A stretch of 64,000 nucleotides of DNA, from NCBI RefSeq assembly GCF_019443325.1, contig NZ_CP080383.1, forward strand, positions 3,100,001 to 3,164,000, in the 5' to 3' direction. Numbering within the stretch: position 1 is the first letter of the stretch; the number at the start of each line of letters is the position of its first letter. Below are positions 1 to 64,000 of the stretch, piece by piece. The translations under genes and the position numbers were made by a program. The DNA is from Cryobacterium sp. PAMC25264 (lineage in GTDB: Bacteria; Actinomycetota; Actinomycetes; Actinomycetales; Microbacteriaceae). The notes below the pieces were generated by a model. That model was given only the letters and a program-made list of their open reading frames with translations, was not told where the DNA came from and made no database searches.

Positions 1-1
1 T

Positions 2-1804
2 CTGCGGATCGGCAACTTCTTGATCGTGCTGGCCGCCGCACTGGTTTCCATCATCGTGGTCGTCGCTACGATCAGGGGCGACCCGTTCCTGACCACCGTT
101 GAGTTCGCCCTCGTGCTATTGGTCGCGGCCATCCCCGTTGCGATGCCCACAGTGCTGTCGGTCACCATGGCAGTCGGGGCCCGGTTGCTGGCCAAGAAAC
201 AGGCCATCGTCACCCGGCTCTCGGCGATCGAAGAACTGGCTGGCGTGGACATCCTGTGCACAGACAAGACCGGCACCCTCACCATGAACGAGCTCACCCT
301 GGGCGACCCGTTCACGGTCGAGGGGGTAACCGCTGCCGACGTGGTGTTGAGCGCAGCTCTGGCCTCGAGGGCGGAAGACCAGGACACCATCGACCTGGCC
401 GTGCTCGGTGCAGTGAGCGATGACCAGCGCCTGGCCGACTACCGAATCAGCGATTTCCATCCATTCGACCCCGTTGGCAAGCGTACGGAAGCTGCCGTCA
501 TGGCCCCGACGGGCGCGACCTACTCGGTCACGAAGGGGGCGCCGCAGATCGTCCTCGAGCTGTGCGCGAACGGAGAATCCGTCACCACGGAGGTCGATGC
601 GGCGGTCCGTCAGTTCGCCGAACGCGGCTTCCGCGCACTCGGAGTGGCACGCACAGACGCCGCCGGAAAGTGGCACTTCCAGGGCGTGCTGCCGCTCTTC
701 GACCCTCCGAGGGACGACGCCAAGCACATGATCAGCACGGCCGTAGACATGGGTGTCGCGGTGAAGATGGTCACCGGCGACCAACTCGCCATTGCCCAGG
801 AGACCGCCGAGAAGCTTGGAATGGGACGCAATATTCTCGACGCAGGCGGCCTCGGCGACTCCACTCACCAGGAGACATCCGAGGCCACCGCCTCGATCGA
901 GGCGGCGGACGGGTTCGCCCAGGTCTTTCCCGAGCACAAGTTCCACATCGTAGACATTCTGCAGACCAGCGGGCACATCGTCGGCATGACGGGCGACGGC
1001 GTCAACGACGCTCCCGCGTTGAAGAAGGCCGACTGCGGTATCGCGGTCTCCGGTGCCACCGATGCCGCCCGTGCGGCCGCTGACATCGTGCTCACCACAC
1101 CGGGTCTGTCGGTGATCATCGACGCCATCACCGAAAGCCGGCGCATCTTCGAGCGGATGACCAGCTACGCCATTTATCGCATCGCCGAGACGCTGCGGGT
1201 GCTCTTGTTCATGACCGCGGCCATCCTGATCTTCAATTTCTACCCGTTGACCCCGATCATGATCGTCATTCTCGCGCTGCTGAACGACGCGGCCATCCTG
1301 TCAATCGCCTACGACAGAGTCCACTTCGAGAAGACCCCGCAGGTCTGGGACATGCGCCGGGTCCTCGGCATCGCGACAGTGCTCGGTGTGGTCGGACCGA
1401 TCGCGGCGTTCGGGCTGTTCTACCTGGGCCAGAACGTTTTCGGCCTGGGCCGGCCCGAGCTGCAGACGATGATGTACCTGCTCTTGTCTGTGGCCGGACA
1501 CCTGACGATCTTTCTCACCCGCACCCGCGGGCCGTTCTGGTCGGAGAAGCCGGCCAGAGTGCTCGTGATCGCCGTCGTCGGAACTCAGGCGCTCGCTACC
1601 TCCTTGGCCCTGTTCGGTATCTTCATGACGGCGCTGAGCTGGCAGTGGGTGCTGTTCGTGTGGGGGTACGCCCTCGTGTGGGCGCTGATCAACGACCGCA
1701 TAAAGCTGGTCGCCTACAGTGTCATCGATCGAACCCACCAACGCCGCGGCCGCTCCGGTCCGAATCGCCCAAGCCTCAGCACGGCACCGCCCACGGACAG
1801 CTAG
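2..1804 (+). CDS. Plasma-membrane proton-efflux P-type ATPase, C-terminal part (5' end outside window)
   Basis: About 600 residues of a P-type ATPase. The reading frame is open from base 2, so the start, actuator domain and first membrane helices lie upstream of the window. The fragment opens in a membrane pair, then shows the phosphorylation loop DKTGTLT at about nt 263-283, the hinge [15 protein letters not shown] from about nt 989, and a C-terminal block of about six membrane helices. The motif set, and AAIPVAMPTVLSV ahead of the phospho-Asp, fit the P3A proton-pump family; a heavy-metal CPC/CPH motif is absent. Likely role: ATP-driven proton extrusion at the cytoplasmic membrane. The tail after the last helix is short and basic (HQRRGRSG), with no regulatory domain visible. 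The next gene is convergent. The family call is firm; the transported ion is inferred from family. Confidence 0.88.
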   Translation: MRIGNFLIVLAAALVSIIVVVATIRGDPFLTTVEFALVLLVAAIPVAMPTVLSVTMAVGARLLAKKQAIVTRLSAIEELAGVDILCTDKTGTLTMNELTLGDPFTVEGVTAADVVLSAALASRAEDQDTIDLAVLGAVSDDQRLADYRISDFHPFDPVGKRTEAAVMAPTGATYSVTKGAPQIVLELCANGESVTTEVDAAVRQFAERGFRALGVARTDAAGKWHFQGVLPLFDPPRDDAKHMISTAVDMGVAVKMVTGDQLAIAQETAEKLGMGRNILDAGGLGDSTHQETSEATASIEAADGFAQVFPEHKFHIVDILQTSGHIVGMTGDGVNDAPALKKADCGIAVSGATDAARAAADIVLTTPGLSVIIDAITESRRIFERMTSYAIYRIAETLRVLLFMTAAILIFNFYPLTPIMIVILALLNDAAILSIAYDRVHFEKTPQVWDMRRVLGIATVLGVVGPIAAFGLFYLGQNVFGLGRPELQTMMYLLLSVAGHLTIFLTRTRGPFWSEKPARVLVIAVVGTQALATSLALFGIFMTALSWQWVLFVWGYALVWALINDRIKLVAYSVIDRTHQRRGRSGPNRPSLSTAPPTDS

Positions 1805-1923
1805 GACGTGCGGCCTTCTCCTCGGAAGGGCGACGAGCTGCTTGAGACCTCAGTGACTCGCCGTGGTCGCGGCACAGGAACACGGACAGGTTCGTGAGTC
1901 TCATGCTTGCGGGTGCGAGGGGG

Positions 1924-2580
1924 TCAGGGGCCGCCGAGCCAGCTATCGATGCGATGGTGGTCGGGCTTGAAGCCGTGGCTCACTCCCCAGAGCACGGCCT
2001 GGGTGCGGCTGGCCACCCCGATCTTGCCGTATACGCTGCGAATGTAGGACTTCACGGTGTTCGGGCTCAGGTAGGTGAGTTCAGCCACCTCGGCGTTGCT
2101 CTTGCCCTGGGTGATCAGCGCGAGGATCTCCGACTCCCGGTCGGTGATGCCCTCGTGTCGCCCCGGCCAATCGAGCCCCGGTGCACTGCCCGCGCGTTTC
2201 GGCGGGTCGCTCACCACGATCTCGCCCGCGTGCACCGATTCGAGGGCCGCGACAAGGTCGCGGGCGGGCAGGGTCTTGGAGAGATACCCTCTGACTCCCT
2301 GCCCGAGCGCCTCCGCGATCAATGAGGGTTGGAAGTTCCACGTGTAGACGACGACGCGTCCGGCCCGGGGATTCTTCACGAGCGCCTCGAGCTCGGAATG
2401 ATCGGACTCGGGCTGGGCGAACGAGTCGTAGAGCACGATGTCTGTTCTGTCGTGCAGACCCGTGTTCGCGTCGATCTCGGCCACGAGCACGCGATCCCGG
2501 TAATGGTCGAACATATGCGCCAGGCCCGTCAGCACGATGTCGTAGTCATCAACGAGGGCGACAGTCAGTGGCGGGGACAT
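1924..2580 (-). CDS. LuxR/NarL-family response regulator (orphan)
   Basis: A 218-residue protein. The receiver-like domain spans residues 5-120, with acidic pocket D11-D12, likely phospho-acceptor D52, T80 and K102. A LuxR-type helix-turn-helix covers about 144-205 (ITDRESEILALITQGKSNAEVA). It should be phosphorylated by a sensor kinase and bind DNA as a dimer, but no kinase gene is adjacent. Start: ATG at 2580. The upstream region shared with the divergent small membrane protein gene at 2725 carries a perfect 16-bp palindrome, a candidate operator. A decayed second copy of this gene lies 1.3 kb away at about 3907-4026. Signal and targets are unknown. Confidence 0.85.
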   Translation of the reverse strand: MSPPLTVALVDDYDIVLTGLAHMFDHYRDRVLVAEIDANTGLHDRTDIVLYDSFAQPESDHSELEALVKNPRAGRVVVYTWNFQPSLIAEALGQGVRGYLSKTLPARDLVAALESVHAGEIVVSDPPKRAGSAPGLDWPGRHEGITDRESEILALITQGKSNAEVAELTYLSPNTVKSYIRSVYGKIGVASRTQAVLWGVSHGFKPDHHRIDSWLGGP

Positions 2581-2615
2581 ACTGCAACGCTACCGTCGGA
2601 GACCTTTCGGAAGTT

Positions 2616-2631
2616 ACACCCCTAGGGGTGT
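2616..2631. promoter_or_regulatory. 16-bp perfect palindrome in a divergent promoter region
   Basis: ACACCCCTAGGGGTGT is a perfect palindrome. It lies 36 bp upstream of the luxR-type gene start and about 94 bp upstream of the divergent gene at 2725. Its position suits an operator, either for the adjacent response regulator or for another dimeric regulator. The core resembles CsoR-type copper operators (compare 45497-45514), but no copper gene is next to it. The binding protein is unknown. Confidence 0.5.
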
Positions 2632-2724
2632 GCCGGGACCTCCGTCAGGGTGGTTTGCTCGTTGTCGGCCGGTAATCGCCGGCCATCTCGAAGCTCAGTT
2701 GTCACCAACAGGAAGGAGACCACA

Positions 2725-3003
2725 ATGCTTGGTCTCATCATCAGCCTCATTGTCGTCGGTATCATCGCCGGCGCCGTCGCCCGCCTTGTCGTGCCCGGCC
2801 GGCAGAACATCAGCATCCCGATGACCATCGTTCTCGGCATCATCGGGTCGTTCGTGGGTGGATTCCTCGGGTTCCTGATCTTCCAGCACGACCCGATGGA
2901 CGGATTCTTCCAGCCGGCCGGCATCATCGGCTCCATCATCGGGGCGATCATCGTGCTCTTGATCTACATCCGCGTCAGCGGCCGTTCCAGCGCACGCCGC
3001 TAA
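2725..3003 (+). CDS. GlsB/YeaQ/YmgE-family small stress membrane protein
   Basis: A 92-residue, very hydrophobic protein with three predicted membrane helices (about 2-20, 30-52, 62-84). Glycine-rich helices (GIIGSFVGGFLGFLI, IIGSIIGAII) are characteristic of the transglycosylase-associated/YeaQ family. These proteins are commonly induced by general stress in many bacteria; their molecular role is not established. The start ATG at 2725 is preceded by a strong ribosome site (AGGAAGGAG), so a longer upstream reading frame is not used. It is transcribed away from the response regulator gene, with a palindrome between them. Confidence 0.8.
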   Translation: MLGLIISLIVVGIIAGAVARLVVPGRQNISIPMTIVLGIIGSFVGGFLGFLIFQHDPMDGFFQPAGIIGSIIGAIIVLLIYIRVSGRSSARR

Positions 3004-3104
3004 TCGGACTCCCGGTGACCGCCACGCGGCTGGTCACCGGGGCCCCCTCGGCACATTCCCTCTCCAGAATGAGCCTCCAGAGTGAACAGTGAAAGACTCA
3101 AACC

Positions 3105-3359
3105 ATGTTTCTTCTTTTCGGCTCCCGCACGTCCGAGGCCGTGATCAATATCGTCTCGTTCGTGTGCGGCTACTGCCACACCATGGCCGAGCAACACGTG
3201 GTGAAGCGTTCCACGAGAGTCACTCTCTTCTTCATCCCGCTGCTTCCTCTGTCGACGAAGCACGTGAACGTCTGCGCCCGCTGCGGCGGCAGCACGTCTC
3301 TCAGCACCGCACAGGTGCGGCACTCCCTCGAGTGGGCGCAGGCAAACCGAAGGCTCTAG
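3105..3359 (+). CDS. Small zinc-ribbon protein
   Basis: An 84-residue protein with two CxxC knuckles, CGYC near residue 21 and CARC near residue 58, which together can form one structural zinc ribbon. Between them is a hydrophobic stretch (VTLFFIPLLPLS) that may touch the membrane or pack in the core. It resembles the short 'zinc-ribbon domain-containing protein' family common in actinobacteria, whose function is not known. It lies downstream of the YeaQ-like gene on the same strand with a 100-bp gap, and its end converges on the DUF1801 gene. Confidence 0.7.
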   Translation: MFLLFGSRTSEAVINIVSFVCGYCHTMAEQHVVKRSTRVTLFFIPLLPLSTKHVNVCARCGGSTSLSTAQVRHSLEWAQANRRL

Positions 3360-3393
3360 CCCGCGCGCCCCGTTGGGGCCTTCGTCGGCTCCG

Positions 3394-3804
3394 TTACGAC
3401 ACGGCCTTGACCAGCAGGTCAACGAGTCGTTTCTGATCCGTGGAGCCGAGCTTGGTGACGGCAAACGACGTCGGCCAGAGATCACCGTCGTCGAGGCTCG
3501 CGTCTGGCTGAAAGCCGATGGTGGCGTAGCGCACCTTGAACTTGGCGGCGCTCTGGAAGAAAACCACGACTTTGCCGTCAGCGTTCGCGTACGCCGGCAT
3601 GCCGTACCAGGTCTTGGCACCCAGGTCGGTGTTCTCCTTGACCAGGCGGTGCAGGATCTCGGCCAGTTCCCTGTCGGTGCCGGACATCTCCTTGATCGCC
3701 GTGAGGCACACGGCCTCGAGGTCGGCGCCCAGTTTCGCGGCCTTGGCTTCCGCCGCCGCCGCCCGCATCGCGGCCTTTTCCTCTGCGCTGAAGGCTGTGC
3801 TCAT
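3394..3804 (-). CDS. DUF1801 / YdhG-like protein (frataxin-fold 'iron chaperone' family)
   Basis: A 136-residue protein. The C-terminal two thirds match the DUF1801/YdhG family pattern (TWYGMPAYANADGKVVVFFQSA, then a GF..DASLDDGDLWP stretch), which has a frataxin-like fold. The N-terminal 30 residues form an Ala/Lys-rich helix. Some members have been linked to iron handling, but for most no activity is proven. The start is ATG at 3804, behind a GAGGAA ribosome site; an upstream in-frame start would add 13 poorly conserved residues. It converges on the zinc-ribbon gene. Confidence 0.75.
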   Translation of the reverse strand: MSTAFSAEEKAAMRAAAAEAKAAKLGADLEAVCLTAIKEMSGTDRELAEILHRLVKENTDLGAKTWYGMPAYANADGKVVVFFQSAAKFKVRYATIGFQPDASLDDGDLWPTSFAVTKLGSTDQKRLVDLLVKAVS

Positions 3805-3906
3805 AGTCTGTTCCTCACTGGTCCCGGATGAGTCTCTGGCCACCAGAGTAGGAGGAACCCGTGCGATGCGCTTCTCGGATCCTGCTCGGCTCGCGGGGAT
3901 CCAGGC

Positions 3907-4026
3907 TCAGGGCCCGCCGAGCCAGCTGACGATCCGGTGGTGGTCGGGCGTGAATTTGAGCGATGAGCGCGGGCTGGAAGATCCAGGTGCACACAACAAC
4001 CCGGCCGGCGCGGGTTTTCCGCACGA
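3907..4026 (-). pseudogene. Remnant of a LuxR-family response regulator gene (internal deletion)
   Basis: Read on the minus strand, about 25 codons match the middle of the receiver domain of the 1924-2580 gene (RAGRVVVCTWIFQPALIAQ against RAGRVVVYTWNFQPSLIAE). They run straight into the last dozen codons of the same gene (PDHHRIVSWLGGP with its stop), in a different frame. Everything between, including the helix-turn-helix, is missing, as is the 5' part. This is a decayed paralogue or partial duplication with a large internal deletion. No start codon or ribosome site supports expression. Confidence 0.75.
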
Positions 4027-4093
4027 GAGGGGTCGGTTCCGAGACCGGCCGCCTGGCCGGCCACCGGGACCAACGCTCACGGCACGCGATAAT

Positions 4094-4175
4094 GCTCGCA
4101 GCGTGAGATAGTGAGCGCTTTTTCGCACGCCGCGAGCATTTTCCTCCGCCGCAAGCACTAACGCACGCTGCGAGC
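4094..4175. repeat. Intergenic palindromic element (GCTCGCAGCGTG family)
   Basis: GCTCGCAGCGTG at 4094-4105 is the exact inverse of CACGCTGCGAGC at 4164-4175, with a third related copy GCACGCCGCGAGC at 4125-4137. The element lies immediately downstream of the pyrimidine operon's last gene (stop at 4180-4182) and could fold as a terminator hairpin. The same core occurs at 60541-60656. The rest of the 375-bp gap holds only the LuxR remnant. Confidence 0.6.
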
Positions 4176-4179
4176 GGCG

Positions 4180-5679
4180 TCAGGTGTTCTGCGGGAAGCC
4201 CAGGTTGATGCCGCCGTGGCTGGGGTCCAGCCAGCGGGCGGTCACGGCCTTCTCCCGAGTGTAGAAGCTGATGCCGGCGGGGCCGTAGGCCTTGGCGTCA
4301 CCGAAGAGGGAGTCCTTCCAGCCGCCGAACGAGTGGTATGCCACCGGCACCGGGATCGGCACGTTGATGCCGACCATGCCCACCTGCACCTCGTGCTGGA
4401 ACCTGCGGGCGGCCCCGCCGTCGTTGGTGAAGATCGCGGTGCCGTTGCCATACTTGCTGGCGTTGATGATCGCCACACCGTCGGTGTAGCTGGCCACCCG
4501 GAGCACACTCAGCACCGGGCCGAAAATCTCGTCCTGATAGACGGCCGAGTCCACGCTCACTTTGTCGAACAGGGTGGGCCCCAGCCAGAATCCGGATGCG
4601 TCGCCGTCCACCTCGATACCGCGGCCGTCGATCACGACCTCCGCGCCATCCGCGTGGGCGATGTCGATGTAGCCGGCCACCTTGTCGCGGTGTGCCTCGG
4701 TGATCAGCGGGCCCATGTCGCAGCCGCGCATGCCGTCGCCGACCGTGAGGCCCTTCACGCGCTCGGCGATCTTGGCGATGAGATCGTCGGCGACGGGTTC
4801 CACAGCCACGATCACACTGATGGCCATACAGCGCTCCCCCGCCGAACCGAAGCCGGCGTTGACCGCGGCATCGGCGGCCAGGTCGAGGTCGGCATCCGGC
4901 AGCACCAGCATGTGGTTCTTGGCACCGCCGAGGGCTTGCACCCGCTTGCCGTGGTGCGCGGCGGTCTCGTAGATGTACTTGGCGATGGGCGTGGAGCCGA
5001 CGAAGGAGATCGCCTGCACGTCGGGGTTGACCAGCAGCGCGTCCACGGCTTCCTTGTCGCCGTGCACGACGTTGAAGACGCCGTCGGGCAGGCCGGCCTC
5101 GGTGAGCAGCGCGGCGAGCCAGTTAGCGGCGGACGGGTCCTTCTCGCTGGGCTTGAGCACAACCGTGTTGCCGGCGGCGATGGCGATGGGGAAGAACCAG
5201 AGCGGCACCATGGCGGGAAAGTTGAACGGGCTGATGATGCCGACCACGCCGAGCGGCTGCCGCAGCGTGTAGACGTCGACGCCGGTGGAGACGTTCTCGG
5301 AGAAGTCGCCCTTGACCAGGTGTGGCAGGCCGAGCGCGAACTCGACGACCTCGAGGCCGCGGGCGATCTCGCCGAGGGCGTCGGAGGTGACCTTGCCGTG
5401 TTCGTTGGTGAGGATGTCGGCGAGCTCGCCCTTGCGGGCGTTGAGCAGCTCGCGGAAGGTGAACATGACGCCCTGACGTTTGGCGATCGAGGCGTCCCGC
5501 CAGGCGGGGTAGGCGGCCTGGGCCGAGGCGACAACGGTGTCGACGTCGGCGGCGGAGGCCAGGGATACGAGGCGCTGCACTCTGCCGGTGGCCGGGTTGT
5601 AGACGGGGGCGGTGCGGGTGGATGCTCCGGTGCCTGGAGCGCCGTCGATCCAGTGGGTGAGGACGGGAAGGTCGTTCAT
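4180..5679 (-). CDS. mmsA: Methylmalonate-semialdehyde dehydrogenase (CoA-acylating)
   Basis: A 499-residue aldehyde dehydrogenase. Catalytic Cys284 lies in AGERCMAI. LGGAKNH around residue 250 replaces the ELGGK general-base motif of ordinary aldehyde dehydrogenases, the hallmark of the CoA-acylating methylmalonate-semialdehyde subfamily. SPFNFPAMVPLW near residue 150 also fits. Expected reaction: malonate or methylmalonate semialdehyde + CoA + NAD+ to acetyl- or propionyl-CoA + CO2 + NADH. In this operon it would finish breakdown of beta-alanine (uracil branch) or 3-aminoisobutyrate (thymine branch). Start: ATG at 5679, followed by MNDLPVLTHWIDG at the usual family position. It is the last gene of the nine-gene operon, 29 bp after the aminotransferase. 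Confidence 0.93.
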   Translation of the reverse strand: MNDLPVLTHWIDGAPGTGASTRTAPVYNPATGRVQRLVSLASAADVDTVVASAQAAYPAWRDASIAKRQGVMFTFRELLNARKGELADILTNEHGKVTSDALGEIARGLEVVEFALGLPHLVKGDFSENVSTGVDVYTLRQPLGVVGIISPFNFPAMVPLWFFPIAIAAGNTVVLKPSEKDPSAANWLAALLTEAGLPDGVFNVVHGDKEAVDALLVNPDVQAISFVGSTPIAKYIYETAAHHGKRVQALGGAKNHMLVLPDADLDLAADAAVNAGFGSAGERCMAISVIVAVEPVADDLIAKIAERVKGLTVGDGMRGCDMGPLITEAHRDKVAGYIDIAHADGAEVVIDGRGIEVDGDASGFWLGPTLFDKVSVDSAVYQDEIFGPVLSVLRVASYTDGVAIINASKYGNGTAIFTNDGGAARRFQHEVQVGMVGINVPIPVPVAYHSFGGWKDSLFGDAKAYGPAGISFYTREKAVTARWLDPSHGGINLGFPQNT

Positions 5680-5708
5680 GTCATCCGATTCTGTTGAGGT
5701 GGACGGGG

Positions 5709-7058
5709 TCAGAGGAGGTCGAGGGAGAGCACCTCGTCGTAGATGGCGAGTGCCTCGGCGACCTCGTCGTCGGTGACGACACAGGGCGGCACCACGTGGA
5801 TACGGTTGTCCTGCACGAAGGGCAGCAGGTTGCGGGCCAGCAGCTCGGTCTTGATGCGGGCCATCACGGCCGGCGCCACGGGCGCCCGGGTCTCCCGGTC
5901 GGACACGAGCTCGATCGCCCAGAAGACGCCCTCGCCGCGCACCTCCCCGATGATCGGGTGTTTCTCCGCCAACGCCGTGAGGCCGGGGCCGAGCACGTCG
6001 GCGCCGATCCGGGCGGCGTTCTCCACGATGCCCTCGTCCGCCATGGCATCCAGCGCCGCCACGATCGAGGCCATCGCCAGCGGATGCCCGCTGTAGGTGA
6101 GTCCGCCGGGGAACACCGTCGTGTCGAAGTCGGCGGCGATGGCATCCGAGATGATCACGCCGCCCACCGGCACGTAGCCGGAGTTGACACCCTTGGCGAA
6201 GGTGATCAGGTCGGGCACCACGCCGGAGCCCTCGAATGCGAACCAGCGTCCGGTGCGGCCGAAGCCGACCATGACCTCGTCGAGGATCAGCAGGATGCCG
6301 TATTTGTCGCACAGCGCCCGCACACCGGCCAGGTAGCCGGGCGGCGGCATCAGTACCCCGGCGGTGCCGGGGATCGACTCGAGCAGTACGGCCGCGATCG
6401 ACGTGGCGCCCTCGCTCTGGATGACCCGTTCGAGGTGCTGCAGTGCCCGCTCGCACTCGCGCTCGGGGGTGCGCGCCCAGAACTCGCTGCGGTAGAGATA
6501 GGGGCCGAAGAAGTGCACGTGACCCCGGGCGAACTCGTTGGGGATGCGCCGCCAGTCACCGGTGGCGACGATGGCCGCGCCGGTGTTGCCGTGGTACGAG
6601 CGGTAGGTGGAGAGAACGGTGTCGCGGCCGGTGTGCAGGCGGGCCATCCGGATGGCGTTCTCGTTGGCATCCGCACCGCCATTGGTGAAGAAGACCTTGT
6701 TGAAGCCGTCGGGTGCGCGGTCGACGATGCGTTTGGCGGCCTCGCCACGGGCCAGGTTAGCCGTGGACGGGGCGATGGTGGTGAGCAGTTGCGCTTGCGC
6801 GATGATGCCCTTGATCACGGCCGGATGCTGGTGGCCGATGTTGACGTTGACCAGCTGACTGGAGAAGTCGAGGTAGGTGCGACCCTCGTGGTCCCAGACC
6901 CGGCAGCCGAGACCGCCGGCGATCACGAGGGGCTTCAGCGCCCCCTGAGCCGACCAGGAGTGGAAGACGTGGGCCTTGTCGAGCTGAGTGGTGAGGTCGT
7001 TGAGTCCGAGCTCGGTGTCGGTGGATGTGCCGGTGTCGGTGGTGCTGTCGATGTCGGT
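5709..7058 (-). CDS. Class III omega-aminotransferase (beta-alanine/3-aminoisobutyrate:pyruvate type)
   Basis: A 449-residue PLP enzyme of the class III family. The PLP site DEVMVGFGRTG and the Schiff-base lysine in ITFAKGVNSGYVPVGG are intact, as is TNGGADANENAIRMAR for cofactor-phosphate contact. Between the amidohydrolase/dihydropyrimidinase genes and mmsA, its most likely job is moving the amino group from beta-alanine or 3-aminoisobutyrate to pyruvate or 2-oxoglutarate, yielding the semialdehyde used by MmsA. Start: a GTG at 7058, chosen because GAAGGAA lies just upstream. Taurine, GABA and other omega-amino substrates cannot be excluded from sequence. Confidence 0.85.
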   Translation of the reverse strand, partial: TDIDSTTDTGTSTDTELGLNDLTTQLDKAHVFHSWSAQGALKPLVIAGGLGCRVWDHEGRTYLDFSSQLVNVNIGHQHPAVIKGIIAQAQLLTTIAPSTANLARGEAAKRIVDRAPDGFNKVFFTNGGADANENAIRMARLHTGRDTVLSTYRSYHGNTGAAIVATGDWRRIPNEFARGHVHFFGPYLYRSEFWARTPERECERALQHLERVIQSEGATSIAAVLLESIPGTAGVLMPPPGYLAGVRALCDKYGILLILDEVMVGFGRTGRWFAFEGSGVVPDLITFAKGVNSGYVPVGGVIISDAIAADFDTTVFPGGLTYSGHPLAMASIVAALDAMADEGIVENAARIGADVLGPGLTALAEKHPIIGEVRGEGVFWAIELVSDRETRAPVAPAVMARIKTELLARNLLPFVQDNRIHVVPPCVVTDDEVAEALAIYDEVLSLDLL

Positions 7059-7146
7059 CACGATGCTTGTTCCTTCGCTTCTGCCCCGCACAGGCGGGGC
7101 GGTGGTGACCGGGCGGCGGGTGTGCCGCCGCCCGGTCGGGGTTGTT

Positions 7147-8298
7147 CTACTCGCCGCCCTCCTTCAGGGTGACGTCGGTCGGAGTCCAGTCGGCGCCCAT
7201 GACGTCGACCCCGTCCGCGGTGAGTTCATCCAGGGCCTTTTGCACGTACTCGTTGGAGTATGCGCTTTCGGGCGGGTCTGTGGTGATGATGGTGGCACCG
7301 GTTTCGTTCTTCGTGTTCATGGCGATGTCGACCGTGTTGGCCCAGGCGGCCTCGTCGATCAGGCCGACGCCGTTGGTGGACGGGAAGATCAGCTTGCTGA
7401 CCTCGTTGGTCATCCAGAGCTGGTGTCCGGCGGGCAGAGCAGAACCGGCGTCGGCCACGATGGTCGCGGCATCCTCCGGGTTCTGGGCGGCGTAGATCCA
7501 GCCCTTGATGGAGGCCTTGATGAACTTCACCGTCTGGTCGGCGTAGGCCTCGTCGTCGGCGAGCTTGTCGGTGTTGGCCCAGATCGCGTCCTGGAGCATC
7601 GCGGTGCCTTCTTTGTTCCAGTCGATGACGTTGAGGTCCTCGGGCTGGTAAAGCTCGCCGGTGTCGGGGTTGATGGTCTCGAGCACCTGCGCGTATTCGT
7701 TGTAGGTCATGGCCTGGGCCGCGTCGATGTCGCCGGCCAGGAACGCGTTCATGTCGAAGGCCTGCTGCACGAGGCTGATGTCGCCCACCTCGACGCCGTC
7801 CTTCTGCATGCCGGCGAAGAGCTCCCACTCGTTGCCGTAGCCCCAGCTGCCGACGTTCTTGCCCGTGAGGTCGGCCGGGCTGGTGATGTTCTTGTCCTTG
7901 AACGAGATCTGGGTGGTGGCGCTGCGCTCGAAGATCTGCGCGACGTCGGTGATGTTGGCGCCCTGCTCGATCGAGCCGAGCACCTTGGGTACCCAGGAGA
8001 TGGCGTAGTCCACGTCGCCGGAGGCGAGGACGTCCTGCGGCACGATATCGGCGCCGCCCTCCTCGATGGTGACGTCGAGACCTTCGTCTTCGTAGTAGCC
8101 CTGGTCGACGGCGGCGTAATAGCCGGCGAACTGGGCCTGGGCTACCCACTGCAACTGCAGGGTGACGGGGGTCAGCTCGCCGCCTGTGGAGTCGTCGGGC
8201 GAGGCGGTGTCGTTGGAGGCGCTGCATCCGGTGAGGACGAGTGCGCTGGCCGCGGCGACGGCGCCGGCCGTCGTAAGCCATCGAGTGCTGTGTTTCAT
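7147..8298 (-). CDS. ABC transporter substrate-binding lipoprotein, NMT1/THI5-like
   Basis: A 383-residue lipoprotein. The signal peptide has lipobox LTGC (cysteine near residue 25), followed by a Ser/Thr/Asp-rich linker and an NMT1/THI5-type binding fold (VTLQLQWVAQAQFAGYYAAVDQGYY). This subfamily binds pyrimidine, thiamin-precursor or riboflavin-like compounds. With two permeases and an ATPase upstream and pyrimidine catabolic enzymes on both sides, import of a pyrimidine, dihydropyrimidine or hydantoin is the natural inference. It should be tethered to the outer face of the membrane. The ligand is not determined by sequence. Confidence 0.88.
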   Translation of the reverse strand: MKHSTRWLTTAGAVAAASALVLTGCSASNDTASPDDSTGGELTPVTLQLQWVAQAQFAGYYAAVDQGYYEDEGLDVTIEEGGADIVPQDVLASGDVDYAISWVPKVLGSIEQGANITDVAQIFERSATTQISFKDKNITSPADLTGKNVGSWGYGNEWELFAGMQKDGVEVGDISLVQQAFDMNAFLAGDIDAAQAMTYNEYAQVLETINPDTGELYQPEDLNVIDWNKEGTAMLQDAIWANTDKLADDEAYADQTVKFIKASIKGWIYAAQNPEDAATIVADAGSALPAGHQLWMTNEVSKLIFPSTNGVGLIDEAAWANTVDIAMNTKNETGATIITTDPPESAYSNEYVQKALDELTADGVDVMGADWTPTDVTLKEGGE

Positions 8299-8485
8299 GG
8301 GTTCCTCCTGAGTAGTACTGCTGCGGGGTGCTGCTGCGGGGGGTCATGCTGCAAGGCGGGTAACGGATGGTGCGGGTGCTGCCGGTTCTGCTGTGTGGGT
8401 ACTGCGGGTTAGGTGCTGCGGTGGGTGTTGCGGGGTGACCGACCTGGTGCGTCGGACGAGTGGGGGGGGCCTGGGCGGGTGGGGC
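8299..8485. other. Intercistronic spacer of TGCTGCGG-like low-complexity sequence
   Basis: A 187-bp gap inside the operon. It is filled with degenerate repeats of TGCTGCGGG/GTGCTGCGG and ends in a run of eight G next to the permease gene. No coding frame is convincing. The substrate-binding gene has its own ribosome site (AGGAGGAACCC) just upstream of its start. Such a spacer may allow a separate mRNA or higher expression of the binding protein; that is inference. Confidence 0.5.
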
Positions 8486-9316
8486 TCAGGCGGTGGGGGC
8501 GCGGCGGCTGACCAGTTTCTCCAGGCCGAGCGCCGCGCAGTAGAAGAGGAGGCCGAGGATGATGGAGCCGAGAACGTACGCCCAGGCCAGCCCGTAATTG
8601 GAGCTGGAGGCGGCCGAGGTGATCGACTTGCCCAAGCCCCCGACGGGTCCGCCGAAGTACTCGGCGATCAGCGCCGAGATCACGGCGAGCGATGACGCTA
8701 TGCGCAGGCCCGTGAACACGAACGGCACGGCCGTGGGCAGGGTCACCGTCTTGGTGGCCTGCCAGCTCGACGCGGCGTAGGAGCGCATCAGGTCCCGGTG
8801 CACCGGACGCACCATGCGCAGGCCCTTGAGGGTGTTGAAGTACACCGGCACGAACACGGCCAGGGCGGCCACGAGCTGCCGGGCGGTCTCGGCGTTGGCG
8901 CCGAACATCGTGTAGAGCACGGGCGCCAGCGCCACGATGGGCACCACCGCGAAGGCCGCCACGACGGGCGCGGCCATCTCGTCAAACAGCCGCACGAGGG
9001 CCGAGAGGATGGCCAGCAGCACGCCGACGATCGCGCCGAGCACCAGGCCGATCAGGGCGTTGCGGCCCGTGACGACCATGCCATTCAGCACGTTCTGCAG
9101 GTTGGCGCTGAACTGCTCGCCGATCGCGAACGGACCCGGCAGGATGAACGGCTTGATCGCCAGAACGGTGACGGCGCCCTGCCAGAACAGGATCGCGACG
9201 AGGCCGAGGAGAACCGGCGGCAGCACCGTGCGGGACAGGCCGGAACGCGCCGCACCCGACCGGGCCGGCTCGGCCGACACCGGTGCCGCCGGGCGCACGC
9301 CCGCCGGGGCGCTCAT
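8486..9316 (-). CDS. ABC transporter permease (SsuC/TauC/ThiX type)
   Basis: A 276-residue inner-membrane permease with about six helices and the cytoplasmic EAA-like loop (YAASSWQATKTVTLPTAVPFVFTGLR) that contacts the ATPase. The N-terminal 30 residues are Ala/Pro/Arg-rich and cytoplasmic. The start ATG at 9316 overlaps the stop of the ATPase gene (ATGA), showing translational coupling. It is the second permease of the operon's importer and probably pairs with the permease at 10137-11081 as a heterodimer. Confidence 0.88.
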   Translation of the reverse strand: MSAPAGVRPAAPVSAEPARSGAARSGLSRTVLPPVLLGLVAILFWQGAVTVLAIKPFILPGPFAIGEQFSANLQNVLNGMVVTGRNALIGLVLGAIVGVLLAILSALVRLFDEMAAPVVAAFAVVPIVALAPVLYTMFGANAETARQLVAALAVFVPVYFNTLKGLRMVRPVHRDLMRSYAASSWQATKTVTLPTAVPFVFTGLRIASSLAVISALIAEYFGGPVGGLGKSITSAASSSNYGLAWAYVLGSIILGLLFYCAALGLEKLVSRRAPTA

Positions 9317-10140
9317 CGGGTCTCGACCCCGCGCGCCCCGGTGGGGGTGGCGCCGTGCAGGAGCTCCCGCACCTGGCTGACCGAGTGGAAGAAGTCCTCG
9401 TCTTCCCGCAGGTTCTCGCCGCGGTCGCTCATGCGGCCGAGGTTGACGCTGAGCACGTCGCGGATGCGGCCGGGCCTCGGCGACATCACCACCACCCGGT
9501 TGGAGAGGAACACCGCCTCGGGGATGGAGTGGGTGACGAAGACCACGGCGGCGCTGGTCTCGGCGCAGATGCGCACGAGCTCGTTCTGCATGCGCTCCCG
9601 GGTCATCTCGTCGAGGGCGCCGAACGGTTCGTCCATCAGCAGCAGGCTCGGGCTCTCGGCCAGCGACCGGGCGATCGCCACCCGCTGCTGCATGCCGCCG
9701 GAGAGCTGGTCGGGGTAGTGCCCGGCGAAGTCACTCAGGCCCACGAGCTCGATCAGCTCGGCGGCGCGGTCGCGGCGTGCGGCCTTGCCGGTGCCGTGCA
9801 GTTCGAGGGGCAGTTCGATGTTGCCGGTCACCGTGCGCCAGGGCAAGAGGCCGGCCTGCTGGAACGCGATGCCGTAGTCCTGGTCGATGCGGGCCTGCCT
9901 GGCGCTCTTGCCGAACACCTCGATCGACCCTGTCGTGGGAGTGTCGAGGTCGGCGATCAGCCGCAGCAGGGTGCTTTTGCCGCAGCCGGACGGGCCGATC
10001 AGCGACACGAATTCGCCGGGAGCGACAGAAAGGCTCACCGCATCCAGGGCCGTGACGGATGCGCCCTTGCGGCCGGCGAAGACGCGACTGACCCCCTTCA
10101 CCTCGACGGCATGCTGTACCGGTAGTGCTGCCGTGGTCAT
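9313..10140 (-). CDS. ABC transporter ATP-binding protein (SsuB/ThiZ type)
   Basis: A 275-residue ATPase. It has Walker A GPSGCGKST (about residue 49), Q-loop FQQAGLLPWRTV, signature LSGGMQQR, Walker B LLLMDEPFGALD and switch histidine VTHSIPEA. The sequence type matches nitrate/sulfonate/pyrimidine-precursor importers and it is flanked by the two permease genes. ATGA overlaps join it to both neighbours. It would power uptake of the operon's substrate from the cytoplasmic side of the membrane. Confidence 0.9.
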   Translation of the reverse strand: MTTAALPVQHAVEVKGVSRVFAGRKGASVTALDAVSLSVAPGEFVSLIGPSGCGKSTLLRLIADLDTPTTGSIEVFGKSARQARIDQDYGIAFQQAGLLPWRTVTGNIELPLELHGTGKAARRDRAAELIELVGLSDFAGHYPDQLSGGMQQRVAIARSLAESPSLLLMDEPFGALDEMTRERMQNELVRICAETSAAVVFVTHSIPEAVFLSNRVVVMSPRPGRIRDVLSVNLGRMSDRGENLREDEDFFHSVSQVRELLHGATPTGARGVETR

Positions 10141-11081
10141 GCGGCCACCTCTCCCCTGCGGAATCGACGTAGGAACAGTGAGATCAGGCCGACGAAGCCG
10201 GCGGCCACGAGACCCACCAGCACCGACCCGAAGATGGGGGCCCAGGGCTTGCCCGGGTCGCTGCCGGCGGCGCCGGCGTATTCGACGATGAGCCGGCCGA
10301 TGCCGCCGCGGAGACCTATGGACACCTCGGCGACGACGCTGCCGATCACGGCGCTGGCCGCCGCGAGGCGGAGGGCGGGCAGCAGGTAGCCCACGCTCGC
10401 CGGCAACCGCAGCCGCCAGAGCGTCTTCCACCAGCCCACCGCGTAGCAGTGCATGAGGTCCACGTGGTTGGCGTCGGGTGAGCCGAGGCCCTTGAGCGCG
10501 CCGATCGAGACGGGGAAGAAGGCGAGGTAGGAGGCGATCAGCGCCACCGACATCCAGTTCTCCCAGCTGAACGAGCCGAATTCGATCTGCGCGCCCCAGC
10601 GCCGCACGAGCGGTGCAAGGGCAATCAGCGGCACCGTCTGGCTGAGGATGATCCAGGGCAGGATGGCCGATTCGGCCAGTCTGAAGCGCTGCATGAGCAG
10701 CGCGAGCGCGAGGCCCACCGTGACGCCGACGAGCCAGCCGACCGCGGCGATGCCGAGCGTGAACAGGGCGGCTTCGAGCACGGCCTGCCACATCGGCACC
10801 GCGCTGGACGAGCCGGTGACGGGCTCGAGGATGCGTTCGAGCATCACCCAGAGGTGCGGCATGGCCATTTCGCTGGCCCGCGGCAGCACGGTGAGACCGC
10901 CGACGATCACGCCGTCGGCGGGGGCGAGAAAGACGTACAGTTCCCAGAGCAGCGCGAGGGCGAGCACACCGAGCGCGCCCACCAGGATGCGCCGCGGCAT
11001 CCCCTGGCCTAACCAGGACCGGCCGCGCGCCGCAGTGGACGCCCTCGCCGGGGCGGTGCTGACGGTGCCGGCCTGGGTCAT
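10137..11081 (-). CDS. ABC transporter permease (second subunit of the pyrimidine-operon importer)
   Basis: A 314-residue membrane protein with about six to seven helices and the ATPase-contact loop (HCYAVGWWKTLWRLRLPASVGYLLPALR). It is longer than its partner because of a periplasmic insertion between the first two helices (about residues 55-95). The start ATG at 11081 overlaps the stop of the LLM oxidoreductase gene by an ATGA; an apparently longer frame runs antisense-like through that gene and is not real. It contributes the transmembrane pore with the 8486-9316 permease. Confidence 0.86.
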   Translation of the reverse strand: MTQAGTVSTAPARASTAARGRSWLGQGMPRRILVGALGVLALALLWELYVFLAPADGVIVGGLTVLPRASEMAMPHLWVMLERILEPVTGSSSAVPMWQAVLEAALFTLGIAAVGWLVGVTVGLALALLMQRFRLAESAILPWIILSQTVPLIALAPLVRRWGAQIEFGSFSWENWMSVALIASYLAFFPVSIGALKGLGSPDANHVDLMHCYAVGWWKTLWRLRLPASVGYLLPALRLAAASAVIGSVVAEVSIGLRGGIGRLIVEYAGAAGSDPGKPWAPIFGSVLVGLVAAGFVGLISLFLRRFRRGEVAA

Positions 11082-12094
11082 GCCTTGGCCGTGATGTGGT
11101 CGGCGAGGGCGGGGATCACGGTCTCGCCGTAGACCCGCAGGGTCTCCTCTTTGTTGTCGTGCTGCAGGTAGCCGGCGAACTGGTCGACGCCGAGTTCCTT
11201 GAGCGCCGTGAGCTTGGCGATATGGGCCTCGGCGGGGCCGAGCAAGCAGAACCTGTCGACGATCTCGTCGGGCACGAAGTCGGTGTGGGTGTTGCCGGCC
11301 CGGCCGTGCTCGTTGTAGTCGTAGCCCTCGCGGCCCTTGATGTAGTCGGTGAGGGCCTTGGGCACGGCACTGTCGGAGCCGTATTTGGCGACGATGTCGG
11401 CGACGTGGTTGCCCACCATGCCGCCGAACCAGCGGTTCTGGTCGCGCATGTGCTGCCAGTCGTCGCCCATGTGCATGGGCGCCGCGACGCAGAACTTGAT
11501 CGCCTCGGGGTCGCGGCCCGCGTTGGCGGCGGCGGTGCGCACGGTCTTGATCATCCACTCGGCCACGTCGAGGTCGGCCATCTGCAGGATGAAGCCGTCA
11601 CCGACCTCGCCGGTGAGCTTGAGCGCGAGCGGGCCGTAGGCGGCCACCCAGACGTCGAGAGTGGAGCCCTGGCTCCAGGGGAACTGCAGGGTGGCACCGT
11701 TGTACTCGACCGCTCTGGAGTTGGCGAGTTCGCGGATGACGTGGATCGATTCCCGCAGGGTCTTCAGCGTGCTGGGCCGACCGTTGGTGACCCGCACCGC
11801 GGAGTCGCCGCGGCCGATACCGCAGATGGTGCGGTTGCCGTACATCTCGTTGAGGGTGGCGTAGGTGGAGGCCGTGACCGTCCAGTCCCTGGTGGCCGGG
11901 TTGGTGACCATCGGACCCACGATCACCTTGCGGGTCTCGGCAAGGATCTTGCTGTAGATCACATAGGGTTCCTGCCAGAGCAGGTGCGAGTCGAAGGTCC
12001 ACACGTGGCTGAAGCCGTGGTTCTCGGCCAACACGGCCAGCTGCACGGTGCGCGCCGAGGGCGGGTTGGTCTGGAGTACTGCGCCGAAGTCCAT
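11078..12094 (-). CDS. LLM-class flavin/F420-dependent oxidoreductase (TIGR03842-like)
   Basis: A 338-residue single-domain TIM barrel of the luciferase-like monooxygenase superfamily. The N-terminus MDFGAVLQTNPPSART, TICGIGRGDSAVR near residue 90 and the VGPMVTNPATR strand fit the family. It resembles the group annotated as 'TIGR03842 family LLM class F420-dependent oxidoreductase', which I recall occurring beside hydantoinase/dihydropyrimidinase genes. Cofactor (F420 or FMN) and substrate are not proven. In this operon it is the only redox enzyme besides MmsA. It is therefore a candidate for the missing uracil/thymine reduction step, or for an oxidative side step. It lies 8 bp after dihydropyrimidinase and overlaps the following permease gene. 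Confidence 0.8.
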   Translation of the reverse strand: MDFGAVLQTNPPSARTVQLAVLAENHGFSHVWTFDSHLLWQEPYVIYSKILAETRKVIVGPMVTNPATRDWTVTASTYATLNEMYGNRTICGIGRGDSAVRVTNGRPSTLKTLRESIHVIRELANSRAVEYNGATLQFPWSQGSTLDVWVAAYGPLALKLTGEVGDGFILQMADLDVAEWMIKTVRTAAANAGRDPEAIKFCVAAPMHMGDDWQHMRDQNRWFGGMVGNHVADIVAKYGSDSAVPKALTDYIKGREGYDYNEHGRAGNTHTDFVPDEIVDRFCLLGPAEAHIAKLTALKELGVDQFAGYLQHDNKEETLRVYGETVIPALADHITAKA

Positions 12095-12102
12095 GGTGTT
12101 CC

Positions 12103-13536
12103 CTAGATCAGGTACTGGCTGAGACCGCGTTTGATGTACTTGCCATCACCCTTGGCGCCGAGGTACTGGTTGTTGTCGATGACGACCTTGCCGCGGGAGA
12201 GGACGGTGTCGACGTGGCCGTCGATCTCGTAGCCCTCCCAGGCGGAGTAATCCATGTTCATGTGATGGGTCTTGCCCACTCCTATCGAGGTGTGCCCGTT
12301 CGGGTCGTAGATCACCACGTCGCCGTCGGCTCCGGGCTGGATGACGCCCTTCTGGCCGTACATGCCGAACATGCGTGCGGGAGTGGTGGAGGTGACCTCC
12401 ACCCAGCGTTCGAGGGAGATCTGCTTGTCGACCACGCCCTGGTACAGGAGATCCATGCGATGTTCGACCGAGCCGATGCCGTTGGGAATCTTGGAGAAGT
12501 CCGTCAGCCCCATGTCTTTCTGCCCCTTCATGCAGAACGGGCAGTGATCGGTGGAGACCATCTGGATGTCGTTGGTGCGCAGGCTCTGCCACATGTGGTG
12601 CTGGTGGCCCTCGGCCTTGGACCGGAGCGGCGTGCTGCACACCCACTTCGCCCCCTCGAAGGTGCCCCACTCGTCGCTTTCGGCACCGAGCTGGTCTTCG
12701 AGCGAGAGGTAGAGGTACTGCGGGCAGGTCTCGCCGAACACGTTCTGGCCGCGGTCGCGGGCGATGGCGATCTGCTCCACTGCTTGTTTGGCTGACACGT
12801 GCACCACGTAGAGCGGCGCCCCGGTGAGGTTGGCGAGCATGATGGCCCGGTGGGTGGCCTCTTCCTCGGCCTGCCACGGCCGGGTCAGGCCGTGAAAGTA
12901 GGGCGTGGTGTTGCCGGCCGCGACGGCCTGCTGCACGAGCAGATCGATGACGCTGCCGTTCTCGGCGTGCATCATGATCATGCTGCCGTTGCTGGATGCC
13001 TTCTGCATGGCCTTGACGATCTGGCCGTCGTCGGAGAGGAACACACCCTTGTAGGCCATGAAGAGCTTGAAGCTGGAGACACCCTCGTTGACGAGCTCGT
13101 CCATGGCCACGAGGGAGGAGTCCTGCACGTCGGAGAGGATCTGATGGAAGCCGTAGTCGATGGCGCACTCGCCGCGGGCCTTCTCCTGCCAGAGATGGTA
13201 CTGGTCGAGCACGTTCTCACCGGCGTACTGCACCACGAAGTCGACGATGCTCGTGGTTCCACCCCACGCGGCGGCCCGGGTGCCGGTCTCGAAGGTGTCG
13301 CTGGCCTCGGTGCCACCGAACGGCATCTGCATGTGGGTGTGCGCGTCGATACCGCCGGGGATCACATACTTTCCGCCGGCATCGATCACGGTGTCGACGT
13401 TCCGCTCGATGTCGAAGCCGAGCAGGGTGGAGCCGGGGGCGAGCACCGCGGCGATGGTGTCGCCGTCGATCAGCACATCCGCTCGGGCCGTGCCCGTGGA
13501 ATTGACCACGGTGCCGTTCTTGATCAGGGTCTTCAT
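12103..13536 (-). CDS. hydA: Dihydropyrimidinase / D-hydantoinase
   Basis: A 477-residue cyclic amidohydrolase. All metal ligands of the binuclear zinc site are visible: H66 and H68 (DAHTHM), carboxylatable K157 (SSFKLFMAYKG), H190 (MMHAEN), H246 (VVHVSA) and D330 (STDHCP). The reaction opens dihydrouracil or dihydrothymine to N-carbamoyl-beta-alanine or N-carbamoyl-3-aminoisobutyrate; 5-substituted hydantoins are alternative substrates. The length is standard for the family. The start ATG at 13536 follows an AGGAGAA ribosome site. It acts in the cytoplasm directly before the amidohydrolase encoded by the next gene upstream. Confidence 0.93.
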   Translation of the reverse strand: MKTLIKNGTVVNSTGTARADVLIDGDTIAAVLAPGSTLLGFDIERNVDTVIDAGGKYVIPGGIDAHTHMQMPFGGTEASDTFETGTRAAAWGGTTSIVDFVVQYAGENVLDQYHLWQEKARGECAIDYGFHQILSDVQDSSLVAMDELVNEGVSSFKLFMAYKGVFLSDDGQIVKAMQKASSNGSMIMMHAENGSVIDLLVQQAVAAGNTTPYFHGLTRPWQAEEEATHRAIMLANLTGAPLYVVHVSAKQAVEQIAIARDRGQNVFGETCPQYLYLSLEDQLGAESDEWGTFEGAKWVCSTPLRSKAEGHQHHMWQSLRTNDIQMVSTDHCPFCMKGQKDMGLTDFSKIPNGIGSVEHRMDLLYQGVVDKQISLERWVEVTSTTPARMFGMYGQKGVIQPGADGDVVIYDPNGHTSIGVGKTHHMNMDYSAWEGYEIDGHVDTVLSRGKVVIDNNQYLGAKGDGKYIKRGLSQYLI

Positions 13537-13590
13537 GACGTTCTCCTGTTCGGTATTGCGTCGCTACTTCGTCTGCGGTCGTCACCACGT

Positions 13591-13696
13591 CGCTGGTCGA
13601 GCTTGTCCAGACCTCGTGAGCCGTCTTCGGTACGTAGGCCGGGTCGCGGGGTCTACTTCGACAAGCTCAGTACGACGTCGCCAAGCTCGACCAGCG
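13591..13696. repeat. REP-like inverted repeat (CGCTGGTCGAGCTTG family)
   Basis: CGCTGGTCGAGCTTG at 13591-13605 is the exact inverse of CAAGCTCGACCAGCG at 13682-13696, with a further TTCGACAAGCTCAGTACGA stretch inside. It fills the 182-bp gap between the amidohydrolase and dihydropyrimidinase genes. The same core recurs at 34133-34233. Palindromes of this kind are dispersed in Microbacteriaceae genomes; here one interrupts an operon and could attenuate or stabilise the mRNA. Confidence 0.65.
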
Positions 13697-13718
13697 GGAC
13701 GTGCGTCGCTGAGATTCC

Positions 13719-14596
13719 TTACGGCTTGGGGATCGAGGTGTAGGACTCCGGGCGGCGGTCACGGTAGAACTGCCAGTTGTTGCGCACCTGACGGATCATG
13801 CCGAGGTCGAGGTCGCGGATCACGACCTCCTCGTCGACGCCGCTGCCGAGCTCTCCCACGTAGTTGCCCTGCGGGTCGACGAACTGGCTGGTGCCGTAGA
13901 ACGTCACCGCGTCCTCGCCGTACTCGTTGTCCTCCGGCCCACCCGGTTGGGCGCGGCCACGAAGTAGCCGTTCGCGGCCGCGGCAGCCGGCTGCTCGATC
14001 TCCCAGAGCCGGTTCGACAGGCCCGGCTTGGTGGCGTTGGGGTTGAAGACGATCTGCGCGCCGTTGAGGCCCAGTTCACGCCAGCCCTCTGGAAAGTGCC
14101 GGTCGTAGCAGATGTAGACGCCGATCGGACCGACGGCCGTGTTGAAGACGGGGTAGCCGAGGTTGCCGGGGCGGAAGTAGAACTTCTCCCAGAACTTGTC
14201 GAGGTGGGGGATGTGGTGCTTGCGGTACTTGCCGAGGATGGTGCCATCGGCATCCACCACGACCGCGGTGTTGTAGTACACACCGGGCTGCTCTTCTTCG
14301 TAGATGGGGAGAACCATGACCAGGTTCAGTTCCTTGGCCAGCTTGGCGAAGCGCTGCACGATGGGGCCGTCGGCGGGCTCGGCGTAGTCGTAATACTTGG
14401 CGTCTTCGGTGATACCGAAGTAGGGCCCGTAGAACAGCTCCTGGAAGCAGATGACCTGGGCGCCGTCGGCGGCCGCATCGCGGGCGAACTTCTCGTGCTT
14501 GTCGAGCATCGAGTCGATATCCCCCGTCCACGTGGTCTGGGTGATCGCCGCTCGCACGATGTTGGATGTGCCGAGTCTGGATGGGTCGGTGCTCAT
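13719..14596 (-). CDS. Beta-ureidopropionase-like carbon-nitrogen hydrolase (frameshifted as sequenced)
   Basis: Nitrilase-superfamily amidohydrolase. The catalytic triad is visible: Glu in CFQELFYGPYF, Lys in GKYRKHHIPH and Cys in VYICYDRHFPEG. It should release CO2 and NH3 from N-carbamoyl-beta-alanine (or N-carbamoyl-3-aminoisobutyrate) to give the beta-amino acid. The start is ATG at 14596 behind GGAGG. The frame breaks near 13931-13936, just after AAPNRVG; adding one G/C there joins it to the C-terminal 70 residues (VTFYGTSQFVDPQG to the stop). As corrected it has about 292 residues, normal for the family. The break matches six others in this window and is probably a sequencing error. 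It is the first gene of the operon. Confidence 0.85.
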
Positions 14597-14765
14597 ACTC
14601 TTGCCTCCACTGGGTCTCACACGGTGGGAACCTCGTCAGCAGGAGAGCAAGACATCGCTTTATGGGCGAGCCATACGGGGAAGAGCCTGTCGAGATCGAG
14701 CCACATTACGGTGTCCGGTTTTGTTATTATTCGACGTAAACATTTCTGTTCTGTTTCTTCATATG

Positions 14766-14813
14766 ACGCATGCGTAAATCATCCTGTCGTTCGGGCATGC
14801 TTTTGGCAAGCAT
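14766..14813. promoter_or_regulatory. Palindromes in the AT-rich divergent promoter region of the pyrimidine operon and its MocR regulator
   Basis: The 236-bp gap between the operon start (14596) and the regulator gene (14833) contains an unusually AT-rich stretch (about 14710-14790) for this genome. It carries a perfect 10-bp palindrome ACGCATGCGT at 14766-14775 and ATGCTT-N5-AAGCAT at 14797-14813. Both are reasonable operator candidates for the MocR protein. No -10/-35 pair is assigned with certainty. Confidence 0.4.
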
Positions 14814-14832
14814 TCGGGCTAGGAAGGACACC

Positions 14833-16170
14833 ATGCAGCTCTACCTCGACGAGATCGAACAGGCCACTCCGGCCGGTATCGCCGCCGCGCTGGGCCGCCT
14901 GATCAGTTCCGGCCGGCTCGCCCCCGGTGAGCGCCTGCCCACGGTGCGCGACCTCGCCGGACTCCTGGGCGTGAGCCCGGCCACGGTGAGCCATGCCTGG
15001 CAGGCGCTGTCGTCGGCAGGCCTGATCGTCTCGCGGGGCCGCAGCGGCACGTTCGTGCGGGAGCCGTCCCGGCACTGGCTGCCCGCCCGCACCCAGACGC
15101 TGGCCGGGCACCTGAGCGACGCCCGGATCGACCTCTCGCGGGGCACCCCGGACCCGCTCCTGTTGCCGGCGCTCGGGCCGGCCCTCTCCAGGGTCTCCCA
15201 GCGGGCCATGACCCCCAGCTACCAGGCACTCCCGGTGATTCCCGAGCTGCTCACCGTACTCACGGGCTCGTGGCCCTACCCGGCCGAGGCGATCACGGTG
15301 GTCGACGGTGCACTCGACGCCATCTCCCGCAGCCTCGAGCTGGTCGCCAGATTCGGCGACCGGGTCATCGTCGAGGACCCCGGCTTTCCGCCGTTCTTCG
15401 ACCTGCTCGACCAGATGGGCATCGAGCGGCTGCCCGTGGCCGTGGACGCGGAGGGCATCGTGCCGGACGCCTTCCAGGCAGCGCTCGCGCTGTCGCCGGC
15501 CGCCGTGATCCTGCAGCCCCGGGCGCACAACCCCACCGGCGCCTCGATGTCGGCCGACCGCGCCGCCGAGCTCGCCCGGCTGCTGGGCGCCAGCCCCCGG
15601 GCCGCGCACACGGTGGTGATCGAGGACGACCACTCCGGAGCCATCAGCACCTCCCCGGATGTGTCACTCGGCCGTTGGCTGCCCGAACGGGTGCTGCACG
15701 TGCGCAGCTACTCCAAATCACACGGGCCCGACCTGCGCATCGCCGCCCTCGGCGGACCGGCGGCGCTCGTGGACCGCATCGTGGCCCGGCGCATGCTCGG
15801 ACCCGGCTGGACCAGCCGGATGCTGCAGACCATCCTGCACGAGCTGCTCACCGACGGCGCGAGCATGGCGCAGGTCAACGAGGCCCGGCACGTGTACTTC
15901 GCCCGCCAGAAGGCGCTGGCAGATGCCCTCACCGGGTTCGGCCTGCCCCTGGCCCGCGCCGACGGCATCAACGCGTGGGTGCCAGTGGCCGACGAGCGCG
16001 ACGCCATCGTGCGGTTGGCGGCCTCTGGCATCCGGGTGGCCGGCGGCATCCCATTTCTCGCATCGGAGCGACCGGAGTCGTTCATCCGGGTGACGGCCGG
16101 GGCGCTGCCCGACGACGTGCTGCCGGTGGCCCGGGCGATCGCGGCCGCGGCAGGGGTCCTTGCGCCCTGA
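14833..16170 (+). CDS. MocR/PdxR-type transcriptional regulator (GntR helix-turn-helix + aminotransferase domain)
   Basis: A 445-residue fusion. A winged helix-turn-helix of the GntR type (about residues 10-75: LPTVRDLAGLLGVSPATVSHAWQAL) is followed by a class I aminotransferase-like domain with PLP-lysine motif HVRSYSKSHGPDLR. MocR proteins usually sense PLP or an amino compound and activate a neighbouring operon. Divergence from the pyrimidine/beta-amino-acid operon suggests it senses beta-alanine, aminoisobutyrate or a related amine, which is inference. The start ATG at 14833 follows AGGAAGGA; 21 extra upstream codons are possible but lack a ribosome site. Confidence 0.88.
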   Translation: MQLYLDEIEQATPAGIAAALGRLISSGRLAPGERLPTVRDLAGLLGVSPATVSHAWQALSSAGLIVSRGRSGTFVREPSRHWLPARTQTLAGHLSDARIDLSRGTPDPLLLPALGPALSRVSQRAMTPSYQALPVIPELLTVLTGSWPYPAEAITVVDGALDAISRSLELVARFGDRVIVEDPGFPPFFDLLDQMGIERLPVAVDAEGIVPDAFQAALALSPAAVILQPRAHNPTGASMSADRAAELARLLGASPRAAHTVVIEDDHSGAISTSPDVSLGRWLPERVLHVRSYSKSHGPDLRIAALGGPAALVDRIVARRMLGPGWTSRMLQTILHELLTDGASMAQVNEARHVYFARQKALADALTGFGLPLARADGINAWVPVADERDAIVRLAASGIRVAGGIPFLASERPESFIRVTAGALPDDVLPVARAIAAAAGVLAP

Positions 16171-16220
16171 GAGCTCCACCTGGGAACCTGCGCGGTGCGC
16201 TGATCAAGCCCGTCGAGATC

Positions 16221-16239
16221 CTGACAAGGGTTTTGTCAG
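16221..16239. terminator. Short hairpin downstream of the MocR gene
   Basis: CTGACAA-N5-TTGTCAG is a perfect 7-bp stem whose right arm follows a TTTT run, 51 bp after the regulator stop. It could end transcription of that gene, although no U-tract follows. The rest of the 268-bp gap to 16439 shows no gene. Confidence 0.4.
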
Positions 16240-16438
16240 CCGCGCCGGAACTGCCCGCATGACGACAGGCGAATCACCCCGTCAGGGGCGCTCAACCAAC
16301 GAGGCGGCGATCACGCACGCAAGGCGATAAGCCGAGCCTGTCCTTCATGGCGCGGCCCTCTGGCGATGCCTAGCATTGCACTCATAGCGGCGCCGGTGTG
16401 GGAATCGGTCCAGTCGCACCCCTTCAGGCAGGAGCCCC

Positions 16439-16915
16439 ATGTTCGACACCTTTTTCGGTCTGCCACTCCACCCCCTCGTTGTGCACGCGACCGAGGTGAT
16501 CGTTCCCACGGCCGCCCTGGTGGTGTTGCTCGCCGCAGCCTGGCCGCGCTTTCGCCGCTGGGCCAAGTTCGTGCCGTTGGGCCTGGCATTGGCCGCCCTT
16601 GTGCTGGTTCCACTCTCGACCCAATCCGGCGAGGCCCTTGAGGAACGGGTCTCGGAGTCGGCGCTCATCGAGACCCACGCCGACCTGGCCGAAGGGCTGC
16701 TGCCCTGGGTGATCGGCTTGGTCGTGGTGGCCGGCGTGCTGCTCTGGTGGAACTGGTCGGAGCGTTCGCCGCGGAAGCCGATGAAGTGGGTGGCGATCGT
16801 GCTCATCGTCGCCGCAGCCCTCGTGTCGACCGGAACCGTCGTGCAGGCCATCAGGATCGGGCACAGCGGCGCCACGGCCGTGTGGTCGTCAGACGTGGGG
16901 ACCCCCGCGAAGTAG
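16439..16915 (+). CDS. DUF2231 membrane protein
   Basis: A 158-residue protein with four predicted membrane helices (about 18-36, 44-62, 84-104, 114-134). The family motif HPLVVHATEVIVP sits at the N-terminus. DUF2231 proteins are widespread membrane proteins of unknown function, sometimes linked to redox or heme context. The start ATG follows GCAGGAG. It stands alone, with a hairpin just after its stop. Confidence 0.75.
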   Translation: MFDTFFGLPLHPLVVHATEVIVPTAALVVLLAAAWPRFRRWAKFVPLGLALAALVLVPLSTQSGEALEERVSESALIETHADLAEGLLPWVIGLVVVAGVLLWWNWSERSPRKPMKWVAIVLIVAAALVSTGTVVQAIRIGHSGATAVWSSDVGTPAK

Positions 16916-16933
16916 CCGCGCTGCACGCTCGGT

Positions 16934-16980
16934 TGTGGACTTCCCCTCTTCGTTTCCGCCACGAAGGCCGGAAGTCCGCA
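16934..16980. terminator. Bipartite hairpin after the DUF2231 gene
   Basis: TGTGGACTTCC at 16934-16944 pairs with GGAAGTCCGCA at 16970-16980, and TTCGT/ACGAA forms an inner stem. It begins 19 bp after the stop codon, so it is likely a factor-independent terminator without a clear U-tract. Its two-step stem design is shared with other palindromes in the window. Confidence 0.55.
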
Positions 16981-17006
16981 CCTGACTGGTGCTGCTGGGC
17001 GGTATA

Positions 17007-17215
17007 ACGCGGGACATGCGCCGCTCCGCGGGTGGCATGCCCGTCCGGCGGTGCTGCCACGCTACGGCGCCCGGCCCGCGCAGCTACCGCGCGCCGCGTC
17101 ACGCGGGACATGCGCCGCTCCGCGGGTGGCGCGCCCAGGGCGAAGCGGCGCCTGACCCGCGCACCCACAGGGCAGCGCCTGAGCGCCGCGTCACGCGGGG
17201 GATGCGCCGATCCGA
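17007..17215. repeat. Three imperfect tandem repeats of about 92-94 bp
   Basis: ACGCGGGACATGCGCC begins units at 17007 and 17101, and a variant ACGCGGGGGATGCGCC begins a third at 17193. Units two and three are both preceded by GCGCCGCGTC. The first two share CGCTCCGCGGGTGGC, while unit interiors diverge. No frame through the repeats gives a recognisable protein. They occupy the middle of the 617-bp gene-free stretch 16916-17532; the remainder shows only GC-rich sequence without a recognisable promoter or riboswitch. Confidence 0.55.
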
Positions 17216-17532
17216 CGCTGCGACGCCCACAAGAGGGCGACCCGCGCTGGACGCCGGGTGATGGACGGGGCGTCCAGGCGGGCGGGCGACGCATCCGCCC
17301 GAAAGCGGATGGGTTTAGTCTGGTTGGGACCCCCGGTTCGATCTGACCGGTTGCGCCGGCCCGGATTTGGGCGGCAGGTCGGGGCATTGCCTCCAGTTCT
17401 CTCCCCCACCCTGTACGAGCTCCTCCGTTGGAGCCACAGCCTCTCGCCACTGCGTTGCGGTGTGGTTTTCACGGCGTCGCCGCTGTGTCGGCGCCGCCGA
17501 CGGATGCCGGGCTCCCGCCTCAGATTGGTCTC

Positions 17533-18525
17533 ATGAAGACTCGCTACCCCACCCTCGCTGCCGCCGCGGCCGTGCTGCTGCTGGCCGGCTGCGCATCCGG
17601 CTCGACCGGTGCCGCGCCCGTCGCCACCGCCTCGCCCGGAGGCCCGGGCGCTTACCCCGTGTCGTTCGACAACTGCGACACCTCGCTCACCCTCACGGCC
17701 GCGCCCGAGCGGATCGTGACAATCAAGTCCACCACCACCGAGCTGCTGCTGGCCTTGGGCCTCGGCGACCGCGTCGTGGGCTCGGCGTTCCTCGACGGCC
17801 CGCTGCCGGCGTCCCTCGCAGAAGAGGGCGCCGATCTCAACGTGATCAGCGACTTCGTTCCCGGCCAGGAGGCCGTTCTGGCGTTGAACCCTGACTTCGT
17901 CTACGGCGGCTGGGAGTCCAACTTCTCCGCCGACGGCGTGGGCGAACGCGACGCGCTCTCCGTGCTGGGCATCGGCAGCTACGTGTCGCCGGCCGCCTGC
18001 AAGGGTGATGCGATGCCCGACCCGCTCACCTTCGACACCGTGTTCGGCGAGATCGATGAGGCCGGCACGCTGTTCGGGGTTCCGGATGCCGCCGCCACGC
18101 TGGTCTCCGCCCAGGAAGCCGCGCTGGCCGCGCTCAAGCCCGCCACCGGGAAGACCACGGCGCTCTGGTACTCGAGCGGCACCGACACTCCGTATGTGGG
18201 CGCCGGCATCGGCGCTCCGCAAATGATCATGGATGCCGCGGGCCTGACCAACATCTTCGCCGACGTGCACGACACCTGGACCTCGGCCGGCTGGGAGTCC
18301 GTCGTGGCGGCGAACCCGAGCGTGATCGTGCTCGTGGACGCCACCTGGAACACCGCCGACTCCAAAATCGCTCTGCTCGAGGGCAACCCGGCCACCGCCG
18401 GACTCGACGCCGTGGTGAACCATCGCTACATCACCGTGCCGTTCGCGGCCGGCGAGGCGGGCATTCGAAACGTGGAGGCGGCCGGGTTGATCATCGACCA
18501 GCTCGCCGCGCTCGACGCACAGTAA
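17533..18525 (+). CDS. Putative F420-0 ABC transporter, substrate-binding lipoprotein
   Basis: A 330-residue lipoprotein. The signal peptide ends in lipobox LLAGC, followed by a short Ser/Thr/Ala linker. A FecB/BtuF-type periplasmic binding fold follows (AAPERIVTIKSTTTELLLALGLGDRVVG, a LNPDFVYGG strand, and VVNHRYITVPFAAGEAG near the end). Genes of this type, with their permease and ATPase, form the cassette proposed to import F420-0 in actinobacteria. The gene order and the cofD gene three positions downstream support that call over iron or B12 uptake. Start: ATG at 17533, at the beginning of the signal peptide; the in-frame extension upstream is not signal-like. Confidence 0.78.
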   Translation: MKTRYPTLAAAAAVLLLAGCASGSTGAAPVATASPGGPGAYPVSFDNCDTSLTLTAAPERIVTIKSTTTELLLALGLGDRVVGSAFLDGPLPASLAEEGADLNVISDFVPGQEAVLALNPDFVYGGWESNFSADGVGERDALSVLGIGSYVSPAACKGDAMPDPLTFDTVFGEIDEAGTLFGVPDAAATLVSAQEAALAALKPATGKTTALWYSSGTDTPYVGAGIGAPQMIMDAAGLTNIFADVHDTWTSAGWESVVAANPSVIVLVDATWNTADSKIALLEGNPATAGLDAVVNHRYITVPFAAGEAGIRNVEAAGLIIDQLAALDAQ

Positions 18526-18579
18526 GTCGCTCGAACGCATCGACCGTTCGCACCGCGGAGCAGGAATGAGGAAGCAGGG

Positions 18580-19707
18580 ATGACCGGAACGACGCACCCC
18601 CGCAGCACTCCTCCGTCACTACCCGAGCGTGCCGCACCCCGCGGGAGCCGCGATGCGGCATCCGTCACTGTGCATCGCAGCGGGCCGGGCCGGTACCTGT
18701 TCTGGCTGGTCACGGCGCTGGTGGCCCTGCTTCTCGGCTGCGCCGTTGCCGTGACGATCGGCCCGGCCGACGTGAGCCTGGCGCAGGTTGTGGGCAGCGT
18801 GGGGAGCCACCTCGGCCTGCCCGGACTGGCCGGGGGAACTCCGGTGCCGCCCTTGACCGACGCCATCGTGTGGCAGCTGCGGATGCCGCGCGTGCTCACC
18901 GCCGCCATGGTGGGCGCGGGCCTCGCGCTCAGCGGCGCGGTCATGCAGAGCGTCACCCGCAACCCGCTCGCCGACCCCTACCTGCTCGGCCTGTCCTCCG
19001 GCGCGTCGCTCGGGGCGGTCTGCGTGGTCATCCTCGGCGTGGGCTTCGCGCTGCCGGCTGCGGCTTTCGCCGGGGCCCTGATCGCCCTGTTCGCCACCCT
19101 CAACATCGCCCGCGTCGGCGGCAGCATCACCCCGGGCCGCGCCGTGCTGGCCGGGCTGGCGATCGCCCAGCTGGGCTCGGCGGGCACCTCGTTCATCATC
19201 TTCTGGGCGGCCAAAGGCGACTCCTACCGGGAGATCCTCAACTGGCTGCTCGGCTCCCTGGCCGGCAGTTCCTGGACCAGCGTGCTGATCTCCACAACCG
19301 CGCTCGTCCTCGTGGGCACGGGCATCCTGCTCGCCGCCAGCCGACTGGATGCGTTCACCTTCGGCGACACGAACGCCGCGTCGCTGGGCATCAACGTGAA
19401 CGCCACCCGCTGGGGATTCCTCGTGGCTGTCGCGCTGCTCACTGGCGCGATGGTGGCCGTGAGCGGGGCGATCGGGTTCGTGGGGCTGATCCTGCCGCAC
19501 CTGGTGCGCGGACTCAGCGGTCCGGGGCACCGACGCCTGCTGCCGCTCGTCGCGGTGGTCGGCGCGCTGTTCCTGGTGCTCGCCGATACCCTCGCCCGCA
19601 CGGTGTTCGACCCGCGGGAGCTGCCCGTGGGCATCATCACCGCGTTCATCGGGGTGCCCGTGTTCATCCTGCTGATCACGCGCAAGCGAAGCGCGGCCTG
19701 GGCATGA
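18580..19707 (+). CDS. Putative F420-0 ABC transporter, permease (FecCD family)
   Basis: A 375-residue FecCD/BtuC-family permease with about nine to ten helices. The conserved QLRMPRVLTAAMVGAGLALSG and SVTRNPLADPYLLGLSSGA segments are present, as is the late GLILPHLVR motif. The first 35 residues are a polar cytoplasmic extension. The stop overlaps the start of the ATPase gene (ATGA), so the two are translationally coupled. The substrate assignment rests on cassette context (cofD downstream), not on residues. Confidence 0.82.
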   Translation: MTGTTHPRSTPPSLPERAAPRGSRDAASVTVHRSGPGRYLFWLVTALVALLLGCAVAVTIGPADVSLAQVVGSVGSHLGLPGLAGGTPVPPLTDAIVWQLRMPRVLTAAMVGAGLALSGAVMQSVTRNPLADPYLLGLSSGASLGAVCVVILGVGFALPAAAFAGALIALFATLNIARVGGSITPGRAVLAGLAIAQLGSAGTSFIIFWAAKGDSYREILNWLLGSLAGSSWTSVLISTTALVLVGTGILLAASRLDAFTFGDTNAASLGINVNATRWGFLVAVALLTGAMVAVSGAIGFVGLILPHLVRGLSGPGHRRLLPLVAVVGALFLVLADTLARTVFDPRELPVGIITAFIGVPVFILLITRKRSAAWA

Positions 19708-20597
19708 GCGCCGAACGCGGCGTTGCCGCCGCATCCGCACCCGGAGTTGCCGCAAACACCCCTCTAAAGAGCGCTGAAGGGGCAGTTTTCCGCAACTCGG
19801 GAGCGCCGGATGACGGCGTGGTGCTCGACGGGATCTCCCTCAGTATCGAGGGCACGCGCATCCTGCACCAGATCTCGGCACGCCTGCCGTCGGGCACCGT
19901 CACCGGGCTGCTCGGGCCCAACGGCGCCGGCAAGTCGAGCCTGCTGCGCATCGTCGCCGGCATCGACCGGGCGGATGCCGGCACCGTCGCCCTCGACGGC
20001 ACCGTCGTGGGGCTGCTCCGCCGGCGGGAGGCCGCGCGGCGAATCGCCCTGCTCGAGCAGAACGTGGCACCCAGCGTGGACCTCTCGGTGCGGGAGGTCG
20101 TGCTGCTCGGACGCATCCCACACCGGAGCCGGTTGCTCGGCAGCTTCGGCGGCGAGGACGACCTCACCGTGGCGACCGAGGCGCTGGCGATGGTGGGCGC
20201 CGCCGATCTCGTCGAGCGGCGCTGGCACACGCTGAGCGGCGGCCAGCAGCAGCGGGTGCAGATCGCGCGGGCGCTGGCCCAGCGTCCGAGCCTGTTGCTG
20301 CTCGACGAACCGACCAACCACCTCGACGTGAGCGCACAGCTGTCGCTGCTGCACCAGGTGCGCGGCCTCGGTCTCACGTCGATACTCGCCCTGCACGACC
20401 TCAACCTCGCGGCCGCCTACTGCGACCGCATCGTGCTGCTGCAGGCGGGCCGGGTGGCCGCGTTCGGCACGCCCGCCGAGGTGCTGCGACCCGACATCAT
20501 CGAGGCGGTCTACGGCGTCGACTGCGACATCGTGCCGCATCCCCGCACCGGGCGCCCCGTGATCGTATTCTCCGGCCCCGCACAAACCGGTACCTGA
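19704..20597 (+). CDS. Putative F420-0 ABC transporter, ATP-binding protein
   Basis: ATPase of the FepC/BtuD type, up to 297 residues. It has Walker A GPNGAGKSS, signature LSGGQQQR, Walker B LLLLDEPTNHLD and switch histidine ALHDLNLA. The ATG at 19704 overlaps the permease stop. The first 38 residues, before the conserved domain begins at VVLDGISLSI, are largely encoded by a long palindrome (19744-19798) and are atypical. GTG codons at 19818 and 19821 would give a family-typical start with the palindrome untranslated. Which start is used is open. Confidence 0.82.
   Translation: MSAERGVAAASAPGVAANTPLKSAEGAVFRNSGAPDDGVVLDGISLSIEGTRILHQISARLPSGTVTGLLGPNGAGKSSLLRIVAGIDRADAGTVALDGTVVGLLRRREAARRIALLEQNVAPSVDLSVREVVLLGRIPHRSRLLGSFGGEDDLTVATEALAMVGAADLVERRWHTLSGGQQQRVQIARALAQRPSLLLLDEPTNHLDVSAQLSLLHQVRGLGLTSILALHDLNLAAAYCDRIVLLQAGRVAAFGTPAEVLRPDIIEAVYGVDCDIVPHPRTGRPVIVFSGPAQTGT
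19744..19798. repeat. Palindromic element inside the N-terminal coding region of the ABC ATPase
   Basis: GAGTTGCCGCAAACACCCCT at 19744-19763 pairs with AGGGGCAGTTTTCCGCAACTC (positions 19778-19798), leaving a 14-nt loop. The arms resemble the terminator-like palindrome at 49446-49495. If the ATG at 19704 is used, the element encodes about 18 residues of the protein. Confidence 0.6.
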
Positions 20598-20627
20598 CAG
20601 CCCCACGGATCTACAGAAGGAACCCCC

Positions 20628-21689
20628 ATGACCCGAGTCACAGTTCTCGCCGGCGGCGTCGGCGGCGCCCGCTTCACTCGCGGGTTGTTGCAGCACCTGG
20701 CGTCCGAGGACGCGCGAGATGCGGCGAATGTCCCCTCTGGCGGCCCGGACGGGGCACCTTCCGGCACCTCGGCGAAGGGGCAGGCCAGCGAGGTCACCGT
20801 GATCGTCAACTCCGGCGACGACATGTGGCTCGACGGGCTGCGCATCTGCCCCGACCTCGACACCGTGATGTACACGCTGGGCGGCGGCATCAGCGAGGAG
20901 CAGGGTTGGGGTCGTGCCGAGGAGTCCCGGCGCACCTCCGCCGAGATCTCCGCGTACGGCCGCGGCTGGTCGTGGTTCACGCTGGGCGACCTCGACCTGG
21001 CCACCCACATCGTGCGCACTGACCTGCTCAAGAACGGCGCCACGCTCAGCGCCGCCACCGAGTTCCTCTGCCGCCGCTGGCAGCCCGGCGCCCGGCTGCT
21101 GCCGATGAGCGACCAGTTCGTGGAGACCCACGTGCGCCTGGCCGAGGACGCCGATGAGCACCGAGTCGGCGACCTCATCCACTTCGAGGAGTGGTGGGTG
21201 CGTTACCGCGCGGGGAAGTCCGTCACCGAGTTCGTGCAGGTGGGTCTGGCCGACGCCGTCGCGGCGCCCGGCGTGCTCGAGGCCATCCGTGACGCCGACG
21301 TGGTGATCCTGCCGCCGTCGAACCCCGTCGTGTCGGTGGGCACCATCCTCGCGATTCCGGGCATCCGGGATGCACTGCGCGCCACCTCGGCCCGCGTGGT
21401 GGGCATCTCGCCCATCATCGCCGGCTCCGCGGTGCGCGGCATGGCCGACGCCTGCCTGAGCACGATCGGCGTGGAGACGTCGGCGCTCGCGGTGGGGCTG
21501 CACTACGGCTCCCGGCAGGGCGACGGGGTGCTCGACGCCTGGCTGGTCGACGAGACGGATGCCGCGGCCGTGCCCGCGCTCGAGGCCGCCGGCATCCGCT
21601 CGGCCGCGGTGCCGCTCTGGATGACGGATGTGGCCGCCACCGCTCAGATCGCGGCCGAGGCCCTGCGCAGCGAAGTGGCGACCCGATGA
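20628..21689 (+). CDS. cofD: 2-phospho-L-lactate / phosphoenolpyruvate transferase (CofD/FbiA)
   Basis: A 353-residue enzyme of F420 biosynthesis. GGVGGARF at residues 9-16 forms the nucleotide-binding start, and NSGDDMWLDGLRICPDLDTV with YTLGG is the family signature. It transfers the phospholactyl or enolpyruvyl-phosphate group from the GDP/GPP carrier made by CofC/FbiD to the deazaflavin Fo, giving (dehydro-)F420-0. A low-conservation Gly/Ser/Ala loop at residues 30-55 interrupts the first beta-strand region; FbiA proteins vary here. A ribosome site AGAAGGA precedes the ATG. It lies 30 bp after the putative F420-0 importer, and its stop overlaps the next start (ATGA). Confidence 0.92.
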   Translation: MTRVTVLAGGVGGARFTRGLLQHLASEDARDAANVPSGGPDGAPSGTSAKGQASEVTVIVNSGDDMWLDGLRICPDLDTVMYTLGGGISEEQGWGRAEESRRTSAEISAYGRGWSWFTLGDLDLATHIVRTDLLKNGATLSAATEFLCRRWQPGARLLPMSDQFVETHVRLAEDADEHRVGDLIHFEEWWVRYRAGKSVTEFVQVGLADAVAAPGVLEAIRDADVVILPPSNPVVSVGTILAIPGIRDALRATSARVVGISPIIAGSAVRGMADACLSTIGVETSALAVGLHYGSRQGDGVLDAWLVDETDAAAVPALEAAGIRSAAVPLWMTDVAATAQIAAEALRSEVATR

Positions 21690-22171
21690 CCGGTCCGCTC
21701 GACCCGCCGGTTGGCACCGGTGGGGACCACGCGGCACCCGACGCGCTTCCGGTCGCCGAGTTCGCGTTCCCGGGCCCGCTCCGGGACCGGCTCGTTGCGG
21801 CGATTCTGGACGGCTCGAAGACCTCGACCACGTCCACGCTGGTGGAATACGGCATCGAGGACGAGCCGCTGCCCGAGCTCGGGGCCCGCCAGGTGCTGAT
21901 CGACTCCGCCGGGCAGCCGGTGGCGATCATCGAGACGACGGCGGTGCAGGTGGTGCGGCTGGCCGACGTCGACGTGCGCCATGCCCGCGACGAGGGCGAG
22001 GGCCACGACTCGGTGGCCGGTTGGCGCGCCGCCCACGAGGCCTTCCGGACCAGCCCCGACATGCGCGGCTATCTGAACGACCCCACCTTCAGCGTCACCG
22101 ATGACACCCCGGTGGTGCTCGAGCGGCTGCGCGTGGTGGAACTCCTGCCCGGCGAACAGCCGCGCGCCTGA
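21686..22171 (+). CDS. ASCH-domain protein
   Basis: A 161-residue protein. The ASCH fold, a beta-barrel related to PUA domains, spans about residues 25-150. Features are LRDRLVAAILDGSKTSTTS, the GARQVLIDSAGQPVAIIETT strand and the late DTPVVLERLRVV strand. ASCH domains bind RNA or nucleotides; the role here is unknown. The start overlaps the cofD stop, so it belongs to the same transcript, but nothing ties it mechanistically to F420. Confidence 0.75.
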   Translation: MTGPLDPPVGTGGDHAAPDALPVAEFAFPGPLRDRLVAAILDGSKTSTTSTLVEYGIEDEPLPELGARQVLIDSAGQPVAIIETTAVQVVRLADVDVRHARDEGEGHDSVAGWRAAHEAFRTSPDMRGYLNDPTFSVTDDTPVVLERLRVVELLPGEQPRA

Positions 22172-22324
22172 CCTCGCGGCCGAGCGGCCGGCCAACTGGC
22201 CAACTGGCCGACGCCCCGTCGGCCGGTCGCTCGGGCACTCCCCCGCACCCGCTGCCTGCGCTACTCTCGCCTACGTCGCACAGCCCCGCGGTCGCCCGAC
22301 CGCACCCGAGCGAAGGGCAGCCGC

Positions 22325-23278
22325 ATGCCAGCAACGTCCCCGCTTCCGCGCATCCACGGCATCTGGCCCGGCGGAATGCCGTATCTCTCCGTCGGGTCGG
22401 GCACCCCGCTGCTCTTCTTGCCTGGCCTCACCCCCAATCACGAGCCACCCACCGGCGCCGACCGCCGATTCCAGACCCGGATGCTGCTGCCCTTCGCCGC
22501 CACCCGCCGGGTGTGGTGGGTCAACCGGCGGCCCGGCCTCGACCCCGACGCCACCATGGCCGACATCGCGGCGGACTACGCGCTCGCCATGCGGCAGCGC
22601 TTCGACGGACGCGTCGACGTGATGGGGCAGTCCACCGGCGGAAGCGTGGCGCTGCAGCTCGCGGCGGATCATCCGGACCTGGTGAAGCGCCTCGTGATCG
22701 TGTCGGCCGCGCACCAGCTGGGCATCGAGGGCCGCGACACCGCGATGAGGGTCGCCGATGACGTGCTCGACGGCCGGCCGCGCACCGCCTACGCCGAACT
22801 CATGCGGATGCTCGGGTCGGGCGCTGGGTCACAGCGGATGCTTTCCGGCATCGGCTGGCTGCTCGGCAAGAACTACTTCGCCCACGCCAGCGCGGACCTG
22901 ATGACCACCATCCGGGCCGAGGACGGCTTCGAGCTGCGCAGCCGGTTGGGTGACATCACCGCCCCCACCCTCGTGGTGGGCGGGGAACGGGATGCGTTCT
23001 ACTCGCCCGAGCTGTTCCGGCAGACGGCGGCGGGGATCCCCCGCGGCCGGCTCGTCCTCTACCCGGACCGAGGGCACCTCGCCACGACGAGCGACCCACG
23101 GTTCGTCTCCGACGTGCTCTCCTTCCTCGACCCGCCCGACGAGCCAGCCGACGACCCTACGGGCACGCCGACCGCCGAGCGTCCCCACGATGCACCCGCC
23201 GGGCCGTCCGACGGCAGACCCGACCAGCCGAGCGCCTCGGCCCGACCGCGCTCCGATCACGATGACCTGGCGCGCTGA
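22325..23278 (+). CDS. Alpha/beta hydrolase
   Basis: A 317-residue alpha/beta hydrolase. The nucleophile elbow is GQSTGGS (Ser about 103), the acid is likely in GGERDAFY and the catalytic His in DRGHLAT. After the catalytic domain (ending near SFLDPPDE) there is a 55-residue Pro/Asp/Arg-rich disordered tail. The substrate cannot be read from sequence. Its 3' end overlaps the next gene by 17 bp. The 153-bp gap upstream holds several GC-rich inverted repeats around 22180-22250. Confidence 0.78.
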   Translation: MPATSPLPRIHGIWPGGMPYLSVGSGTPLLFLPGLTPNHEPPTGADRRFQTRMLLPFAATRRVWWVNRRPGLDPDATMADIAADYALAMRQRFDGRVDVMGQSTGGSVALQLAADHPDLVKRLVIVSAAHQLGIEGRDTAMRVADDVLDGRPRTAYAELMRMLGSGAGSQRMLSGIGWLLGKNYFAHASADLMTTIRAEDGFELRSRLGDITAPTLVVGGERDAFYSPELFRQTAAGIPRGRLVLYPDRGHLATTSDPRFVSDVLSFLDPPDEPADDPTGTPTAERPHDAPAGPSDGRPDQPSASARPRSDHDDLAR

Positions 23279-24032
23279 CCGCTCACCGCCCACGGCCGCG
23301 GAGGCCGCGACGGCGTGGCATGCCGCCTGGCATCCGCTCTACCGGGTGGGCGGCGTGGCCGCCCTGCTCTTCGTGCTGCTGTTGTTGAGCGCGCTGGTGC
23401 TCGACGTGCTGGCGCCGCCGCCGGTGGCCGGCACCGTCGACACGCTGCAGTTCATCGCCGACCACAAGGCCGTGTACATCGCCCAGCAGGTGCTCTGGAT
23501 AGGGCCCGGCTACCTGATGGTGTTGGTCTTCGTTGCCCTCGGGGTGGCGCTGGCGCCGGTGGGCCGCAGTTGGGCCCTGCTCGCCGGGCTGCTCGGTGCG
23601 CTGCCGTGGGCGCTGTCACTGGCGATCCCCGTCTCCACCCGGGGGTCGCTGATTCTGGTGACCCTGAGCGACCGGTTTGTGGCGGCAGCGTCGAGCGAGC
23701 GACCCGCCATCGTGGCGGCGGCCGAGGCCGTGGTCGCGGAGAACAACACCCTGACGCTGACCGGCCCGCTCTCGGCCATCGGCCTAGTCGTGGGCGCGCT
23801 GGCGATGACCCGGGGCGTGTTCCCCGCGATCCTGGGCTGGCTCGGCGTCGCCGCCGGCGTGCTGGGGGTGGCCGCGGAGCTGCTGCGCTTCGTCGTGCCC
23901 GATCTGTACCTGGGCGCACTGCTGCAGTGGGTCTGGGTCGTGTGGACGGGGCTCGTTCTCCTCCGTCTCGGCCGGCCGCACCCCACAACCGCCCCGGCCC
24001 CACCTCGATCCAAGGCAGGGCAGGGCAGCTGA
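23262..24032 (+). CDS. Polytopic membrane protein, DUF4386-like
   Basis: A 256-residue protein with about six membrane helices. The first follows YRVGGVAALLFVLLLLSALVL, an arrangement seen in DUF4386-type proteins. The central loop VAENNTLTLTGPLSAIG and the C-terminal helices fit that family loosely. The start is uncertain: ATG at 23262 overlaps the hydrolase gene, and later starts are possible. No function is known. The call is by topology and weak similarity only. Confidence 0.55.
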   Translation: MTWRADRSPPTAAEAATAWHAAWHPLYRVGGVAALLFVLLLLSALVLDVLAPPPVAGTVDTLQFIADHKAVYIAQQVLWIGPGYLMVLVFVALGVALAPVGRSWALLAGLLGALPWALSLAIPVSTRGSLILVTLSDRFVAAASSERPAIVAAAEAVVAENNTLTLTGPLSAIGLVVGALAMTRGVFPAILGWLGVAAGVLGVAAELLRFVVPDLYLGALLQWVWVVWTGLVLLRLGRPHPTTAPAPPRSKAGQGS

Positions 24033-24138
24033 GTCAGCGGCGTCATTGCCGCCACTACTGTGACGCACAACCGGGCATATTCGTCACGACCCGGCCGGAA
24101 ATACGTCCATGCGCCGAGGGCCCGGGTCGCTACAGTGA

Positions 24139-24858
24139 GTGGCACGCACCTCCCTCGACGAAGTGAGCACAGTGCCAGAAACCCGCGACGCGGCCCGGCC
24201 GGCACCGCCAGTCCGCGTATTCCTGCCGATCCTCGCGGTCGGTGTGATCCACCTGGGCGCCATCCTGCTCTCGCTCGACGGCGTCGTGGAGTGGACGAAG
24301 CCGCTACTCATGCCGGCGCTGGCAATCGGGCTGCTCTGGGCCGCGCCACAGCGTCGCGCGCCCGCGATTTTGCTCGGCATGCTCGCCCTTACCTTCTCCT
24401 GGCTGGGCGACATCACCCTGCGGTGGTTCGTGATCGGGCTGGCCTGCTTCCTGCTGGCGCACATCGTCTACCTGGTGCTCTTCGTCACCCGGCTGGCCGT
24501 GCAGCGGATGCGCTGGTGGGCCCTCGTCTACGCCGTCTGGCTCGTCGTGCTGCTCACGCTTCTCGCTCCCCACACTGGCTCGCTGCTGATTCCGGTGATG
24601 GCCTACGGCACCGTGCTCTGCGCCATGGCCGCGGTCGCCTCCCGGTGCAACCGCTGGGTCGCGGCCGGCGGCGCCCTGTTCGTGGCCTCCGACTCGATCC
24701 TGGCGCTGAACAAGTTCCTGCCGGAGTTCAACCTGCCCCTGGCGGACTTCCTCATCATGGTCACCTATCTCGCGGCACAGACCCTGATCGTGTGGGGCAT
24801 CCTGCGGCACGAGCAGAGTCGGGTGGCGACGCCGGTGGCCATTTCCACGGCCGGGTGA
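24139..24858 (+). CDS. YhhN-family lysoplasmalogenase-like membrane protein
   Basis: Up to 239 residues with seven to eight membrane helices. The YhhN/TMEM86 pattern is visible: KPLLMPALAIGLLW, LTFSWLGDITL with a membrane-embedded Asp, and FVASDSILALNKF with a second Asp. Family members with proven activity hydrolyse the vinyl-ether bond of lysoplasmalogens. The bacterial role is uncertain. The start could be the GTG at 24139 or GTGs at 24163/24172; the first 25 residues are polar and poorly conserved either way. Confidence 0.75.
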   Translation: MARTSLDEVSTVPETRDAARPAPPVRVFLPILAVGVIHLGAILLSLDGVVEWTKPLLMPALAIGLLWAAPQRRAPAILLGMLALTFSWLGDITLRWFVIGLACFLLAHIVYLVLFVTRLAVQRMRWWALVYAVWLVVLLTLLAPHTGSLLIPVMAYGTVLCAMAAVASRCNRWVAAGGALFVASDSILALNKFLPEFNLPLADFLIMVTYLAAQTLIVWGILRHEQSRVATPVAISTAG

Positions 24859-25069
24859 CGGACGCCCCGGGCGCCTGAATTCCGACCGGCCTCGGGCTCA
24901 CGGCGAGGTCGCCCGCGATGTGGCACGGCAGGGAGTCCGCCGGGCGACGGCCGAGATGTCATTCCCGGGGATGACCTGCAGGGCACCAAGGGTGGACGCC
25001 GTTTCGCGAGGGATTTTCTAGCCTCGACGTAACGCATCCCGCGCATCGCCACCCGATCGAATCGACCCC

Positions 25070-25756
25070 ATGGACCTGCTCACCGACTTTCTGCTCGCCG
25101 CGGTGAGCTCGCCCTGGGTCTACCTCGTGGTGTTCGCCGTGGTCGTGATCGACGGGTTCTTCCCCCCAGTGCCCAGTGAGAGCATCGTCGTGGTCGCTGC
25201 CGCGCTCGGTGTGAGCGCGGGCACGCCCAACCCCGTGGTGATCGTGGTGCTGGCGGCCGTGGGCGCCGCCGTCGGGGACAACATCGCCTACTGGCTCGGT
25301 CGGCGGATCGGTATCGATCGGTTCCGATGGATGCGCGGCCGCCGCACCGCCGCAGCACTCGACCGGGCGGGCCGCGGCCTCGCTCTCCGGCCGGCCAGTC
25401 TGCTCCTCGTGGCCCGGTACATCCCGGTGGGCCGGGTGGCCGTGAACATGACGGCCGGCGCCACCGGCCTGCCGCACCGACGATTCTGGCCGCTCACGGT
25501 GCTGGCCGGAGCCTGTTGGGCGGTGTACTCGGTGCTCATCGGGATCCTGGCCGGTAACGCGTTCCGCGACCAGCCCATGCTCGGTGCCGCTATCGGCGTG
25601 GTGCTCGCCCTCTGCCTCGGCGTGCTGGTCGACCGGGTCGCAGCAGCGATCGCCCGCCGCCGCCGCCGCCGGGCCCCGGCACCCGCACATCCTGCCGCGG
25701 AGGCCGCGCAGGCTGCCCTCCCGAGCCGCTCAGAATCCTCGCGAACTGTGAGCTAA
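25070..25756 (+). CDS. DedA-family membrane protein
   Basis: A 228-residue DedA/SNARE-associated protein. The amphipathic start and [18 protein letters not shown] re-entrant motif, [17 protein letters not shown], and the family [19 protein letters not shown] motif are all present. The family contains lipid scramblases and flippases acting at the cytoplasmic membrane. The C-terminus after the last helix is an Arg run followed by an Ala/Pro tail. The last codons form the left arm of a long palindrome. Confidence 0.88.
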
Positions 25757-25803
25757 GCCCCACTTTCGCGCGTTTTTTGGGGCTTAAGTCTCAGTTCGCG
25801 AGG
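25737..25803. terminator. Long bipartite palindrome between convergent dedA-like and moaA genes
   Basis: CCTCGCGAACTG at 25737-25748 pairs with CAGTTCGCGAGG at 25792-25803, and CTAAGCCCC pairs with GGGGCTTA inside. The loop contains a TTTTTT run. It lies between two converging genes and fits a bidirectional terminator. Its left arm includes the last codons and stop of the DedA gene. Confidence 0.65.
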
Positions 25804-25822
25804 GTGACAGGCGGGCCGATGC

Positions 25823-26937
25823 TCATCCGCCGATGTAGGACATCTCGATCTTCTTGCGACCGGAGGAGCGCACCGCACCGGTCTGGGCGCTGCGCAGCTG
25901 GGAGGCGCGGTCGGTGCGCTGGCGCCAGATGGCGCCCATGGCGGCGGAGAGCTGCTCGTCGCTGCTGCCGTCGCGGAGGAGCGCGCGTAGGTCATGTCCC
26001 TCGCTGGCGAACAGGCAGGTGAACAGCTTGCCGTCGGTGGACACGCGAGCGCGGGAGCAGGTGTGGCAGAACGACTGGGTGACGCTGGAGATGAGGCCGA
26101 TCTCGCCCTCACCGTCGAGATAGCGCCAGCGCCGGCTGGTCTCGCCGGTGTAGTTGGGGGCCACTTCCTCCAGCGGCAGTTCGGCGTGGATGCGGTCGCG
26201 CACCTCGCTGGACGGCAGCACGGCCGCCATGTCCCAGCCGTTGCTCGTGCCCACGTCCATGAACTCGATGAAACGCAGGATGTAGGGGTGCCCTTGAAGT
26301 AGCGGGCCATGTTGACGATGTCGTGGTCGTTCTCGCCGCGCTTGACGACCATGTTGATCTTGATCGGGCCGAGGCCCACGGCGTGGGCGGCGTCCAGGCC
26401 CGCCAGGATGCGGGCGACCGGGAAGTTGACGTCGTTCATGGCGCGGAAGGTGGTGTCATCCAGGGAATCGAGGGACACCGTGACCCGCTTGAGGCCGGCA
26501 TCCTTGAGCGCCTGCGCCTTCATCGCCAGCGCCGAGCCGTTGGTGGTGAGGGCGATGTCGACCGGGCGTCCGGCGGGGGTGCGGAGCGCTGCGAGCATCG
26601 CGATGAGTTCCTCGAGACCCTTGCGCAGCAGCGGTTCGCCGCCGGTGAGCCGGATCTTCTCCACGCCGTGCGCCACCGAGATGCGGGCCAGACGGGTCAT
26701 CTCCTCGAAAGAAAGCATCTCGTCCCGCGGCATGAACGCGAAGTCCTTGCCGAAGACCTCCTTGGGCATGCAGTACACGCAGCGGAAGTTGCACCGGTCC
26801 GTGACCGAGAGCCGGAGATCGTGCAGCGGCCGGCTGAGGGTGTCGACGAGCGGCGCATCCGTGTGCAGGGCAGGCGAAGCCGGCACTTCACCGGCCTGAA
26901 GCCTGACGAAGGGTACGGGGAGCGGTGTACCGGACAC
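25823..26937 (-). CDS. moaA: GTP 3',8-cyclase MoaA (frameshifted as sequenced)
   Basis: Radical-SAM enzyme that starts molybdenum-cofactor synthesis by converting GTP to 3',8-cyclo-GTP. The N-terminal cluster motif C49-x3-C53-x2-C56 (RCNFRCVYC) and [10 protein letters not shown] are intact. The C-terminal second Fe-S motif [19 protein letters not shown] and the essential terminal Gly-Gly (SYIGG) are present, but in another frame. The break is near 26287-26300, in a GGGG run (minus CCCC); one extra base restores [21 protein letters not shown]. The start is GTG at 26937. As corrected it has about 371 residues, normal for MoaA. It stands alone here; no other Mo-cofactor genes are in the window. 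Confidence 0.88.
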
Positions 26938-27020
26938 CTATCGACCCTAACCCCGAATCCTCCACGTTCCTCGCGTTGCCGAAGCCGAGCATTCCGTTCA
27001 CCCGCCCCGCACTCCTGGTG

Positions 27021-27116
27021 GTGCATAATTCCTGCGCCTTTAGTGGCCCCGTGAATCCTTGCAAGTAGTTCCGGGGCGCCCGGCTCGGTAAGAGGAAAAT
27101 TGCAGGAGTTATGCAC
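27021..27116. repeat. 96-bp inverted-repeat element upstream of the HNH gene
   Basis: GTGCATAATTCCTGC at 27021-27035 and GCAGGAGTTATGCAC at 27102-27116 pair at 14 of 15 positions, with an inner GGCCCC/GGGGC stem around 27045 and 27073. It has the same outer-plus-inner stem architecture as other palindromes in this window but a distinct sequence. It sits in the 316-bp gene-free region 26938-27253 between the divergent moaA and HNH genes. Confidence 0.55.
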
Positions 27117-27195
27117 ATGCTGGACCGGGCTCACAGATGTGTGTGGCTGTGACGCCGGCGCGCCACACCAGGACTGGGATCGGGGCCCAAAAAAC

Positions 27196-27204
27196 TTATC
27201 CACA
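27196..27204 (+). promoter_or_regulatory. Perfect DnaA-box-like 9-mer upstream of the HNH gene
   Basis: TTATCCACA occurs once, centred in AACTTATCCACAAGTT, which is itself an imperfect palindrome. A single box is not an origin. It lies 50 bp before the DUF222-HNH gene. Confidence 0.35.
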
Positions 27205-27253
27205 AGTTGAGTTTTGCTCACACGAGGATGCGATATCGGGCTAGATTCGGGGC

Positions 27254-29033
27254 ATGGCAATCCAGTCGAGCATCGCAGACACGTTCACCGTCGGGAACCC
27301 TCCCGACGGTGCTTTTCGTGCCGCTGCGGGTGCTGCTGACGGGCCTGCTGACGGGCCTGCTGACCGGGGTGGTGTGATCGCTGTCGAAGGGGCTGTCGAT
27401 GCTGCTGTGGGCGGTGGCGACGGCCTCGTGGTCGCGGCGGCGAATGTGGCCCGGTTGGGCTGTTCGAGTGCCGAGTACGACGCCCTGTCGGATGCCGACG
27501 TGCTGGCCGGGCAGCAGACCCTCGCCCGGGCGCAGCGTGAGCTGGACACCCGCAAGGCGTGGATGGCGAAGACGCTCGCGCACCGGTCCCGGTGGGAGCT
27601 CGGCCAGGCGGGATTGGCGAAGAAGCAGGGCTTCCTCAGCCCCGAGGCGTTGATCCAGGAGTTGACCGGCGCGAGCAAGGTCGAGTCCCGCAAACTCGTC
27701 GGTGTGGGCCAGATGCTCGCCGAGGCCGAAGCCGCCGAGATACAGGCCGCCGAAGCCGAGGCCGAGGCAGCCCGCCGGCTGCGGACGCGGCGTTGAACGG
27801 CCCGCTTGATCCCGACGCGGCCGACACGTCCGACCCAGCACTGGCCGGCGCTCCCCTGGTGCCGGCGCCGTGGCACGCGCCGATCAGCCGCGCGGTGAAC
27901 GCCGGTACTCTCTCCGTCGACGCCGCCTACGCGATCCGCACCGGCCTGGGCGATATCGACACCGTCGTCACCGGGCTAGTCCTCTCCGACGCGCTGGAGG
28001 GGTTGCTCGTCGACGCCAGGTCGATAAACGTGGACCAACTCCTCAAACGCGCCCGGCAGACCCGGGACTGCCTGGATGAAGCCGGCATCCGGGTGCGGAA
28101 CAGAAAGCCTGGGACGACCGCTACCTCCGCATCTGGACCCTGAACACCGGCCAGGTGAGGGTCGACGGATTGTTCCCACCGGAACAGGGCGAATTCATCA
28201 AGGCCACCTTCGACAGCCTCACCAGCCCCCGCCGCGGCGGCGTGCGCTTCGTCGACACCGACCGCGCCGCCTGGGCCAAACGCGTCCAGGACGACCCCCG
28301 CAGCACCGAGCAGATCACCTGCGACGGCTTCTTCGACCTGATCGAGGCCGGCACCACCATCAACCCCCACGAGATGCTCGGCGGCCGCCGCCCCACCGTG
28401 CAGATCCTCACCAGCGCTACCCCGGCAGTCCGCCCCGCCGCCACTCCGGCCCCGGCCGACCGGCCCGCAGCAAGCGGAGCCACTTCGCCCGCACCGCCCG
28501 CCTGGCCCACCGGGCCCTGCCCGCCGCACAGCCCGTTCCCGCCGGGGTTCCTCCGCGACGCCGACAACATCCTGGTCTGCGAACCCGGCCAACCCGGCCA
28601 CGGCTACCTCGAAGGCAACACCGCACCCCTCTCCCAAGAAACCATCGAACGCCTCATCTGCGACTCGGCCACCATCGAGATCACCGTCGACGACCTGGGC
28701 CGGCCCCTTGACGTCGGCCACGAACAACGCCTCTTCAACCGCGCCCAACGCCGCGCCCTCGCCGCCCGCGACGGCGGATGCCGCTGGCCCGGCTGCGACC
28801 GCCCACCCGCCTTCACCGAAGCCCACCACATCCAACACTGGAAACGCGACCACGGCCGCACCGACATCAACCAGGGCATCCTGCTCTGCCACGCCCACCA
28901 CATGCTGCTCCACAACCAAGGCTGGCAGATCTTCGAAAACACCGGCACCTACTGGCTCCGCCCACCAGCCAACATCGACCCCGGCCAGGCACTCATCGAC
29001 ATGCCCAGCCACACCCCACCCAGCACCACCTGA
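27254..29033 (+). CDS. DUF222 / 13E12-type HNH endonuclease-like protein (two frameshifts as sequenced)
   Basis: Actinobacterial DUF222 domain (N-terminal about 400 residues) followed by an HNH nuclease domain: CRWPGCDRPPAFTEAHHIQHW, then ILLCHAHHMLLH with Cys pairs and the His-His core. Two breaks interrupt it. The first, near 27775-27785, joins EAEAARR to the AADAALNGPLD frame. The second, near 28098-28104, joins AGIRVR to the EQKAWDDRYLRIWTLNTGQ frame. Each is mended by one extra G. As corrected it has about 593 residues. The family is repeated many times in actinobacterial genomes; its biological role is unclear, although the HNH residues look intact. Confidence 0.85.
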
Positions 29034-29054
29034 CCCAGCGGGGAGCAACGCTCC

Positions 29055-29180
29055 ATGCGGGGCGGCTCGTACCTCTGCCACGACTCGTACTGCAATCGGT
29101 ACCGCAACTCCGCCCGGGCCTCCAACACCGCCGACTCGGCTGCCGGCAACGTGGGCTTTCGCACCGTCGCGTTGGGCTGA
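29055..29180 (+). pseudogene. 3' fragment of a formylglycine-generating-enzyme-like gene
   Basis: A 41-residue frame ending in TGA reads [20 protein letters not shown] and continues with [16 protein letters not shown]. This is the C-terminal signature of the FGE/SUMF1 sulfatase-modifying family (RGGSYLCH..SYCxRYR..AR...NLGFR). Nothing of the upstream 250 or so residues is present; the HNH gene stop is only about 20 bp before. It is a stranded gene end and not expected to be functional. The 281 bp up to 29461 after it contain no convincing gene. Confidence 0.6.
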
Positions 29181-29461
29181 GCATCCGTTGTCCACGGCAG
29201 ACCCCCAACATCGACCGGGTGGCGTGGGCGGAGAACCGTATGTGGACCTCGAACGCGAGGTCCAGGCGATGCTGATGCGGGAGTAGCCCCGCCGCGGATT
29301 CCCGCGTGGGCGCTAAGCCTCGGGCAGGGCCGAAAGTCACTCGGCCCTGCCAGACGCAGACTGTACGCTGGGCAGGCTGCCGCATCCGTCGCCCGGATGG
29401 CAGCCGCGCCACGGCCCTCCGGCCACCCGCCGCCCGGCCACGTCTGGAAGGACACCGCACC

Positions 29462-30193
29462 ATGCCCGCGATCCCTGCTGACGCCTCCACCGCGATTGTC
29501 ATCGTCGTAGTGCTTGTGGTGGTGCTGTTCATTGTGCGCTGGGCGCGAAGAAGCCGGTCGGCGGATGCCGCCGCTGTCGCCGCGACGACGGCCGATGCCC
29601 GCGAGACCGTCACAGCGGATGCCGGGGCGCCTGCGGATGCCACCGGCGGCGCTGTCCGCGCTGACGCGGGCGCTGCGGCATCGGACGAAGTGGCTGCTGG
29701 GGATGCGCACCCGAAGACCGTGCTGGACTACATCGACGACCGCACCATCGTGCTCGATGTCGACGACGCCGACCGGGACACCGTCATCCGCCGCCTCGCC
29801 CGGCTCATGGCCGCGACCGGTCGCGTCATCGATGAGGACGCCGTGGTGCGCGCCGCGCTCGAGCGCGAGCTCATCAGCACAACCGGCATCGGCGACGGCA
29901 TCGCCATCCCGCACGCGACCACAGACGCCGCCACCTGCCCGGTGCTCGCGTTCGCCCGCAGCCGCAACGGCGTGGGCTGGAACTCCCTCGACGAGGCGCC
30001 GGCCCACCTGATCTTCATGATCGCTGTGCCCGAATCGGGCGCGGGCACCGAACACCTGCGGGTGCTGGCCCAGCTCTCCCGCAGCCTGATGAAGCCCTCG
30101 TTCCGCGCCTCCATCGAGATGGCGGCCACGCCCGCTGACGTGCTCGCCGCGCTGGCCGCGACCGTGCGTCCGACTGGTTCCGCGCCGCTCTAG
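29462..30193 (+). CDS. Membrane-anchored PTS EIIA (fructose/nitrogen type) domain protein
   Basis: A 243-residue protein. A single N-terminal membrane helix (residues 10-26) is followed by basic RWARRSR, then an Ala/Thr/Asp-rich linker of about 55 residues. A complete EIIA type-2 domain follows (about 85-240) with active-site histidine in GIGDGIAIPHATTD. EIIA proteins accept phosphate from HPr and pass it to EIIB or act as regulators. No EIIB, EIIC, HPr or EI gene is nearby, and a membrane tether on a stand-alone EIIA is unusual, so a regulatory role is plausible. A GGAAGGA ribosome site precedes ATG 29462. Its end overlaps the convergent gene by 4 bp. Confidence 0.8.
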   Translation: MPAIPADASTAIVIVVVLVVVLFIVRWARRSRSADAAAVAATTADARETVTADAGAPADATGGAVRADAGAAASDEVAAGDAHPKTVLDYIDDRTIVLDVDDADRDTVIRRLARLMAATGRVIDEDAVVRAALERELISTTGIGDGIAIPHATTDAATCPVLAFARSRNGVGWNSLDEAPAHLIFMIAVPESGAGTEHLRVLAQLSRSLMKPSFRASIEMAATPADVLAALAATVRPTGSAPL

Positions 30194-30549
30194 GCCGCGC
30201 CGGGCACCCGTCCACGCCGCGGGGCCAGCAGCCCACCGCCCACTGTGCTCAGCCCGAGCGCACCGACGACGAAGACCGTGGTGCCCCAGCCTGGCCGGGC
30301 CACATCCGTTCCCGTGCCGTCCGCTCTCTCCCAGGCGCAGGCGCGGCCGAGCGGCCAGATCGAGAAACTGCCGGTGACGATGTCCGAACGTTCGGATACG
30401 TCGGCGAGCGGGGAGAATGGCCCGTCGACCAGGCAGCCGTGGTCCGCACCTTGTGCAACGGCTGTCGCGTAGGAGAACCCCGCGCCGGTGACGGCGGCAA
30501 GGAGGCCGAGGACGATCAGAATGATCGCGGCAACCCGGCGGGGGGTCAC
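30190..30549 (-). CDS. Small membrane protein of unknown function, last gene of the cofE-cofC operon
   Basis: A 119-residue protein with two predicted membrane helices (residues about 6-28 and 88-108) and an outside loop containing two Cys residues (HGCLVDGPF, GRACAWE) that could form a disulfide. The start is a GTG overlapping the cofC stop (GTGA). Not recognised. Coupling to cofC suggests co-expression, but no F420 role can be inferred. Confidence 0.6.
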   Translation of the reverse strand: MTPRRVAAIILIVLGLLAAVTGAGFSYATAVAQGADHGCLVDGPFSPLADVSERSDIVTGSFSIWPLGRACAWERADGTGTDVARPGWGTTVFVVGALGLSTVGGGLLAPRRGRVPGAA

Positions 30550-31262
30550 CCGGCCGGCCCGGGCCGGTCGGGGGCCTCCGTCGGCATCGGCTGCGACCGG
30601 GCGATCAGGGCGCTGGTGTGCGCTCCGACGCCCCGGCGTAGCACCTCGGCGAGGTTGGCGACGGTGTCGACGTCGCGGCGGATCGACGCCGTAGCGGGCA
30701 GGTCCAGTGGCGCGTGACCGGCCGCCTCGTGCGCTGCGCGGGAGCCCAGACCGAACCTCGGCACCAGCGCGAGACCGGCTCGGGCGAGCAGAGTGGTGGT
30801 GCCGGTGCCCTCTTCGTCGGCGACCATCGCGCGATCGTGGGCGGATGCGGCGGTGAGAGTCATCTCGACATCCGCCATCGTGAGGGCGGGCAGGTCGCCC
30901 GTGAGCACCGCGACGTTGCTCCGGGGATACAGCTCCTGAGCCACCCGCACACCCTCGGCGATGGCGGCGTTGAGCGGGTCGCGAGGAGCCGCGAAGTTCC
31001 CGTTCCCGGCATCCGAGGGGGATGTTTGCGGCGGCTCGGGCACGATCTGAACGCCCAGGGCGGCCAACGGCCCGGCGGCAGCGGGGTCGGCCGTCACCAC
31101 GATGACCCGCTGCACCATCTCGGCCGCGAGCAGCGCCGTTACGGTGTCGAGCGCGAAGGCCTCGGCGAGCGCACCGCGCGCCGGGAAGGGCTCGGGCAGA
31201 TCCCCCAGCCGGCTCTTGGCGCTTGCACTGCCCTTGACGGGCACCACGCACACCCAGCTCAC
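30546..31262 (-). CDS. cofC: 2-phospho-L-lactate / PEP guanylyltransferase (CofC/FbiD)
   Basis: A 238-residue nucleotidyltransferase. [18 protein letters not shown] at the start is the GTP-binding signature, [15 protein letters not shown] carries the metal-binding Asp, and [14 protein letters not shown] lies near the end. It makes the activated intermediate used by CofD (lactyl- or enolpyruvyl-diphospho-guanosine). The start GTG at 31262 overlaps the cofE stop. The order LLM oxidoreductase - cofE - cofC - small membrane protein forms one tight minus-strand operon. Confidence 0.9.
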
Positions 31263-32218
31263 CAGGATGCGGTTCCGCGAGTTGCCACTTCAGGCCCATC
31301 CGCGCCGTCTGAAGGGGCCGCAACTGGCATCTCACCGGCGGATCCGACTTGAGTTGCCACTTGAGGCCCGTTGGCGTCTGCGGAAGGGGCTCCAACTGGC
31401 AAGTCACCCGCGGGCGTCTCGCGATTTGCCGCTGCTGCCAGCCCGGCCGCGTACCCTTCGGCGAAGGCCTCAGCGCTGCCGACGCGGAACATGTCGTTCG
31501 CGCTGTCGCGCAGCAGGCGCCTGGCTCCGCGGTCGCCCGCGTCGATGGGGCCCACCAGCTGTGCGAGCCCGCGCACCACGGCCACGGGGTTGCCGCTGGT
31601 CTTGCCCTTGATGAGGTCGGCGGCCCCGGCGATCTCGTCGGCCACGGCCGCCACGGTGACGTCGAGTCGGCGACCGTGCGCATCCGTCGTACCGCGCAGG
31701 TCGTCGAGCACGGCCACACCGGCAGCGCCGATCGCAATGTCGGTCTGCCCGTCGCGCCAGGGGCGGCCCACGGTGTCGGTGATGAGCACGCCGACCCGCA
31801 GCCCGGTGGTCTCACGCACGGCGGTGCAGAGGGCGCGGGCGGAGGCATCCGGGTCGGCCGGCAGCAGCAGCACGGTGCCCTCTGCCACGTTGCTGGCGTC
31901 CACCCCGGCGGCGGCCATCACCAGGCCCTGACGGTTCTCCACGATGCGGGTCACGCCGCCGGGATGCGCACGGGTCGCCACCACGCGCACGGTCTCGTCG
32001 GTGATCGCCTGCTCCCGGTCGGTGGCGGCCACCTGCCTACCCTCGGCCTTGGAGACGATCTTGCTGGTCACGGCAAGAATATCGCCATCAGCCAGGTGTG
32101 CCCCGGCGGCTGCGAGGATGACCGCGGCGAGGTCGTCGCCGGCACGGATCTCACCGATTCCGGGCAGCACGAACACCTCAAGCCGGGAATCCGGCCCGGC
32201 CGCACCGAAAACGCCCAT
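31259..32218 (-). CDS. cofE: Coenzyme F420-0:L-glutamate ligase (CofE) with a repetitive C-terminal tail
   Basis: A 319-residue protein whose first 265 residues are CofE. It starts [16 protein letters not shown], with [30 protein letters not shown] and the late [18 protein letters not shown]. The enzyme adds gamma-linked glutamates to F420-0 using GTP. Unlike mycobacterial FbiB, no nitroreductase-like domain is fused. The last about 53 residues are two tandem 24-residue repeats ([10 protein letters not shown].. / [10 protein letters not shown]..) encoded by a 72-bp DNA repeat with palindromic character, outside the normal fold. The start ATG at 32218 is 2 bp after the oxidoreductase stop. Confidence 0.9.
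31279..31422. repeat. 72-bp tandem duplication with inverted repeats forming the cofE 3' end
   Basis: GAGTTGCCACTTCAGGCCC begins at 31279 and GAGTTGCCACTTGAGGCCC at 31351, exactly 72 bp (24 codons) apart. In each unit, TGCCA...GGCCC is followed by GGGGC...TGGCA, so each can form a hairpin. The arms resemble the GTTGCC-type palindromes at 19744 and 49446. Confidence 0.65.
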
Positions 32219-32220
32219 CG

Positions 32221-33222
32221 CTACCGGGCGAGCTTCGGCAGCACGTCGCGGCCGAACACGTCGATCCACTGGCGCTGGTTGCGGCCCACGTTGTGCAGGT
32301 AGATCTTGTCGAAGCCGAGGTCGACGAACTTCTGGATGTAGGCGCGGTGCTCGTCGGGGTCGGCGGAGATGATCATGCGGCCCTCGAAGTCCTCGGGGCG
32401 CACCATCTTGGCCATCTGCTCGAACTCGAACGGCGAGCGGATGTCGCCCTTCGGGAACTTCATGCCGCCGTTGGGCCACTCGTGCAGGGCGTTCCGCATG
32501 GCCTCCTCGTCGGTCTCGGCCCAGCTCATATGCAGCTGCAGTACCTTGGGCATCGTCGACGGGTCCTTGCCGGCTTCGCGGGCGCCGTCGTCGAACTTGC
32601 CGAAGAGCATCGAGATCTTCTCGAGCGGGGCGCCGACCGTGATGAGGCCGTCGGCGTGGCGGCCGGCGCGCTTGGCCGTGACCGGGCCGGCGGTGGCAAC
32701 GAGGATCTCGGGAGCGACCTCGGGCATGGTCCACAGGCGAGTGGATTCGAGCTTGTAGAACTGGCCGGAGTGCTTGACGTCCTTGCCGGCGATCGATGCC
32801 GCAAACAGTTTGGAGATGATCTCGATGGCCTCGAACATGCGGTTGATCCGCTCGGGGGCTTCGGGCCAGTAGCCGCCCACGATGTGTTCGTTGAGCGCCT
32901 CACCCGAGCCCAGGCCGAGCCAGTGTCGGCCCGGGTACATCGAGGCGAGCGTGGCGGAGGCCTGCGCGACCATGGCGGGGTGCCAGCGGAACGTGGGCGC
33001 GGTGACGCCGGGGCCCATATCGCCCTTGGTGCGTTCGCCGATCGCGGCGAGCACGCTCCACACGAACGAGGATTCGCCCTGGGCTGGCACCCACGGTTGG
33101 AAGTGGTCGGCCGCCATCACGCCGGAGAACCCGTGTTCCTCCGCGTACGCCGACAGTGCCACCGCCTCGGCGGGGGCGAACTGCTCCAACATGGCCGCGT
33201 AACCGATCTGCAATTCCGACAT
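32221..33222 (-). CDS. F420-dependent LLM oxidoreductase (glucose-6-phosphate-dehydrogenase-like family)
   Basis: A 333-residue LLM-superfamily barrel. [31 protein letters not shown] and [16 protein letters not shown] are typical of the F420-dependent glucose-6-phosphate dehydrogenase-like group. It would use or regenerate F420H2 by hydride transfer. Being first gene of an operon with cofE and cofC strongly supports F420 as cofactor. The sugar-phosphate substrate is only one possibility. Start: ATG at 33222. The divergent neighbour is exonuclease III. Confidence 0.85.
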
Positions 33223-33291
33223 GCACCCATCCTGCCACTCACGTGTGTCGGCGAGGTTTCTCGCGCGCCCGCGCCAAATAGGCTTAGGCCT

Positions 33292-34128
33292 ATGCGCATC
33301 GCCACTTGGAACGTCAACTCCATCCGTGCCCGCGTCGACCGGGTGGTCGACTGGATGGTGCGGGAGGACGTCGACGTGCTCGCCATGCAGGAGATCAAGT
33401 GCAAGCCCGAGCAGTTTCCGGCGCAGGCATTCGAGGACGCCGGCTACGAGCTGGCCATCCACGGCCTCAGCCAGTGGAACGGCGTCGCGTTCGCCAGCCG
33501 CCACGAGATGACGGATGTGGCCACCGCGTTCCCCGAGATGCCCGGCTTCCAGAAGGGTGAAGAGGGACCGGGGCTGCCGCTGGAGGCCCGCGCGCTCGGC
33601 GTCACAGTGAACGACATGCGGCTGTGGAGCCTCTACGTGCCCAACGGCCGCTCGCTCGACGACCCGCACTACGTCTACAAGCTGGACTGGCTGGCCCGGT
33701 TGAAGACCCACGCCGTCGATGAGCTGGCCCGCAACCCGAAGCTGGCGATGGCGCTGATGGGCGACTGGAACGTGGCCCCACTGGACTCCGACGTGGGCGA
33801 CCCCAGCCTGGTTCCCGGCGTCTCCACCCACATCTCGCCGGCAGAGCGCAGCGCCTTCGAGGCGTTCGAGGCGGCGGGCTTCACCGACGTGGTGCGTCCG
33901 ATCGTGCCCGACGGCTTCACCTACTGGGACTACAAGGCGCTGCGGTTCCCCCGCAACGAAGGCCTGCGCATCGACTTCATCCTCGGCTCGCCGGCGTTCG
34001 GCGACCTTGTGACGGATGCGAGCATCCACCGCAACGAGCGGAAGGGCGATGCGCCCAGCGACCACGTGCCCGTGCTCGTGGACCTGGAGACCGAGGACGA
34101 GGACGACGACCGCCCGATGATCTTCTAG
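33292..34128 (+). CDS. xthA: Exodeoxyribonuclease III / AP endonuclease
   Basis: A 278-residue enzyme of the EEP phosphatase fold. WNVNSIRAR at the N-terminus, metal-binding Glu in LAMQEIKCKPEQ, the GDWNVAP Asp/Asn pair and the terminal catalytic His in SDHVPVLVDL are all present. It cuts DNA at abasic sites and removes 3' blocks in base-excision repair. The C-terminus is extended by an acidic tail (ETEDEDDD). Only about 70 bp separate it from the divergent F420 oxidoreductase gene. No Shine-Dalgarno is obvious before ATG 33292, so a leaderless or weakly led mRNA is possible. Confidence 0.93.
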   Translation: MRIATWNVNSIRARVDRVVDWMVREDVDVLAMQEIKCKPEQFPAQAFEDAGYELAIHGLSQWNGVAFASRHEMTDVATAFPEMPGFQKGEEGPGLPLEARALGVTVNDMRLWSLYVPNGRSLDDPHYVYKLDWLARLKTHAVDELARNPKLAMALMGDWNVAPLDSDVGDPSLVPGVSTHISPAERSAFEAFEAAGFTDVVRPIVPDGFTYWDYKALRFPRNEGLRIDFILGSPAFGDLVTDASIHRNERKGDAPSDHVPVLVDLETEDEDDDRPMIF

Positions 34129-34132
34129 CTGC

Positions 34133-34233
34133 GCGCTGGTTGAGCCTGTCGCGCTGGTTGAGCCTGTCGCGCTGGTTGAGCTTGTCGAAACCCGGCGAGC
34201 CAGCCTCTGAACGCACGTCACGGGGTCGACAAG
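34133..34233. repeat. Three 18-bp tandem repeats with an inverted partner (CTGGTTGAGCTTGTCGA family)
   Basis: GCGCTGGTTGAGCCTGTC occurs at 34133-34150 and 34151-34168, and with one change at 34169-34186, the last continuing into GAAACC. GGTCGACAAGCTCCACC at about 34217-34233 is the inverse of the core. It begins 4 bp after the xthA stop. It is related to the 13591-13696 element and has the look of a growing REP cluster that may also end xthA transcription. Confidence 0.7.
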
Positions 34234-34283
34234 CTCCACCGACGTGAGAGCCCGACCGGCGACCCGTCGCCCATACTTAACGC

Positions 34284-34901
34284 ATGTCTCCTGCCGCAGC
34301 GGGGAACGACGGCGCGCCACAAGCTCCCGCAGACGTTCCCGTCACCGTGTCCATCCGTCGCAAGGTCGATCCCGCCCGGTTCGACGAGGCCACCCACTGG
34401 GTGCAGACCGGGATGGACCTCGCGAACGAGTACCCCGGCTTCCTCGGCTCCGGCTGGGTGCGCGCGCACGCCGGCAGCGGCCACTGGCACATGCTCTACA
34501 AGTTCCAGGATGCGGCGTCACTTGAGGCCTGGGAGAACTCGATCGCCCGCACCACCTGGCTGCTCGAGGGCGAGGGCCTGGTGCTCGAGTCGCACGTGGT
34601 CAAGCGCACCGGCATCGAAGGCTGGTTCGACGAATCCCAGGAGAACGCGGGCCCATCCGCACCGTTCCAGCCGCCGCGGTGGAAGCAGGCGGTGGCCATC
34701 GGGCTGGGCTTCTTCCCGCTGAACGTGCTCTTCACCTACCTGGTCACCGGGGTCGACCCCGAGTGGAACGACATCCCGACCGTGCTGCGGATCCTGCTGA
34801 CGACCTTCGTGATGGCGCCCACCATGACCTACGTCGTGATGCCGTTCATCACCCGGCGACTGCGGCCTTGGCTGCAGAAGCCACCGAAACCGAAAGCCTG
34901 A
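34284..34901 (+). CDS. Antibiotic-biosynthesis-monooxygenase-domain protein with two C-terminal membrane helices
   Basis: A 205-residue protein. The N-terminal ABM-type ferredoxin-like domain covers about residues 18-110 (VSIRRKVDPARFDEATHWVQ, PGFLGSGW, HWHMLYKFQDAASLEAW). The C-terminal part has two membrane helices (about 135-155 and 165-190) and a basic end. This is the arrangement of membrane-bound ABM proteins of unknown activity. The soluble domain would face the cytoplasm. The start ATG at 34284 lacks a strong ribosome site. Confidence 0.75.
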   Translation: MSPAAAGNDGAPQAPADVPVTVSIRRKVDPARFDEATHWVQTGMDLANEYPGFLGSGWVRAHAGSGHWHMLYKFQDAASLEAWENSIARTTWLLEGEGLVLESHVVKRTGIEGWFDESQENAGPSAPFQPPRWKQAVAIGLGFFPLNVLFTYLVTGVDPEWNDIPTVLRILLTTFVMAPTMTYVVMPFITRRLRPWLQKPPKPKA

Positions 34902-34923
34902 CGGCGGGTCCGGCAGTGGCGGG

Positions 34924-35844
34924 TCAGGCCAGCAATGCCGCGATGATCACCAGAGCCGGGATCGCGCCGATCGTGGTGACCAGCACGGTGTCCCTGGCCA
35001 CCACCACGCCCCGGTCGTATCGGGACGCGAAATTGAAGATGTTCTGCGCAGTCGGCAGCGCGCTCACCGTGACGACGGCGAACAGCTCGGCGCCATCGAG
35101 GGCGAAGACGAACCGGCCGAACAGGTACGCGATCACGGGCATGAGCACCACCTTGATCACCGACGCCGCGAACACCTGCTTGCGCCCGGTGCCGGCCTGC
35201 AGCAGCCTCTGGCCGTGCAGGGACATGCCGAACGACATGAGTACCAGCGGGATCGCGGCGCCGCCGATGATCTCCAGTGGCGCGATGACGGCATCGGGCA
35301 CCGTCACGCCGAACGTGGCCACGAGCACGCCGAGCACCGACGCGATGATCATGGGGTTGCGCAGCGGCTGGGTGAGGATGCCGCGCACCGACACCCGGCC
35401 GCGGGTGGAGGCGTCGAGGATGGTGAGCGTGATCGGCGCGAGCACGAGCAGTTGCAGCAACAGCACGGGCGCCACGTACTGGGCGCTGCCGAGCACGTAG
35501 ATGGCCACCGGCAACCCGATGTTGTTCGCGTTGACATAGGTGGCGCTCGTCGCGCCGAGCACGGTCTCGGGAACGGGCGCCCGGAAGAACAACCGCGCCA
35601 GCAGCAGGTAGAGCAGCATGCCGAGGATCACGCTGCACAGCACCGTGGCGAGGAAAGCGGAGAACAGCACGTGCACATCCGCGTGGGCGAGCACCGTGAA
35701 CAGCAGGGCGGGAGTGGCGACGAAGAAGGCGATGCGGTTGAGCACCCGGCCGGCGCTGTCGCCGGCCACGCCGGTGCGCTCGACGATGTAGCCCACCAGG
35801 ATCACAAACCCGATGATCGAGAAACCGACCAGTACACCGCCCAC
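34924..35844 (-). CDS. AEC-family (auxin-efflux-carrier-like) transporter
   Basis: A 306-residue membrane transporter with about eight to ten helices. ATSATYVNANNIGLPVAIYVLG is the conserved crossover motif with the family's NANNxGxP signature. PLRNPMIIASVLG and LPTAQNIFNFASRYDRG in the second half complete the inverted-repeat architecture. Bacterial AEC members move small carboxylates such as malate; the substrate here is not predictable. The start is GTG at 35844. Its end converges on the ABM-domain gene. Confidence 0.85.
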   Translation of the reverse strand: MGGVLVGFSIIGFVILVGYIVERTGVAGDSAGRVLNRIAFFVATPALLFTVLAHADVHVLFSAFLATVLCSVILGMLLYLLLARLFFRAPVPETVLGATSATYVNANNIGLPVAIYVLGSAQYVAPVLLLQLLVLAPITLTILDASTRGRVSVRGILTQPLRNPMIIASVLGVLVATFGVTVPDAVIAPLEIIGGAAIPLVLMSFGMSLHGQRLLQAGTGRKQVFAASVIKVVLMPVIAYLFGRFVFALDGAELFAVVTVSALPTAQNIFNFASRYDRGVVVARDTVLVTTIGAIPALVIIAALLA

Positions 35845-35937
35845 GTTTCGAGCCTACGGCCCCGCCCCGGTGCAGCCGGGCGCGCCGGGTCGGCAAAAAA
35901 TCCCGCCGATCGGCGTGGTGCGTCGTACGCTCGAATC

Positions 35938-36753
35938 ATGCCTCACCTCGATGTTCCGGGCGCGAGCCTGTACTACGAAGCCCACGGTCACGTGTCGAAG
36001 CCCGCGCTGCTTTTGATTCATGCGGGCATCGCGAACCTGCGCATGTGGGACCCCCAGGTTCCCGCGTTGGCCGCGGACCATTACGTCATCCGCTTCGACA
36101 CCCGCGGCTTCGGCCAGACGAGCACCGAGGACGTCGAGTTCTCCAATCGAGCGGATGCCCTCGCCGTGCTCGACCATCTCGGCGTGGCCCGGGCCACCCT
36201 GATCGGCTGTTCGCGCGGCGGTTCCATCGCCATCGACCTCACCGTGGAGCACCCGCACCGGGTGGCCGGGCTGGTCACCATCGGTTCCGGCCCGAGCGGG
36301 TTTCCGGCCACGGAGCTCACCGACGTGGAGGACGCCAGGTTCGACGAGATCGACAGGGCCTTCGAGGCCCAGGACTGGCACCGCCAGGCGCGCCTCGAGG
36401 CGGCGCTCTGGGACTTCGGTCCGCTGCGGCGGGAGGAGGACCTCGACCCCGAGTTCGTCTCGACCGCCTACGCGCTCAACCGGGTGAACGTCATACACGC
36501 CGCGGAGAACCCGGTGTCGCTCCCCCTCGATCCACCCGCCTTCGACCGGGTTGTGGACATCACCGTGCCGACCCTTGTCACGGTCGGCGAGTACGACATC
36601 TCCGAGGTGCTCGCCCAGTACGAGTACCTGGTCAGCACGGTGCCCGAGGCGAGCGGATGCGTATTCCGCGACGCCGCGCACCTGCCCAATCTGGAGCAGC
36701 CCGCCGACGTGGAGCGGGTGCTGCTCGGCTGGCTCACCGAGAACAACCTGTAA
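35938..36753 (+). CDS. Alpha/beta hydrolase
   Basis: A 271-residue alpha/beta hydrolase: oxyanion-hole HAGIANLRMWD, nucleophile GCSRGGS (Ser about 96), acid in VGEYDISE and His in DAAHLPNLEQP. The length and fold fit the 3-oxoadipate enol-lactonase/haloperoxidase-like group, but no pathway neighbour supports a specific substrate. It is divergent from the AEC transporter with about 90 bp between. It ends at a long hairpin. Confidence 0.8.
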   Translation: MPHLDVPGASLYYEAHGHVSKPALLLIHAGIANLRMWDPQVPALAADHYVIRFDTRGFGQTSTEDVEFSNRADALAVLDHLGVARATLIGCSRGGSIAIDLTVEHPHRVAGLVTIGSGPSGFPATELTDVEDARFDEIDRAFEAQDWHRQARLEAALWDFGPLRREEDLDPEFVSTAYALNRVNVIHAAENPVSLPLDPPAFDRVVDITVPTLVTVGEYDISEVLAQYEYLVSTVPEASGCVFRDAAHLPNLEQPADVERVLLGWLTENNL

Positions 36754-36767
36754 CGCCGCGCCAACTG

Positions 36768-36830
36768 CCGCGAAAGCGGTCATGTGGTTGCTTCGAGCGA
36801 CTCGAGGCAACCATACGACCGCTTTCGCGG
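36768..36830. terminator. 63-bp bipartite palindrome between convergent genes (CGCGAAAGCGGTC family)
   Basis: CCGCGAAAGCGGTC at 36768-36781 is the exact inverse of GACCGCTTTCGCGG at 36817-36830. Inside, TGGTTGC/GCAACCA and a CTTCGAG/CTCGAGG stem continue after 3-nt bulges. Lying between two convergent genes, it is a good bidirectional terminator candidate. A close relative lies at 38578-38642. Confidence 0.7.
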
Positions 36831-36870
36831 GATGGTGCGGTGCGGAAACCGGCGAGGTGCGGCGGGGAGT

Positions 36871-37845
36871 CTAGACGCGGGATGCGGCCAGCGGTGGGGC
36901 CGCGCTCGTGCCGGAGGTGGCATCCAGCGGCTTGTTGTCGGCCAGCACCTTCTGGTAGCCCGGCAGTTCCACGAAGAGCTCGTCTCTGAGCGGGTTGCGC
37001 TTGGTGCGCACGATGACGCGCACCTGGTAGACGACCACGGCGATGTTGGCGGCCAGGGAGATCGCGCTGACGATGAACAGCGCGGTGGGGTTGTGTGACG
37101 ACTGCACCGAGAAGATCGAGCTCGTGACAAAGGTGGGCACGGCCATGGTGAACATCATCCAGAACGCCAGGGTCTGGGCCCGGTGCTGCAGCCAGGCGCC
37201 GCGCTTGATGAAGAACGCAGGGATGGTGCACGAGACCAGCAGCGCGGCGCCGGCGTAGAAGGAGTGGTCGCCGACAGCGTTGTAGACGTAGGCGAAGTTC
37301 CAGAGGTCATACGCGATGATCCAGAACCAGAGCATGTCGGGCCAGATCATGTCTTTCTTCTTGCCGCGGCTGATGATGATGCCCGCCCAACCGCAGATGG
37401 TGAGCAGGTTGAGGAGACCTGCGATGCCGTTCATGATGTTCCACGGGCCGCCGACCATGAAAACGCCGTCGACCATGCCCTGCATTCCCGACACCTGGAA
37501 GTCGCGGATGACGGCCTCGAAGATGTTCAACCCCAGGATCGCCGCCGGGAACATCAGCCAGTACTTGTTCTTCTGCAGGCGCGGGATGAAGCGGATGGCC
37601 ATGAAGCCCAGGCAACCGGCCAGCGCCGAGTACACCTTGACCCAGTGGAACCATGTGCCGGTGCTGGAGTCGGCACCGGCAGTGTGCGGCCAGACGAAGA
37701 TGGTGAGCGCCACCGGCAGAGCGATGAACAATACGAGCGAGGCCCACCTGCTGGAACGGGCGATCTCGTTGGCGAGCATGAGGCCGGCCACCACGGCCAA
37801 CCACATCAGAGTGGAGTACCAGGGGATTGACTCGTACAGGAACAT
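36871..37845 (-). CDS. Polytopic membrane protein, possibly DUF5692 family
   Basis: A 324-residue protein with nine to ten predicted helices and conserved-looking aromatic stretches (WFHWVKVYSALAGCLGF, WPDMLWFWIIAYDLWNFAYVYNAVGDHSFY, FIKRGAWLQHRAQTLAF). It resembles proteins grouped as DUF5692, with no known function. The next gene upstream on the same strand encodes a TetR regulator 58 bp away, so the pair likely forms one operon under TetR control. This pattern often means transport or tolerance of a small molecule, here an inference only. Confidence 0.6.
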   Translation of the reverse strand: MFLYESIPWYSTLMWLAVVAGLMLANEIARSSRWASLVLFIALPVALTIFVWPHTAGADSSTGTWFHWVKVYSALAGCLGFMAIRFIPRLQKNKYWLMFPAAILGLNIFEAVIRDFQVSGMQGMVDGVFMVGGPWNIMNGIAGLLNLLTICGWAGIIISRGKKKDMIWPDMLWFWIIAYDLWNFAYVYNAVGDHSFYAGAALLVSCTIPAFFIKRGAWLQHRAQTLAFWMMFTMAVPTFVTSSIFSVQSSHNPTALFIVSAISLAANIAVVVYQVRVIVRTKRNPLRDELFVELPGYQKVLADNKPLDATSGTSAAPPLAASRV

Positions 37846-37903
37846 CTTCGTTTTCTCCTTGTTTATTTTTCTGTGTGGGGACTGACGGCGGGAGCTGTGC
37901 GGC

Positions 37904-38503
37904 TCAGTTCCCCAGGTCGAGGTGAAGCGTCTGCCGCACGATGGCCACGAGAACCTGGTCGTCGGTGTCGGGCGACGACCGCACCAGGCCGATGAGACCG
38001 TAGACCAGCACGTAGAAGACTTCGCCGACGTGGTCGATCTCGATGTGGTGCGCCCGTGCGTACGCCTCGACGGTGGTGACCCGTAAGCGGTCGACGACCG
38101 CCCGCACCGCCCGGTCGACGAAGCGGTTGTACAGGCCGGCGTTCTCGGGATGGCCGAGGTCTTCGCGGAACATGTCTTTGGCGTGCAGATGATGACGGAA
38201 CATCGCGACGCAATCCAGGAGGGCCTTCTCCACGTTTCCGGCCTCGCGCTCGGCGTCCCACCGAGAAACGGCCTCGACGAACTCGTCGATGTGATCTTCG
38301 AAGATCAGGTCGATCAGGGCATCCCGGTCGGGAAAGTAGTGGTAGATCAGGCCGCGGGTCACGCCGACCCGCTTGGCGATCTCGGTCACGGAGACCTTCG
38401 CCACCCCTCGTTCGGCGAAGAGCTGGCGGGTGGCGGCGACGATCTCGTCCCGGCGCTCATCGGGCTGCTTGCTCAGGCGTGATGTGGCCGGTGTGCTGCT
38501 CAT
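37904..38503 (-). CDS. TetR-family transcriptional regulator
   Basis: A 199-residue repressor. The helix-turn-helix spans residues about 18-64 (VTEIAKRVGVTRGLIYHYFPDRDALI), followed by an all-helical ligand domain. It probably represses its own operon, which includes the membrane protein gene at 36871. Two TGAC-N5-GTCA sites lie 22-49 bp upstream of its start. The ligand is unknown. Confidence 0.88.
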   Translation of the reverse strand: MSSTPATSRLSKQPDERRDEIVAATRQLFAERGVAKVSVTEIAKRVGVTRGLIYHYFPDRDALIDLIFEDHIDEFVEAVSRWDAEREAGNVEKALLDCVAMFRHHLHAKDMFREDLGHPENAGLYNRFVDRAVRAVVDRLRVTTVEAYARAHHIEIDHVGEVFYVLVYGLIGLVRSSPDTDDQVLVAIVRQTLHLDLGN

Positions 38504-38524
38504 GAGGACACGCTATCGCCACCG

Positions 38525-38553
38525 TTGACAAGGCGTCAATGACACACCGTCAA
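38525..38553. promoter_or_regulatory. Tandem TGAC-N5-GTCA operator for the TetR regulator
   Basis: TTGAC-N5-GTCAA at 38525-38539 is followed at once by TGAC-N5-GTCA at 38540-38552, centres 14 bp apart. Read on the minus strand, a TTGACG hexamer lies in the site with an ATAGCG-like -10 about 17 bp on, so a bound repressor would cover the promoter. Sequence and position suggest autoregulation. Confidence 0.6.
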
Positions 38554-38577
38554 TCGCCCCGAACTGGGGTCGGCCAT

Positions 38578-38642
38578 CTCGCGAAAGCGGTCAGGGGGTT
38601 GCCTCAAGCACGCTGTGGCAGCCGGACGGCCGCTTTCGCGAG
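38578..38642. repeat. 65-bp bipartite palindrome in a divergent intergenic region (CGCGAAAGCGGTC family)
   Basis: CTCGCGAAAGCGGTC at 38578-38592 pairs with GGCCGCTTTCGCGAG at 38628-38642, with inner GGTTGCC/GGCAGCC. It shares arms and layout with the element at 36768-36830. Unlike that one, it lies between divergent genes (TetR and the large membrane protein), so a simple terminator role does not explain it. Confidence 0.6.
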
Positions 38643-38751
38643 TTCATTCTTGGCAGATGCGCGGGCTGGTCAGCAGGACTGTGCACAACCCTCCCGGCGT
38701 ACGCGGCGACCCAGTAGCCTGTGGTGGCCGCACCACTCATCAGGGGGATTG

Positions 38752-41700
38752 ATGTCACCGAGCAGCTCTAGTCGCGATTTCGCCCAGTACGCCGGGCGGC
38801 ATCTCTGGCCCCGGAGCGTGTCCGAGCTGACCGACACGACCCTCTGCCCGGCCTGCCTGACCCGCCTGCCGTCGCCGGTCTGTGCGTCCTGCGGGCTCGA
38901 CCTGCGCCATCCGGCCGCCAGCGAACTCCTCTCGGCGTCAACGGATGCGGCCGCAGCGCTGCACCGCCGGGTGGAGTTGATCGGCAGCATCCGCTACGAC
39001 GTGGCCGCGGCCCGCTCGGCCGCCGAGGCGCAGCTGGCCACCATACAGACCGAGACACGCGCAGCTGTAGTCCGACGAGAGGCACAGGAAGCGGCGGCGC
39101 GCGACGCTGCGGCTGCGGCACGGTCGGCGACACCGTCCGTGGCCGATGCGGTCGCCCAGCCCGCAGCGCGGGCAGCCTCACTGGCGACGGGGCACGAGGC
39201 CTCGCCGGTGCAGCCGCGCGACCCCTCGGTGACCGCGGCCGCTGAGTCACGCACCGCACCAATCCCCGCCGCGCCGGCGCAGGTCGCGCCGGCAGCGTTC
39301 GCTCCTCCGGTCCCGCACGCGTCAGTCCCGCCCGCATCCGCACCGCCCGCATCGGTCCCACCCGCCTCGGCACCGCCCGCATCCGCCGCGCCCGGTGGCC
39401 CACCCGCGCGGCGACGGTCGAGCGTACAGATCGTGCTGCTCATCGTGGGCGTTTCGCTCGTGTCGGTGGCCGCGATCTTCTTCCTCACGGTGGCCTGGTT
39501 CAATGCCGGACTGGCCTTCCGGTCGGTCGTTGTGGGCGCTTTCACCCTCGCCACCCTGGCCACGGCGGCGCTCCTGCGCCGACGCGGCCTGGTGAGCACC
39601 GCGGAGGGCATCGGTGCCCTCGCCGTGGTACTCGTGCTTTTGGACGTCTGGGCGCTGCGGCGCAACGACCTGGGCGGCCTGGGCGCCACCGACGCGCTGC
39701 TATATTGGGGTGTCGCCCTGCTGGTGTGCACCGCGCTGTTCCTGCTCTGGCACGCCGTGTCGGGCCTGCGCGTGGCCAGCGTGGCCGGTTTCGCCACCGC
39801 CGCTCCGGGCCTGGGGCTGCTGGCCGCCGGGCTCTCGACGGATGCGCCCCCGCTCACCCGGGTCTTCCTGGCCGCCCTCGGCGTGGCCGCCGGAACCCTG
39901 GTGCACCGGTTCACCCTGCCGGGCACGGCCCGGTTCTGGCCCGCCCTCGACCGCCGGGCCGAACGGGCCGCGCTGCTCATCCTGGCCGGGCTGGCCTTCG
40001 TCAGCGCCCTCGCCGTGGCCGGCTTCGTGCAGCCCGGCACCGACACCGCTCCCCTGCTCAGCTTCGGCGCCGTCGCCGTGCTCGCGGTGACCCAGGCCGT
40101 CGCCATGCTGACCAGCCGGCGAACGGATGGCGGCTACCGGGCCGCCGCATCAGCATCCGTCGGCCTGGCCGGCCTGGCCGTGGTGCTGGGCGTCATCGCC
40201 GTCAGCTGGCGCACCGGCAGCACCGAGTTGCTCGTCTCCGTGCCGCTGCTGACCGCCGCGGTGCTCGCCCTCGTCGGAGAACTGGCCTGGCGTCGGCGCC
40301 CAGCCGGACCGACCCGGCAGGCGCTGCTCACCGGCACACTCACGGCGACCGTGCTGGCCGTGGCACTCGGCCTGCTCACGGTTCTGGTGGCCTCGGTGCC
40401 GCTGGCCGGTGCCCTGGTGAGCACGCTGGACCGGGCGTCCGGCCCGCTCACCGAGGTTCCCGCCCAGAGCGGGTGGGCCCTGGCCACGCTGGCGGGGGTC
40501 GCGGCGCTGGCGGCCGGATTCTGGCGGGCCGGCACGGTGCTGGCCGCCCGGCTGCGCATCCTGGCTTGGTTCGGCGCGGTGGCGCTGCTGCTGGCGGTGC
40601 CGTTCACCCGGTGGCTGTGGCTGATCCTGCCCCTCTATGTGCTGCTCGGCGCCGGCGCCCTGGCCGTGTTGTTCGTCGTCCGCCGGCGCGGGTACTCCCT
40701 CGGCTGGTACCGCAGCCTGATCGTGACGGTTCTGGCGAGCGCCGAGGCCCTCGGCTACCTCATCGGCTGGGCCACCGCCTCCAGTTGGTGGCTCGGAACC
40801 CTGTCGGCGGTGTTGGTTCTCGTGCTCGCCCGGCTGCTGCTCGACCGGGAGACCCGCGCTGGGCGCCGTGGTGCACTGCTGAGCGGCGCGATCGTGCTCG
40901 GCCTGATCGGGGCCGTCGCCACGCCCCACGCGCTCACCCTGGCCGACCCTCCGACCACGGCCGTGCTGTGGGTGCTCGTGGCGCTCAGCCTGGGCCTGGC
41001 CACCGGGCTGGTGCAGGTGTTCGCGGCGCAGAACCGGGTCGGCGGGCTGACCAGCATCGAACGCCGATGGGCGTTCTGGACCCTCTGCGCCCCCACTCTC
41101 GTTGTGCTCGCGCTGCCCCTCGGCCTCCTGCTCGACGCTTTGTCGGTCTCCGAGCGCGCCGCGGTGGCCCCGGTCGTACCCGGTGCCGGTGTTGTCATCA
41201 CGGTCCTGGTCGTGGCGGCGCTGCTGCTCTGGGCGTTGGGCCGCGATTCGCGCGGCCCGGGCACCCGGTCGTGGGAACGGCTGACGGCGGCTCTTCTCGT
41301 GGCACCTGCGCTGTTGTCGCTCACGCTCAACCTGGTTCTGATCACGGATGCGCCCGCCGCGGCATCCGTACTCGCCGCGCCGGTCGCGGCCCTGGTCACC
41401 GTGGCCCTCGCGCTGGTACTCCGCCTGGTCGGGCGCCGGCCCGCCGTCGTCGGCCTCGAGCTCGGCGCCGCGCTGGTGCTCGCCTCGGCGTTCCTGCGAC
41501 CGAACGTGACCGAGTTCGGCTGGCTAGTGCTGCTCATCACGGGCGTGATCCTGCTGCTCGCCGCGGTCGACACCGACGGCCTGTTCGCGTCGCGGTCGTG
41601 GCGCCGCCACCTCGGCTGGCTCGCCCTGGTCATCGCGACCGCGGCGCTCTGGTGGGGCTTGGCAAGCGCCGGGACCACCCCGGTCGAGGCCTATGTGCTG

Positions 41701-44459
41701 CCGCTGGCCGGACTGCTGCTGCTCCTGGCCGCACTGCTCTGGCGTTTCGGCCGGGTCGACCGCGCCGTCGCCGCGAGCCCGGGCTCCGCGCTGCTCACCC
41801 TGGCCGGGCTGGTCGTGGCCCTGCTCCCCCTCGCCGTGACCGGACAGACCGGCTCAGTGCTACGCCCGGTGATCGTGGGCACGGCATCCGCGGTGCTGCT
41901 AGTCGGTGCCAGCATTCTGCGCAGCACCCCGGCCCGCTCGGCGTATCTCGCCGCTGTCGGTCTGGCCGGCGCCCTCGGCCTGCTGACCTGCGGCATCGCC
42001 CGCTCCCAACGCATCGTCACGGCCGCCGGGCCGACCGGGCCCGCACTCGAAGCGTGGCTGCTGCCCACCGTGGGCCTGCTGATCCTGACCGCGGTACTGC
42101 TGCTGCGGCAGCCGGATGCCCGCCCTCAGACCATCCGGAGCCGCGCGAGCACCGCGCTGCTGCTGGTGGGCCTGATCACGCTGACCCTTCTGGAGGCGGC
42201 GGCGTTCGACTCCTCGGCTCTCGGCGCAGCGCGACCCCTGGTTCTGGTGCCGGCGCTCTCGGTGTTCGCCGTCGTGGCCTTCCGGGCAGAGCGGTCTCCC
42301 CTCGGTGCCGTCACCGCCTGGCCGGCCCTCGTGCTGGCCGGAGTCGCGGCGTCCGCGGCCCTGCTCGCCGGTGCCGTGCAGCCGTTCGAGCTCGTCACCG
42401 TGCCCGTCGCGCTCGCCCTCGCGGCTGGGCAGCTGGTGCGGGTGCGCCCGTGGTTGCCTGCGTCGAAGGGCCCCCTGGCCACGGGCGGCACGACGGGCCC
42501 GGGCAGTCGCACGGGCCCAAGCGGCAGCCCGGGACTGCCGGCCGTGGCGGGCGCGACCGGCTCGGCCGCCCCGGCACCATCCGCTTCCCGACCGTACTCG
42601 TGGGCGCCGATCTGGATCGGCGTGGGACTGGCCCTCGCGGTGCTGCCCAGCGCCCTCGTGGCCGTGGGCACCCCGCCGCTCGCCGGTGGCCTCCTCGGCG
42701 GCGGTATCACCGCCGACGGGTAAGGCAGATCGGTACCCTGGCGGTCGGCGGGGTGCTCGCCCTGGCGGGCGCGGCCGCCTTCGGCCGCGCCCGCTGGGCA
42801 CCGCTGGCCTGGCCCGCCGTGTTTGTCGGGGTGACCGCCATCATCGTGACCGCCGCCGGGCGGCTTCAGGCGCTGCTCGCGACAGGACCGGCCGACGTGC
42901 GGATCGAGGCCTGGCTACTGCCCGCGACCCTGCTCCTCGTGGCCACCGGTGGCCGGCTCATCGCGGCGACGCCGGTCACACCGACACACGGTGTTCCCGC
43001 GCCGGCTTCCCCCGTAGACGGCCCGGCCACCCGCCGCATCTTCGGCTACACCCTGGTCGGAGTGGCGCTGCTGGGCGTCCTCGGCACCGAAACCGGTGCC
43101 CTCGGCTTCGCCCCGTACGCCCCGGGCCGCGCGATCGCCCTGGTGGTCCTGTTCGCTCTGGTGCACGTCGCCGTGCTCCGGTTCGACCGGAGCCGGGCCG
43201 GTGCCGTGCTGGCCTGGCTCGCTCTGGCCGCCGGGCTGCTGTCGCTCGTGGCCGGTGCCGGACGCGACCTGTTCACCCCGATCGAGTTGGGCACGATCCC
43301 GCTCGGTCTGGCCCTCGTGGCCGGGCAGTTGGTCACAGCCAGGATCCTCGGGGCTCCGCTCGGGGCACCGGCGAGCCGGCAGACCGGCGCTGCGCTTCCC
43401 GCATCCGCCCGGCTGCGCCACCAGGCTGTTCTCGCCGCGGGCCTCGCGCTCGCTCTGCTGCCGAGCACCGTCGCGGGTAGCGACGGCACGGTGCTGCGGC
43501 CGGTGCTCGTGCTGGTCGCGTCCGGCGCGCTCGGCATCGTGGGTGCGCTGCTCGTGGCGCATCCGCGATGGAGCGTGCTCGGCTGGCCGGCCACCCTGGT
43601 GGGTGTCTTCGCCGTGCTGGCCACGGCCGGACTACGCCTCCTGCCCCTGTACGGCACGCCGTCCGGCCCCACCGGGCAACTCGAGGCGTGGCTGCTTCCG
43701 GCAGCGGGTCTCGTGCTGGCCACCGGTGCCGGCCTGGTGTGGTCGGCCGGCCGGATACCGGCCGCCGCCGGCCCGGATGTGCGTCGCGCGGGCTACGGCC
43801 TGGCCATGGGCGTCGTCGTCGGGATCGTCCTGGCCGAGGCGCCGGCCCTGCAGTACGACCCACTGGCCACCGCCCGGATGCTGGTGATCGTGTGGCTGCT
43901 CTCCGCGGCATACCTGGCCGTGTTCGCCCTCGACCCGAGCCCGCTGGGCCGACTGCGTGCCTGGGTGAGCCTCGCGGCGGCCGCCGCCATGCTCGGCGCC
44001 GGCGTCGCCCGTGGTGTGCCCGACCCCGTCGAACTCGTCAGCGTGCCCCTGGCCGTCGCTCTCGTCGTGAGCGGATGGCTGCACCTGGGCCGCTCTCCCG
44101 CCTCACGCTCCTGGGGCGCCCTGGCTCCGGGCTTGCTGCTCCTGTTGGTGCCGTCGCTACTGCTCGACCTCACGGCCAGTCCGCTCTGGCGAGTGGTGGG
44201 CCTGGGGATCGTCGCGACCGCGGTGCTGCTCCTCGGGGTGCGGCGCAAGCTGCAGGCGCCGTTCGTGCTGGGCAGTGTGGTGCTCCTGGTGCACGCTCTC
44301 GCCCAGCTGTGGCCGTGGATCGCGCTGGCGTACACCGCGGTGTACTGGTGGTTGTGGCTCGGCATCGGCGGTGTGCTGCTGATCGCCCTGGCGGCACGCT
44401 ACGAGCAGCGCATCCAGAACCTCAAGGCCGTGGCGCTGCGGGTCTCGGCGCTCCGGTAG
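38752..44459 (+). CDS. Very large polytopic membrane protein with N-terminal zinc ribbon, SCO7613-like (frameshifted as sequenced)
   Basis: About 1,900 residues once corrected. Residues 28-45 form a zinc ribbon (CPACLTRLPSPVCASCG). A helical Ala/Arg region and a Pro/Ala/Ser repeat linker (PPASAPPASVPPASAPP) follow. From about residue 225 to the end come dozens of closely packed membrane helices. The motif (L/I/V)EA(W/Y)xLP recurs near nt 41683, 42046, 42903 and 43681, with (T/S)(V/I)P(V/L)xxALxxGxL partners, so the helices are built from repeated modules. The frame breaks at about 42718-42721 (GACGGGTAAGG); one extra G continues into RQIGTLAVGG. It resembles the 'SCO7613 C-terminal domain-containing membrane protein' family. 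Function unknown. Confidence 0.75.
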
Positions 44460-44517
44460 GAAAAGCAACACTGCGAGCAGCACCGAGCGCCGAGCGAGCC
44501 TGTGGAAACATGGGAGG

Positions 44518-45147
44518 GTGCCCGACACCCTCACCACTCACGGCTCCAGCGCCGAGCACCTGACCACCCCGCGTCTCAGCCTGGCGCCGCTCGGTGCGGC
44601 CGACCTGGCCGAGGTGCACGACCTTTATGCCGACCCCGGCACCTGGTTGCACCTGCCGGCCGGCCGGCACTCCAGCCTGGACCAGACCGAGCGGCTGATC
44701 ACCGACAGCGAGCGTAGCTGGACAGTCTCGGGGCTCGGCCGCTGGTCGATCCGGTCGCGCACCGGTCTCCCCGGTCTTCCGGACGGCGCTTTCGTCGGCG
44801 TGGTCTCGGCGTCCCTGCTGGACTGCGGCGTGCGCAATTTCGGCTACCGGCTCACTCCGGCCTCGTGGGGCATGGGCCTGGCCACCGAGGCCGCAACCGC
44901 CGCGCTCGCGGAAGCGCGCTCCTCGGTCTACCCGGTCACCGCTCGGGCCCTGGCCAACAACCCGGCCTCGCTGCGCGTGCTCGAACGCATCGGCCTCACC
45001 CGAGTCTGGAGCGGGCACGGCACCGGCTCGGCGTCCGCGGCACCGTCTGTGAACGGCCGTGCGGACACCACGGCGCTGCAACGCGTGATCTTCGCCGACC
45101 GCCCTCTCGCGCCAAACCTGCTGGCCGCGGTCATCCGTCTCGGCTGA
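44518..45147 (+). CDS. GNAT-family N-acetyltransferase
   Basis: A 209-residue acetyltransferase resembling the ribosomal-protein RimJ/RimL group: TTPRLSLAPLGAADLAEVHDLY at the start, FGYRLTPASWGMGLATEAATAAL for acetyl-CoA binding, and NPASLRVLERIGLTRVW near the end. The substrate is unknown. The start is GTG 44518 after GGGAGG. It follows the large membrane protein by 58 bp. Confidence 0.82.
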   Translation: MPDTLTTHGSSAEHLTTPRLSLAPLGAADLAEVHDLYADPGTWLHLPAGRHSSLDQTERLITDSERSWTVSGLGRWSIRSRTGLPGLPDGAFVGVVSASLLDCGVRNFGYRLTPASWGMGLATEAATAALAEARSSVYPVTARALANNPASLRVLERIGLTRVWSGHGTGSASAAPSVNGRADTTALQRVIFADRPLAPNLLAAVIRLG

Positions 45148-45175
45148 TTCGCACGGCCCAGCTCGCAGGCAGCGC

Positions 45176-45427
45176 TCACTGACCCAGCGAACGCACCTGT
45201 TCGTTGTACTGCTCCGTGGTCAGCTCACCGCGCGCGTAGCGTTCGTCGAGGATGCGCCGGGCATCGCTGCGAGGTGCGACCGGACCGGGCCCAGGCGGAC
45301 CGGACAAGCCAGCTGAGTCGGTGCGGAAGATCCGCACGGTCCAGACGATGAGCACCACGACGGCGGCCACCGACAGCAATCCGTAGAGCCACAGCCAGGC
45401 GGGGTTCATTCCGTATCCCCACATCAT
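45176..45427 (-). CDS. Small SHOCT-domain membrane protein
   Basis: An 83-residue protein: one membrane helix (about residues 10-30), a Pro/Gly linker, and a C-terminal SHOCT motif (ARRILDERYARGELTTEQYNEQ). SHOCT segments are short oligomerisation motifs on many membrane proteins. The start ATG at 45427 faces the divergent copper ATPase gene across 97 bp that contain a CsoR-type box, so the two may be co-regulated by copper. Homologous small SHOCT proteins are common beside copper genes; no activity is known. Confidence 0.75.
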   Translation of the reverse strand: MMWGYGMNPAWLWLYGLLSVAAVVVLIVWTVRIFRTDSAGLSGPPGPGPVAPRSDARRILDERYARGELTTEQYNEQVRSLGQ

Positions 45428-45496
45428 CTTGGGTCCCCTTTCGTCGGTCGAGCGCGGGTGGATCTGCTCACTACGGTAGTCCCGTTTCCGTGTCTG

Positions 45497-45514
45497 GTAC
45501 CCCTAGGGGGTATA
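45497..45514. promoter_or_regulatory. CsoR-type copper operator overlapping a TATAAG -10 element
   Basis: GTACCCCTAGGGGGTATA matches the CsoR-family pattern (TACCCC..GGGGTA). TATAAG at 45511-45516 overlaps its right half and lies 8 bp before the ATPase start codon. The mRNA would then be leaderless or nearly so. Apo-CsoR would block the promoter and copper would release it. CsoR itself is not encoded in the window. Confidence 0.65.
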
Positions 45515-45524
45515 AGGTGAGGGC

Positions 45525-47653
45525 ATGACTTCCTCGCACGGCACACCGGAGCACGGCACTGGCCACGCCGTCATAAACCACGGCGATATGGATCACAGCA
45601 CCATGAACCACGCAGCCATGGGCCACGCCGGGCACGGCGACCACGTCGGCCAGTTCCGGCGACTGTTCTGGGTGATGCTGGTGCTGGCCGTTCCCGTGGT
45701 CGGCTTCAGCGGCATGTTCGCCGGGCTGCTCGGCTACCCGCTGCCCGACACGGCGTGGGCCGCGTGGATCTCCCCGCTGCTGGGCACCGTGATGTACGTC
45801 TGGGGCGGCCGGCCGTTCCTCACCGGGGCGGTCAGCGAGCTCAAACAACGCTCCCCGGGCATGATGCTGCTCATCGCCCTGGCCATCACCGTGGCGTTCC
45901 TCTCCTCCTGGGGCGCGAGCCTGGGCATCCTGAGCATGGAGCTCGACTTCTGGTGGGAACTGGCCCTGCTGATCGTGATCATGCTGCTGGGCCACTGGAT
46001 CGAGATGCGCTCGCTGGCCCAGTCGTCCTCGGCCCTCGAGTCCCTCGCCGCGCTGCTGCCCGACGAGGCCGAACGGCTCGACGCCGGCCAGGTCACCATC
46101 GTGGCGCCGGCCGACCTGCGCGTGGGCGACGTCGTGATCGTGCGGCCCGGCGGCCGGATTCCCGCCGACGGGCTGGTCACCGAGGGCACGGCGGATGTCG
46201 ACGAGTCGATGATCACGGGAGAGTCCCGTCCGGTGAGCCGCGGGCCTGGCGCCCCGGTGGTGGCCGGCACCGTGGCCACCGACACGGCCGTGCGCGTGCG
46301 GGTGACCGCCGTCGGCGAGGACACCGCGCTCGCGGGCATCCGCCGGCTCGTCGCCGAGGCGCAGGGGTCGTCGTCGCGCGCGCAGCGCCTCGCCGACCGG
46401 GCAGCAGGCTGGCTGTTCTGGTTCGCACTCGGGGCCGGCGTGATCACCGCCGTCGTCTGGACTCTGCTCGGCAACCCGCAGGACGCCGTCGTGCGCACCA
46501 TCACGGTCCTCGTGATCGCCTGCCCGCACGCGCTGGGCCTGGCGATTCCGCTCGTGGTGTCCATCGCCACCGAACGCGCCGCGCGCGGCGGGGTGCTGGT
46601 GACCGACCGGCTCGCGCTGGAGAGCATGCGTACCATCGACACCGTCCTGTTCGACAAGACCGGCACCCTCACCCGCGGCGAGCCGGTGCTGGCCCACGTG
46701 CACGCGAGCAGCAGGCACACCGACGACGAGCTGATCGGCCTGGCGGCCGCGGTCGAGGCCGACAGCGAGCATCCGCTGGCCCGGGCGATCGTGACCGCGG
46801 CCCGCGGCCGAGGCCTCGACATTCCGCTCGGCAGCGGGTTCCAGGCGGCCACCGCCGTGGGCGTCACGGCAACCGTCGACGGCCGGGAAACTTCGGTGGG
46901 CGGTCCCAGCCTGCTCGAACGACACGGCGCAGCGCCCCTCGACGTCACAGACGGTTGGGCCGCCGAGGGCGCCATCGTGCTGCACATCCTGCAGGACGGC
47001 CGCGTGATCGGCGCGCTGGCCCTGGCCGACGAGGTGCGCCCGGAGTCCCGCGAGGCCGTCGACGCCCTGCACGCCCGGGGCGTGAGCGTCGTGATGATCA
47101 CCGGGACGCCGAGGCAGTGGCCCGGTCGGTGGCCGCACAGCTTGGCATCGACCGGGTCTTCGCCGGTGTGCACCCCGATAACAAGGCCGAAACCGTGGTG
47201 CGGTTGCAGCGGGAGGGCCACCGGGTGGCCATGGTCGGCGACGGCGTCAACGACGCCCCCGCGCTGGCGCAGGCCGATGTGGGCATCGCCATCGGTGCCG
47301 GCACGGATGTCGCCATCGCGTCGGCCGGCGTCATCCTGGCCAGCGACGACCCGCGGTCCGTGCTCTCGGTGATCGAGCTCTCCCGTGCCGGGTATCGCAA
47401 GATGGAACAGAACCTGTGGTGGGCCGCCGGCTACAACCTGCTCGCCGTGCCGCTGGCCGCCGGCGTGCTCGCCCCGATCGGCTTCGTGCTGCCCATGGAG
47501 ATCGGAGCCCTGCTGATGTCGGCGTCGACCGTGGTCGTGGCCGTCAACGCCCAGCTGCTCCGCCGCCTCGACCTCCGGCCGGAGGCCAGCGCGGCCCGGG
47601 CGCTCGGCACGCGCCCGCCCGCGGCTCACCGCACCCCGGTCGGATCGCGATAG
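45525..47653 (+). CDS. copB: Copper-exporting P1B-3-type ATPase, CopB-like (frameshifted as sequenced)
   Basis: About 709 residues as corrected. The N-terminus is rich in His and Met ([17 protein letters not shown]...) instead of CxxC domains. The membrane metal site is CPH ([15 protein letters not shown]), typical of P1B-3 copper pumps. [16 protein letters not shown] and [18 protein letters not shown] are present, with an A-domain TGES. The frame breaks near 47101-47106; one extra G gives [17 protein letters not shown] and continues to the stop at 47653. Role: copper/silver extrusion. The ATG at 45525 lies just after the CsoR-type box. Confidence 0.87.
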
Positions 47654-47682
47654 GTGACCGGCGCTCGGTCTATGGTGTGCGC

Positions 47683-48048
47683 ATGACCTTCCAGATCAAG
47701 CGCGTCTACGACGACGTGTCGGCCGACGACGGATACCGCGTGCTGGTGGACCGGCTCTGGCCGCGCGGCGTCTCGACCGAACGCGCCCGCCTGGATGCCT
47801 GGCTGAAGGACGTCGCCCCATCGCCCACACTCCGCACCTGGTGGAACCACGACCCCGCCCGGCTCGTCGAGTTCACCGCCCGGTACCGTGCCGAGCTGGA
47901 AGGCGACGCCGACACCCTGCGGGCGGTCGATGAGTTGCGCCAGCTGGCCGTCCACAACCCGCCGACCACCACCCTGCTGTACGGAGCCAAGGACCCGCAC
48001 GTCAACCACGCCCGGATCCTCGCCGAGTACCTGGCCGAGAGTATGTAA
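47683..48048 (+). CDS. DUF488 (YeaO-like) protein
   Basis: A 121-residue soluble protein. VYDDVSADDGYRVLVDRLWPRGVST at the N-terminus and LLYGAKDPHVNHARILAEYL at the C-terminus are the family hallmarks. DUF488 proteins are widespread and uncharacterised. The ATG 47683 lies 30 bp after the copper ATPase stop, so co-transcription is likely. Confidence 0.8.
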   Translation: MTFQIKRVYDDVSADDGYRVLVDRLWPRGVSTERARLDAWLKDVAPSPTLRTWWNHDPARLVEFTARYRAELEGDADTLRAVDELRQLAVHNPPTTTLLYGAKDPHVNHARILAEYLAESM

Positions 48049-48082
48049 CCCGCTGGACAGCTAAGGCGACTACCCTCCAGTG

Positions 48083-48661
48083 ATGGCCGAAATACGCACG
48101 CCCGCCGCGCCCCGCGAAGTGGGGTTGTATCGACCCCTCGCCGACGACTGGGCCGGGCTCCGCGATATCCGTCTCCGCTCGATCGCGAACTTCCCGCTGG
48201 GCTTCTTCGAATCGTTCGCCGCAGCCCTGGCACTCACCGAAACCGACTGGCGCGAGCGCGGCGCCCGCAACGCCGAACCCACCAGCGTCCAGGTGGTGGC
48301 GCGCACCCCGGGTGAGCAGTGGGTGGGCACCATGGCCGCCTTCGTGTCCACCGGTCCGCCGACCTATCAGCCCGGCGACCTGCCGGTGGATGCGCCCGCG
48401 CGCGCCAACCTCGTCGGCGTCTGGGTGGACCCCAGCTACCGTGGCCGCACCGGAGTGGCCACCCGGCTGCTCGGCGCCGTGCGCGCGTGGGTCACCACCG
48501 AGCAGCAGCTCGACCGCCTCTACCTGCACGTGCACGAGAGCAATCACCGGGCCATCCGCTTCTACGAGAAGAACGGCGCCGTGGCCACCGGGGAGTACAT
48601 TCCCGACCCGCGCCGGGCCACGGAACGCCACCTCGAGATGGTTCTCGGCACGGCCCGCTGA
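48083..48661 (+). CDS. GNAT-family N-acetyltransferase
   Basis: A 192-residue acetyltransferase. The core motif NLVGVWVDPSYRGRTGVATRLLGAV binds acetyl-CoA, and LHVHESNHRAIRFYEKNGAVATGEY is the typical C-terminal strand-helix. Substrate unknown. A GTG-ATG pair starts the frame; ATG 48083 is taken. The stop abuts the next ATG (TGAATG). Confidence 0.82.
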   Translation: MAEIRTPAAPREVGLYRPLADDWAGLRDIRLRSIANFPLGFFESFAAALALTETDWRERGARNAEPTSVQVVARTPGEQWVGTMAAFVSTGPPTYQPGDLPVDAPARANLVGVWVDPSYRGRTGVATRLLGAVRAWVTTEQQLDRLYLHVHESNHRAIRFYEKNGAVATGEYIPDPRRATERHLEMVLGTAR

Positions 48662-49368
48662 ATGGACCTGCTCCTCGAATTCTGGGCGCGGGTCTCGGTG
48701 CGAAACGCTCCGCTGCCGACGCTGACGGTATGGCTCACGATCGCCGCGGCCGCGCTGCTGGTGCTCGTGCCGCAGGCCTGGACCGTGACCCGCCACGGCA
48801 TCACCATCGTGCACGAGGGCGGTCACGGGCTGGTCGCGGCGCTCGGCGGCCGCCGGCTGCAGGGCATCCGGCTGCACTCGGACACCTCGGGCTCACCGTG
48901 AGTCGCGGCAAACCACGCGGCCTGGGCATGGTGCTCACGCTGCTCGCCGGCTACACGGCGCCGGCGCTGCTCGGTCTCGGTTCCGCCTGGATGCTCAGCC
49001 TCGGCCATGACGTCGGCCTGCTGTGGGCACTGCTCGCGGCGCTGGCGCTGCTCGTGGTGCAGATTCGCAACTGGTTCGGGCTCTGGTCGGTGGCCGTGAC
49101 CGCGGCCCTGGTGTTCGGGGTCACGTGGTTCGGTTCACCCGTCGTGCAGAGCATTTTTGCGCTGCTGGTCACGGCGTTCCTGCTGATCGGGGCGCTCCGC
49201 ACTGTCGTGGAGTTGCAGATCACCCGGTCCCGACGCGGCGGCGGCGCCTCGGATGCCGACCAACTGGCCCGGCTCAGCCATCTGCCCGGCCTACTCTGGG
49301 TGGTCGTGTTCATCGGTGTCGCCGGCGCCTGCCTCGTGGGAGCGGCCCGGCTACTCGCCCTGGTCTAG
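48662..49368 (+). CDS. M50-type membrane metallopeptidase-like protein (frameshifted as sequenced)
   Basis: About 235 residues as corrected. The zinc-binding HEGGH sits after the first helix (IVHEGGHGLVAALGG), as in site-2-protease-like M50 proteins; six or so further helices follow. The frame stops early at 48901 because of a break near 48886-48892. One extra G converts HSDTSGSP-stop to HSDTSGLTVSRGKPRGLG and reads through to 49368. Family members of this short type lack a PDZ domain; the substrate is unknown. Translation is likely coupled to the acetyltransferase just upstream. Confidence 0.75.
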
Positions 49369-49445
49369 CACCCCGAGTACGACCCGAGCACACCACCGAC
49401 TGCTGCTCCGGCACCCCTGCGGCTCCGGCACCCGGAAGGACGACG

Positions 49446-49495
49446 TGCCGCGAAGTGCCCCCTCAGCGCCGGCCCGGAAGGGGCGTCTTGCGGCA
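49446..49495. terminator. Palindrome between convergent genes (TGCCGC..GCGGCA family)
   Basis: TGCCGCGAAGTGCCCCCT at 49446-49463 pairs with AGGGGCGTCTTGCGGCA at 49479-49495, with a 15-nt loop. It lies between the converging M50 and VIT genes. The sequence is close to that of the palindrome inside the F420-0 ABC ATPase gene (19744-19798). Confidence 0.6.
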
Positions 49496-49537
49496 ACTCG
49501 CGGACGGTCAATCCCCCCTCAGGGCACTAACAGTCCT

Positions 49538-50305
49538 CTAGAAGACTGCGACGCCAAGCAGGGTTCCGACCAGCCAGGTGACGAAGAGTGCCGCCGCGCC
49601 GCCGGTGACCACGCGCACGGTCGCGCGGACCAGGCGGCTGCCGCCCAGCCGGGCACCGAGCGCGCCGGTGAGGGCGAGCGCCACGAGCACGGCCAGGAAG
49701 GTCACCGGCACCCTCAGGCCCTCCGGCGGCAGCAGGATCGCCAGCAGCGGCAGGATGGCTCCGAGGGTGAACGCCAGAGCGGATGCGCCGGCGGCGTGCC
49801 AGGCGCTGGCCACGTCCTCTTCGACGATGTTGAGTTCGAGGGAGAGGTGCGCCTTGAGCGCATCCTTCGCGGTGAGTTCGATGGCCACCTGACGCGCGGT
49901 GGCCGGCTCGAGGCCGTGTGCCTCGTACAGCCCCGCGAGCACGTCCAGTTCCCCGGCCGGGTCGTCCCGCAGCTCGCGCTTCTGCTTCTCGATCATCGCG
50001 CGCTGGCTGTCGCTCTGGCTGCTCACCGACACGTACTCGCCGAGCGCCATGGAGATGGCCCCGCCGACGAGGCCCGCGGTGCCGGCCGCGATGATGGCGG
50101 GGGTGCTGCCGCCGGCGCCGGCCACGCCGACGACGATGGCCGCCACGGAGACGATGCCGTCATTGGCGCCGAGCACACCGGCGCGCAGCCAGTTGAGCCG
50201 GGTGGCCAGGCTGCCGCGCGTGGACGAACCGACCTTCTCGGCCGGTGGTGCGGCATCCAGAGTGGCGTGCGAGGGCCGGAAGAGTGAGGGCGAGAGGATG
50301 GCCAT
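49538..50305 (-). CDS. VIT1/CCC1-family iron/manganese transporter
   Basis: A 255-residue protein. LRAGVLGANDGIVSVAAIVVGVAGAG and GLVGGAISMALGEYVSVSSQSD are the VIT-family membrane signatures. A cytoplasmic Glu-rich metal-binding segment follows (residues about 105-170), then three more helices. It should export Fe(II)/Mn(II) or move them into a compartment. The start is ATG 50305. Two DtxR-type boxes upstream point to iron control. As an exporter, it would be expected to be induced when iron is high, so DtxR may activate it from upstream sites. Confidence 0.87.
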   Translation of the reverse strand: MAILSPSLFRPSHATLDAAPPAEKVGSSTRGSLATRLNWLRAGVLGANDGIVSVAAIVVGVAGAGGSTPAIIAAGTAGLVGGAISMALGEYVSVSSQSDSQRAMIEKQKRELRDDPAGELDVLAGLYEAHGLEPATARQVAIELTAKDALKAHLSLELNIVEEDVASAWHAAGASALAFTLGAILPLLAILLPPEGLRVPVTFLAVLVALALTGALGARLGGSRLVRATVRVVTGGAAALFVTWLVGTLLGVAVF

Positions 50306-50343
50306 AGAGTCACCATAGGCACCTGGCGCCGGCACCGCCAGCG

Positions 50344-50396
50344 TGGAAAGCCTTGCCTAATCCCCCTGGTCAGAGCATGGAAAGGCTAACCTAATC
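50344..50396. promoter_or_regulatory. Two DtxR/IdeR iron boxes upstream of the VIT transporter gene
   Basis: TGGAAAGCCTTGCCTAATC at 50344-50362 and TGGAAAGGCTAACCTAATC at 50378-50396 (reverse GATTAGGTTAGCC...) match the TTAGGTTAGGCTAACCTAA consensus well. They are nearly direct repeats 34 bp apart, 39-91 bp before the start codon. This position is too far upstream for simple blocking and would suit activation by iron-loaded DtxR/IdeR. That mode is inferred. Confidence 0.7.
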
Positions 50397-50420
50397 CGGC
50401 CGTGTCGCCGATCGGAACAC

Positions 50421-50804
50421 CTAGAACGGCACCCCGCACACGAGAGCGGCGTTGGCGAAGGCGGTGGCCTCCCCGGTGCGCACGAAGACGCGCGCCGAGC
50501 CCGAGAGCTGCTTGAGGTCGCTGTGAGAGATGTACTCGATGTCGGTGAAGCGCCGGGTCAACCAGTCCCCGGCCACCGTGCCCTTCGCCTCCTCCGCGGC
50601 CACACAGTGCTCCACCACCAGTTCGCTCAGCAGGGCGTCGAGCACCTGCTCGAAGCGGGGAACCCCGTGCACCAGAGCGAGGTCGATCACCGTCACGCCC
50701 GCGGGCGCGGGCATTCCACAGTCGGCGACAAGCACAATGTCGCCGTGGCCCAGGCTGCTCAGCGCCGCGTTCAGGTCGGCGTTCAGGATGCCGGTGCGTT
50801 TCAC
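50421..50804 (-). CDS. rbsD: D-ribose pyranase
   Basis: A 127-residue protein with catalytic His20 (LGHGDIVLVADCGMPAP) and the family C-terminus (FVRTGEATAFANAALVCGVPF). It interconverts pyranose and furanose forms of ribose so that ribokinase gets furanose. The GTG start at 50804 overlaps the rbsK stop (GTGA). It is the last gene of the rbs operon. Confidence 0.93.
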   Translation of the reverse strand: MKRTGILNADLNAALSSLGHGDIVLVADCGMPAPAGVTVIDLALVHGVPRFEQVLDALLSELVVEHCVAAEEAKGTVAGDWLTRRFTDIEYISHSDLKQLSGSARVFVRTGEATAFANAALVCGVPF

Positions 50805-51784
50805 AGGTGTGCCTCGTTCTTCTCGGCTGCCGGAATGATGCCGACCTCGGGCAGGGCATCACCCGCGTGCGGGTAGGAGGGTTGGGTGCCCCGGGACTGC
50901 ACCGCGAACGCGCCGACCCGTACGGCCAGTTCGGCCGCCTGGCGGAGGCCGTCGCCGGCCGCGAGCCGGGCGCTGAGCGCTCCCACGAAAGCGTCCCCGG
51001 CGCCGGAACTGTCGACGGCCGTCACGACGGGCGAGGCGACGGCGGCGGTGCCTTCGGCGTCGGCGATGATCGCGCCGAGGGCACCGCGGGTCAGCACGAC
51101 CGACGTCACTCCCCACGCGCGCAGCCTGGCCACCGCGTCGGCGTCCGACGCCGGCGGCGGTGAGCCTGGCGTGAGTTGCGCCAGGAGCAGCGCGGCTTCG
51201 TGCTCGTTCACGATCAGCGGGTCGGCAGCCGCGATGGTCGCCGGGTCGAAGTCGATCACCGGTGCCAGGTTGAGCACGACCCGGCCACGGGCCAGTCCTG
51301 CGGCCGCCGCGCTGGCCGCCGCGGGGATCTCGCCCTGCAGGACCACCACTGCGGCCCCGGCGATCAGGCCTGCGCTCTGGCCGACGGCCTCGGCATCAAC
51401 CGCAGCGTTCGCGCCGGGAATCACGATGATCGTGTTCTCGCCGTCCGCGGCCACGGTGATCACGGCCAGGCCGGTCGGCCCGTCCACGGCCCGCACTGCC
51501 GACAGGTCGACGTGCGCGGTTTCGAGGATGGCGGTGGCGGACTGGGCATAGGCGTCCCGGCCGATCGCGCCGACCATGCTCACCCTGGCGCCGAGTTGGG
51601 CCGCGGCGACCGCTTGGTTGGCGCCCTTCCCTCCTGGCAGGATCACGATCGACGAGCCGATCAGAGTCTCGCCGGGTTGCGGATGCCTCGGCACTGTGGC
51701 GACCTGGTCGGCGTTGATGGAGCCGACCACGACCACCCCGGTGAGTGCTGCCCCGGCGATCGGGGCCTCTGCGAGCGGGATCAC
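50801..51784 (-). CDS. rbsK: Ribokinase
   Basis: A 327-residue PfkB-family sugar kinase. GSINADQVATVPRHPQPGET and PGGKGANQAVAAAQLGA at the N-terminus bind ribose; VDSSGAGDAFVGALSARLAAG near residue 262 carries the catalytic Asp and anion hole. It phosphorylates ribose at O5. It starts with GTG 51784 overlapping the rbsB stop (GTGA), so binding protein and kinase translation are coupled. Confidence 0.93.
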   Translation of the reverse strand: MIPLAEAPIAGAALTGVVVVGSINADQVATVPRHPQPGETLIGSSIVILPGGKGANQAVAAAQLGARVSMVGAIGRDAYAQSATAILETAHVDLSAVRAVDGPTGLAVITVAADGENTIIVIPGANAAVDAEAVGQSAGLIAGAAVVVLQGEIPAAASAAAAGLARGRVVLNLAPVIDFDPATIAAADPLIVNEHEAALLLAQLTPGSPPPASDADAVARLRAWGVTSVVLTRGALGAIIADAEGTAAVASPVVTAVDSSGAGDAFVGALSARLAAGDGLRQAAELAVRVGAFAVQSRGTQPSYPHAGDALPEVGIIPAAEKNEAHL

Positions 51785-52725
51785 TTGGAGAAGTCGCCCA
51801 CGTTCGTCTTCGTCACTGCGACGACGTCCACGGGGACGGTGGCGTCTACGTCGTCACCGTCGATGGCCTTGACGGCCAGTTCGATGGCGAGCCGGCCGAG
51901 CTCGGCCGGCTGCTGGGCGACGGTGGCGTACAGAGAGCCGTCCGAGATGGCGGTCAGACCATCCGCGGTGCCGTCGAAACCGACGACCATGACCTCTGAC
52001 CCGGCACGGGCGCCGAGTGCCTGGATCGCGCCGAGGGCCATCTCGTCGTTCTCGGCGAAGATGCCGGTGACTCCCGGGTTGGCCTGCAGCAGGTTGGTGG
52101 TGACGTCCAGAGCCGATGCCCGGTCGAAGTTCGCGGTCTGCTCGGCCACGACGGTGATGTCGGGATACGCGGCGATGCCTTCGTCGAAGCCGGCGCCGCG
52201 GTCGCGGCTGGCGGAGGTACCGGACACACCCTGCAGGGAGATCACGGTGCCCTTCTCCCCCATTGCGGCCGCGAGCTCATCGGCGGCCTGCTTGCCGCCG
52301 GCGACGTTGTCGCTGGCCACGAGCGAGGTCAGCGTGGCGTCGTTGACCGTGCGGTCCACTCCGATGACCGGGATGTTCGCTGCGGTCAGCGCGTTCACGG
52401 AGGCGCTCGCGGCGTCGGAGTCGACCGGGTTGACGATGACGGCCTTGGTGCTGCCGGCCGTGGCGGTGGCCAGCTGGTTGGCCTGGGTGGCCGAATCGTT
52501 CTGGGCGTCCACGATGTAGAGGTCGACGCCGGCCTCGTCCGCGGCCGCCTGGGCGCCGTCGCGCAGTTCGACGAAGAACGGGTTGTTCAGTGTGGAGATC
52601 GCAAGCACGACCTTCGGTCCGCTGGCCTCGTCGCCGCCTCCACGGCCGCAGGCGGTGGTGCCGGCGAGGATCAGTGCGGCCGTGGCGGTGACGGCCATGA
52701 TGCGGCGAAAGGAGGATGACTTCAT
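51781..52725 (-). CDS. rbsB: Ribose ABC transporter, substrate-binding lipoprotein
   Basis: A 314-residue lipoprotein of the RbsB/type I periplasmic family. The signal peptide has a lipobox at GTTAC, followed by VVLAISTLNNPFFVELRDGAQ. The hinge and ligand stretch NPVDSDAASASVNALTAANIP and the late GFDGTADGL follow. It captures ribose outside the membrane for RbsC/RbsA. It lies 47 bp after rbsC with its own ribosome site (AAAGGAAAC). Confidence 0.92.
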   Translation of the reverse strand: MKSSSFRRIMAVTATAALILAGTTACGRGGGDEASGPKVVLAISTLNNPFFVELRDGAQAAADEAGVDLYIVDAQNDSATQANQLATATAGSTKAVIVNPVDSDAASASVNALTAANIPVIGVDRTVNDATLTSLVASDNVAGGKQAADELAAAMGEKGTVISLQGVSGTSASRDRGAGFDEGIAAYPDITVVAEQTANFDRASALDVTTNLLQANPGVTGIFAENDEMALGAIQALGARAGSEVMVVGFDGTADGLTAISDGSLYATVAQQPAELGRLAIELAVKAIDGDDVDATVPVDVVAVTKTNVGDFSK

Positions 52726-52772
52726 TGTGTTTCCTTTGTTGTGGTGGGGCGGGAGAGGCGAAAGGTATGCGG

Positions 52773-53759
52773 TCAGCTGTTGCGGGTCTTGCGGCGCAGC
52801 ACATCGGCGCCCACCGCGAGCGCGATGACCAGGCCGATCACGACCTGCTGCCAGAACGACGACACGTTGAGCAGGTTGAGGCCGTTGCGGATGACGACGA
52901 GCACCAGGGCGCCGATGAAGGTGCCGGAAATCTTTCCGAGCCCACCCGAGAGCGAGGCTCCGCCGATGACGACAGCGGCGATCGCATCCAGTTCATAGCC
53001 GGCGGCGGCCTGGGGCTGGGCGGAGTCGAGGCGGCCGGCGAGGAGGAGTCCGGCCAGGGCCGCGAAGAGGCCGGCGAGGGCGAAGACCGTGACGATGATG
53101 CGTTTGACCGGAAGCCCGGAGAGCCGGGCGGCCTCGGCGTTGCCGCCGACGGCATACATGGAGCGGCCGAGCACGGTGCGATTGAGGATAAACGAGGCGA
53201 TCAGAGCGGCCAGGACCAGGATGACGATGGGCATCGGGACCGGGCCGATGTTGCCGCCGAGGAACGACACCTCCGGCGCGGTCTTGATCGGCCGGCCGTC
53301 GGAGATCACCAGGGTGAGGCCGCGTGCCACGCTCAGCATCGCAAGTGTCGCGATGAACGAGGGCAGCTTGCCGTAGGCATTGGCAGCGCCGTTGACGACG
53401 CCGGCGAGAAGGCCCACGATCAGGCCCGCGATCAGTGCCATCCAGCCGGGCAGGCCGGCGCTGATGAAGAACCAGCCCGAAGCCATGGCCGAGAGCGCCG
53501 CGACGGCACCGACCGAGAGGTCGATGCCGCCGGCGACGATGACGAAGGTCATGCCGAAGGCGAGCACGGCAACCGTCGACACCTGAATGCCGATGTTGAG
53601 CAGGTTCTGCCCGGTCAGGAAGTCCGGGGTGGCGATGACCAGCGCGATGCAGAGCACCACCAGGCCGACCAGGGCGCCGTTGTTGGCCAGGAAGGTCTTG
53701 TAGTCGAAGGAGCGTCGGGTGTGCGTCTCGGTGGACGGGGTTGCGGTCGTCGTTGACAT
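52773..53759 (-). CDS. rbsC: Ribose ABC transporter, permease
   Basis: A 328-residue permease of the BPD_transp_2 family with eight to ten helices. FVIVAGGIDLSVGAVAALSAM, YAVGGNAEAARLSGLPV (ATPase contact) and GYELDAIAAVVIGGASLSGG are the family signatures. The start ATG at 53759 lies 20 bp after rbsA; an apparently longer frame extends into rbsA and is not real. Confidence 0.92.
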   Translation of the reverse strand: MSTTTATPSTETHTRRSFDYKTFLANNGALVGLVVLCIALVIATPDFLTGQNLLNIGIQVSTVAVLAFGMTFVIVAGGIDLSVGAVAALSAMASGWFFISAGLPGWMALIAGLIVGLLAGVVNGAANAYGKLPSFIATLAMLSVARGLTLVISDGRPIKTAPEVSFLGGNIGPVPMPIVILVLAALIASFILNRTVLGRSMYAVGGNAEAARLSGLPVKRIIVTVFALAGLFAALAGLLLAGRLDSAQPQAAAGYELDAIAAVVIGGASLSGGLGKISGTFIGALVLVVIRNGLNLLNVSSFWQQVVIGLVIALAVGADVLRRKTRNS

Positions 53760-53779
53760 GGGTGTGAGTTCCTTCTGGT

Positions 53780-55285
53780 TCAGCGCTGCGCGGAGGTGTC
53801 GCGGGCGGCGAGGGTCATGACTGTGTCTTGGGTGGCATCCGCGGCGCTGAGTTCGCCGGCCAGGCGGCCGTCGCGCATGACGAGGATGCGGTCGCTCATG
53901 CCCAGGATCTCGGGCAGCTCGCTGGAGACCATCACGATGGCTCCGCCGGCGGCGGTGATCGAGTTCATCAGCTCGTAGATCTCGACCTTGGCGCCCACGT
54001 CCACGCCGCGGGTCGGTTCGTCCAGCAGGAGCACTGTGGACGCGGCGATGATCCACCGGCCGAACACCGCCTTCTGCTGGTTGCCGCCGGACAGCGAGCG
54101 GATCGGCTGGTCGATGGTGTGCATCCGGATGCGGAGCTTCGCGGCGACGGCCTCAGCACGGGTGCGCTGTCCGGTGAAGTCGGCCAGGCCGAGCTTGGCG
54201 CTGGAGGCCAGGGTGGCGTAGCCGAGGTTGTCGTTGACCGAGGCATCCAGCACCAGGCCCTGGCCCTTGCGGTCTTCGGGAACATGGCCGATGCCGGCCT
54301 TGATGGCCGCCTTGATGTCGCCCTTGGGGAGCTTCTTACCGCGCACGGCGACGGAGCCGCTGTCGTACTTGTCGGCACCGGCGATGGCGCGGATCAGTTC
54401 GGTGCGGCCCGCCCCGACGAGCCCGGCGATACCGAGCACCTCACCGGCACGCACGGTGAAGCTGATGTCGTCGAACTGGCCGTCGCTGGTGAGGTTGGCC
54501 ACGGTGAGCACCTCGGTGAGCGCCGGGGTCTCGTCTACCCGGCGCGGGAACTGGTCTTCGATGCTGCGGCCGACCATGAGCTTGACGAGTTCGTCTTCGG
54601 GAGTGGAGGCGGGGACTTCGGCGATGAAGTGGCCGTCGCGGATGACGGTGACGGTATCGCCGACCTCGGCGATCTCATCGAGGTGGTGACTGATGAAGAG
54701 CATGCCGACGCCACGACGGCGGAGGTCCGCCATCACGGCGAACAGGGCCTGGGTTTCGTGCCGGGTGAGCGCGGCGGTGGGTTCGTCCAGGATCAGCACC
54801 CGGGCGTTGATGCTCAGGGCTTTGGCGATTTCGACCAGCTGCTGCCGGGCGATGCCGAGCTGACCCACCGGGGTGTCCACGTCGATCTCGAGGCCGATCA
54901 GCGCCAGGGCCTCGCGCGCCTGGCGGCGCAGTTCCTTGCGGTCGACCATGCCGAACTTGGTAGGCATCCGGCCGAGCATCACGTTCTCGGCCACGCTCAT
55001 GGTGGCGACCAGGTTGAGTTCCTGGTGGATGGTGGCGATGCCGTGGTCTTCGGCGGCCTTGGTGGTGGGCAGGGTCGTGACGGTGCCGTCGACGAGGATC
55101 TGGCCGCCGTCGGGTTGGTAGACACCGGCCACCATCTTGATCAGGGTGGACTTGCCGGCGCCATTCTCGCCGAGCAGAACCTGCACCTTACCGGGGTAGA
55201 CACTCACGGTGACGTCCTGGATCACGGTGACCTGGCCGAAGGTCTTTGTCACGTTCTGCAGAGTGATCAGGGGGTGGTCGGTCAT
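53780..55285 (-). CDS. rbsA: Ribose ABC transporter, two-domain ATPase
   Basis: A 501-residue protein with two ABC domains. The first has a full Walker A (GENGAGKST), QLGIARQQ in place of the classical signature, and LILDEPTAAL. The second has the degenerate Walker A typical of monosaccharide transporters (GLVGAGRTE) and an intact signature LSGGNQQK with LLLDEPTRGVDVGAK. The start ATG at 55285 overlaps the rbsR stop (ATGA). The length is standard. Confidence 0.93.
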   Translation of the reverse strand: MTDHPLITLQNVTKTFGQVTVIQDVTVSVYPGKVQVLLGENGAGKSTLIKMVAGVYQPDGGQILVDGTVTTLPTTKAAEDHGIATIHQELNLVATMSVAENVMLGRMPTKFGMVDRKELRRQAREALALIGLEIDVDTPVGQLGIARQQLVEIAKALSINARVLILDEPTAALTRHETQALFAVMADLRRRGVGMLFISHHLDEIAEVGDTVTVIRDGHFIAEVPASTPEDELVKLMVGRSIEDQFPRRVDETPALTEVLTVANLTSDGQFDDISFTVRAGEVLGIAGLVGAGRTELIRAIAGADKYDSGSVAVRGKKLPKGDIKAAIKAGIGHVPEDRKGQGLVLDASVNDNLGYATLASSAKLGLADFTGQRTRAEAVAAKLRIRMHTIDQPIRSLSGGNQQKAVFGRWIIAASTVLLLDEPTRGVDVGAKVEIYELMNSITAAGGAIVMVSSELPEILGMSDRILVMRDGRLAGELSAADATQDTVMTLAARDTSAQR

Positions 55286-56316
55286 TTCTGGCTCCTTTGC
55301 CGAGATGTCGAGGGGTGGATCGGCGTGGCCGACGAGGCCCGCACGATCAGTTCGCTGGGCAGCACGACCGAATCCGGGGTCTGGCCGCTGATCACCTGCA
55401 GGAGCAGGTCGATGGCGATCCGGCCCATGTCCTCCACGCTGTGCGCGATCACGCTGAGGGCCGGGTTGAGCAGGGCGAACCACTCGATGTCGTCGAAGGC
55501 GACGAGGGCGATGTCGGTGCCGATCCGCAGGCCGAGTCTGTGCAGGATGCTGATGGCGCCGACGGCCATCAGGCTGTCGGCGGCGAGCAGCGCTGTCGGC
55601 GGATTCGTGAGGCTCATCAGGGCGTGCACGCCGGCCGAGCCGCTGGCGGCCTGGTAGTCACCGAAGTAGACCAACTCCGGGTCCTGGCTCAAGCCGGCTT
55701 CGGCAACGGCGCGCGTGAATGCTGCGTACCGGTCCCGGCCGGTGGAGGTGGCCTGCGGGCCGGAGATATATCCGATCCGGCTGTGGCCGAGCTCGGCGAG
55801 GTGCTGCACGGCCTGGCGGATTCCGGTTTCGCTGTCCGTGGTGACGCTGGGCAGGTCGAGGCCGGGAACCGTGCGGTCCACGAGCACCGTGGGAATCTTG
55901 CGGTCGATCAGGGCGCGGAGCCGGCCCCCGTCGTCGCCGACGGGCGCGACGATCACGCCGTCGACCCGGCGGGAGATGAGCGTGTCCAGGTAACGGTCCT
56001 GCTGGTCACCCTGCTCGTTGGCGTTACCGAGCAGCGTGACGTAGCCGGCGGAGAGGGCGGCCTGCTCGGCGGCATGCGCGAGATCGGCGAAGAACGGGTT
56101 GCGCACATCCGGCACCAGCAGGCCGAGGGAGGTGGACCGGGTGGAGCGCAGGGCCTGGGCCTGGGCGTTGGGCTGGTAGTCGAGCTCGGCGGCCGCGGCG
56201 GCGACCCGTTCACGGGTGTCGGCGGAGGTGGCGGGGTTGCCCGACAGGACCCTCGATGCGGTACCCACCGAGACGCCCGCGAGGGCGGCGACGTCCTTGA
56301 TCGTTACGGCTTCCAC
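55282..56316 (-). CDS. rbsR: LacI-family repressor of the ribose operon
   Basis: A 344-residue repressor. The LacI helix-turn-helix and hinge (VTIKDVAALAGVSVGTASRVLSG, then YQPNAQAQALRS) are followed by a ribose-binding-like sensor domain. It is the first gene of its own operon and overlaps rbsA, so it is autoregulated. Start: GTG at 56316 is preferred because the AAGGGAG ribosome site lies 6-12 bp ahead; a GTG at 56322 overlaps that site. Two abutting LacI operators lie 33-60 bp upstream. Confidence 0.9.
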   Translation of the reverse strand: MEAVTIKDVAALAGVSVGTASRVLSGNPATSADTRERVAAAAAELDYQPNAQAQALRSTRSTSLGLLVPDVRNPFFADLAHAAEQAALSAGYVTLLGNANEQGDQQDRYLDTLISRRVDGVIVAPVGDDGGRLRALIDRKIPTVLVDRTVPGLDLPSVTTDSETGIRQAVQHLAELGHSRIGYISGPQATSTGRDRYAAFTRAVAEAGLSQDPELVYFGDYQAASGSAGVHALMSLTNPPTALLAADSLMAVGAISILHRLGLRIGTDIALVAFDDIEWFALLNPALSVIAHSVEDMGRIAIDLLLQVISGQTPDSVVLPSELIVRASSATPIHPSTSRQRSQK

Positions 56317-56348
56317 AACCACTCCCTTGTGTACGTACGTGGAATCTA

Positions 56349-56376
56349 TGGAATCGTTTCCATGGAATCGTTTCCA
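56349..56376. promoter_or_regulatory. Two abutting LacI-type operators for the rbs operon
   Basis: TGGAATCGTTTCCA occurs at 56349-56362 and again at 56363-56376 without a gap; on the minus strand this is TGGAAACGATTCCA twice. The sequence fits the LacI/GalR consensus. CGTACGT sequences lie on both sides. Two dimers side by side would occupy the promoter region of rbsR. Confidence 0.75.
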
Positions 56377-56448
56377 TCGTACGTCGGGAGTTCAGAAGAT
56401 GTCAACCGGGCCGAAGAGTCCGGCCGGCTCTGGAGGTGGCGGGAGCGC

Positions 56449-57285
56449 TCAGCGACGCCCGACGAAGGTGTCCATAGACCGGTACACGCCGAAGACCCGG
56501 CCCGCCACGACGTCCCAGGCGGCCAGCGGCAGCACGCCGCGCACCTTCTTGGACAGGCCCACCGTCCACGGCATCAAGAGCTGCGGCGTCCCGGCGAGCA
56601 TCGCCCGCCACACCCGGTCCACCACGTGCTCCGGGGTCATGATGGGCGTGAACAACGGGCCGCGGGCACCATCGAACATGCCCGTGGAGATGTAGCTGGG
56701 CGCGATGGTGCTCACGCGCACGTGGTCGAAGCCCTGCTGCTGGAGCTCGAGGCGCAGGGAGTCGCTCCAGGCGATCACGGCCGCCTTCGACGCCGCGTAG
56801 ACGCTCATGCGCGGGGTGGAGAGCATGCCGGCGGCGGAGGCGATGTTGACGATGCGGGACTCGCGGTAGGGGTTGCGCATCATGGCGGGCAGGAACTCGC
56901 GGGTGATGTACATCGGCGCGAGCGCATTCACCTGCATGGTGGCACGGGTGTCATCGCCGTTGTCGTGCTCCCAGAAGAAGGAACCACGCACGATACCGGC
57001 GTTGTTGATCACGATGTCGGGGTTACCCACCTCGGTGCGCACCCGCTGCGCGGTCTGCGCGATCGCGCCCAGATCGGAGATGTCCACGACGTACGGCGCG
57101 ATCTGGGTGGCTCCGCCGGCGCGTTCGGTGAGGATCGCGGCGGTACTGGAGAGGCTCGCGGCGTCCCGGTCCCACAGGATCACGGCCCGGGCGCCCTCGG
57201 CGACGGCCCGTTCGGCGTACAGGCGGCCCATGCCCATGCCTGCACCTGTGATCAGTACCCGGGCTCCGGAAACGGTTCGTGTCAT
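56449..57285 (-). CDS. Short-chain dehydrogenase/reductase
   Basis: A 278-residue SDR. The nucleotide-binding GAGMGMGRLYAERA motif is at residues 14-27, with NNAG near 95, a Ser in IVNIASAAG, and catalytic YAASK. DRD after the second strand suggests NAD preference. The C-terminal 40 residues (MPWTVGLSKKVRGVLP) are hydrophobic and basic and may touch the membrane. Substrate unknown. It lies upstream of rbsR on the same strand but is separated by the operator region. Confidence 0.85.
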   Translation of the reverse strand: MTRTVSGARVLITGAGMGMGRLYAERAVAEGARAVILWDRDAASLSSTAAILTERAGGATQIAPYVVDISDLGAIAQTAQRVRTEVGNPDIVINNAGIVRGSFFWEHDNGDDTRATMQVNALAPMYITREFLPAMMRNPYRESRIVNIASAAGMLSTPRMSVYAASKAAVIAWSDSLRLELQQQGFDHVRVSTIAPSYISTGMFDGARGPLFTPIMTPEHVVDRVWRAMLAGTPQLLMPWTVGLSKKVRGVLPLAAWDVVAGRVFGVYRSMDTFVGRR

Positions 57286-57442
57286 AGATCAATCATCCCA
57301 AGTCCCGGCTGCCCCTGGTCACTCCATCCGGATGTTGGACGCCGGGTTCAATTGCTACGTTGCGTTTCAGCACGGGGTGCGTGCCCGTGGCGGCCTGGGT
57401 AGCGTCGAAGAAACCTTCCCGCGACGACCCGATCGGCAGCCC

Positions 57443-58402
57443 ATGTCCGCCAGCCCCGCAACGCGCACCACCGGCCGCCCGGTCCTGGGCACCGCCGGGG
57501 GCGAACGGCCCGCGCGCGTCAGCCGGCCGGCCGGAACCGACGCGGCCTTCGCCGTGGAGTTCAGCGGTCTGGGCCGCTCGTTCCCCACCGCGGCGGCACG
57601 TGGCCGGCGTCCGGCCGCCCCGGCCGTGCCGCGCCCGGTGCTGCGTGACGTGACGCTCTCGGTACGGCCCGGCGAGGTCCTCGCCATCCTCGGCACCAGC
57701 GGCTGCGGCAAGTCCACCCTGCTGCGCATCATTGGCGGGCTGGACTCCCCCAGCGCCGGGTCCGTGCGCATCGACGGGTCTCCCGTCACCGACTTCGATA
57801 CCCGCTGCGCCGTGGGTTTTCAGGAGCCCCGCCTGCTGCCCTGGCGCACCGTGGCGGCCAATGTGGCCCTCGGCCTCCCGCGCGGCACCGCCCGCGAGGC
57901 CGGCCAGGCCCGCGTCGCCGAGCTCCTGGACCTGGTGGGGCTGTCGGCGTTCGCCGGCCACCGCCCCGCCGCCATCAGCGGTGGCATGGCCCAGCGCGCC
58001 TCGCTCGCCCGCGCCCTGGCCCGCAACCCCGGTGTGCTCCTGCTCGACGAACCGTTCGGGGCCCTGGATGCCCTCACCCGGCTCAAGATGCAGGACCTGC
58101 TGCTCGAGGTGCACGCCGCCGCCCCCACCACGGTGCTGCTCGTCACCCACGACGTCGACGAGGCGCTGCAGCTGGCCGACCGTATCATCCTGCTCGGTCA
58201 GGAGCCGGCCGGGACGGATGCCGCCATCCCCGGCGCCACGATCGTGCAGGAGCTCACCGTTCCCGGCCGGCGCCCCCGCGACCGAGGTTCGGCGGAACTC
58301 GCCGAGCTGCGCGGCCGTCTGCTCGCGGGCCTGGGCATCGACCGGCACGGCGACACCCGCGGAGTGCCCGCCGGAACCACCATCCCGCACTTCCCCTACT
58401 GA
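57443..58402 (+). CDS. ABC transporter ATP-binding protein (SsuB/TauB type)
   Basis: A 319-residue ATPase: Walker A GTSGCGKST, Q-loop FQEPRLLPWRTV, signature ISGGMAQR, Walker B LLLLDEPFGALD and switch VTHDVDEA. The first 50 residues are an unconserved Ala/Arg/Pro-rich extension. The C-terminal 50 residues after the ATPase core are also extended. The family serves aliphatic sulfonate, taurine or nitrate importers. The start ATG 57443 has no strong ribosome site. It forms a three-gene importer with the next two genes. Confidence 0.85.
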   Translation: MSASPATRTTGRPVLGTAGGERPARVSRPAGTDAAFAVEFSGLGRSFPTAAARGRRPAAPAVPRPVLRDVTLSVRPGEVLAILGTSGCGKSTLLRIIGGLDSPSAGSVRIDGSPVTDFDTRCAVGFQEPRLLPWRTVAANVALGLPRGTAREAGQARVAELLDLVGLSAFAGHRPAAISGGMAQRASLARALARNPGVLLLDEPFGALDALTRLKMQDLLLEVHAAAPTTVLLVTHDVDEALQLADRIILLGQEPAGTDAAIPGATIVQELTVPGRRPRDRGSAELAELRGRLLAGLGIDRHGDTRGVPAGTTIPHFPY

Positions 58403-58583
58403 CACCGACCCGCCCAACCCTCGACGTTCGCACAGCCCGATCGTGCGCCGGATCCACCCGCAGCATCCGAACCGCCGGCACCACCCGAACCATCCGAACC
58501 GCCCGCACCACATCCACAGCAATGGATACCCGCATCAGCTCGCGCACCCTGAGCCCCTTCCCGAATCCAACGAGAGACCTGTC

Positions 58584-59630
58584 ATGAAGAAACGCTTCAC
58601 AGCCACCGCCCTCATCGCCACCGCCGCTGCCTCCGCGCTACTGCTCACGGGCTGCGTCGCCGGCGAGAACCAGGCCTCCGCCGGGTCGGCCACCACCGAC
58701 GACGACGGCGCCATCGTCACCGAGGGCGGCACCCTCAACATCGACTTCGCCACCTACAACCCGCTCAGCCTGGTGATCAAGGAGAAGGGCTGGCTCGAAG
58801 ACGCCCTCGCCGACCAGGACATCACCGTCAACTGGGTGCAGTCCGCGGGCTCCAACAAGGCCAACGAGGCCCTGCGCGCCAACGCCATCGACGTCGGCTC
58901 CACCGCCGGATCCGCGGCCCTCCTCGCCCGCTCCAACGGCTCCCCCATCCAGGTGATCGACATCTACTCGCAGCCCGAGTGGTCCGCACTCGTCGTTCCG
59001 GAGGGTTCGGACATCACGTCGGTCGAAGACCTCAAGGGCAAGCAGATCGCGGCCACCAAGGGCACCGATCCCTACTTCTTCCTCCTGCAGTCCCTCGAGG
59101 AGGCCGGACTCAGCCCTGAGGACGTCACCGTGCAGAATCTGCAGCACGCCGACGGCTGGGCAGCCCTGCAGAACGGCTCCGTCGACGCCTGGGCCGGACT
59201 CGACCCGATCATGGCCGGCGCCGAAGCCGCCGGAGCCAAGCTGGTTTACCGCAATGTCGACTTCAACAGCTACGGCTTCCTCAACGCCACCGAGTCCTTC
59301 ATCACCGAGAAGCCGGATGTTGCCCAGACCGTCGTCGACGTCTACGAGCACGCCCGGGACTGGGCCCTCACCCACGAGGACGAGACGGCCCAGATCCTCT
59401 CCGACGTGGCCGGTCTCGACCTCGCCGTCGCCACCAAGGTCATCACCGAGCGCTCCAACCTCGACGTCGACAACGTCCCCGGCGAGGCGCAGCTCACGGT
59501 GCTCACCACCATCGGCCCGATCTTCGTCGAGACCGGCGACGTTCTCGAACAGAAGCAGGTCGACGACGCCCTCGACACGATCATCAACGACACCTTCGCC
59601 ACGAAGGCCGACCCGACGATCGTCGAGTAG
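58584..59630 (+). CDS. ABC transporter substrate-binding lipoprotein (aliphatic-sulfonate/SsuA type)
   Basis: A 348-residue lipoprotein with lipobox LLTGC and an SsuA-like binding domain (NIDFATYNPLSLVIKEKGWLEDAL, QSAGSNKANEALRANAIDVGSTAGSAAL). It probably binds a sulfonate or related organic acid outside the membrane. The 181-bp gap before it contains short CATCCGAACCGCC-type repeats around 58460-58510. No sulfonate monooxygenase (SsuD) or taurine dioxygenase lies nearby. Confidence 0.83.
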   Translation: MKKRFTATALIATAAASALLLTGCVAGENQASAGSATTDDDGAIVTEGGTLNIDFATYNPLSLVIKEKGWLEDALADQDITVNWVQSAGSNKANEALRANAIDVGSTAGSAALLARSNGSPIQVIDIYSQPEWSALVVPEGSDITSVEDLKGKQIAATKGTDPYFFLLQSLEEAGLSPEDVTVQNLQHADGWAALQNGSVDAWAGLDPIMAGAEAAGAKLVYRNVDFNSYGFLNATESFITEKPDVAQTVVDVYEHARDWALTHEDETAQILSDVAGLDLAVATKVITERSNLDVDNVPGEAQLTVLTTIGPIFVETGDVLEQKQVDDALDTIINDTFATKADPTIVE

Positions 59631-59728
59631 CCCAGCGGATGCCGGGGCGGCAGCACTGTCGCCGCCCCGGCATCAGCCCCTCCGGACATGTATCTCCCGC
59701 ACCTCACCCCCGCACGGAAGGACCACCG

Positions 59729-60535
59729 ATGACCGAGACCCTGACCCCGGGCACGGCGCCAACCGTGCGGCGTCCGTTGACCTCCCGACGGAGTGCGCGC
59801 ATCGTGGGTGGCCTGCTGCTGCCGGCGCTAGTCCTTCTCGCCTGGCAGCTCAGCAGCACCCTCGGCTTGATCACCGTCTCCCAGCTCCCGTCCCCGGCCA
59901 TGGTCTGGGTCGCCACCGTCGATCTCTTCGAGCGCGGTGAACTCACGCTCTATGTCGCCATCTCCACGCAGCGCGTGCTGATCGGGTTCGCCGCGGGTGC
60001 GACCCTAGGCCTCATCGCGGGCTCACTCGTAGGGCTCTCCCGCGCGGCCGATATCCTTTTCGCGCCCACCCTGGGCGCCATCCGCGCGGTGCCCTCCTTG
60101 GCCTGGGTTCCGCTGCTGATCATCTGGCTCAAGTACGGCGAAGAATCCAAGATCGTGCTGGTGGCCATCGGCGCCTTCTTCCCCGTCTACACGACGGTGG
60201 CCCTGGCGCTTCGGCATGTGGACCGGCAGTTGGTTGAGGCCGGCCGAGCCTTCGGGCTACGCGGCGTGAAGCTCTTCGCCGCTGTGCAATTGCCCGCCGT
60301 GATCCCCTCGGTGATCTCCGGTTTCCGCCTCGCGCTAGCTCAGGCGTGGCTGTTCCTCGTCGCCGCCGAGCTCCTCGGCGCGTCGATGGGGCTGGGCTTC
60401 CTCCTGTCAGACTCGGGTACAAACGGCCGCATCGACCGCATCCTGCTCGCCATCATCCTGCTCGCCCTGCTCGGCAAGCTCACCGACGCCATCCTGGGCG
60501 TGTTCGAGAAGTACGCCATCAAGAAGTGGGCCTGA
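59729..60535 (+). CDS. ABC transporter permease (SsuC type)
   Basis: A 268-residue permease with six helices. GAIRAVPSLAWVPLLIIWLKYGEESK and the ATPase-contact loop EAGRAFGLRGVKLFAAVQLPAVIP are SsuC-like, as is AELLGASMGLGFLLSDSG. GGAAGGA precedes the ATG at 59729. It completes the importer with the preceding ATPase and binding protein. Confidence 0.86.
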   Translation: MTETLTPGTAPTVRRPLTSRRSARIVGGLLLPALVLLAWQLSSTLGLITVSQLPSPAMVWVATVDLFERGELTLYVAISTQRVLIGFAAGATLGLIAGSLVGLSRAADILFAPTLGAIRAVPSLAWVPLLIIWLKYGEESKIVLVAIGAFFPVYTTVALALRHVDRQLVEAGRAFGLRGVKLFAAVQLPAVIPSVISGFRLALAQAWLFLVAAELLGASMGLGFLLSDSGTNGRIDRILLAIILLALLGKLTDAILGVFEKYAIKKWA

Positions 60536-60540
60536 CCGCG

Positions 60541-60656
60541 CCTCGCGGCGCGTGAAAGTGCTCGCCGCGTGCGAAGAAGCTCGCCGCGTGCGAAAAGTCG
60601 CTGACTATCCCACGCTGCGAGGCTTTTCACACGCTGCGACAGTTTTCGCGCGCCGC
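60541..60656. repeat. Intergenic palindromic array (GCTCGCCGCGTGCGAA family)
   Basis: GCTCGCCGCGTGCGAA is repeated twice in tandem (from about 60560 and 60579). It faces two inverted copies (CACGCTGCGAGGCTTTTC and ACACGCTGCGACAGTTTTCG) in 60611-60650, so the array can fold into a long double-unit hairpin. It begins 5 bp after the permease stop, in a 234-bp gap before acs. Same core as 4094-4175. Confidence 0.6.
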
Positions 60657-60769
60657 CGGGCCCGCACGTTACGCCGCGTTGCACCGCGCACTGCGACGGA
60701 TGCCCGCGCTGCGTAGCGTCGAAGGTGCCCGATAGTTCCGCCCCCAGAACCAACCGCCGGAGTGTGCCC

Positions 60770-62905
60770 ATGCCGAACCCCGACACCAGTACCGGTGCCA
60801 GCATCGGCGCCCGCGTCGACACCGGCACGGACACCAGCACCACGCACACCCCGGCTAGCCGAGCCGCCACCGCAGACTGGACCGACACCAGCGCCACGAT
60901 CCGCAACCTCTCCACCGAACACCGCCGTTACCCGGCCCCGGCCACCTTCGCCGCCCAGGCCAACGTCGACGCGTCCTGGTACGACAAAGCCGCGGCAGAC
61001 CCGGTCGCCTTCTGGACCGAGCAGGCCAACCGGCTCGACTGGGCCGAACCCTGGCACACCGACCACAGCTGGCAGCCCACCACTCCGGATGCCGAAGGGG
61101 TGCTGAGCGTGCCGCGCGCGGAGTGGTTCGCCGGCGGCACGCTCAACGTGGCGGTGAACTGCGTCGACCGGCACGTGGCCGCAGGCCGCGGCGACAAGGT
61201 CGCATTCCACTTCGAGGGCGAACCGGGCGATCGGCGCACCCTCAGCTACGCCGATCTCGAGAAGGAGGTCGCCCGGGCCGCGAACGCGCTCACCGACCTC
61301 GGCATCGAGAAGGGCGACCGGGTGGTCGTCTACCTCCCGGTGATCCCCGAGACCATCATCATCACCCTTGCGGTCGCCCGCATCGGCGCCATCCACTCGC
61401 TCGTGTTCGGCGGCTTCTCCGCCGAGGCGCTGCGCTTTCGTGTCGAGGACACCGGCGCCAAGCTACTCGTCACCACCGACGGCCAGTTCCGCCGCGGCAA
61501 GGCCGTGCCCGTCAAGCAGGCCGCCGACGAGGCCGTGGCCGGCGTGGACTCGATCGAGCATGTGCTCGTGGTGCGCCGCACGGGAGACCTCACCCCGGGC
61601 ATCCCCTGGACCACCGGGCGCGACGTGTGGTGGCACGACACCGTCGACACGGCATCCGACACCCACGAGCCGGAGTTCTTCGACGCCGAGACACCGCTCT
61701 TCATCATCTACACCTCCGGCACCACGGGAAAGCCCAAGGGCCTGGTGCACACCAGCGGCGGCTACCTCACCCACGCGTCCTGGAGCCACTGGGCCGTGTT
61801 CGACGCCAAGGAGGACGACGTGCACTGGTGCACCGCCGACCTGGCCTGGGTCACCGCGCACAGCTACGTTCACTACGGGCCGCTCTCCAACGGCACCACT
61901 TCGGTGATCTACGAGGGCACTCCCAACACCCCCCACCCCGGCCGGCACTTCGAGATCATCGAGCGCTACGGTGTCACCACCTATTACACGGCGCCCACTC
62001 TCATCCGCACCTTCATGACCTGGTTCCCTGACGGCCTGCCGGCGGAGCACGACCTGTCCAGCATCCGCCTGCTCGGCTCGGTCGGCGAGGCGATCAACCC
62101 CGAGGCCTGGGTGTGGTTCCGGGAGAACATCGGTGCGGGCGAGGCTCCGATCGTGGACACCTGGTGGCAGTCGGAGACCGGCGCGGCCGTGATGGCGCCG
62201 CTGCCCGGGGTGAGCACCCTCAAACCCGGCTCAGCCCTGCGCGCCCTGCCCGGGCTGAGCACCCTGGTGGTGGATGACGCGGGCCAGCCTGTTTCGCACG
62301 GCACCGGCGGCTACCTGGTGCTGGCCGGCACCTGGCCGGGCATGGCCCGCACGGTGTGGGGTAACCCGGAGCGCTACCGCGACTCCTACTGGGCCCGGTT
62401 CGCGAAGCAGGGCTACTTCTTCTCGGGCGACGGCGCCAAGTATGACGACGACGGCGACATCTGGCTTCTCGGCCGGGTCGACGACGTGATCAACGTCTCC
62501 GGCCACCGGCTCTCCACCATCGAGATCGAGTCGGCGCTGGTCTCGCACCCGGCCGTCGGCGAGTCCGGCGTGGTGGGCGTCGCCGACGAGACGACCGGCG
62601 AGGGCATCGCCGCGTTCGTGATCCCCGCGGTGGCCCCGGCCACGGATGACCCGGAGGCCTGGCTGGCCCTGGCCGCCGAGCTGGCCCCGCAGCTGCGGGC
62701 GCACATCACCCACGAGATCGGCGCGGTGGCCAAACCCCGGGACGTGTTCCTGGTGCCGGATCTGCCCAAGACCCGCTCGGGTAAGATCATGCGCCGGCTG
62801 CTCGGCGACATCGTGGACGGCCGCCCTCTCGGCGATGTCACCTCGTTGCAGGACGACACCGTGCCCGGCCGCATCCAGGCCATCGTGCGAACCACCCGCA
62901 CCTAG
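60770..62905 (+). CDS. acs: Acetyl-CoA synthetase
   Basis: A 711-residue acyl-CoA synthetase, about 60 longer than usual because of a Thr/Asp-rich N-terminal segment. YTSGTTGKPKGLVHTSGGY is the ATP loop, DTWWQSETG the adenylate motif, and PKTRSGKIMRRLL carries the adenylation lysine that is often acetylated. It activates acetate (or propionate) to the CoA thioester. The start is taken as ATG 60770 after CGGAG; a GTG at 60725 is the alternative. Confidence 0.92.
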   Translation: MPNPDTSTGASIGARVDTGTDTSTTHTPASRAATADWTDTSATIRNLSTEHRRYPAPATFAAQANVDASWYDKAAADPVAFWTEQANRLDWAEPWHTDHSWQPTTPDAEGVLSVPRAEWFAGGTLNVAVNCVDRHVAAGRGDKVAFHFEGEPGDRRTLSYADLEKEVARAANALTDLGIEKGDRVVVYLPVIPETIIITLAVARIGAIHSLVFGGFSAEALRFRVEDTGAKLLVTTDGQFRRGKAVPVKQAADEAVAGVDSIEHVLVVRRTGDLTPGIPWTTGRDVWWHDTVDTASDTHEPEFFDAETPLFIIYTSGTTGKPKGLVHTSGGYLTHASWSHWAVFDAKEDDVHWCTADLAWVTAHSYVHYGPLSNGTTSVIYEGTPNTPHPGRHFEIIERYGVTTYYTAPTLIRTFMTWFPDGLPAEHDLSSIRLLGSVGEAINPEAWVWFRENIGAGEAPIVDTWWQSETGAAVMAPLPGVSTLKPGSALRALPGLSTLVVDDAGQPVSHGTGGYLVLAGTWPGMARTVWGNPERYRDSYWARFAKQGYFFSGDGAKYDDDGDIWLLGRVDDVINVSGHRLSTIEIESALVSHPAVGESGVVGVADETTGEGIAAFVIPAVAPATDDPEAWLALAAELAPQLRAHITHEIGAVAKPRDVFLVPDLPKTRSGKIMRRLLGDIVDGRPLGDVTSLQDDTVPGRIQAIVRTTRT

Positions 62906-62912
62906 ATCGCCA

Positions 62913-62976
62913 ACTGTTGCCGAAGCGGACACGTGCACCCGGCGCACCGGGTGCAGAAGTCCGCACGGGAAACAGT
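62913..62976. terminator. Three-step hairpin between convergent acs and hydrolase genes
   Basis: ACTGTT at 62913 pairs with AACAGT at 62971-62976, GCGGAC pairs with GTCCGC, and TGCACCCGG-CGCA-CCGGGTGCA forms the top. Its position 8 bp after the acs stop, between converging genes, supports a bidirectional terminator. Confidence 0.7.
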
Positions 62977-62992
62977 GGGTCCGGAGTAGGGG

Positions 62993-63697
62993 CTACGCGC
63001 GGCCGACGGCGGCGAGCACGCGCCGCTGCGTTTCGGGGTGGCTCAGGATGCGGAAGTGGCCGCCCGTGTCGATGCGGACGTTCTCGGCGCCCGGCAGAGA
63101 GCTGCCCTCCGGGATGTGCGGATCGAACCGGCCGAAGATCGACACCACGCGCGCGTTCATCCGTTCGTCCGCTGAGAGTGCGAGCAGCGCTGGGTGCTTC
63201 GCCGCGAAGTCACGCAGGCTGGGCGTGGGCATGTACCGGGCATACCGCGACCCTGAGAACGGGGTGCTCACCGCCACCATCCGCGTCACCCGTGCCTCGG
63301 GATCCAGCTGGCTCATCAGGTACTTGCCGATCAGGCCGCCCTTGCTGTGAGCGACGATCACCACATCGTGCAGGTCCTGCCGGCATAGGTGCTCGGCCAC
63401 GATGCGCGCCGACTCCACGATCGGCCGCCGATTGCTCTGCAGCAGCGTCACCACGTGTACCGGATGCCCGGCTTCGTGCAGCACGTCGATCAGCGGGCGC
63501 ATGAAATGCCAGCTCTCGTAGATCCCGGGCAGGATCAGCACCGGCGTCGTGTCTCCCGTGCCGAAGTCGTCGGGCCGGGTGCGGGAAAGGGCCGCCCGCA
63601 CCTGACCGATCGCGGCGTACCTGTAGTCGAGCAGCCAGGATCCAGCGTTGCGGGAGATCCCGCGCAGCCGGCCCTGGGGCGGCATCCGGGAGGTCAT
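62993..63697 (-). CDS. Alpha/beta-hydrolase, lipase-like
   Basis: A 234-residue hydrolase. VLILPGIYESWHFM gives the oxyanion region, VIVAHSKGGLIGKYLM the nucleophile elbow (AHSKGG variant of GxSxG), and the acid/His are likely in GRFDPHIPEG and TGGHFRILSHPE. It resembles short triacylglycerol-lipase/PGAP1-like esterases. No signal peptide is seen. The start ATG at 63697 overlaps the stop of the next hydrolase gene (ATGA). Confidence 0.78.
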   Translation of the reverse strand: MTSRMPPQGRLRGISRNAGSWLLDYRYAAIGQVRAALSRTRPDDFGTGDTTPVLILPGIYESWHFMRPLIDVLHEAGHPVHVVTLLQSNRRPIVESARIVAEHLCRQDLHDVVIVAHSKGGLIGKYLMSQLDPEARVTRMVAVSTPFSGSRYARYMPTPSLRDFAAKHPALLALSADERMNARVVSIFGRFDPHIPEGSSLPGAENVRIDTGGHFRILSHPETQRRVLAAVGRA

Positions 63698-63999
63698 GGC
63701 GCGACCGGTTCGTCGACAGCGTGGTCGACCGTGTGGTCGGCCGGCACCCCGCCCCGCGCCGGCGCCCCGGCGTGCTCGCGAATGCCGGCGGCCGTGGCGG
63801 CAGCGCCGCTGAACTGCACCAGATGCCGGCCCGGCAGCTCCAGCAGGCGGCCCAGCGGGGCCGCGGCCGCGAGATGCACACCCCAGTCGTGCCGCGACAC
63901 CGGGTCGTCCTGCCCGCGGATCACCAGGGTGGGAGCGGACACCTCCCGCAGCCGCAGGTCGGTGCGGTAGGCGAGCATCGGCCGAAGCGTGGCCAGATA
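63694..63999 (-). CDS. Alpha/beta hydrolase, C-terminal part (continues beyond the window)
   Basis: The last about 100 residues of an alpha/beta hydrolase: VSAPTLVIRGQDDPVSRHDWG (acid residue strand) and LLELPGRHLVQFSG (catalytic His region), followed by a Pro/Ala/Val-rich tail. The frame is open at the right edge, so the nucleophile and start lie outside. The stop overlaps the start of the neighbouring hydrolase, so the two are co-translated. Confidence 0.75.
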   Translation of the reverse strand, partial: YLATLRPMLAYRTDLRLREVSAPTLVIRGQDDPVSRHDWGVHLAAAAPLGRLLELPGRHLVQFSGAAATAAGIREHAGAPARGGVPADHTVDHAVDEPVAP

Positions 64000-64000
64000 C

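Follow-up and report, generated by a model that had tools for sequence, protein, structure and literature searches.

Reductive breakdown of pyrimidines is textbook biochemistry, and its known first enzyme is a flavo-iron-sulfur protein of the DHO_dh type. Variants of this enzyme (PydA) include the ferredoxin-type PydAc of Clostridium, as given in the cited part of PMC7332683. For mureidomycin biosynthesis, the cited sections of PMC10714638 describe a putative F420/FMN oxidoreductase (SSGG-03002) that is genetically required for C5–C6 reduction of the uracil ring, and for which the authors obtained no in vitro activity. No description of an F420-dependent uracil reductase was found in the open-licence PMC literature. 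A 2021 review, in the section cited here, lists the reason why Proteobacteria and Chloroflexi make F420 among the unanswered questions, and gives F420 in Paracoccus denitrificans only in trace amounts (PMC8498797).

The locus described here is a pyrimidine-breakdown operon on the minus strand of a 4.06 Mb Cryobacterium genome. It includes a luciferase-like oxidoreductase (LLM) that is probably (about 0.87) an F420H2-dependent uracil/thymine reductase replacing PreAT/PydA, an activity predicted from gene content, linkage, co-occurrence, the lack of PreA matches and the predicted fold.

Organisation of the Operon

All coordinates refer to the window, i.e., the whole 64-kb stretch of DNA analysed. 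The operon begins with a beta-ureidopropionase of the nitrilase type (13718..14596; Pfam CN_hydrolase), followed by dihydropyrimidinase (12103..13536; TIGR02033, 543 bits, cut-off 393) and the LLM (11078..12094). An NMT1-type ABC importer comes next, consisting of permease 1 (10137..11081; Pfam BPD_transp_1), an ATPase (9313..10140; Pfam ABC_tran), permease 2 (8486..9316; Pfam BPD_transp_1) and an NMT1/THI5-like substrate-binding protein (7147..8298; Pfam NMT1, 134 bits). The last two genes encode a class-III omega-aminotransferase (5709..7091; Pfam Aminotran_3; NF004718, 750 bits, cut-off 472), proposed to use beta-alanine/beta-aminoisobutyrate, and a CoA-acylating (methyl)malonate semialdehyde dehydrogenase (MMSDH; 4180..5679; TIGR01722, 684 bits, cut-off 448.5). 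Divergent from the operon, on the plus strand, is a GntR/MocR-type regulator with HTH and aminotransferase-like domains (14770..16170; Pfam GntR, Aminotran_1_2). The function of each operon enzyme is taken from its family, and the genes that the sequence-only reading had named for ring opening, decarbamoylation, transamination, CoA-acylating oxidation and import were all recovered on this strand by profile matches. That reading had also placed the LLM between dihydropyrimidinase and the importer with overlapping genes. The placement holds, as does an overlap of 4 bp between the LLM stop codon and the start of permease 1, but by coordinates the dihydropyrimidinase side is a gap of 8 bp.

Dihydropyrimidinase and beta-ureidopropionase, the pair taken to mark reductive pyrimidine degradation (Pyd), are thus both within the operon, the second with a broken frame. 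The break is near 13,930; the first frame stops at 13904, and the C-terminal remainder is encoded in a different frame that ends at 13718. Because of this, the pathway in the source genome may be crippled, or the sequence may be in error. All 17 of the other positive family genomes gave a near full-length, stop-free match to this enzyme.

PreA and Other DHO_dh Enzymes

The absence of a PreA/PreT-type dehydrogenase, first noted from the operon, was borne out across the whole source genome. PF01180 (DHO_dh) gave nine matches at E 1 or better, two of them above the Pfam cut-off, and NF006183 (PreA) gave none. Of the two genes above cut-off, one encodes a class-2 PyrD and the other a DHODB-type PyrD adjoining a PyrK-like gene. 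With these two profiles no PreA/PreT pair was found elsewhere in the source genome, the second DHO_dh gene being of the DHODB type.

PreA and dihydropyrimidinase were also searched in 50 carrier genomes drawn from the best 80 of at least 588 loci, mostly isolates and larger contigs. Dihydropyrimidinase exceeded its cut-off in all 50, while PreA fell below its own in 43 and occurred together with the LLM in seven. Against the PreA model, 38 of the 50 had a top score under 70 bits; four genomes scored 141–149 bits, and these were read as DHODB-like. In Leisingera (G001) and Limimaricola (G041), which have both PreA and the LLM, there is apparently a separate dihydropyrimidinase for each, contig identity being judged from coordinates.

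The DHODB/PyrK-like pair of the source genome could itself reduce uracil, leaving the LLM with an accessory reaction. It is present besides the class-2 PyrD, and DHODB is homologous to PreA (28% identity over 214 residues). However, the pair lies at 750.7 kb, distant from the operon, no DHODB or PyrK gene was seen near the LLM at any of 100 carrier loci, and the 38 carriers below 70 bits contrast with the 141–149 bits of the four DHODB-like genomes. The pair is therefore not a general solution, and we regard this explanation as extremely unlikely. A preA/preT pair elsewhere in the genome, needed for uracil use, had been named by the sequence-only reading as evidence that would count against it; a DHODB/PyrK-like pair does exist, but in most of the other carrier genomes searched nothing scored that high.

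Among 217 genomes of Actinomycetota, TIGR03842 was found in 48, PreA in two, and both together in none.

Family and Predicted Fold of the LLM

The LLM had been called the only unassigned enzyme of the operon. It does belong to an existing NCBI family, TIGR03842 (590 bits, cut-off 295, covering profile positions 1–329 of 329), and it is correct that this family has no assigned reaction. Its only Pfam domain is Bac_luciferase, without DHO_dh (PF01180). The tree built here is a quick-search version with the outgroups on long branches. An AF2 model (pLDDT 85.9) was compared using VIA-align; the top 15 entries were all F420 enzymes, the nearest being Mer, Adf and FGD and not RutA. As modelled, the fold appears nearest to F420-dependent luciferase-like hydride transferases. 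The LLM falls below the Mer cut-offs (129 vs 276 bits for NF002619; 123 vs 349 bits for TIGR03555), and TIGR03612 (RutA) is absent from its 24 family matches at E 0.001 or better.

An FMN-dependent LLM, either a RutA-like monooxygenase with oxidative ring opening or an FMN-dependent reductase, would be consistent with its membership of the bacterial luciferase Pfam, which includes FMN enzymes, and with uracil also being a substrate of RutA. The RutA-like oxidative route was set aside on the grounds of family, fold and downstream enzymes. F420 is preferred over FMN because the comparative evidence includes linkage to F420 biosynthesis or F420-0 import in many Proteobacteria as well as the fold, making FMN dependence highly improbable.

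F420 Genes in the Window and in Carrier Genomes

The presence of F420 biosynthesis genes near the operon was confirmed within the window. A putative F420-0 ABC transporter permease, for F420 supply (18580..19707, plus strand; TIGR03869, 464 bits, cut-off 437), and CofD/FbiA of F420 biosynthesis (20628..21689, plus strand; TIGR01819, 338 bits, cut-off 257) were matched. On the minus strand, the C-terminal half of one ORF contains CofE, the F420-0:glutamate ligase (31259..32734; TIGR01916, 232 bits, cut-off 181), and that of another contains an F420-dependent LLM of the TIGR03557 family (32221..34320; 278 bits, cut-off 210), possibly an F420-reducing dehydrogenase.

CofD occurs in 45 of the 48 Actinomycetota carriers, one of the 45 (G476) having a partial match with a stop, and was not found in three (completeness 81, 89 and 96%). 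In the order of genome G020, referred to here as the Halomonas order and which we take to be Pseudomonadales, all ten LLM carriers have CofD. It is also found in 59 of the 224 non-carriers of that order, ruling out that F420 is confined to LLM carriers. PreA was absent from all ten LLM carriers of this order and present in 15 of 224 non-carriers, which is the direction expected from mutual exclusion, though without significance (p 1.0). It occurred in 0 of 69 genomes with CofD versus 15 of 165 without it (p 0.007). In these two groups most carriers thus have the capacity to make F420, as judged from their CofD genes; the source genome has CofD plus CofE, and homologues of the F420-0 importer point to import at some loci.

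Gene Neighbourhoods of TIGR03842 Loci

The 80 named loci were the top-scoring ones among at least 588 confirmed. With this choice, and with Leisingera as the first query row, Proteobacteria are over-represented among them. They include a Leisingera-like contig labelled Nocardioides (L037). Twenty of the 48 Actinomycetota carriers were added, the source window being extra. Identity thresholds for assigning neighbours were chosen by the author. No flank exceeded 10 kb and many ended early at a contig edge, so that absences within them are soft. For example, a dihydropyrimidinase of Leisingera G001 is about 11.5 kb away, beyond the flank, if the contig is the one suggested by coordinates. The control comprised 17 regions spanning 19 other LLM matches in one genome, one region overlapping the F420 genes of the window itself.

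Pyrimidine-pathway genes are linked to the LLM in three phyla. Dihydropyrimidinase or beta-ureidopropionase flanks it in 17 of the 20 Actinomycetota loci and, among the best 80 of at least 588 loci, in 45; of these same 80, 34 carry a complete F420-biosynthesis run (cofGHDCE-npdG) directly followed by the LLM, 32 have a RutR homologue in their flanks, and 11 have homologues of the F420-0 importer. In Paracoccus denitrificans (L041), dihydropyrimidinase, an M20-type hydrolase, cofGHDCE-npdG, the LLM and a RutR-like regulator lie side by side. At Devosia-type loci the LLM adjoins a putative F420-0 importer and CofE. No preA or preT was seen in the flanks of these 100 loci (the best 80 of at least 588, and the 20 from Actinomycetota). 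For the 20 from Actinomycetota, and likewise for the loci from Chloroflexota, the flanks showed no F420 genes.

Six of the best 80 of at least 588 loci have neither pyrimidine nor F420 genes within the flanks, and nine Devosia-type loci have F420 genes and no pyrimidine neighbours, so part of TIGR03842 could act otherwise. Members of this kind also fit an F420-dependent LLM whose main substrate is another heterocycle (such as a thiamine-pyrimidine, cytosine-derived, hydantoin or purine-derived ring) handled by the same downstream enzymes. The importer binding protein is NMT1/THI5-like, and such proteins are associated with thiamine-pyrimidine uptake. A luciferase-family, putatively F420-using 'yanthine reductase' in uricolytic clusters of Chloroflexota suggests that such enzymes may reduce related rings (cited part of PMC12507026). 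On the other hand, beta-ureidopropionase, aminotransferase and MMSDH match the products of uracil and thymine, RutR-type regulators flank 32 of the 80 loci (best of at least 588), and the enzyme that is mostly missing is PreA, the uracil enzyme. Another main substrate is thus very unlikely.

Discussion

The proposal of an F420H2- or FMN-dependent uracil/thymine reductase, made from the letters of the operon, gains support by inference from the mostly missing PreA, linkage to pyrimidine and F420 genes, the RutR-type regulator and the fold. With F420H2 as donor, pyrimidines would enter via the NMT1-type importer, whose substrate is predicted, as are the cofactor, substrate and hydride chemistry of the LLM. 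F420 would be reduced by an F420 reductase, in many Proteobacteria NpdG/Fno with NADPH fed by PntAB, and in actinobacteria perhaps a glucose-6-phosphate-type dehydrogenase. The LLM would transfer a hydride from C5 of F420H2 onto C6 of the uracil or thymine ring, whose C5 would be protonated by an active-site acid. Dihydropyrimidinase would then open the ring, beta-ureidopropionase remove CO2 and NH3, the aminotransferase yield (methyl)malonate semialdehyde, and MMSDH produce acetyl- or propionyl-CoA.

We lean, with moderate confidence, towards a broader view, that in many Proteobacteria F420 is primarily a cofactor of pyrimidine catabolism. The complete F420-biosynthesis operon (in the Devosia type, an F420-0 import and glutamylation module) and the uracil reductase would form a single catabolic unit that is horizontally mobile and in many cases includes a RutR-type sensor of uracil and thymine. 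The same enzyme would be one of the main routes into uracil breakdown in some Chloroflexota and in Actinomycetota, a phylum almost without PreA. If true, this offers a testable answer to why Proteobacteria make F420, and a deazaflavin enzyme of different fold would be a non-orthologous replacement of the first pyrimidine step across several phyla. It would also close a gap in pathway annotation, given that only 2 of the 217 genomes of Actinomycetota have PreA, give TIGR03842 a reaction, and predict F420-0 salvage by import in Devosia.

Among described luciferase-type enzymes, RutA pyrimidine monooxygenase (5wan, 6sgg) shares the superfamily and acts on uracil. Mer, the F420-dependent methylenetetrahydromethanopterin reductase (8qq8, 1z69, 1f07), serves another pathway, and its family cut-offs exclude the LLM. 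The putative F420/FMN oxidoreductases NpsU of napsamycin and SSGG-03002 of mureidomycin have, unlike the LLM, antibiotic-biosynthesis substrates (PMC10714638), and the failure to obtain in vitro activity for the latter may weigh against the present proposal. A further putative parallel is the Chloroflexota 'yanthine reductase', proposed from gene neighbourhoods in the cited part of PMC12507026; there too a luciferase-family gene replaces a flavin-type reductase in reductive ring opening, but the pathway is that of purines (uric acid) and is SsnA-linked. PreAT/PydA and the LLM would hold the same pathway position, uracil to dihydrouracil ahead of dihydropyrimidinase, the former with a DHO_dh domain and an iron-sulfur chain linked to NAD(P)H or ferredoxin, and the latter with a luciferase-type barrel and a proposed deazaflavin donor.

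Pyrimidine operon and missing reductive step

The operon runs on the minus strand from 14,596 to 4,180. Its genes encode, in order, a nitrilase-type beta-ureidopropionase, a dihydropyrimidinase, the luciferase-like oxidoreductase (LLM; 11078..12094), a permease, an ATPase and a second permease, followed by an NMT1-type binding protein, a class-III aminotransferase and a CoA-acylating (methyl)malonate semialdehyde dehydrogenase. The LLM starts 8 bp after the end of the dihydropyrimidinase gene, and its stop codon overlaps the start of the first permease. A GntR/MocR-type regulator gene (14,770) is divergent from the operon. All genes listed by the sequence-only reading (ring opening, decarbamoylation, transamination, CoA-acylating oxidation and import) are present, with the beta-ureidopropionase (13904-14596, minus strand) broken in frame near 13,930. 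Within the same family, 17/17 other genomes that are positive give near full-length matches without stops, and the break is either a sequencing error or recent decay.

The host genome (a single contig of 4.06 Mb) carries two DHO_dh genes over the PF01180 cut-off. The first encodes a class-2, quinone-type PyrD; the second, for a PyrD of DHODB type, has a PyrK-like neighbour (750.7-753.0 kb; 12743-15009 of locus L030). This pair adjoins another LLM and an FMN-reductase-like gene. A genome-wide search for PreA (NF006183) gave zero matches; with these two models, a PreA-type dehydrogenase, first noted as lacking in the operon, was found nowhere in the genome. When E. coli RutA was compared with the 20 LLM matches of this genome, the window LLM was unmatched at E 0.001, and the best match was a different LLM (33% identity).

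Gene neighbourhoods of the LLM family

The closest named homologues of the window LLM are Cryobacterium proteins (94-96% identity), which places the genome probably in that genus. Its NCBI family, TIGR03842, carries no assigned reaction. A plasmid search returned 12 records, three of which were inspected (Paracoccus alcaliphilus, Leisingera caerulea and Streptomyces, the last unannotated at the LLM). In the first two, the LLM directly follows cofG-cofH-cofD-cofC-cofE-npdG, and in L. caerulea this run adjoins hydA, a Zn-hydrolase, an aminotransferase and pntAB.

A genome scan confirmed at least 588 relatives, and the best 80, in which Proteobacteria are over-represented, were retained; flanks were annotated by local tblastn and counted with fixed thresholds. 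Among these best 80 of at least 588, dihydropyrimidinase occurs in the flanks of 32 loci, beta-ureidopropionase (of two unrelated kinds) in 40 and either hydrolase in 45, while preA/preT occurs in 0/80. At least two genes for de novo F420 synthesis are found at 45 of these loci, npdG at 47, the complete cofGHDCE-npdG-LLM run at 34, F420-0-importer homologues at 11 and PntAB at 8; 74/80 have some pyrimidine or F420 gene. Gene-order strings number 41, a variety partly due to cut contigs. In 17 control regions around the window genome's other LLM genes, either hydrolase was found in 0/17 and any pyrimidine or F420 gene in 2/17. The flanks of 20 of 48 Actinomycetota carriers hold dihydropyrimidinase in 16/20, either hydrolase in 17/20, preA/preT in 0/20 and F420 genes in 0/20. 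In several Chloroflexota loci the gene set of the window recurs in a different arrangement, and their flanks contain no F420 genes. In a quick tree that separates Actinomycetota from all other members, pyrimidine neighbours occur in both parts.

Seven alphaproteobacterial 'AG-' isolate records (L055, L058-L062, L064; two labelled MAG), presumably marine single cells, share one compact cluster, cofD-cofE-npdG-LLM-hydrolase-dihydropyrimidinase-importer. A contig labelled Nocardioides marinus (L037) has a Leisingera-like cof-LLM cluster with a 98% identical LLM, and is probably mislabelled or contaminated.

In Devosia crocina the LLM adjoins genes for a putative F420-0 binding protein (TIGR03868) and a putative F420-0 permease (TIGR03869), and a CofE-like gene. 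Homologues of the F420-0 importer and CofE-like genes occur at 9/9 Devosia-type loci (L083-L088, L092, L096, L113), which suggests that these genomes salvage F420-0 from other bacteria. No pyrimidine-pathway neighbours lie in the flanks of these loci. The LLM is thus tied to F420 by apparent salvage in these loci, and by synthesis in the many Proteobacteria with a cof run.

Co-occurrence with CofD, PreA and dihydropyrimidinase

Among 234 genomes of the order of Halomonas denitrificans, TIGR03842 is present in 10 and CofD is over cut-off in 69, including 10/10 carriers (Fisher p = 3e-6); in 8/10, CofD and the LLM share a contig, and the CofD start is 3.1-3.4 kb away from the LLM. PreA is found in 15/234 genomes and 0/10 carriers. 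Most CofD genomes of this order are without TIGR03842, and CofD is found in 0/15 PreA genomes. Of 217 Actinomycetota genomes, 48 carry TIGR03842 and two, both non-carriers, have PreA. CofD at E 1e-30 is present in 124/217, including 45/48 carriers (one a partial match with a stop; p = 6e-10), and the three carriers lacking a match are incomplete or fragmented genomes.

Dihydropyrimidinase is over cut-off in 50/50 genomes taken from the 80 retained loci versus 2/14 control genomes. PreA is over cut-off (335 bits) in 7 of these 50; one more scores 219 bits, four score 141-149 bits, and 38 have nothing above 70 bits. Leisingera G001 and Limimaricola G041, the only two genomes in which positions were compared, carry both reductases and two dihydropyrimidinases each, one lying within 3 kb of PreA and the second roughly 9-12 kb away from the LLM (contig identity taken from coordinates).

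A putative RutR-type sensor beside the LLM

The TetR gene following the LLM in Leisingera encodes a RutR-type (YcdC-like) C-terminal domain (PF08362), and PDB matches of its product at 1e-8 are RutR chains only. RutR senses uracil and thymine. RutR homologues flank the LLM at 32 of the best 80 of at least 588 loci, and occur in 0/20 Actinomycetota flanks and 0/17 control regions, with none in the window. E. coli RutR residues W77, W167, Q171, Y173 and D175, some of which line the pocket, are invariant in all 32.

Proposed function

These comparisons give good support to the proposal of the sequence-only reading that the LLM takes the place of PreA/PreT, and it is probably an F420-dependent uracil/thymine reductase. 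Its weak points are the PreA genes in 7/50 carriers, the three Actinomycetota carriers without a CofD match, the Devosia-type loci without pyrimidine neighbours and the frame-broken beta-ureidopropionase of the window.

Judging from known enzymes of the operon's families, the LLM would most likely use F420H2 as hydride donor for C6 of uracil or thymine, C5 being protonated. Where encoded near the LLM (47/80 and 8/80 loci), NpdG and PntAB would generate F420H2 from NADPH, and the remaining operon enzymes would convert the dihydropyrimidine to acetyl-CoA or propionyl-CoA. Beyond the operon, the window also encodes CofD, CofE and a permease of a putative F420-0 importer. A TIGR03557-family F420-dependent LLM lies close to CofE (32221-34320, minus strand); it is possibly a dehydrogenase that reduces F420 and could thereby supply the proposed uracil reductase.

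No F420-dependent uracil reductase is described in the open-licence papers searched. The Mycobacterium smegmatis pathway is incompletely assigned (PMC4617892), and the reason for F420 production in Proteobacteria and Chloroflexi is left as an open question in a 2021 review (PMC8498797). Chloroflexota uricolytic clusters are described as having a putative F420 reductase of the luciferase family (PMC12507026). In mureidomycin, a putative F420/FMN oxidoreductase is genetically required for uracil C5-C6 reduction, and in vitro assays failed (PMC10714638). Known PydA variants use NADPH, NADH or ferredoxin as donor, with no mention of F420 in the main text (PMC7332683). If the assignment is true, the LLM would bring a new type of enzyme to this known pathway step, present in several phyla.
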